In this document: piece after piece, positions 1 to 25,639 of the stretch | Numbering within the stretch: position 1 is the first letter of the stretch | Layout: each line of letters begins with the position of its first letter | Origin: a virus | DNA: 25,639 bases | Direction: 5' to 3' (one strand) | IMG/VR virus record: IMGVR_UViG_3300038409_000019 | Coordinates: 1-25,639 of that record | Notes under the pieces: model-generated | The model's database searches: none | Seen by the model: only the letters and a program-made list of their open reading frames with translations | What the model was told of the DNA's origin: nothing | Program-made: the position numbers and the translations under genes

Positions 1-660
1 AGTGAGAGAACTGTAGAACGAGCAATGAAATTCGCCCGCGAATATCCCGATCTATCTACCTTGCCCGAAGGGATAAGTTGGCGCGACGTTTGTAACAAAC
101 TTTTGCCATCACCAAATCATGTTGATGTAACTCTGTTCTCTCACAAATCAAAAGAATACTACACACCAAAGGAATACGCGGATGCTGCACGGGCCGTGAT
201 GGGCAAGATAGACCTTGACCCAGCGAGTTGTGGCGAGGCACAAAAGAACATCGGCGCAAAGAAATATTACACAAAAGAAGATGATGGACTTACCCAAGAT
301 TGGAGCGGTAGAATTTGGCTCAATCCGCCTTACTCGAAAACAGAAGGCGAAAGTAATCAAGCTATTTGGTCACGCCGATTAATTGAGAATTATGAATCTG
401 GCAAAGTTACCCAGGCAGTTCTTCTTGTCAAGGCCGCGCTTGGTTATAAATGGTTCGAGGAACTTTGGGACATTGCACCTGCTGTTTGTTTTGCGCGTGA
501 TCGCCTATCATTCATTTTAGAGGATGGGACTGATGATGGACAGAGCAAGCAAGGCACGGCATTTTTCTACTTTGGCAACAACGTTGAAAAGTTTATCAAA
601 ACCTTTACTCATTTTGGTAGAGTGATGGTGGGCAATAAGGTTTATCAGTGGGAATCATAA
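1..660 (+). CDS. Phage DNA N-6-adenine methyltransferase (Dam type), 5' partial
   Basis: Predicted S-adenosylmethionine-dependent adenine methyltransferase acting on DNA. Counting from the first ATG (25), the hallmark NPPY motif is at residues 100-103 in the context RIWLNPPYSK, preceded by YYTPKEY (45-51) and DLDPAS (63-68), the pattern of the phage Dam family (PF05869 type). The frame is open to base 1 and the codons before the ATG read SERTVERA, like the recognition helix of a helix-turn-helix, followed by a YPDL...SW region. The true start therefore probably lies upstream of the window and ATG 25 may be internal. It overlaps the next gene, a nuclease, by 13 bases. Likely role: modifying phage DNA against host restriction. 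The family call is firm; the target sequence is unknown. Confidence 0.88.
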   Translation, partial: SERTVERAMKFAREYPDLSTLPEGISWRDVCNKLLPSPNHVDVTLFSHKSKEYYTPKEYADAARAVMGKIDLDPASCGEAQKNIGAKKYYTKEDDGLTQDWSGRIWLNPPYSKTEGESNQAIWSRRLIENYESGKVTQAVLLVKAALGYKWFEELWDIAPAVCFARDRLSFILEDGTDDGQSKQGTAFFYFGNNVEKFIKTFTHFGRVMVGNKVYQWES

Positions 661-1244
661 CTGAACAGACTGAGCGACAAACCGTACAAAATGGGCCACA
701 TTGCACGAATCTATCTGGCGATAGAAAACTCGGTCAATATTGGGAGCGTCAGTTCTGCGTCTTGGCCGCACAAGTCGGGAAGGCATTTACGCCAACGCAA
801 ATAGGGCGCGAACAATCAGCCCAGGCATATTGCCGCAATCCAAAATGGAATCATTATACCTTGCCAGATATAACTATATGGACATATCCTGGCGAACATC
901 ACGAAATCAAGCACAAGAATCCTACTCATAATGGAATGTTTGGGCTTGAGATTTATCGTTTCAATGCTCTGATTTGGTTTGCAAATGAAACACGGCAAAC
1001 CGTGATGTATACCATTCATAATCATGATCTTGCTGGCGGGCGCGAAACAAAAGAGAATAAAATTGAACATTGGGTAACGGCCAATGTTATAAACCTAAAT
1101 GAGAAATGGAGTCGCGTGATCGAGAATGATAGTTGGGTAGGCGGCAAACGAACGCCAGTTGTTCCTACTTATTATTGGATGCAAACTTTATGGATTCCGT
1201 TGGCTGAATTTTGGCAAGCAAATGAAACCGAATATAACCGATAA
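648..1244 (+). CDS. PD-(D/E)XK-type nuclease (restriction-endonuclease-like fold)
   Basis: A 198-residue protein with the catalytic signature of the PD-(D/E)XK superfamily: a helix with a conserved-looking Glu (YWERQF, E33), then P73-D74 in LPDITIW, and E86-I87-K88 in HHEIKHKN. The spacing Glu, PD, ExK and the following GLEIYR helix match small phage nucleases of the Holliday-resolvase/VRR-NUC kind, which cut DNA with a metal ion. There is no specificity domain, so it could be a resolvase, a recombination nuclease or part of a modification-linked system. It starts inside the upstream methylase gene (13-base overlap), suggesting co-translation. The fold is fairly secure from the motif; the substrate is unknown. 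Confidence 0.68.
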   Translation: MGIITEQTERQTVQNGPHCTNLSGDRKLGQYWERQFCVLAAQVGKAFTPTQIGREQSAQAYCRNPKWNHYTLPDITIWTYPGEHHEIKHKNPTHNGMFGLEIYRFNALIWFANETRQTVMYTIHNHDLAGGRETKENKIEHWVTANVINLNEKWSRVIENDSWVGGKRTPVVPTYYWMQTLWIPLAEFWQANETEYNR

Positions 1245-1428
1245 AACGCGCATGGACTTTTTGCAGCGGCAGCACTGGACGCGGTGGGTTGGATACGATA
1301 CGGCTGACGGCCACGTGGTGTGGCCCGTGTTTTCCGGCGATGATTTTCGCGCGAAAATTGACGAGGCGATTGAGGCGGCGATTGAGGCGGCATCGCGGCG
1401 TGCCAATCAAGCGGGCGGCAAGAAATGA
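1222..1428 (+). CDS. Small hypothetical phage protein, 68 aa
   Basis: Unrecognised small protein. The reading frame starts at ATG 1222, inside the end of the nuclease gene; a second ATG at 1252 would give 58 residues beginning MDFLQRQHWTRW. Neither has a good ribosome site. The middle is rich in Trp and aromatic residues (WTRWVGYDT, VVWPVFSG) and the end is a helix with repeated Glu/Ala (IDEAIEAAIEAA), then a basic tail. Base composition is GC-richer than the two genes before it. Its overlap with the nuclease and ATGA contact with a 25-codon frame downstream argue for a real gene in the same operon. No function is proposed. Confidence 0.55.
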   Translation: MKPNITDKTRMDFLQRQHWTRWVGYDTADGHVVWPVFSGDDFRAKIDEAIEAAIEAASRRANQAGGKK

Positions 1429-1494
1429 AGGCTATTCAATGCGCATGTTTCAAACATATTAGCGTTTCTCCCATACGTGCGGGGAATATTGGAA

Positions 1495-1502
<8 letters not shown>
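1425..1502 (+). CDS. Possible micro-ORF, 25 aa
   Basis: ATG 1425 overlaps the stop of the preceding gene as ATGA, and its own stop (1500-1502) overlaps the start of the next gene at 1495. The peptide begins MKAIQCACFK and has two Cys. This chain of overlaps is the arrangement used by several better-supported genes here. It may simply couple translation across the gap; 25 codons is too short for coding statistics to decide. Confidence 0.27.
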
Positions 1503-3263
<1,761 letters not shown>

Positions 3264-3267
<4 letters not shown>

Positions 3268-3554
3268 AGAATTCTCAATGTTCTCTTGATATAGGAGGCG
3301 TTCATCGTCTTATATCGGCTGCGCTTTTAGTAGCCGTACAAGATGTTAAGCGGGGATTGCCATGTGGTTGTCAATGTAGTAAGGATGTTCATTTTTGCTT
3401 TATTGATGCATGGCATTGGTTGAATGGCGATGGTTTGGAATGGCTTGATGCTTTAGGAATTTCGCCTGACGCATTCATTGGGCAATTGAATAAGCATATT
3501 ATGCTAGACGATTTTTCTGTTTTTGAAAGATTGAGCAAGCGGGAAGTCGCTTAA
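3264..3554 (+). CDS. Hypothetical protein, 96 aa, Cys-rich centre
   Basis: Unrecognised. ATG 3264 overlaps the stop of the hydrolase-like gene as ATGA, so it is probably translated by coupling; starting further upstream would add residues from the other gene's frame. The product has a predicted helix (HRLISAALLVAVQDV), a Cys cluster (CGCQC around residues 33-37), and a segment DAWHWLNGDGLEWLDALGIS that reads like a compact helical phage protein. It is AT-richer than the gene before it. No catalytic motif is visible. Confidence 0.6.
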
Positions 3555-3566
3555 GGTAGGCGCTTA

Positions 3567-3803
3567 ATGTGCCTTCACATCTTGCCATCCCATCCAGATT
3601 TTATTGTGTTGGATAGACTGGCTACCTTTATTGCAATTGCCACGAATCCACATATGCTGCCCTGCATTGATATAGATTTGGCGGGGCCAGAGCAAGCGGC
3701 ACTGATTGTGTCATTGAAAAACGAAATGGCGGAAAAGTTAGACATAGTTGTGCCGAGGCCATTCTACGAATTCTTGAAAGAAGGCAAGAATGTCAACTGC
3801 TGA
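3567..3803 (+). CDS. Hypothetical protein, 78 aa
   Basis: Unrecognised small protein starting at ATG 3567, with AAGG at 3553-3556 as a reasonable ribosome site. Composition is ordinary soluble alpha/beta (FIVLDRLATFIAIAT, then a Glu/Lys-rich helix). It overlaps the next gene by 14 bases, consistent with an operon of small genes between the hydrolase-like gene and the DUF4406 gene. No signal, membrane segment or metal motif is seen. Confidence 0.55.
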   Translation: MCLHILPSHPDFIVLDRLATFIAIATNPHMLPCIDIDLAGPEQAALIVSLKNEMAEKLDIVVPRPFYEFLKEGKNVNC

Positions 3804-4068
3804 TGCTTTTGCGGCCACCAAAGCAGGTTGGTGGGAACTGTTTGACAAAGTAGATAGCATTGTTGAGATTGAACTCAAGCGGCTGTCAGAACTCAGCAAA
3901 GAAGATGCTGATGAAATGGTGGTTATCTGTCTGGGTATTCCACTGTTTGGCGGGCCGCATCTCAACGACACGCGCGAATCTTTGATTGCCGCGCTTCAGA
4001 ATGCCAAGCAACAGATTGCCGACATTCGTCTGCTTTGCCAAGAGACGATGGCGGCATTGCCAGATTAG
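3790..4068 (+). CDS. Hypothetical helical protein, 92 aa
   Basis: Unrecognised. Start ATG 3790 has GAAGG about 8 bases upstream and lies inside the end of the previous gene. The sequence is mostly alpha-helical with alternating charged and hydrophobic residues (VEIELKRLSELSKEDADEM, and LIAALQNAKQQIADIRLLC), suggesting a helical bundle or oligomer. The DUF4406 gene begins one base after its stop, so the two are probably co-translated. No known family is claimed. Confidence 0.58.
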   Translation: MSTADAFAATKAGWWELFDKVDSIVEIELKRLSELSKEDADEMVVICLGIPLFGGPHLNDTRESLIAALQNAKQQIADIRLLCQETMAALPD

Positions 4069-4069
4069 A

Positions 4070-4426
4070 ATGAAAATCATTTATATCGCTGGTAAATACC
4101 GCGATGAACGCGGTGAATTTTATGTCAGAATGAACATACGCGAGGCCGAGCGAGCCGCTCTACTTGTATGGCAGTTTGGCGGAGTGGCGATTTGTCCGCA
4201 TAAAAACACGGCTGGCTTTGGCGGAGCGCATGGACTTGTTGATGATGTTTGGCTTCGGGGCGACATAGAAATTCTGCGCCGATGTGATGCAGTATGGGCG
4301 ATTGAAAATAGTATTGCCAGCAAGGGCGCGAAAATTGAAGTTGACGAAGCCGAGAAACTTGGAATACCTGTGCTTCGTTCTCAGTATGATGTCATGGAAT
4401 TTCTAGGTATTTTGAAAGGTAAATAA
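4070..4426 (+). CDS. DUF4406 / nucleoside 2-deoxyribosyltransferase-like protein
   Basis: A 118-residue Rossmann-like protein matching the DUF4406 pattern (PF14359 type), related to nucleoside 2-deoxyribosyltransferases. Visible marks are the N-terminal strand and loop IYIAGKYR (4-11), CPHKNTAGF (42-50), WLRGDIEILRRCDAVW (61-76) and the C-terminal SKGAKIE...EKLGIPV (84-101), where the Ser/Gly/Glu set lies in the presumed nucleotide site. The start at 4070 is chosen because earlier in-frame codons lie in the preceding gene and the product then begins with the family's first strand. Its stop shares an A with the next start (TAATG). In phages such proteins may take part in nucleotide metabolism or base modification; the activity here is unproven. 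Confidence 0.72.
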   Translation: MKIIYIAGKYRDERGEFYVRMNIREAERAALLVWQFGGVAICPHKNTAGFGGAHGLVDDVWLRGDIEILRRCDAVWAIENSIASKGAKIEVDEAEKLGIPVLRSQYDVMEFLGILKGK

Positions 4427-5085
4427 TGCCAGTAGGATTAGATGATGCAGAAATCCTTAATAATCAAGTATTAAATGCCTTGACTACTATGAGTCATCTG
4501 CATAGTGAAATACAGGCATGGATACGAGTCTTGCGGGAAGCACAAACAATCAGGCCGAGGCCGTTCTCGATGCGTGACCCGCGCTGGTATGCCGCGCGGT
4601 TGGGAACGTCAAACCAAACCATCGGCTTGGCTGGCTGCTTGATAACGTCCATTGCAAGTATGTTGTGCGACATCGGGTATGAGACGACTCCCGCTGCATT
4701 CAATGACTGGCTTGTCGCAAATGGCGGTTATGCCAGCGGCAACGAGTTTGTTTGGGCCAGCATTGAAAAGTTAGGCGCGAAAGTTGTCAATGACATTGAA
4801 TACTCTGTCGGGCATCCGACCGATGAAGAAATTGCATTCCTGCGCTCGTTTATGCGGAACGGTTATCACATCATCGTCAAAGTTGACATTGACTTGGCAA
4901 CTCGCAAGGTGGACCAGCATTATGTTCGCCTACTCGCCATTGACGAAAACAACGCGAATGCCGACATCATGGATCCGTGGCCGCGTCCAGACGAGGGCAA
5001 CTTGATTCGGTTGTGTCCGCGCTATGGCAAGACTCTAAAATATGCGCTGTGGCGGGCGGTGATTTATTCAGCGGCGGGTGCTTAA
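4426..5085 (+). CDS. C39-like (papain-fold) cysteine peptidase, candidate lysin
   Basis: A 219-residue protein whose residues 48-210 follow the peptidase C39-like fold: RDPRWY at the domain start, Gln64 in TSNQTIG for the oxyanion hole, catalytic Cys71 in GLAGCLITSIASML, His165 in DQHYVRLLAI and Asp183 in IMDPW. The N-terminal 45 residues are a separate helix. Phages use this fold in cell-wall-cleaving enzymes and virion-associated peptidases. There is no signal peptide or wall-binding module. The start is fixed by the TAATG overlap with the DUF4406 gene and by AAAGG upstream. With the hydrolase-like gene 1.2 kb upstream it could form a lysis cassette. Fold and catalytic residues are good; substrate is inference. 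Confidence 0.75.
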   Translation: MPVGLDDAEILNNQVLNALTTMSHLHSEIQAWIRVLREAQTIRPRPFSMRDPRWYAARLGTSNQTIGLAGCLITSIASMLCDIGYETTPAAFNDWLVANGGYASGNEFVWASIEKLGAKVVNDIEYSVGHPTDEEIAFLRSFMRNGYHIIVKVDIDLATRKVDQHYVRLLAIDENNANADIMDPWPRPDEGNLIRLCPRYGKTLKYALWRAVIYSAAGA

Positions 5086-5325
5086 ATGGCCAGACCCACA
5101 ACCATTAGCCGCATAGATATATTCAAGGCACTTACTCAAGTCGAGTCGTTGATGTCTGCGGACACTGCGAATCTGATTCGTTCATATATCATGTCGCTTG
5201 AGGCGAGTTGCGACCATATGATGGGCCTATTGGAGCGGGCCAACGCGCAAATTGCGACGCTTGAGGCGAAGCTGAAGGCGTGCGAGCTGGGAAGTGATGA
5301 CGATGGAATCGGCGGCGGCGGATGA
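5086..5325 (+). CDS. Coiled-coil hypothetical protein, 79 aa
   Basis: Begins directly after the stop of the C39-like peptidase gene with no spacer, so it is almost surely in the same transcript. Residues 40-70 form a heptad-like helix (MMGLLERANAQIATLEAKLK) and the tail is acidic then glycine-only (DDDGIGGGG). It could be a small accessory or oligomerisation protein of the neighbouring lysin; nothing in the sequence shows a specific role. Confidence 0.58.
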   Translation: MARPTTISRIDIFKALTQVESLMSADTANLIRSYIMSLEASCDHMMGLLERANAQIATLEAKLKACELGSDDDGIGGGG

Positions 5326-5384
5326 CATTTCATATGCGCCAGTTCGCATGGCATGACGAATGGACAATACACGAGGTAACTTGA
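5322..5384 (+). CDS. Possible micro-ORF, 20 aa
   Basis: ATG 5322 overlaps the stop of the coiled-coil gene as ATGA; the 20-codon frame (MTFHMRQFAWHDEWTIHEVT) ends five bases before the next start at 5389. Rich in aromatic residues and His. Support comes only from the overlap pattern and the otherwise empty gap. Confidence 0.3.
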   Translation: MTFHMRQFAWHDEWTIHEVT

Positions 5385-5388
5385 TTAT

Positions 5389-5610
5389 ATGAACAAAGAT
5401 GCGGTTAATATTCTTGCGGATTATCACAAGAAAATATTTGATGACAGAATTGAATCGCTTTATGAACAAGCACAACATGAACTTAATGGCGGACGATTCT
5501 ATGGAATTCCAATTGATGTAAATGATGCCCGACAACTGGCAGCGATCCTATATCAATTGTGGAAATTTAATGACGCTGGCATGTTGCATATTATAGGAAT
5601 TGCAGGATGA
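5389..5610 (+). CDS. Hypothetical protein, 73 aa
   Basis: Unrecognised soluble protein with a start at ATG 5389 and GAGGT about 11 bases upstream. Mostly helical (VNILADYHKKIFDDRIESLYEQAQ, then DARQLAAILYQLW). AT-richer than the flanking genes. Its stop overlaps the start of the following 50-codon gene as ATGA, supporting translation of both. No motif suggests a function. Confidence 0.58.
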   Translation: MNKDAVNILADYHKKIFDDRIESLYEQAQHELNGGRFYGIPIDVNDARQLAAILYQLWKFNDAGMLHIIGIAG

Positions 5611-5759
5611 ACTGGCGCCGCTTCGTCACTTGGCTGCATAGTTTGCTATGGCAACTATGGGGGCCGTTACCGCAGGGCGATGACGACTCGGCGCGAATCA
5701 CGCTGCTCGGTGCGGGCGGCGAGATGACGATGGTTGAGGGCGATGGGCATAAAACTTGA
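5607..5759 (+). CDS. Small protein, 50 aa, aromatic N-terminal helix
   Basis: ATG 5607 overlaps the preceding stop as ATGA and follows GCAGG. The first 20 residues (MNWRRFVTWLHSLLWQLWGP) form an amphipathic to hydrophobic Trp-rich helix, possibly membrane-associated but short and basic at the start; the rest is acidic and Gly-rich. The end overlaps the start of the ParB-methyltransferase gene by 17 bases. Coding is supported by the double overlap in an otherwise unexplained gap. It could be a small membrane-active peptide, but that is a guess. Confidence 0.5.
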   Translation: MNWRRFVTWLHSLLWQLWGPLPQGDDDSARITLLGAGGEMTMVEGDGHKT

Positions 5760-6855
5760 CAGAAACAATGCTCGCAAGCACTCGGAGCGCAACAAGAAAG
5801 CCATTCGCGCTTCTCTTGAGGCAGCCAAAGCCGCGCGGAGCATTGTGCTTGATTCTGGCGAGAATGTCCTAGCCGGCAATGGCGTGGCCGAGCAATGGGA
5901 GGCGATGGGCGGCAAGGTCAAGATTGTCGAGACGACGGGCGATGAGCTTGTGGCCGTGAAGCGCGTGGACGTTGCGCCGGACTCGCCACAGGCGCGGCAA
6001 ATCGCGGCGCTTGACAATCTAGTCGCGGACACTTCTGCTTTTGACTACGATGCCAACCGACTTCGCGCCGCTCTTGCAAACGACCCCGTGGCGGCGGCGA
6101 TTGCGCAGGAGGAGAAGGCGCTTCGGGATTTGCTGCGGGGTAATGGGAACGGGGCGCATGATGCGGAACCGCAGATGGATAGGGCGGCGGAACTGCAAGA
6201 GAAATGGCGAACATCACTGGGACAGACATGGAAACTCGGCGAACATACTCTATATTGTGGGCCTGCTAGTGAGGCGAAGATAAAATGTAATCTTGCTATA
6301 TTTGATCCGCCATTTGATTGGGGAACAGACCAGCAACAAACCGCTGTGAGTTGGGCCATTTGGGAAACTGCTATTTTGATGGGGCTTGAAAAATGTATGC
6401 CGCTTGCTGTTCGGGGTGACTTTTGGCATTGGTGGATTTGGGATGCTGGTATGAATCGTTTTGGCGGGCGCGGGCATAATCCGGTATCAGGATGCTGCAT
6501 GGTGCTATTGTTCGGTGAACACCATTGGTATGAATCGCAGGGCCTATCAATTTTAGATAAGTATGGTATAGAACATTATGAATGGCCGACGCAAGTTGTC
6601 AAAATTCAAGACCATTTAGCAGGGCGTGAATACAAGCATCAAAAACCTATTCCGCTTACTGATTATATCGTTGCGCTTTATAGTGGCGAAGGTGAAACTA
6701 TGGGGGATTTATTTGCGGGCAGTGGGAGTTTTTTGATTTCGGCTCAAAACTTGAATCGTCAATACTGCGGCGCAGAAATTTTGCCAGAGAATTGTGCTGT
6801 GATATTGGACAGATGGTCTAGGGCTTTTCCAGATATGCCGCCAAGTCTCGCTTGA
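5743..6855 (+). CDS. ParB-like / DNA methyltransferase fusion (beta-class motif order)
   Basis: A 370-residue fusion. Residues 8-75 resemble the ParB/sulfiredoxin-like N-terminal domain found ahead of phage methylases (NNARKHSERN...IVLDSGENVLAGNG). A linker leads to LGQTWKLGEHTLYCG (159-173), the usual opening of the methylase part. Motif IV is DPPF (188-191) and motif I, FAGSGSF, follows at 324-330, so the order is IV then I, as in beta-class N6-adenine or N4-cytosine enzymes; HQKPIPL (299-305) fits motif X. ATG 5743 is preferred over TTG 5734 and has GAGG just upstream. The methylase half is clearly AT-richer than the ParB-like half, which may reflect a recent domain join. Probably protects or marks phage DNA. 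Confidence 0.82.
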   Translation: MGIKLDRNNARKHSERNKKAIRASLEAAKAARSIVLDSGENVLAGNGVAEQWEAMGGKVKIVETTGDELVAVKRVDVAPDSPQARQIAALDNLVADTSAFDYDANRLRAALANDPVAAAIAQEEKALRDLLRGNGNGAHDAEPQMDRAAELQEKWRTSLGQTWKLGEHTLYCGPASEAKIKCNLAIFDPPFDWGTDQQQTAVSWAIWETAILMGLEKCMPLAVRGDFWHWWIWDAGMNRFGGRGHNPVSGCCMVLLFGEHHWYESQGLSILDKYGIEHYEWPTQVVKIQDHLAGREYKHQKPIPLTDYIVALYSGEGETMGDLFAGSGSFLISAQNLNRQYCGAEILPENCAVILDRWSRAFPDMPPSLA

Positions 6856-7048
6856 TGTAGTATTGCCGGTCAATCGAATTAGCCGACTTGACCGCATCAG
6901 GATTTGTTTGGCGACGATAGCCAAATGACTCTAATAATTGAATAGTAGCTCGACCATATTCGCGCCAATTGATGGCCTGAGCATGTGGGTGATAGTTGAG
7001 TTTGCCGATATAATATCACGGATCTGGTCTAGTGTCAACAAAGTGTAA
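6818..7048 (-). pseudogene. Decayed 3' fragment of a gene, resembling the C-terminus of phage radical-SAM proteins
   Basis: On the minus strand, 65 open codons run from 7015 to a stop at 6818-6820. The product reads like real protein: IGKLNYHPHAQAINW near the start and DRQYYIKRDLAAYLEKP at the end, as in the C-terminal region of phage radical-SAM proteins. There is no start codon. The same frame continues upstream through a TGA (7016-7018) with FVDTRPDP and then meets a TAA (7049-7051), so the 5' part is lost or damaged. It overlaps the end of the methylase gene by 38 bases, tail to tail. The family is from memory of such sequences, not a search. Confidence 0.45.
7010..7038 (-). promoter_or_regulatory. 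Sigma70-like promoter candidate, leftward
   Basis: On the minus strand a perfect -35 (TTGACA, 7038-7033) is separated by 17 bases from TATTAT (7015-7010). Transcription would run left into the decayed gene and antisense to the end of the ParB-methyltransferase gene. On the + strand the same spot has a perfect TATAAT (7009-7014) but no good -35; it could serve the terminase operon starting at 7083. Confidence 0.38.
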
Positions 7049-7082
7049 TTATTTTGTTATGTAATGCAGCCGATTGTAAACA

Positions 7083-7517
7083 ATGGGAAAAGATAATCGC
7101 GGGAGCAATCCCAAATCACTCGAAAATCTGCAAAAAGGACGCGCAAAGGGATTGAAACGCCGCAATCACAATGCGGCTGGCGGCACTGGCAACTCCTGGC
7201 GCGAAATCCTTGACGCGGTTGGCTCGCTCGACTTGACGGAAAGCAACTGGGCGACGCTGGCCGAGGCTGGTATCACCCGCGAATGGTGCAAAGAACACGG
7301 CATCACGCAGTACCGCAAGCTGCTCGTGGCGTTCATGGCGTATATGAACGCGCCCGACTCGCCCGCGCTGTTCCGCGAGATCATGGAGCGCACAGAGCCG
7401 ATAGACCGTTGGCTGCTTAGCATTGACTTGACTAAATTGACGCTTGAACAACTGGAAAGACTTAGAAATGACGAAGATCCGCGTTCCGTTATCCTTTCGG
7501 GCAGCGGCGGAGATTGA
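7083..7517 (+). CDS. terS: Probable terminase small subunit
   Basis: A 144-residue protein directly before, and overlapping by 50 bases, the large terminase gene, the usual place for TerS, which recognises phage DNA and regulates packaging. The N-terminus is basic and Asn/Gly-rich (NPKSLENLQKGRAKGLKRRN), as in DNA-binding tails of phage terminase-associated proteins. Residues 100-130 (LVAFMAYMNAPDSPALFREIMERTEPI) resemble the helix around the RteG/RidG turn of small terminases. No clear Shine-Dalgarno precedes ATG 7083. The call rests on position and general resemblance; a generic DNA-binding protein is the alternative. Confidence 0.6.
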   Translation: MGKDNRGSNPKSLENLQKGRAKGLKRRNHNAAGGTGNSWREILDAVGSLDLTESNWATLAEAGITREWCKEHGITQYRKLLVAFMAYMNAPDSPALFREIMERTEPIDRWLLSIDLTKLTLEQLERLRNDEDPRSVILSGSGGD

Positions 7518-8811
7518 GCGTCGTCGTCGGCTGAACGCGGGTGGGCAGGCGGAGACGGAGAAGCGACTGCTTGAGTTTCGAGGCGCAGCACAGGAACTGC
7601 AATCGCTTGATGTGCCAGAGTGGATAATCAGCGGGCCTAGTGAAACTGGCAAGACTTTTGCGGTTCTATGGCGGATACACCAGATATGCATGAAACAGCC
7701 AGCCCAGGGCGCGATAGTTCGCAAGCAATTGGCAGACGTTTACGGAACGGTACTACAGACCTTTCAAAAGAAAATAATCTCGCCCAGCGATGGCATCGCG
7801 ATCTATGGTGGCGAGAAACCAGAATGGTTTGATTACCCATCTGGTGCGCGCTTATGGATCGGTGGCATGGACAAGCCAGGCAAGGTGCTCTCTGGCGAAC
7901 GCGACTTCGTGTTCTTCAACCAAGCCGAAGAAGGGAAACTAGAGGACTGGGAGACTATCACGACGCGCACGACAGGTCGGGCCGGCAATATCGCGCATCC
8001 ATTCACCTGCGGCGATTGCAATCCATCAAGCAGTCGGCATTGGATTCGAGAGCGCGCCAAAGTTGGCAGTCTGGTTCTGTTGCAGTCATACCATAAGGAC
8101 AATCCGGCATTATTTGATGGCTCTGGCGTGCTGACCGAGCAAGGCCACCGGACGATGGAAACGCTAGAGCGGCTGACTGGTTCGCGGCGCAAACGGCTGC
8201 TGGAAGGTGAATGGTATTCGGCTGAAGGCTTGGTATATGACGGGTTCAACGCCGAAATCCATGTCCAGCATCGAGACCCGCGAGAGTTCCGCGCCTGGAT
8301 GTTCGGCGTTGACGAAGGATACACGAATCCGGCAGTTGTCCTAGCCATTGGCATTGACGGCGATTTGCGCGTTCACATCGCGGAAGAGTTCTATGAGCGC
8401 GGCAAGTTGCAATCTGAAGTGGTTCAGGCCGCGCTAGACATGGCGCGGCGGCATGGGCAGCCGCATATTGTTGCGGTTGATGCGAGCGCGGCGGGCCTGA
8501 TTGCCGATTTGCGTGACAATGGGCTGCCCGCCGAGGCGATTCGGGGCAGGGTGCAGGATGGGATCGCTCTGGTGCAGAACTCGCTAAAGGTGTGCGGCGA
8601 TGGCCGACCGCGCCTGACGGTTGAGCCGACCTGTGTCAATGTCGTCAACGAATTTGAGAGTTACATTTGGAAGTCGGGCAAGGATGAGCCAGTCAAAGAG
8701 AATGACCATAGTCTTGATGCTCTGCGTTATGCTATACTATGGTTGCTGGCTGGCGAGGTCGAGCAGTCTGAGATTATTTATTCGCCCGTGAAAATCGGGC
8801 CGGATTGGTAA
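7468..8811 (+). CDS. terL: Terminase large subunit (packaging ATPase and nuclease)
   Basis: A 447-residue TerL, of normal length. Walker A is GPSETGKT (residues 56-63). The Walker-B strand is DFVFFNQAEE (146-155), where Asn-Gln stands in place of the classic Asp-Glu but the following Glu pair is kept, followed by the coupling region WETITTRTTG (161-170). The RNase H-like nuclease shows three acidic positions: D282 in FGVDEGYTNP, D338 in VAVDAS and D417 in HSLDALRY. ATG 7468 has GGAAAG nine bases upstream; the TTG at 7444 lacks this. It cleaves concatemeric DNA and drives it through the portal encoded about 130 bases downstream. Confidence 0.95.
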   Translation: MTKIRVPLSFRAAAEIERRRRLNAGGQAETEKRLLEFRGAAQELQSLDVPEWIISGPSETGKTFAVLWRIHQICMKQPAQGAIVRKQLADVYGTVLQTFQKKIISPSDGIAIYGGEKPEWFDYPSGARLWIGGMDKPGKVLSGERDFVFFNQAEEGKLEDWETITTRTTGRAGNIAHPFTCGDCNPSSSRHWIRERAKVGSLVLLQSYHKDNPALFDGSGVLTEQGHRTMETLERLTGSRRKRLLEGEWYSAEGLVYDGFNAEIHVQHRDPREFRAWMFGVDEGYTNPAVVLAIGIDGDLRVHIAEEFYERGKLQSEVVQAALDMARRHGQPHIVAVDASAAGLIADLRDNGLPAEAIRGRVQDGIALVQNSLKVCGDGRPRLTVEPTCVNVVNEFESYIWKSGKDEPVKENDHSLDALRYAILWLLAGEVEQSEIIYSPVKIGPDW

Positions 8812-8813
8812 CA

Positions 8814-8941
8814 ATGGAAAAGAGGGGGGGTTTGTCGTTGGTCTTGCTTTGGGGCTTGGCATTGCATTTGTCATTGTCTGTCTACTACTGCTTGGTACTG
8901 CAAACGATATAAAAACACTGAATAAAAGTAAGCAAGGATAA
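8814..8941 (+). CDS. Small one-helix membrane protein, reading frame interrupted at a G7 run
   Basis: As read, ATG 8814 gives 32 codons (stop 8910-8912) beginning MEKRGG. At the run of seven Gs (8824-8830), one additional G would shift translation into a frame encoding FVVGLALGLGIAFVIVC, LLLLGTAND and a charged tail, about 42 residues ending at 8939-8941, just before the portal's ribosome site. That second frame looks much more like a genuine transmembrane protein (small-residue pattern, polar tail) and uses the whole gap between terminase and portal. Either the homopolymer is miscounted, or slippage is used, or the gene is damaged. A holin-like or virion-linked role is possible but not shown. 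Confidence 0.5.
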
Positions 8942-8944
8942 CAA

Positions 8945-10690
8945 ATGTCATTACGTAGCCGATTCGCACAACTTCTCATGGGCGACGAAATCCGCCGCAT
9001 GAATCAATCCTTCGCTTTATTGCGTGAGGCATATGAGGTCGGCCCATACCATATGCCGCCTGAACAACTTGTTGCACAACTCAAAGAGATTGACCCGTGG
9101 ATGCTGAGTGACTTGGTCGTACAGATGCAGTACGACATCATTGGCGGCCTGGGTGCGATAGGTTATTCGGACGCCGAGCGCATCCGAGCCGTAGACGAAT
9201 CGCTGCGAATGTTCCGCTACGATGTCATCACAGAGTTCGGTTACGGCCTATGGACAAACTTCGGATTTGGTAACGGCGTCAAGGTCGTGCCCAATGACGA
9301 CAAGGCGAAAGAGGTATGGTATGAATTCTGGAAAGCTGACCGCAACGCTGCCGTCCTGGGCGATGACTCCATACACGAACTGTCTGACACGGTGCTTTCT
9401 CAGGGCGAATTGTTCCTGATTGTCTATTGCAGTGATCAGGACGGCGAGGCGACCATTCGCGTGCTGGGCGATGCCGAGCACCCTGGCACGAAGCAGATCA
9501 CTGAAATCGTCTACAATCCCGATGACGAGAGTATGCCGCTATACTACAAGCGCGAATGGACGGATAGTGCGGGCGTCGGGCAGACTTTGTACTATGCCGA
9601 CTGGCAGGCATGGTTGAGCGATAATTTAGACGAGAGCACCCTCAGCGCGGGCAAGGTTCTCGACAAGGCCAAATTGCCGATCGGCGCAAAGAAGGCAGAA
9701 GAGACCAAGCCAGGCACCGTTGTCATCATGTTCCGCATTGCCCGCAACCGCAAGGGCAGCAAGCGCGGCTGGCCGCTGATGACGGCGGGCGCGCCGTGGT
9801 CTCGCAGCCACAAGAAATTCCGCGAGGATAGGGCGACTGTAGCAGCCGCTTTTGCGATGTTCGTTCATAAACTGAATGTCAAGGGTGGCTCAAGGGCCGT
9901 GAGCGCACTCCGCACTCAGCTTGCCTCGGCATTCCAAACTAACCCAAATGCTTCATGCGATACCAATCCACCGCCGACGGCTGGCTCGACATGGATTCAA
10001 AACGAAGCAGCAGATCTAACCCGCCTGCCGATGGGTACTGGTGCAAGTGACGCGAAAGAGGACGGCGATGCACTGCTGAGGATGGCCGGCTTGGGCGTCG
10101 GAATTTACCCACAATGGCTCGGCGTCGGCGATACCAATGCACTTGCGACGGCCAAGTCAATGGAGCAGCCGATGTCTCGCCAGTTCAGCCGCTATCAAAC
10201 ATTCTGGGCGGCGCAGTGGCGAAAGCTGGTTATCATCGTCCTGAGCATGGCGGAGAAATACGACGGCAAAACATTTGAGGACAAGACGGCGGAGGTCTCA
10301 ACCGACAAACTAGTACAAACCGATCTCGGCGGCATCGTGACAGCCATCGCGCCACTCATCATGCAGACTATCGCGGCCATCGAAAAGAGCCAAGTTGAGG
10401 GCGCGCCGCTTGCGTCCATCTTGGGCGATGTGTGGGCGCTGGCGCTCGACGCGCTTGGAATTGAGGACATCGTGGCAGTGTCGCCGCAGGCATTCGGAGC
10501 ACAGCCGATCCAGGCAGCGGAAAGCGGCGCGAGTCATGTGGCCCAGCAGGTCAATCTTATCTGCCCGCTATGCGGAAATGACACGGCGCTGTTTTATCCT
10601 GGGCATGGCGATGTTGTGGTGTGCGAGAGTTGTGGGCAGACATATGATAGGTCAGAGGCGGTCAACACACTAGCACTAGAGCCAACTTGA
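8945..10690 (+). CDS. Portal protein with C-terminal zinc ribbon
   Basis: A 581-residue protein following TerL and preceded by AAGGA six bases before ATG 8945. The centre and C-terminal half show portal features: a long acidic/hydrophobic wing region, then GVGIYPQWLGVGDTNALATA (about 385-404), which fits the portal pattern of a Pro, LG and LATA segment before the long helix with QTFWAAQW. The dodecameric portal forms the DNA entry pore at one capsid vertex. Unusual is the last 45 residues: C540-x2-C543 and C560-x2-C563 with a spacer of 16, a typical zinc ribbon (CPLCGND...CESCGQTYD), which most portals lack. Confidence 0.88.
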   Translation: MSLRSRFAQLLMGDEIRRMNQSFALLREAYEVGPYHMPPEQLVAQLKEIDPWMLSDLVVQMQYDIIGGLGAIGYSDAERIRAVDESLRMFRYDVITEFGYGLWTNFGFGNGVKVVPNDDKAKEVWYEFWKADRNAAVLGDDSIHELSDTVLSQGELFLIVYCSDQDGEATIRVLGDAEHPGTKQITEIVYNPDDESMPLYYKREWTDSAGVGQTLYYADWQAWLSDNLDESTLSAGKVLDKAKLPIGAKKAEETKPGTVVIMFRIARNRKGSKRGWPLMTAGAPWSRSHKKFREDRATVAAAFAMFVHKLNVKGGSRAVSALRTQLASAFQTNPNASCDTNPPPTAGSTWIQNEAADLTRLPMGTGASDAKEDGDALLRMAGLGVGIYPQWLGVGDTNALATAKSMEQPMSRQFSRYQTFWAAQWRKLVIIVLSMAEKYDGKTFEDKTAEVSTDKLVQTDLGGIVTAIAPLIMQTIAAIEKSQVEGAPLASILGDVWALALDALGIEDIVAVSPQAFGAQPIQAAESGASHVAQQVNLICPLCGNDTALFYPGHGDVVVCESCGQTYDRSEAVNTLALEPT

Positions 10691-10708
10691 TAGAAATGAG
10701 GGGAATAA

Positions 10709-11257
10709 ATGAGCAGTTACACTGATGCGCTGCTGATTTGCAACGATGGATTGCATATCTCGGAACTCAATAGCATTCTGAGGGTTTGTGACATTTCTAC
10801 TTTTGAGAGATTGGGAAATAGCGAGTTCTTTGAAATGTCAGATAACTATCTCAATCTATCCGAGTTGACCGATGCTATCAACTCAATTCAGTGGGATGCG
10901 CGCACCATCCAATTATTTGTGCGAGACGAGCATGATGACAAGTTTACAGAGATTGCATTGCATCCAAATCAATTGCCGCCATTGGTTGAGTTGTTCGTTT
11001 CAGATGGCGAGCATGATAATAATAACGTTCTGATTGGAGAATGGAAATTTGAGCGTGATAAGTCAAAGATATTTCGGCCTGCCATAGAGGTGGCACAATC
11101 AATTTGCAGTGATAGCGATGTATTGCCGCTAGTTGTCCACGCCATTGTAACGAGTCGAATATCCAGAAAGGCATTTGATGAATTTGTCACGGGCTTGTTC
11201 AAGGATGAACGTGCGGCATTGCAACCATATATGTCGCGTTTCACTTGGGTCAATTGA
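10709..11257 (+). CDS. Hypothetical protein, 182 aa, AT-rich insert after the portal
   Basis: Unrecognised. Strong ribosome site GAGGGGA before ATG 10709. The product is acidic and soluble, with no membrane segment, coiled coil or Cys motif; helices alternate with strands (NILRVCDISTFERLG-like segment, IQLFVRDEHDD, VLPLVVHAIVTSRIS). The gene is visibly AT-richer and codon-wise unlike the portal upstream and the minor head candidate downstream, suggesting later acquisition. It could be an accessory (moron) gene. Confidence 0.65.
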   Translation: MSSYTDALLICNDGLHISELNSILRVCDISTFERLGNSEFFEMSDNYLNLSELTDAINSIQWDARTIQLFVRDEHDDKFTEIALHPNQLPPLVELFVSDGEHDNNNVLIGEWKFERDKSKIFRPAIEVAQSICSDSDVLPLVVHAIVTSRISRKAFDEFVTGLFKDERAALQPYMSRFTWVN

Positions 11258-11268
11258 GTAGGAAAGCC

Positions 11269-11445
11269 ATGCCCATCCCATCTAAATCAGTTCGCCGCAA
11301 GCGACTTGACAAAGTAGCGCAGCGCAGAATTGGAAAAGTGACGCAGGCATGGATTGACAAAGCGGTCAAGGCCATTGCCGAGATTCCTGAGCCGACATTC
11401 AATCTGGCGCAGGCAAAGAGCGAGAATGCCGCGCGACCCGAATAG
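11269..11445 (+). CDS. Small basic protein, 58 aa
   Basis: ATG 11269 is preferred over TTG 11245 because AGGAAAG lies six bases upstream. The first half is strongly basic (KSVRRKRLDKVAQRRIGK), then an amphipathic helix (AWIDKAVKAIAEI). It overlaps the next gene, a possible minor head protein, by 20 bases. A nucleic-acid-binding or small capsid-associated role is conceivable; no family is recognised. Confidence 0.55.
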   Translation: MPIPSKSVRRKRLDKVAQRRIGKVTQAWIDKAVKAIAEIPEPTFNLAQAKSENAARPE

Positions 11446-12082
11446 CCTGACAGGGCGCATGACGCCCGTGCAATATACCGTGTGGAGTTATGGTCGGCTG
11501 GATGCAGCGGACGCGCAGCCCATGATAACGGAACTGACCGATGTGATGCGACTGGCATTCAACGGTGAACTGACCACGCTCAACTATGGCGTGGGCTGCT
11601 ATGCTAAGTGGGGCAACCTGACCAACTCGTCTATCCTGAACCAATTGCGGCAACTTGCGCGGACGGACGCAGCAAACATCGTCAACACATTCAACTATGA
11701 TTTGGCGGCAGCTATCATCCGAATCGGGCAGGCGAATCCGAGAGGGAATCAGAGTTACTATGCGGCGCATTTGCGGGATTGGCTGGTTCAGCGCAAAGAG
11801 GCGAAAGACTCACAAATCAAGCAGCACTCGCGGTTATTGGCAAGTTCGTTAGCACAGCGGCATTTCAAAGAGCACAATACGGGTTTATTGAAGAGGGCGC
11901 ACTTAGAACCGAAGAGTGCGGTATGTCCAATCTGTCAGGGATGGATAAGACGCGGTGAAGTTCCTGCATATGTGGCAGTGAGAAATCCGACCAATTTTCA
12001 TCCAAATTGCCCACATGAATGGGTCTACCAATCTAACAAAGTCGCGCCAGAGGCGTGCGGGGATTTGTGGAACGGAGAATGA
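11426..12082 (+). CDS. Putative minor head / head-morphogenesis protein with Cys/His motif
   Basis: A 218-residue helical protein two genes after the portal, where minor head proteins of the Mu gpF/SPP1 gp7 kind usually lie. Its C-terminus has the type of metal motif common in these proteins: C167-P-I-C170, then H192-P-N-C195-P-H-E-W (CPIC...FHPNCPHEW). The helical region (LTNSSILNQLRQLAR, DYDLAAAIIRIG and further) is consistent with the family but not decisive. ATG 11426 is chosen as the first Met after the overlap with the small basic gene; the TTG at 11354 would lie deep in that gene. Family assignment is an inference from motif and order. Confidence 0.55.
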   Translation: MPRDPNSLTGRMTPVQYTVWSYGRLDAADAQPMITELTDVMRLAFNGELTTLNYGVGCYAKWGNLTNSSILNQLRQLARTDAANIVNTFNYDLAAAIIRIGQANPRGNQSYYAAHLRDWLVQRKEAKDSQIKQHSRLLASSLAQRHFKEHNTGLLKRAHLEPKSAVCPICQGWIRRGEVPAYVAVRNPTNFHPNCPHEWVYQSNKVAPEACGDLWNGE

Positions 12083-12093
12083 GAGGGGAGAAC

Positions 12094-12288
12094 ATGACAC
12101 AGAAAATCTTATTGACCTGTGATCGTTGCGGGAGACAAGTGAAAGAAGATGAAGATTTGGATGGTTGGCTAAAAATCACGGTGCAAGTTTCATTGGCGGG
12201 GAAATGGATTGATTTCACAAAAATATATGGCAGTGATTTTTGTGGAATAGACTGCGTCCTTCAAATGCTCCAGAAGCATCAAGTCTAA
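12094..12288 (+). CDS. Small putative zinc-binding protein, 64 aa
   Basis: Start ATG 12094 has an excellent ribosome site (GAGAGGGGAG). Two Cys pairs, C9-x2-C12 (TCDRCG) and C50-x3-C54 (FCGIDC), frame a strand-rich middle, consistent with a single zinc ribbon or treble clef. First of a run of small genes between the putative head gene and the terminator at 14282. No function recognised. Confidence 0.65.
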   Translation: MTQKILLTCDRCGRQVKEDEDLDGWLKITVQVSLAGKWIDFTKIYGSDFCGIDCVLQMLQKHQV

Positions 12289-12289
12289 A

Positions 12290-12553
12290 ATGAACAAGTC
12301 GCCATTCTACATCGGCCAGCCGCACGACCATGTAATTTGGGTCTGCAAGAAAACGGGCCGCCGACGCGAATCACTGCGAATACTGGACAAAGATGGCAAA
12401 GTGATGGAACAGGGCGAAGTGAACTTGGCGGCAGACTTGACATTTCAGAGCACCTATCCTGATGTGATGCTGACATTCAAGCGCGGACGATTGGCGGACG
12501 GGACGGGCGCATTGTGCTATCGAATCGCGGAGATTGATGCAAGGTTGCCATGA
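12290..12553 (+). CDS. Hypothetical protein, 87 aa
   Basis: Starts one base after the previous stop. Strand-rich small protein (HVIWVCKKTGRR, DVMLTFKRGRLADGTGALCYRIAEID) that resembles a compact beta domain. No clear ribosome site, so coupling to the upstream gene is likely. Its stop overlaps the next start as ATGA. Function unknown. Confidence 0.6.
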   Translation: MNKSPFYIGQPHDHVIWVCKKTGRRRESLRILDKDGKVMEQGEVNLAADLTFQSTYPDVMLTFKRGRLADGTGALCYRIAEIDARLP

Positions 12554-12714
12554 ACATCGGACTATGGTTGAACATGACGAAGGCGCGATTACTTGCGCCA
12601 TTGTGGTATTGGAGACACAGGTATTTCAAATGTTCTGCCGGATATGACTGTGATTGGGTTTATCCATACGGATTTGTGCCAGAGGCAGGTTGTCCAGTGC
12701 ACGATCCAGATTGA
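12550..12714 (+). CDS. Small Cys-containing protein, 54 aa
   Basis: ATG 12550 overlaps the preceding stop as ATGA. The N-terminal 27 residues are basic and aromatic (LLAPLWYWRHRYFK), then C28, C34 and C48 with His in CSAGYDCDW and GCPVHDPD, suggesting a small metal-binding knot. Its stop (12712-12714) abuts the GAGGAGAGG ribosome site of the next gene. The overlaps and the clean gene order support it despite its size. Confidence 0.55.
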   Translation: MNIGLWLNMTKARLLAPLWYWRHRYFKCSAGYDCDWVYPYGFVPEAGCPVHDPD

Positions 12715-12725
12715 GGAGAGGCGAA

Positions 12726-12935
12726 ATGATGGTTGGTATCCCGCTTGGCAATGGGGCTATCATTCCAGTGGATTTTGATGACCTAGCAGCCTTAATAGAA
12801 TTCGGATTGCTGGAAGTCACAGAACGCGACGAAACCGGAAAGCCAATCGGATTGAAAATAACCCAAGACGGATATGACTGTGCGGAGCAGTTAGATAGTA
12901 AAGAAACGGGCGGGACAAATGATAACAAGGCATAA
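12726..12935 (+). CDS. Hypothetical protein, 69 aa
   Basis: Strong ribosome site GAGGAGAGG before ATG 12726 (a second ATG follows at once). The sequence IIPVDFDDLAALIEFGLLEVTERDETGKPIGLKITQDGYDC has the pattern of a small winged-helix-like or beta-hairpin protein: a helix (DDLAALIEFGLL) followed by a two-strand wing. This may be a DNA-binding regulator, but no firm match is claimed. Overlaps the next gene by 17 bases. Confidence 0.58.
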   Translation: MMVGIPLGNGAIIPVDFDDLAALIEFGLLEVTERDETGKPIGLKITQDGYDCAEQLDSKETGGTNDNKA

Positions 12936-13191
12936 TTTCATCAAGTCTGCATTGGCGGCGATTGGATTGCTACTTGTTCCGCGACTTAGTGCTATTCAAC
13001 AGAAACGGCAGGAAGGCGGATTTATTCCAAATGGCGAAAAACCTTTTATCCTTCATTATGACGGACTAGTAACTATATCTTCTAGTACAGCACGCGCTTT
13101 GGCAAAGTGTCGTTGTGTGCCGCGAATTTACATTATTAAAGAATGCAAGGTCAATGATGACGAACGTCATAACGACTGCGCCAATGTGTAA
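12919..13191 (+). CDS. Hypothetical protein, 90 aa, Tat/Sec-like N-terminus
   Basis: Starts within the previous gene at ATG 12919. The N-terminus (TRHNFIKSALAAIGLLLVP) has a basic start, an FIK, and a 12-residue hydrophobic core, as in phage proteins with a twin-arginine-like signal (RRxFIK), but the second Arg is His. A Cys pair (KCRCVP) and a C-terminus rich in Asp, His and Cys follow. The C-terminal codons lie in a short direct repeat shared with the end of the following gene. Could be exported; otherwise unrecognised. Confidence 0.52.
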   Translation: MITRHNFIKSALAAIGLLLVPRLSAIQQKRQEGGFIPNGEKPFILHYDGLVTISSSTARALAKCRCVPRIYIIKECKVNDDERHNDCANV

Positions 13192-13384
13192 TCACATAGT
13201 TGCATGGACTAGTCTAAGCAAAATTCCGTCACCCCGCATTATGCTATCGTATAAGTGCGGACAAAATGTATATTGCCCAACCTGCGGATTCGGATGGGGA
13301 GCATCCCCATGTTTATGCGATGGAATTTTACATAATCAAGATGAGTTGACCAATGACGACGCCAAATGTCACGACGACTGCGCC
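13152..13384 (+). repeat. Imperfect direct repeat across two gene junctions (13152-13182 and 13351-13384)
   Basis: The two copies share CAATGA, GACG, GTCA and ACGACTGCGCC in the same order, with a three-base gap. Each copy encodes the last residues of one gene (NDDERHNDCA; NDDAKCHDDCA) and, in another frame, the first residues of the next (MTNVITTAPM; MTTPNVTTTAPL). The gene at 13157-13390 lies between the copies, about 199 bases apart. Confidence 0.6.
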
Positions 13385-13390
13385 GCTTGA
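13157..13390 (+). CDS. Cys-rich hypothetical protein, 77 aa
   Basis: Eight Cys in 77 residues (C11, C34, C40, C43, C52, C54, C71, C75), with a zinc-ribbon-like core CPTCGFGWG and CLC. Starts near ATG 13157 (AAGG six bases upstream); ATG 13154 and 13184 are alternatives. It overlaps the previous gene by 35 bases and the next by 38, and it is flanked by two copies of a repeat that spans each stop/start junction. No family recognised. Confidence 0.52.
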   Translation: MTNVITTAPMCNHIVAWTSLSKIPSPRIMLSYKCGQNVYCPTCGFGWGASPCLCDGILHNQDELTNDDAKCHDDCAA

Positions 13391-13592
13391 CATTAGGGTA
13401 TATTCGGGTGTAGAATTGACTCAGGCTGAGTTGCTGCCGCTTACCCGCGCCGAGTGCGCGATAATCGAGGCGGTTCGGCAGGCGATTCAGACAGGTCGGA
13501 CCTGGATGCTTATCTTGGAAGGAAATGACGCCGGCACAAAGATTGTCGGAACTAAAGCGCCGAAGTGGGTAAGGTGGGATAGAAGTGAATAG
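13353..13592 (+). CDS. Hypothetical protein, 79 aa
   Basis: Start ATG 13353; the opening MTTPNVTTTAPL parallels MTNVITTAPM of the preceding gene because both starts lie in the repeated junction. The remainder (ELTQAELLPLTRAECAIIEAVRQAIQTG) is a helical segment, then strands with a Trp-rich end (WVRWDRSE). GC-richer than the two genes upstream. No function recognised. Confidence 0.58.
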   Translation: MTTPNVTTTAPLDIRVYSGVELTQAELLPLTRAECAIIEAVRQAIQTGRTWMLILEGNDAGTKIVGTKAPKWVRWDRSE

Positions 13593-13845
13593 CGATGACG
13601 AGTTCGGCGCTGACATTCTTGACCACGATGTTCAGTGGTCTTGGCGATATGAATTATCGCCGCTTGAGTTGACGATGACATGTTGGCGGCAAGCCATAAA
13701 AGTGATGTCCGAAGAGTTCCCGCTAATGGTTAGAAATGCAATCGCCAACGTCAATGCTTTTATCGCCGCACTGAATGAGTATTGCCTTTATCAGCGGAAC
13801 TTGCGCACCTATGAGTTCATGCGCAACGAGCGAGTAGGCATGTGA
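13585..13845 (+). CDS. Hypothetical helical protein, 86 aa (GTG start)
   Basis: Initiates at GTG 13585, overlapping the previous gene by 8 bases, with AAGGTG upstream; no other start codon covers the N-terminal 30 residues. Acidic N-terminus, then a long helix (VRNAIANVNAFIAALNEYCLYQ). Its last eleven residues, YEFMRNERVGM, recur almost unchanged at the end of the next gene. Unrecognised. Confidence 0.58.
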   Translation: MNSDDEFGADILDHDVQWSWRYELSPLELTMTCWRQAIKVMSEEFPLMVRNAIANVNAFIAALNEYCLYQRNLRTYEFMRNERVGM

Positions 13846-14042
13846 AAAATGGCGAGGTGGGAAGCAAAATGAGAACACCTCAGGATGATTCAATTAGATG
13901 CCCGCACTGTAGCAAATGGTTCTTGTTTTTGGGTGTTGTCCCAAAGTATTGTCCGGGCTGTGGTTATTTCTGGCTATGGAACATCAAAGATTTTCATTAT
14001 CTTTATGAATTCATGCGCGGCGAGCAAGTAGGCATGTGAAAA
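13810..14042 (+). repeat. Direct repeat across two gene junctions (13810-13848 and 14004-14042)
   Basis: Two 39-base copies differ at four positions. Each carries the end of one gene (YEFMR-x-E-x-VGM, stop) and the GTGA start of the next, so both genes end and both following genes begin in the same sequence. The copies are 194 bases apart and flank the single zinc-ribbon gene. Confidence 0.8.
13842..14039 (+). CDS. Small zinc-ribbon protein, 65 aa
   Basis: GTG 13842 overlaps the previous stop as GTGA; ATG 13869, with GAGGTGG upstream, is an alternative giving 56 residues. A clear zinc ribbon is present: C20-x2-C23 (CPHC) and C37-x2-C40 (CPGC), with aromatic residues between. The C-terminus YEFMRGEQVGM matches that of the preceding gene. 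It lies between the two copies of a 39-base repeat. Likely a small metal-stabilised accessory protein. Confidence 0.6.
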   Translation: MKNGEVGSKMRTPQDDSIRCPHCSKWFLFLGVVPKYCPGCGYFWLWNIKDFHYLYEFMRGEQVGM

Positions 14043-14242
14043 TTATCAAGAATGGTTGTGAATTAAGATTGGTTGCGGGACTTGACACTGATGGCATCGC
14101 CAAATTGTTTTTGTCTGATGGATTGGGTTTGTGCCAACCTGTGCGGCACAAGGACTGGCTTGAAGTCTTAGACAAGTTTCAGGCCAGCCCAGGCGAACTT
14201 CTTGATGTGCGGCTCGGAAGAATAGTATTGACGCCCACATAA
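14036..14242 (+). CDS. Hypothetical protein, 68 aa (GTG start)
   Basis: Starts at GTG 14036 with a GTGA overlap inside the second repeat copy; no other start is available before residue 60. The product (GLDTDGIAKLFLSDGLGLCQPVRHKDWLEVLDKFQ) looks like a small strand-and-helix protein. It is the last gene before the terminator at 14282, so it ends the accessory operon. Function unknown. Confidence 0.6.
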   Translation: MKIIKNGCELRLVAGLDTDGIAKLFLSDGLGLCQPVRHKDWLEVLDKFQASPGELLDVRLGRIVLTPT

Positions 14243-14281
14243 TTTTATTGTACTAATACAACTAAATATCGGCTCACTATC

Positions 14282-14324
14282 AGAGCGGCCCCTGAATCAG
14301 GTTCAGGTGGCCGCTCTTTTTATT
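14282..14324 (+). terminator. Rho-independent terminator
   Basis: A nine-pair GC-rich stem (AGAGCGGCC with GGCCGCTCT) extended past one bulged T (14308) by six more pairs (CCTGAA with TTCAGG), a five-base loop, and a T-rich run (14317 onward). It closes the operon of small accessory genes 40 bases after the last stop. Confidence 0.9.
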
Positions 14325-14348
14325 TAACGAAAACGCATGGGAGTGAAC

Positions 14349-14819
14349 ATGGGAATGCCAAAACCACTCAACGAAGTGTGGGGAGTAGTCAATCCGATTA
14401 CGGTGCGGGCCATCGCGGCCTTACCTGGCGGCGGAGCATACGATGCAGCGCCTACCCCGTTCAGCGTGGCTAGCCTCAGCTATGTAACCTTGTACTTTCA
14501 GTATATCCGAGGTGGGGCAGGCGGCTCGTTCGGCTTTCGCATTGACATCTCTCCATTCTCCGCCGATCAACTCGTATTTGAGAACTGGTACAGAACTGCG
14601 CTTTATCAGGCGGGCGTCTTGGCTGCCGGCGCGGACGTAGCGAGCGCGATTCAGCGGGAGGCCATAACGTACCAAGCGACGGCGGGAGCAGCCATTGAAA
14701 CATTCGTCTATGGCCCAATCGAGATACTTGGAACAGTCGAGCGAATCCGCATCGCCTGCGCCGAAATCGGGGCCGTTGCCACTCCTGGCACATGCGGAAT
14801 CGTGGCGGTGATGGTGTAG
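14349..14819 (+). CDS. Putative virion protein, 156 aa
   Basis: Unrecognised. ATG 14349 is preferred over ATG 14337 because GGAG lies five bases upstream of it. The product is strand-rich, Gly/Ala-rich and charge-poor (YVTLYFQYIRGGAGGSFGFRID, then ALYQAGVLAAGADVAS), typical of phage structural beta proteins. It is the first gene after the terminator and lies three bases ahead of the DUF1566 adhesin gene, so it may be a partner or base for that protein. Structural role is inferred from composition and context. Confidence 0.55.
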   Translation: MGMPKPLNEVWGVVNPITVRAIAALPGGGAYDAAPTPFSVASLSYVTLYFQYIRGGAGGSFGFRIDISPFSADQLVFENWYRTALYQAGVLAAGADVASAIQREAITYQATAGAAIETFVYGPIEILGTVERIRIACAEIGAVATPGTCGIVAVMV

Positions 14820-14821
14820 CT

Positions 14822-15943
14822 ATGCCGACCCAAATGGATTTGAGGCTAACGAACAAGCGCATCGGGCTGACGAACCTCGTCGAGTACGTGCGCGGCCTCC
14901 TGCTCAAGACTGGGCAAACCACGTGCTACCACGTGGGCGACGATGGCGACTATGAGCCTGGCATATCAAAAAGCTACACGGTGCTGAATGCAGGCCAATA
15001 TGCAGGCACATCCAATATAGACGTGCCACACTATGCCAACAATGGCATCAGTTTCGTTGCACCGAATACAGTCAATGATGCTGGCGCGGGTCTCGTCACG
15101 TTTCTGAACACGGACAAGGTTGTCATCCGTGGCAGTGCATTGAACGATGGTGTTTTCGATGTACTGGCGGGTGGCGTAGCTGGTTCTTTCACAACAGTTC
15201 AGAACACCATCGTCAACGAGGGCGCTGGCCCATATGTCTCTATTTGCAAACGGGCGGCACATAGCAATAATTGTGTGCTAGACAACCGCACGGGAATAAT
15301 GTGGTCGCGCTATTCATCAAGCGCAGAACGGGTCGGCCCGACCTCGAATGGTCTACTAAATTGGTATGATGCCGCAACGACATTTACCCTCCATCCAGCG
15401 GCGGCGGATTTGCAGATGATCCCGCCCAGCACGCTGCGGGTTGTTGGCGGCGCGGCAGAGTTGCAGCGTTATCATGCGGGAGATGTACTAGATTGTGCGG
15501 GTTTCGCCAATGCTGTCAATAATCTTCAGGGATATAGAGCCACAAGTATAACGGTAAATGGGGCCGATCTAGATATTACTTTATGGACATGCAATAACAC
15601 GCTGATAGCTGAGGCGGCGGCAGGAGCGCGTTCTATCTCGTTGGTGTGTCGCTCGATTTTTGGATATGCAGCGGCGGCGACGGCGGCAACGTTGGCGGGC
15701 TATTCAGATTGGCGAGTTCCTAACTATGTAACCCTGATTTCAATAATGAGGAATGAAGCCCCGTCCAATGCGCCTGATGCTGCTGTCTTTCCTGGCTGGT
15801 CCACAGCCAACTTCTTTTGGACTAGTAGTGTTAGAACAAGTCTAGTTGCAAATATGCTGACGCTGAGTTATGCATATTTTGCTTCTGGCAATGCCGCACA
15901 AAATTCAACTTATCTTACTGCGCTTGTTCGCAGCGGCCCTTAA
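14822..15943 (+). CDS. DUF1566-type adhesin (C-type-lectin-like C-terminus)
   Basis: A 373-residue protein. The C-terminal part shows the order of DUF1566 motifs: LDNRTGIMWSRY (153-164), then GYSDWRVPNYVTL (293-305), FFWTSS (331-336) and ALVRSG (367-372) in place of the usual VRCVR. These domains form C-type-lectin-like folds used in surface binding, and the family is a frequent target of diversity-generating retroelements. The spacer between the first two motifs is longer than usual. Residues 40-150 carry Gly/Asn-rich repeats that may form a beta-rich stem. ATG 14822 lies three bases after the previous stop. A GC-rich palindrome begins four bases after its stop. Likely a receptor-binding virion protein. 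Confidence 0.7.
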   Translation: MPTQMDLRLTNKRIGLTNLVEYVRGLLLKTGQTTCYHVGDDGDYEPGISKSYTVLNAGQYAGTSNIDVPHYANNGISFVAPNTVNDAGAGLVTFLNTDKVVIRGSALNDGVFDVLAGGVAGSFTTVQNTIVNEGAGPYVSICKRAAHSNNCVLDNRTGIMWSRYSSSAERVGPTSNGLLNWYDAATTFTLHPAAADLQMIPPSTLRVVGGAAELQRYHAGDVLDCAGFANAVNNLQGYRATSITVNGADLDITLWTCNNTLIAEAAAGARSISLVCRSIFGYAAAATAATLAGYSDWRVPNYVTLISIMRNEAPSNAPDAAVFPGWSTANFFWTSSVRTSLVANMLTLSYAYFASGNAAQNSTYLTALVRSGP

Positions 15944-15946
15944 ATG

Positions 15947-15962
15947 GCGGGGGCAGCCCCGC
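15947..15962 (+). other. GC-rich palindrome just after the DUF1566 gene
   Basis: GCGGGG and CCCCGC pair perfectly around the four-base loop GCAG. No T run follows, so it is a poor terminator. Size and place match the cruciform-forming palindromes known downstream of some diversity-generating retroelement target genes, although the loop is not the GRNA type. Confidence 0.5.
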
Positions 15963-15988
15963 AGATTTGATGGGCGACGAGATGGGCG

Positions 15989-16933
15989 ATGCTGCATAGG
16001 GACTGGGTAGTTGGCAGAACTGGACACGTTGCGGAACACAATGAAATCTCTGCGCGATTGGTAAATGTAGCAGATTTTATTGAGGCAGGACTGACCATGC
16101 AGCAGGCAATAGATTATTCTGCTGAAACTGGCACAGCGGCATGGTTTCGGCAAGGCACTTATCAAATAAACACTGGGTTGAATATTGCGCGCAACTTTGT
16201 GCGTTTGCGCGGAGATGGTTGCCCGACTATTAGACTAGATGATGAAGGCGATACATTAACAATTCATGACTGTGAGGGCGTTGAAATTCGTGGCCTGCAT
16301 TTGGTTTCAAGCAACGGCAATGGATTAGTGTTGAATAATGCGCCGAGAACCATATTGGAAAATGTTCGCTCAACAGATACAGGCAAATCCTGCTTGGTGG
16401 CGCAAGATTCTTGGTGGCTCCAGGCCGATAATTGCATCTTTGCTGATCCGAAAGCGAATTACTCGACCAGTTCCCTTGTGGCAATGCACAATTCTGAATT
16501 TCGGCATTGTCGGTTTGCCGGCGGGACAATTGGAGTCTTGGCGGACGCATCATACAACTTACATTTTGATGCCTGCGATTTCTCAGGATGCAATGTAGGG
16601 CTTCTTGATTTTTCGGCGGGCATGGTGCTGACCTGCCCTTATGTCGAAGCCTGTGACATTGGTGTGCAGATTGGAGATGAGAATCACTTCGTGCCAGCCA
16701 TAGCCATCAAGGGTGGATACTTTAATATTCAGTGTGGAAATGGGCGGACTGGAATCAAAATTGTCAAGGGCGCGGCCATTGAATTGGGTGGCGGTATCTA
16801 TTTTATGGGCGACGATCCGATCCACACAAGTATCGGGATTCACATTTTGAATGACCAAATCAATGCAGATATTGCGATGGGCAAAAATTACTATGCTACA
16901 GTATCAGAGCATGTCCGAGACGAGCGGAATTGA
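15989..16933 (+). CDS. Right-handed beta-helix protein (tailspike/pectate-lyase fold)
   Basis: A 314-residue protein with repeated short strands and turns typical of parallel beta-helices: FVRLRGDGCPTIRLDD, LTIHDCEGVEIRGLHLVSSNGNGLVL, RTILENVRSTDTG, ADNCIF, FRHCRFAGG and HFDACDFSGC, with Asn/Cys ladders at regular spacing. The N-terminus (DWVVGRTGHVAEHNEIS) resembles the virion-attachment segment of phage tail proteins. There is no obvious catalytic triad, so binding or depolymerase activity cannot be told apart. It is AT-richer than the protease gene downstream. ATG 15989 has no strong ribosome site. Confidence 0.72.
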   Translation: MLHRDWVVGRTGHVAEHNEISARLVNVADFIEAGLTMQQAIDYSAETGTAAWFRQGTYQINTGLNIARNFVRLRGDGCPTIRLDDEGDTLTIHDCEGVEIRGLHLVSSNGNGLVLNNAPRTILENVRSTDTGKSCLVAQDSWWLQADNCIFADPKANYSTSSLVAMHNSEFRHCRFAGGTIGVLADASYNLHFDACDFSGCNVGLLDFSAGMVLTCPYVEACDIGVQIGDENHFVPAIAIKGGYFNIQCGNGRTGIKIVKGAAIELGGGIYFMGDDPIHTSIGIHILNDQINADIAMGKNYYATVSEHVRDERN

Positions 16934-16938
16934 TTAGA

Positions 16939-18978
16939 ATGTCTTACAAGCGAATGGGCGACGTTCACAAAAGCATACTCAACATCAAGCCGCGCGTGAC
17001 GCTTGAACAGGCGAACCTCATCGCGGAATGGGCGGGCGAAGTGTCGGCGGAATCGCCCGACGGCGCGATGCCGATGGGGATCGCGCGGTTCAAGCAGCTT
17101 TACACCGTGCGCGATCATACTTGGATTGAACGCGCAAGTTTGAAACATGAAGGAACAACGGAGGATAGGACTATGCCTTCAAACATGACCATTGATGTGG
17201 ATGGCGAGCAAGTGTCAGTTGAAGAACTGATTGAGAGTTACCGTGAATACGGAATCTTGATGTCTGAACCGTATCCGAATGAGCACGCGGCCCGCTTGGA
17301 AGACCCTAAAAAATACATCCGCGTTCGACGGCAAAATGACAAATTCGGTCCCGGTATCCATGCCGTGGTTGGAGTGCTGAAGACGGAAGGGCCGCGCGGG
17401 GGCAGGACAGAGATACAGGCGATCCGGTTTGATAAAACCAAGTTTACAGTGGCAGAGGCCAAGAAGTGGTTGCGAGATCATAAATACAAGGTATTACTAT
17501 TTGAGCCAGCGAAGGAAGAATCTGCCGAAAGCATGTCAGAAGTCATCCGCAAGAAAGGCGATGAAATCCTTTTATATGATAGCGATGGCGAAAAGATATT
17601 AGGCCATTTCCCGTTCGGCGATGGCAAGAAATACAAAGACGAGGAAACCGCACGTAAAGCCGCCAAGAAGCGCGAGGGACAGATTCAATACTTCAAACAC
17701 GCTGAGATGGAAGAGGACAATGGCTCGACCGAAATGGCAATCATCGCAGTCGGCCCTACCACATTCGCCGACCTGCTGGCCCGCAAGCAGGCACGCGAAG
17801 CAGCGGACGAAGTGTATGAATTGACTTACCAATTCCAGATGCTCGCCAACAACGTCATGGCCTCGACCGACATTGACGACAAGGTTGCTGCGCTCAAATC
17901 TCTGGCGGCGGAATATGTGTCGCTGATTGAAGCGACAATGGCAGGCGTGCCCAGCGGCGAGCAAGCGCCAGAAGCCGAAGTAGGCGCACTCATCACAGAG
18001 ATTGCCGAGGCGGACGGGAACATCGTGACGCTTTCCGAAAGCGATTCGGGTTCGGTCATCGAGATTGTCGAGGACAACCAGTCGCCCACGCCTGACAACC
18101 GCGCCCCACTCAAGATTAATGTGCGGCTCATTCGGCCCGGCTGGGGCAACAAGAAAGACAACCACTTCTACCCCGCCGAAGTCCTGAAGCGTGATGCGCA
18201 TGTGTTCGAGGGCGCAAAGATGTATGTCACCGACCACCGCCCCGGCGAGAAATCGGAACGTACCGAAGTTTCGGTGATTGAGCAGATTGTCGGATTCGAG
18301 GCGGACGGCGCGCCCATCGCGCGGGTGGCCGTGTTCGACCCGGAGTTCGCGGAGAAGACCCGCAATCGAGCCGCGTTGAATCAACTCTCGACGCTTGAAT
18401 GCTCAATCTTGGCGACCGGCAAAGCCAGAAAAGGCAAGGCGCCTGACGGCGCGGAGGGCAACATCGTTGAGGCCATCACGGATAAGCAATCGGTAGATTG
18501 GGTAACGAAGGCCGGCGCGGGCGGCGCGGCGATTGCATTGGCAGAATCAGTTGGAGAGTCGGTGAACAATCCGGCGCCAGCAGAACCCGCCGAGCCAGTC
18601 CAAGTAATTGCTGCGCCCGTTGAGTCTGCCGTACCGCCTGAACCGCCCAAGCCGCCAGAGCCAGAGCCAGCACCGGAGCCGACGCCTATGCCAGAATCAG
18701 TGACCGAAGTTTTTCTGAGCGAGTCGGATGTCAAAGACGAATTGGGCAAGCGGCCTATGCTGCATACCGCCATCAAGAATCGGGTTGCATCTGCCAAGTA
18801 TCATACTCTTGAGGAACTTAATGCCGCGCTCGATGCCGAGGTCACGTACTTCAAGGCTATCACGGGCAGCGGCGAACCGTTCGCGCAGGGCGCATCGCAA
18901 CTGGTCGAGTCGCGCATGACGGACGAGGAACACCAGAAGCACCTGGATGAAATTGACAAGAGGTATGGCTTGAGATGA
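16939..18978 (+). CDS. Capsid maturation protease fused to scaffold-like C-terminus, with extra N-terminal modules
   Basis: A 679-residue protein. Residues about 390-540 are protease-like: VRLIRPGWGNKKDNHFYP opens the domain, candidate catalytic His433 is in YVTDHRPGE and candidate Ser489 in LECSILATG. A Pro/Glu-rich linker (543-585) leads to a helical C-terminus like phage scaffolds. Ahead of the protease are small modules, including FDKTKFTVAEAKKWLRDH (163-180) and an HFPFGDGKKYKDEE segment (near 225-240), plus a helix-rich delta-like part. Such proteins assemble the shell and then cut themselves and the capsid protein. ATG 16939 is preferred over TTG 16930. It lies before the cement and capsid genes; the gap from the portal is unusual. 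Confidence 0.75.
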   Translation: MSYKRMGDVHKSILNIKPRVTLEQANLIAEWAGEVSAESPDGAMPMGIARFKQLYTVRDHTWIERASLKHEGTTEDRTMPSNMTIDVDGEQVSVEELIESYREYGILMSEPYPNEHAARLEDPKKYIRVRRQNDKFGPGIHAVVGVLKTEGPRGGRTEIQAIRFDKTKFTVAEAKKWLRDHKYKVLLFEPAKEESAESMSEVIRKKGDEILLYDSDGEKILGHFPFGDGKKYKDEETARKAAKKREGQIQYFKHAEMEEDNGSTEMAIIAVGPTTFADLLARKQAREAADEVYELTYQFQMLANNVMASTDIDDKVAALKSLAAEYVSLIEATMAGVPSGEQAPEAEVGALITEIAEADGNIVTLSESDSGSVIEIVEDNQSPTPDNRAPLKINVRLIRPGWGNKKDNHFYPAEVLKRDAHVFEGAKMYVTDHRPGEKSERTEVSVIEQIVGFEADGAPIARVAVFDPEFAEKTRNRAALNQLSTLECSILATGKARKGKAPDGAEGNIVEAITDKQSVDWVTKAGAGGAAIALAESVGESVNNPAPAEPAEPVQVIAAPVESAVPPEPPKPPEPEPAPEPTPMPESVTEVFLSESDVKDELGKRPMLHTAIKNRVASAKYHTLEELNAALDAEVTYFKAITGSGEPFAQGASQLVESRMTDEEHQKHLDEIDKRYGLR

Positions 18979-19106
18979 GCCGCGAATTCTGGATGGCTTT
19001 CCGGCAGGCGCTTTTGATGATGCTCGATGCGCTTGAACGCGAGCTGGAAATTGAGCCGCGTACTGCTGAGTTGAGAAAACTGGCAAAAGAGAATAGAATA
19101 CTTTAA
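18975..19106 (+). CDS. Small phage protein, 43 aa
   Basis: ATG 18975 overlaps the protease stop as ATGA. The product MSREFWMAFRQALLMMLDAL, then ERELEIEPRTAELRKL, reads like a widespread kind of tiny helical phage protein with an REFW start and an ERE-L/PRTAELR end. Function unknown; translation is probably coupled to the protease. Its last codons contain a promoter-like sequence for the next gene. Confidence 0.65.
   Translation: MSREFWMAFRQALLMMLDALERELEIEPRTAELRKLAKENRIL
19071..19099 (+). promoter_or_regulatory. Sigma70-like promoter candidate
   Basis: TTGAGA (19071-19076), a 17-base spacer and TAGAAT (19094-19099), each one mismatch from consensus. It ends about 35 bases before the start of the AT-rich gene at 19135, whose transcript would stop at the terminator at 19577. 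This isolates that gene from the capsid operon. Confidence 0.42.
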
Positions 19107-19134
19107 AACAAATTAGCAACCCGAAAGGAGTGCA

Positions 19135-19509
19135 ATGAAAAAACTTGCCGAGACAGTGGATGGCACTGTCATAATCGAAATAAGTCTTGATGAATGGGAA
19201 CATATAGAGGATTATGGGCTGGATGTCATTCTTAAGTCTGCTCAAAGCGACAAATATTACAGAGATTTGCGAGAGCAATGGAGCAATACGCCAGCCTGTA
19301 AAATTCTAAAGCCATTTTATTCAAATGGACTGTATGCACCATTATTTACCTTATTTGTGTTTCATAATAAGGTCGGCTTTGATGGATCTGTAGAACAATT
19401 ACATATGATTGCGCAGGGAACCCCGCCATTTGACAATATCAGATTATTTGGAAAGGGCAAGAGAAAGATTCTGTCCAAGATACTGAGCGGGATTCAAGAG
19501 AAAACTTAA
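19135..19509 (+). CDS. AT-rich moron-like hypothetical protein, 124 aa
   Basis: Unrecognised. ATG 19135 has AAAGGAG upstream. The soluble product (IIEISLDEWEHIEDYGLDVIL, then YAPLFTLFVFHNKVG) has no recognised motif. The gene is sharply AT-richer than the GC-rich protease and cement genes at either side, has a promoter-like sequence just upstream and a strong terminator just downstream. This is the classic layout of a moron: an extra gene dropped between structural genes and expressed separately, often in the lysogen. Confidence 0.65.
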   Translation: MKKLAETVDGTVIIEISLDEWEHIEDYGLDVILKSAQSDKYYRDLREQWSNTPACKILKPFYSNGLYAPLFTLFVFHNKVGFDGSVEQLHMIAQGTPPFDNIRLFGKGKRKILSKILSGIQEKT

Positions 19510-19576
19510 GATATAGTTTTACAATCGCATAAGGCAGTCTGATTTCAGAACGCCGCTTTTCTGTGGCAGTTGCAAG

Positions 19577-19604
19577 AACGCCGCAGAGAAGCGGCGTTTT
19601 TTAT
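19577..19604 (+). terminator. Rho-independent terminator with a competing upstream arm
   Basis: AACGCCGC and GCGGCGTT form an eight-pair stem around the loop AGAGAA, followed by a run of Ts. A second copy of AACGCCGC at 19549-19556 can pair with the same right arm and extend to ten pairs with TT/AA, so two structures compete. The cement gene's ribosome site lies only 15 bases downstream. Confidence 0.82.
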
Positions 19605-19628
19605 TTGCGTCACGAAAGGAGGCTAAGT

Positions 19629-20222
19629 ATGCCTAACGACTTTTACAAAAATCCGAATTGGCAGGGGTCAAGCGGCCCCATCATCACGCGTCAGTTTGCC
19701 TTGAGCGACCTGTGGCCCGTGGGCGCTGCGGCGGGCAAGGACGAACTCGCGGACGGCCTGCATCCTGTCGTCGCAGTCGGCCCAGAGGCGAATCGGCCCG
19801 CCAACATCACTGGTGTCGTGGTGTCATTCAATTCAGCGGCAAATCTGGCGCAGTTGAATGTTGCCGAAAAGGTCATCGTCAAAAACTATGTGGCGAACGT
19901 GCTGACCTACGCGGGCGGAAATCCATCCACATTTGACCAATCAATGTCCATCGGTGAACCGGTCTATGTGGATGACAGCACCGACTTGGCCGCTGGCGTC
20001 ACGCTCTCACGCTCGCCGCTCAACGAGGGCAACCAGGCCAACCCGCTCGCTGGCTATCTGATGTATTGCCAAGACGAATACGTGGACAGCGGCGTGGGCG
20101 GGCCGAATTCAGTCGCGTCGTGGCCCAAGACGCTTACTAACGAGCTGCATCAGGATGAGGTCTATTGCATCCTGCTCGTGAACGATTATGGAAACGCGCA
20201 TTATCCGCCTCGCGGTGTGTGA
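19629..20222 (+). CDS. Putative capsid cement/decoration protein, copy 1
   Basis: A 197-residue beta-rich protein with a strong ribosome site (AAAGGAGG). It is homologous along its whole length to the next gene: both share SSGPII-RQFA, LWP-G, ADGLHPV, VKNYVAN/VRNYVAN, IGEPVYVDDS, GVTLSRSP, NPLAGYL-YCQDE and WPK-LTNELH. The central GEPVYVDD and place just before the major capsid gene suggest a capsid-binding cement or decoration protein, but a known family is not certain. It follows a terminator, so its promoter or read-through must act at that point. Confidence 0.65.
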   Translation: MPNDFYKNPNWQGSSGPIITRQFALSDLWPVGAAAGKDELADGLHPVVAVGPEANRPANITGVVVSFNSAANLAQLNVAEKVIVKNYVANVLTYAGGNPSTFDQSMSIGEPVYVDDSTDLAAGVTLSRSPLNEGNQANPLAGYLMYCQDEYVDSGVGGPNSVASWPKTLTNELHQDEVYCILLVNDYGNAHYPPRGV

Positions 20223-20241
20223 GGCAAATAGGAGGTAAACC

Positions 20242-20835
20242 ATGCCTGACGACTTCAAAAGTGGGAGTGATTGGGAGCAATCCAGCGGCCCGATTATCGC
20301 GCGCCAATTTGCGGCGGCTGATTTGTGGCCGCACGGCTTGAACTCTGAATCGGATGGCGCTGGCGACAAGGATATTCTAGCCGACGGCCTGCATCCAGTT
20401 CTTGCCATCGGCGCGGACAAGACCAATCGGCCTCGCCATTTGACTGGCGTCGTGATGACCTACACCAACGCCAACTTGGTGACGCTGAATCTGGCCGACA
20501 AGTTCGTCGTCCGCAACTACGTCGCCAATATCGTGAGCTATGGCCCGACTGTCTACGATCAGTCTATGGCAATCGGCGAACCGGTCTATGTTGACGATAG
20601 CACGGCCCTATCTTCGGGCGTGACGCTATCGCGTTCGCCCAACAACAACCTTGGCGCGGCAAACCCGCTGGCTGGCTATCTGTACTACTGCCAGGACGAA
20701 TTCTACGACAGCGGAGTCGGCGGCGCGAATGCAGCCGCTGTGTGGCCAAAAGTGCTCACCAATGAACTTCACGAGAATGAATACTGCATCATGCTCGTGA
20801 ATGACTTCGGCGACGCCGTGGCGATTCAGATTTAG
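20242..20835 (+). CDS. Putative capsid cement/decoration protein, copy 2
   Basis: Paralogue of the preceding gene, the same length (197 residues), after only 19 bases that include a perfect AGGAGGT site. The main differences are a longer, charged insert near residue 35 (SESDGAGDKD) and a changed N-terminal segment; the conserved core (IGEPVYVDDS, YYCQDEFYDSGVGGAN) is retained. Both ORFs are intact, with no decay, so both are likely used, perhaps as two different subunits or in mixed assemblies. It lies 37 bases before the major capsid gene. Confidence 0.65.
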   Translation: MPDDFKSGSDWEQSSGPIIARQFAAADLWPHGLNSESDGAGDKDILADGLHPVLAIGADKTNRPRHLTGVVMTYTNANLVTLNLADKFVVRNYVANIVSYGPTVYDQSMAIGEPVYVDDSTALSSGVTLSRSPNNNLGAANPLAGYLYYCQDEFYDSGVGGANAAAVWPKVLTNELHENEYCIMLVNDFGDAVAIQI

Positions 20836-20872
20836 GAGCGGCAAGCAAACTTGCCAAACAAGGAGGCTTGAA

Positions 20873-22018
20873 ATGAGACGAATCCTCAGTTTATTGAATG
20901 AATACCGCCAGGAGCAATTGAAGAAAAAGAGCGCGCCAGAAACGCGGCTGGCGGAAGCGACCCAGATGTACCGCTGGCTGGATGGCGCTCTCTCTGGCGT
21001 TGACCTCAACGAATTCGGCGGCTTCGACGCGCCAGAAACGAAACTGCAAGAAGTGATGACCTCGGCTGACTTCACCTATGCCGTGATGGAGTTCGTGCAA
21101 CGGCAAATGTTCCCGACTTACACAGCCAAGACATTCAACTTCGAGCCGTTCGTCAAACCGGATACGCTGCCGAACTACCTGCCCGTGACGCGCTACCAAT
21201 CGCGCTGCGGCGTGGACGATCTGGAGTATGTGGGCGAAAAGGGCGAGGCGCGGCCCGGCCACAAGGACGATGCCTATAAGCGCCAATACCGCGTCTACAA
21301 ATGGGAGAAGCAATTCGACTTTAGTATGGAGGCGCTGGTCAATGATGACCTGGGCTATTTCTCCGACATGGCTGCCGAGATGGGGCGCGCTGCTCGGCGC
21401 ACGCTTGAGAAGTTCGTCAGTCGGATGCTCTGGAACGCCACGACTGTGGCGCGGCTGGTCGGCTTGCTCGCGCTTTATTCGACGACTGGACGCTTGACCT
21501 CGGCCCGCATCAGCGCGGCCCGCATGGCGTTCAACCAGCGCGTGGATGCTTGCAATGAGCCTATAACGGTTCCTCTGCGGTACATCATCTACCACTCTGG
21601 TTTGGCCGACACGGTTGACACTATCCGCGAAAGCACGTTGGTTCCCGAACTGGCAACCAACGCGGCGAACGTGGTGCGCTCCGGCTGGACGCCCATTGAA
21701 GATCCATATGCCGCCGGCACTGCGCCCAACCTGCCGTGGTATGCGCTGACGAGTTGGCAGGATAGCAATGTCGTCCCGTTCGTACTGGCGCGACGGCAGG
21801 GTATGCCTGCGCCGCTGTTGCTCCGCAAGAAGAGCGATATCGAGAGCATTACCAGTATCCTCGGCCCTGGCGGGGCGGTTCCGCCTGTGCTGGGTGACTT
21901 TGCAACCAGCAACGTGGTCATCAAGGTTTGGGATGAATTTGGGACTTACGTGGACGGCACGGAAGGGAACCTGTTCGATTTTCGTGGGGCATACTACAGC
22001 AGCGGCACCGCGCCCTAA
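20873..22018 (+). CDS. Major capsid protein (HK97 fold, Mu gpT-like features)
   Basis: A 381-residue protein with the best ribosome site in the window (AGGAGG, seven bases before ATG 20873), as expected for the most abundant virion protein. After a helical N-terminus (1-60) come TSADFTYAVMEFVQR, and EYVGEKGEARPG followed by YKWEKQFDFSMEALVNDDLGYF (NDDLG at 157-161), the arrangement seen in Mu-type major heads, where an early strand, the E-loop-like region and a DDLG turn precede the spine helix. C-terminal part is mixed alpha/beta. Position after the protease-scaffold and cement genes supports the assignment. Confidence 0.85.
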   Translation: MRRILSLLNEYRQEQLKKKSAPETRLAEATQMYRWLDGALSGVDLNEFGGFDAPETKLQEVMTSADFTYAVMEFVQRQMFPTYTAKTFNFEPFVKPDTLPNYLPVTRYQSRCGVDDLEYVGEKGEARPGHKDDAYKRQYRVYKWEKQFDFSMEALVNDDLGYFSDMAAEMGRAARRTLEKFVSRMLWNATTVARLVGLLALYSTTGRLTSARISAARMAFNQRVDACNEPITVPLRYIIYHSGLADTVDTIRESTLVPELATNAANVVRSGWTPIEDPYAAGTAPNLPWYALTSWQDSNVVPFVLARRQGMPAPLLLRKKSDIESITSILGPGGAVPPVLGDFATSNVVIKVWDEFGTYVDGTEGNLFDFRGAYYSSGTAP

Positions 22019-22049
22019 ATCGAAACAAAAATGAGGGGAGAAAATCAAA

Positions 22050-22325
22050 ATGGATAAGCAAGAGAAAAAACGCGACCATATCGAATTCGGGAGCGAGGAG
22101 CACGCTCAATTTTTGGGGTTGAGGAAAGCACAGGACAAAGATCCGTATCAATGCGAGGGATGGGCGCTGGTTGACATCACGCAATACGGGCCTGCGGCTC
22201 GGCCTGAATACTTGCAGGCGATATTGCAGCAGAAAGTGAACGAATTGAAGACCAAGCCGAAAGTGCCCGACTATGCCCCAAAGATGTGGGTGCCGAGCGA
22301 AGCTCCCGTGTCCGGTATCGTGTAA
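22050..22325 (+). CDS. Small conserved-looking hypothetical protein, 91 aa
   Basis: Good ribosome site GAGGGGAG before ATG 22050. Highly charged N-terminus (MDKQEKKRDHIEFGSEEHAQFLGL), then DPYQCEGWALVDITQYGP and a Pro-rich end. The layout directly after the major capsid gene is typical of small head-associated or adaptor-linked proteins, but no motif proves this. No Cys pair or membrane segment. Confidence 0.6.
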   Translation: MDKQEKKRDHIEFGSEEHAQFLGLRKAQDKDPYQCEGWALVDITQYGPAARPEYLQAILQQKVNELKTKPKVPDYAPKMWVPSEAPVSGIV

Positions 22326-22337
22326 ACAACTGGACTT

Positions 22338-22360
22338 GGCGGGTTGAAAGATCGCCCGCC
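22338..22360 (+). other. Intergenic hairpin before a beta-helix gene
   Basis: GGCGGG and CCCGCC pair over an 11-base loop; no T run follows. The SD site for the next gene lies just downstream. It could modulate read-through or mRNA stability. Confidence 0.3.
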
Positions 22361-22383
22361 ATCTCCTGTAGCAAGGAGGTAAC

Positions 22384-23385
22384 ATGACACAATTACCACA
22401 AGTGAGGGCGGCTCCGTGGTACCCCGGTCAAATGGGTGTGCCTGGCTCTGATGTGCAGCGTGGTCTACGCTGGGAATCCGCGCCCATTGTACTCTATGTG
22501 AACGAGAATCATCCAAACGCGACTGCATTCGCGGATGGCACCGACCCAGAGAATCCGCTTAATTCGATTCAGGTGGCGGTCAACCAATTGATCGCCTTTC
22601 AAGCCTCAATGTCAATTTCGCTGGTTGGCTCGGTCATCATCGTAGATGGTGCGGCCACCATTGCTGAATCGGTCATCATCCCGCCGACTGCGCCGCTCGG
22701 ATGCACGATCTTGGGGATGGGCGCGAATGTTCACAGTCCAACCTGGACGGCGGCAACAGCCGCAGGGACGGCCCTGACTGTTCGGCGCGAATACTGGACG
22801 ATTGAGGGATTCGAGTTCCGCACCGGAACGGCTGGGACGGCAATTGGTTTAGAGTTGACTGCTGGTGGATACAACGCCCTGGGGACTACGATCCGCAATT
22901 GTTTTTTCTGGGGTCAATGGAATGGGCTATATGGCATCAATTTCGTCGGCGCTCCACATCGGGTGACAATCGAACACTGCGAGTTTATGGAGTATCGGCG
23001 CGCCAACGGTACAGCCTACGCCATCGTGGTGAGCGATGCAGCACTAGTCAACCCATACGAATGCCACGTCAATTATAACGTCTTCTGGGAAAACGAGAAC
23101 CACATCGGTCCGACCACGCCTGATCGCTCGTTCAACATGAGCACCTTCATCGGCAACGTCTTCCACCGGGGTGTTCTAATCCCATCTACCCTTCAACTTG
23201 ATTTGCGTGGCGGCTCGCGCGGCCAGAACATCGTGACGCAAAATGTCTTCTATGGCGACTACTCCAATGCAGGCGGATATTGGGCGCACGCTGCCAATTC
23301 CGATATGTGGGCGGGCAACTTCACGGATGACTGGGCCGAACCGGAAGTCGGGCCAGATGGCATCACCATTAGGCCGCCCGTGTGA
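22384..23385 (+). CDS. Beta-helix virion protein, paralogue A
   Basis: A 333-residue protein starting at ATG 22384 with AAGGAGGT upstream. The first 60 residues include APWYPGQMGVPGSD and GLR, then YVNENHPNATAFADGTDPENPL. A beta-helix follows: TVRREYWTIEGFEFRT, TTIRNCFFWG, VTIEHCEFMEYRR, CHVNYNVFWENENHIG, IVTQNVFYGD, with inward aromatic and Asn positions at repeat spacing. The N-terminal part is shared with the gene at 23877, so it is probably a module that docks on the virion while the helix binds outside. Gene order next to the capsid gene suggests a head-bound fibre; a tailspike is the alternative. Confidence 0.72.
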   Translation: MTQLPQVRAAPWYPGQMGVPGSDVQRGLRWESAPIVLYVNENHPNATAFADGTDPENPLNSIQVAVNQLIAFQASMSISLVGSVIIVDGAATIAESVIIPPTAPLGCTILGMGANVHSPTWTAATAAGTALTVRREYWTIEGFEFRTGTAGTAIGLELTAGGYNALGTTIRNCFFWGQWNGLYGINFVGAPHRVTIEHCEFMEYRRANGTAYAIVVSDAALVNPYECHVNYNVFWENENHIGPTTPDRSFNMSTFIGNVFHRGVLIPSTLQLDLRGGSRGQNIVTQNVFYGDYSNAGGYWAHAANSDMWAGNFTDDWAEPEVGPDGITIRPPV

Positions 23386-23395
23386 GGAGGATGAC

Positions 23396-23818
23396 ATGAT
23401 CGGTTCAAATGAGAAACTAGTGCGAAAGACTATCGCCTTCGATGGCGGGGCTGGCAAGGGATTGTCCGGTTCGCCTATCCCATTATTCACGGTAGTGGGT
23501 TCTGTCTATGTGCTCGTTGTTGCTTACTGCACTGAAGACCTGGCAGTCAGCGACGGCGCGACGCTTGAGACGGGCATCTCTGGGGCGACGGCGGCCCTCA
23601 TCGCGCAAACCACGGCATCCTTGATTGACAATGGCAAGATTTGGTTTGACACATCACCTGCCGCCATCGAACCACAGGCATCGCTTGGCGGTGCGTTCAT
23701 CGCGGGCGGGGCGGACATCATCGGTACAGTCGCATCGGCTAACATCACGGATGGCACATTGACTTGGTGTTGCTTCTGGACCCCACTCAGCACCGATGGT
23801 GATGTGTTTGCAGCGTAA
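23396..23818 (+). CDS. Small putative virion protein, 140 aa
   Basis: ATG 23396 follows TGAGGAGG, a strong ribosome site. The protein is Gly/Ala/Thr-rich with alternating strands (IPLFTVVGSVYVLVVAYCTEDL, GATAALIAQTTASLIDNGKIWFD), as in small beta-domain structural proteins found near phage capsid genes. It lies between the two beta-helix genes and is followed by a ten-pair hairpin. There is no signal peptide. A structural role is inferred from composition and position. Confidence 0.6.
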   Translation: MIGSNEKLVRKTIAFDGGAGKGLSGSPIPLFTVVGSVYVLVVAYCTEDLAVSDGATLETGISGATAALIAQTTASLIDNGKIWFDTSPAAIEPQASLGGAFIAGGADIIGTVASANITDGTLTWCCFWTPLSTDGDVFAA

Positions 23819-23828
23819 AGAATAACTG

Positions 23829-23856
23829 TGCCTGCCAGGGGCGACTCTGGCAGGCA
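23829..23856 (+). other. Perfect ten-pair hairpin between structural genes
   Basis: TGCCTGCCAG and CTGGCAGGCA pair fully over an eight-base loop. Only TTGAG follows, so it is not a standard terminator; it may be a partial terminator, an RNA processing site or a stabiliser for the upstream transcript. Confidence 0.5.
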
Positions 23857-23876
23857 TTGAGAAACAAGGAGCGACT

Positions 23877-24833
23877 ATGCCAAGTTCAAATGTCAATTGG
23901 CCGACGCCTTTGACACGGCTTCGCCCGTGGTATCCAGGGCAAGTTGGCGGCGTTCCGGGCACGGACAGCCGCGAGGGATTGCGGCAAAGCACAGATGGGA
24001 TCATCTTCTATGTGGATCCAAACTTCCCTGGCGTATCCGACCAACGCGATGGGACGGACCCGGACGGGCCACTTCAAACTGTCCAAGCCGCCATCAGCCG
24101 ATGCCGACCTTATCGCGGCGACACGGTAGCTGTGATGATGAATAGTGGGTGGCAGTACGCTAACCCCGCGAGCGCCTACAACACGCCCATCCGCGAGGCC
24201 GTCACGGTGAACACGCCAGGCGTGCGGATCGTGGGCGTCAGTCCATCGTCCAGTCTGGGCGTGCCGTGGCATAACCCAACCAGCGGCGGGACGATACTTA
24301 CCGTCAATGCGATAGATGTGACCATTGAGGGCTTCTTGTTCCGAGGTCATGCAACGGTAGGCGGCACAGCGATCTATTCTGTGTGGTCTGGGGGCGGAGT
24401 GGCATATGGCGACAACCTGACTGTGCGACACTGCACATTTGACGAGGAGATAGACACGGCCATTCACTTGGAGCATGTCTATCATGGCGACATCTGGGGC
24501 AACTTCTTCATGCGATGCGATGCTTACGGCGTGTATTCCGATGGCACTCCCACGCTTCTGTTTAACACGATCCACGACAACTGGTTCCATAATGTAGCAA
24601 CGTGCGCTATCTCAATTGTCAATGCAAGTCTTTGCTCCATCTATGGCAATCGCATCTTTGGCGATCCGGCAGGGGCGAATAACTTTATCGTCACCACGGG
24701 CGGGACGGGCAATATCATCGCGGACAATTGGTTGGCCTGCACCAACTTGCAATATGGAACGACCTGCGATGGCGCAGGCGATATGTGGATTCGCAATCAC
24801 TGCACTGACCAAGAAACCGTAGCCATTCCATAA
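23877..24833 (+). CDS. Beta-helix virion protein, paralogue B
   Basis: A 318-residue protein from ATG 23877 (AAGGAG upstream). It shares with the gene at 22384 the N-terminal pattern RPWYPGQVGGVPGTD, EGLRQ, FYVDPNFPG, DGTDPDGPLQTVQAA, then diverges. The rest is a beta-helix: VDVTIEGFLFRGHAT-like turns, LTVRHCTFDEE, GDIWGNFFMRCD, NTIHDNWFHNVATCAISI and IYGNRIFGD, with Asn/Cys ladders. The common N-terminus with different helices suggests a shared mount and interchangeable receptor- or glycan-binding parts. Encoded after the capsid gene and before a connector candidate. Confidence 0.72.
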   Translation: MPSSNVNWPTPLTRLRPWYPGQVGGVPGTDSREGLRQSTDGIIFYVDPNFPGVSDQRDGTDPDGPLQTVQAAISRCRPYRGDTVAVMMNSGWQYANPASAYNTPIREAVTVNTPGVRIVGVSPSSSLGVPWHNPTSGGTILTVNAIDVTIEGFLFRGHATVGGTAIYSVWSGGGVAYGDNLTVRHCTFDEEIDTAIHLEHVYHGDIWGNFFMRCDAYGVYSDGTPTLLFNTIHDNWFHNVATCAISIVNASLCSIYGNRIFGDPAGANNFIVTTGGTGNIIADNWLACTNLQYGTTCDGAGDMWIRNHCTDQETVAIP

Positions 24834-24846
24834 GGAGAAGCAATCT

Positions 24847-24981
24847 ATGGAAACACTTGAAGAGCGAGAGGAACGGTACAAGCGCGCACGCGAGGAGTTC
24901 CTGAAGAAACAAAAAGCCGAGAATAAAGCCGAACCAGAAGCCGAACAGGAATCTTGTCCAAGCCAGCCCACAAAGGAATAG
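24847..24981 (+). CDS. Small charged helical protein, 44 aa
   Basis: ATG 24847 has AAGGAG nine bases upstream. The product is nearly all Glu, Lys and Arg in one predicted helix (LEEREERYKRAREEFLKKQK), then an acidic Pro-containing tail. It lies in the 150-base gap between the second beta-helix gene and the connector candidate, with its stop four bases before the next start. Small head-assembly helper is possible, but function is unknown. Confidence 0.6.
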   Translation: METLEEREERYKRAREEFLKKQKAENKAEPEAEQESCPSQPTKE

Positions 24982-24984
24982 CCA

Positions 24985-25639
24985 ATGGCTTGCCTTGACA
25001 TTTACGGCACCGCAGATGGTTTTGCGGCCATGTTTTGTATTGGCGACATTCTGGCCGGCGCTGACAACAGCGGAGTAAATAACGATGCATTCCTGACCGA
25101 CTCGCAGATGGACTTTGTGCGAAATGGAGTCAAGGCGAACGTCGGCATGATTCTTTACAACTTGACCGATGGCAGCAGCGGCCCCGTGATTGCTGTAGCC
25201 GAGCACACGCTGACTGCGACGCTGGCAGGCGGGACAGAGAACGACTGGGACAATGGCGACCGATACCAAATCGTGCTGATAGATGCCAGCCAGCGGGCGA
25301 CGATTGAAATGTACCTCGGCATTGTCGCATCGGACATCAACGCAGCGCGGGCGGCTTCGGGCGGATGTGATTGCACACTGGCGGCATGGGCGAGTATATA
25401 CCTGGCGAAACTGGCTTACATCGAGGCCGCCGTCATGCACAACTGCCCATGCGGTGCGGCGAAATTGTCAGATGAGATGAAGCGAGCATATCTAGAGTGG
25501 GTGACAAACCAACTCGCGCTCATCCGGCAAGGGCAAATCGAGTTGTGCGAAGGCTCGACTGGCTCAGAATTCCCGTCAGTTGGATATGCGGAACTTGGTT
25601 TAACCGAGTTTGCTAGTGAAAGAATAATTCTCAATGCGA
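24985..25639 (+). CDS. Putative head-tail connector/adaptor protein, 3' partial
   Basis: ATG 24985 has AAGGA about eight bases upstream; the frame is open to the window end (218 codons so far). The N-terminal 100 residues (AFLTDSQMDFVRNGVKANVGMILYNLTDGSSG, then TLTATLAGGTENDWDNGDRYQI) read like a small virion beta domain. The second part is helical with a Cys-rich start and DCTLAAWASIYLAKLAYIEAAV, NCPC (residues 153-156) and KRAYLEWVTNQLALIR, recalling small head-tail connectors. Connector genes normally follow the capsid gene, as here. The C-terminus lies outside the window, so total length is unknown. Confidence 0.55.
   Translation, partial: MACLDIYGTADGFAAMFCIGDILAGADNSGVNNDAFLTDSQMDFVRNGVKANVGMILYNLTDGSSGPVIAVAEHTLTATLAGGTENDWDNGDRYQIVLIDASQRATIEMYLGIVASDINAARAASGGCDCTLAAWASIYLAKLAYIEAAVMHNCPCGAAKLSDEMKRAYLEWVTNQLALIRQGQIELCEGSTGSEFPSVGYAELGLTEFASERIILNA

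Follow-up and report, generated by a model that had tools for sequence, protein, structure and literature searches.

Flanking a single small zinc-ribbon gene, a pair of direct repeats in this viral genome is probably a scar left when a gene was gained where two genes overlap and the insertion duplicated their junction. The window, by which we mean the whole 25,639-base virus record analysed, belongs to a tailed phage that encodes a terminase, a portal, a protease-like protein and a capsid, and the repeats lie in the stretch of small genes that leads from the portal to the protease. The two copies, at positions 13810–13848 and 14004–14042 of the plus strand, are each 39 bases long, are spaced 194 bases apart and agree at 35 of 39 positions, differing at repeat positions 6, 16, 17 and 23; an earlier note on this DNA had their coordinates, length and number of differences exactly right. 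Each copy takes in the 11 final codons of one gene together with the TGA that ends it and the GTG, overlapping that stop, at which the next gene begins, with ...GGC ATG TGA and an overlapping GTG AAA start in both, which bears out the note's description of repeats that each span a stop/start junction with GTGA. Copy 1 encodes the end of gene A (YEFMRNERVGM, then the stop) and continues through the GTGA overlap as GTGAAAA, while copy 2 encodes the end of the zinc-ribbon gene (YEFMRGEQVGM, then the stop) and continues through the same overlap into the start of gene C. Three of the four differences change an amino acid.

The similarity is confined to the junction. Ungapped identity between the copies is 17–18 of 20 bases inside the repeat and 1–5 of 20 to its left, with a sharp border where only 1 of 20 matches immediately upstream; to the right it falls through 9, 8, 5 and 4 of 20 and reaches background within a few tens of bases. 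The DNA identity runs on beyond the stop codon, and the longest exact match between the copies is 16 bases. With a match scored +1 and a mismatch −2, the ungapped repeat scores 27; none of 30 Markov-shuffled versions of the window scored above 17. Using the ORF calls of this analysis as gene boundaries, the pair ranks first (junction-pair score 58) of 528 junction pairs in the window and also scores highest when 2,425 junction pairs from 0.72 Mb of phage loci are compared; for 90-base pairs picked at random from the window, a score of 30 came up about 5 times in 100,000. Just two copies were found in the window, and its other junctions lack the element. Over 56 bases that include their flanks, the copies have folding energies of −13.3 and −10.4 kcal/mol, values that come without a shuffle control and from copies that are coding.

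The zinc-ribbon gene (CPHC...CPGC; 13842–14039, plus strand) encodes 65 residues from the GTG at 13842 or 56 from an ATG at 13869, matches zinc-ribbon families only below threshold and has its last 11 codons in copy 2. The Shine–Dalgarno sequence predicted for the ATG is stronger than that for the GTG (−7.9 versus −4.9 kcal/mol, the former computed one base off, at 13870), so the gene probably starts at 13869 rather than within the repeat. The 155 bases between the copies (13849–14003, plus strand, 43% GC), the putative inserted segment, would therefore carry their own translation start, with the Shine–Dalgarno sequence GAGGTGGGAAG. Upstream, gene A (13585–13845, plus strand) encodes 86 residues, belongs to no family and contributes its last 11 codons and stop to most of copy 1. 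Downstream, gene C (14036–14242, plus strand) encodes 68 residues, also without a family, and starts by a 4-base overlap. When we joined the copies in silico, removing 194 bases, genes A (86 residues) and C (68 residues) remained intact, with no change in gene A beyond the residues in which the two copies differ. This result agrees with the earlier claim that recombination between the repeats would remove the zinc-ribbon gene and leave valid gene ends on both sides. Just 3′ of gene C, a G+C-rich inverted repeat followed by a T run (14281–14320) resembles an intrinsic terminator when read by eye. Elsewhere in the window, a protein with an Lcl_C domain is encoded between the portal and protease genes (14792–15943), an odd place for a tail- or surface-type domain, and one frame at 5734–6855 has both ParB-like and DNA methyltransferase family matches, suggesting a fusion.

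Many genes in the window overlap, by 4 to 38 bases at the junctions examined, and an insertion can therefore leave both neighbours functional only if it duplicates the junction. In the mechanism that we propose, a foreign segment of about 155 bases, bringing its own ribosome-binding site and start codon, would have been joined on its left after the end of gene A and on its right to a second copy of that end, supplied by a different copy of this junction. As a result, the 39 bases of the junction would be duplicated: the new zinc-ribbon frame would run into the last 11 codons of gene A and borrow its stop, and gene C would retain its original start context. Unless an insertion copies the junction, the end of the upstream gene and the start of the downstream one are parted, and selection would therefore leave events of this kind. 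The gain could be undone if the copies recombined by homology or if slippage occurred between them. We infer the gain itself, its direction (a gain rather than a pending loss) and the recombination route, since an empty-site relative of the exact site was not found and the sole close relative is nearly identical.

That relative, L009, is 99.96% identical over window positions 1–16805, with six differences, none of them in the element, and carries the same zinc-ribbon gene in the same arrangement. It was also the sole other match to a relaxed repeat pattern among the sequences searched. Viral and genome contigs were scanned with gene A, the gene at 14337, the portal, terminase and capsid genes and two repeat patterns, and none proved to be an empty-site relative; nor was a replaced gene seen at the zinc-ribbon junction in any sequence searched. 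Phage tblastn searches with the gene A and zinc-ribbon proteins returned nothing convincing, and so pointed to no donor for the insert; a match to the zinc-ribbon protein in L017 (E 4e-4, in the loci set) was set aside, as it covers 41 residues 5′ of the terminase and outside the listed ORFs of at least 40 codons. Searches with terminase, portal and capsid led to the distant relatives L007, L014, L017, L089 and L090, and each distant group has different small genes in the portal-to-protease interval. In L089 and L090, as in the window, there are duplicated genes 5′ of the capsid gene, lying in tandem here at 19563–20222 and 20242–20835.

The likeness of the two gene ends could instead reflect a shared functional element, a tail peptide or a ribosome-binding or coupling signal under selection in both genes, and each copy does hold the sequence around the start of the gene that follows (predicted Shine–Dalgarno energies of −4.9 and −4.5 kcal/mol for the starts within the copies). 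We consider this very unlikely: the identity covers two reading frames and a stop, the differences mostly alter the protein and the window's other junctions do without the element. The substitution pattern led us to reject a conserved peptide in particular, and the identity past the stop together with the nonsynonymous differences fits recent copying of DNA better than protein constraint. The scenario of a tandem duplication of a longer segment containing gene A, the middle of which was then replaced or decayed to leave the shared end, fares only slightly better and is itself improbable. It would likewise copy the end of gene A, and tandem duplicates are present in this phage (19563–20835), but the left border of the repeat is sharp and the zinc-ribbon gene bears no trace of gene A.

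The earlier note had read the repeats as a natural swap site for small accessory genes. An active site of this kind, at which the repeats are kept for recombination and small genes are exchanged repeatedly, would account for a repeat geometry that permits exact gene removal, for the highly variable small-gene content of related intervals and for a second junction pair around a neighbouring small gene. It is nevertheless an unlikely explanation in our assessment, given that no sequence searched has an alternative gene at the zinc-ribbon junction, that the window's two junction pairs are unrelated in sequence and so offer no common site, and that the longest exact match is so short. Removal of the gene by recombination between the copies is plausible despite this, though 16 bases is short for RecA-type recombination, and nothing suggests a dedicated exchange device at the repeats. 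Part of the note's proposal thus stands, in that removal is exact in silico and the principle is seen in L089/L090 and in the Island3/Brujita phages described below. The comparison of relatives proposed in the note gave one with the same gene and none with the site empty or refilled. With no variant found at the site and a match this short, "swap site" is too strong a term, and it overstates what is probably a one-time insertion scar.

A filled and an empty state at a duplicated junction do occur together in the region of L089 and L090 that is equivalent to the window's, rather than at the window's own site, as judged from their alignment. These two phages are 81–93% identical in the aligned pieces around the syntenic interval, where L089 has 990 extra bases with three small genes, one of them with cysteine pairs and one HAD phosphatase-like by eye. 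The extra bases lie between copies of a 21-base junction that match at 19 of 21 positions (CGCCTCCTGGACGCGGCGGAG and CGGCTGCTGGACGCGGCGGAG), and L090 has a single copy at the overlapping end and start of two genes. After the L089 copies were joined in silico, 518 of 602 alignment columns matched L090, a level of divergence usual for these two phages. In the right-hand copy of L089, what was the end of the old gene persists as a remnant of 16 codons before the next gene starts, a feature that suits insertion with junction duplication. We did not count as a junction case a 222-base difference in L089 (7193–7416), which falls inside a gene of the protease region. Separately, about 959 bases within a head-morphogenesis-like gene of L090 (approximately 5198–6156) are missing in L089, have no flanking duplication and look intein-like by eye.

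Among the other phage loci, L076 has a perfect 29/29 repeat across a stop/start junction (1872–1900 and 2135–2163, minus strand) that flanks one 86-codon frame; the upstream copy is apparently read in another frame, which counts against peptide conservation. Perfect 94-base repeats in L022 (6450–6543 and 7420–7513) were set aside, since they lie 5′ of minus-strand gene starts and are more like regulatory repeats, perhaps one control segment repeated between small genes. Within the same 0.72 Mb, similarity was more frequent between neighbouring junctions that bound a single gene than between other nearby junction pairs (7/455 versus 8/1970, Fisher P = 0.013); the set compared takes in the pair from the window itself as well as tandem paralogues, and perhaps ribosome-binding sites held in common. 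This excess is suggestive and may lend modest support to junction duplication.

A second such pair within the window surrounds the neighbouring gene Y (13157–13390, plus strand), a small zinc-ribbon-like gene (C..CPTC..CLC) without a family. Its two overlapping junctions, with the end of gene X (13157–13191, plus strand) and with the start of gene Z (13353–13390, plus strand), are 35 and 38 bases long and resemble one another, with a score of 33 that ranks second of the 528 junction pairs. The junction pairs of gene Y and of the zinc-ribbon gene are unrelated to each other in sequence, and the weaker gene Y pair is probably an older example of the same kind of event.

The phenomenon is already described in mycobacteriophages. 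In Island3 (Cluster I; Pope et al. 2011), gene 68, which Brujita lacks, terminates with a duplicate of the gene 67 end; whether a deletion or an acquisition was responsible could not be decided by the authors (PMC3029335). We re-derived this comparison from the records, and found that the end of gp68 matches that of gp67 at 53 of 58 bases and that Brujita has just one copy, which spans both pieces of the alignment. As in the window, one small gene (85 residues there) has C-terminal residues and DNA that repeat the end of the upstream gene, and joining the direct copies at the gene junction (about 50–58 bp) gives the empty arrangement. In the window too, direct repeats spanning a gene end and a gene start flank one small gene, whose C terminus copies that of the upstream gene at the DNA level (11 codons, 35/39 bases across the stop), and both neighbours survive the joining. 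Island3 differs in having an empty-site relative, the remainder of which is about 99% identical, whereas none was found for the window's site, and we do not suggest that the genes themselves are related. The segment of genes 43–46 in LRRHood (Cluster C1) lies between 29 bp repeats of which relatives have one copy (PMC3029335). It resembles the window in placing accessory genes between short direct repeats near gene ends, but its 1.35 kb, four genes and repressor gene bring it closer to the L089 case.

Junction homology in the form of short conserved boundary sequences has reportedly been proposed as a source of recombination points for mosaicism in lambdoid phages (work attributed to Susskind and Botstein, 1978, and Clark et al., 2001, and cited in PMC3029335); those sequences are common to different phages, whereas the window's copies sit within one genome. 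In T4-type phages, PeSLs are cassettes of a promoter plus a stem-loop between genes. These mobile regulatory cassettes (work attributed to Arbiol et al., 2010, and to Comeau et al., 2014) recur at junctions and have reportedly been proposed to bring about the shuffling of small genes. PeSL elements are intergenic, whereas the window's repeat is coding, and recurrence at several junctions was not seen within the window.

The repeats described here are a further clean example of the mycobacteriophage phenomenon in an unrelated, uncultured phage group, and provide a sequence-level footprint of how a very small gene can be acquired without breaking packed, overlapping neighbours. More tentatively, junction duplication could be a general signature of phage gene insertion between overlapping genes, such that surviving gains carry flanking repeats that date and delimit them, a possibility about which we remain doubtful. 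If it is true, the window would hold two generations of gains, an older one at 13157–13390 and a younger one at 13842–14039. Should such duplications be common, a single genome would be enough to map gene gains and to date them relative to one another, with no need for an empty-site relative.
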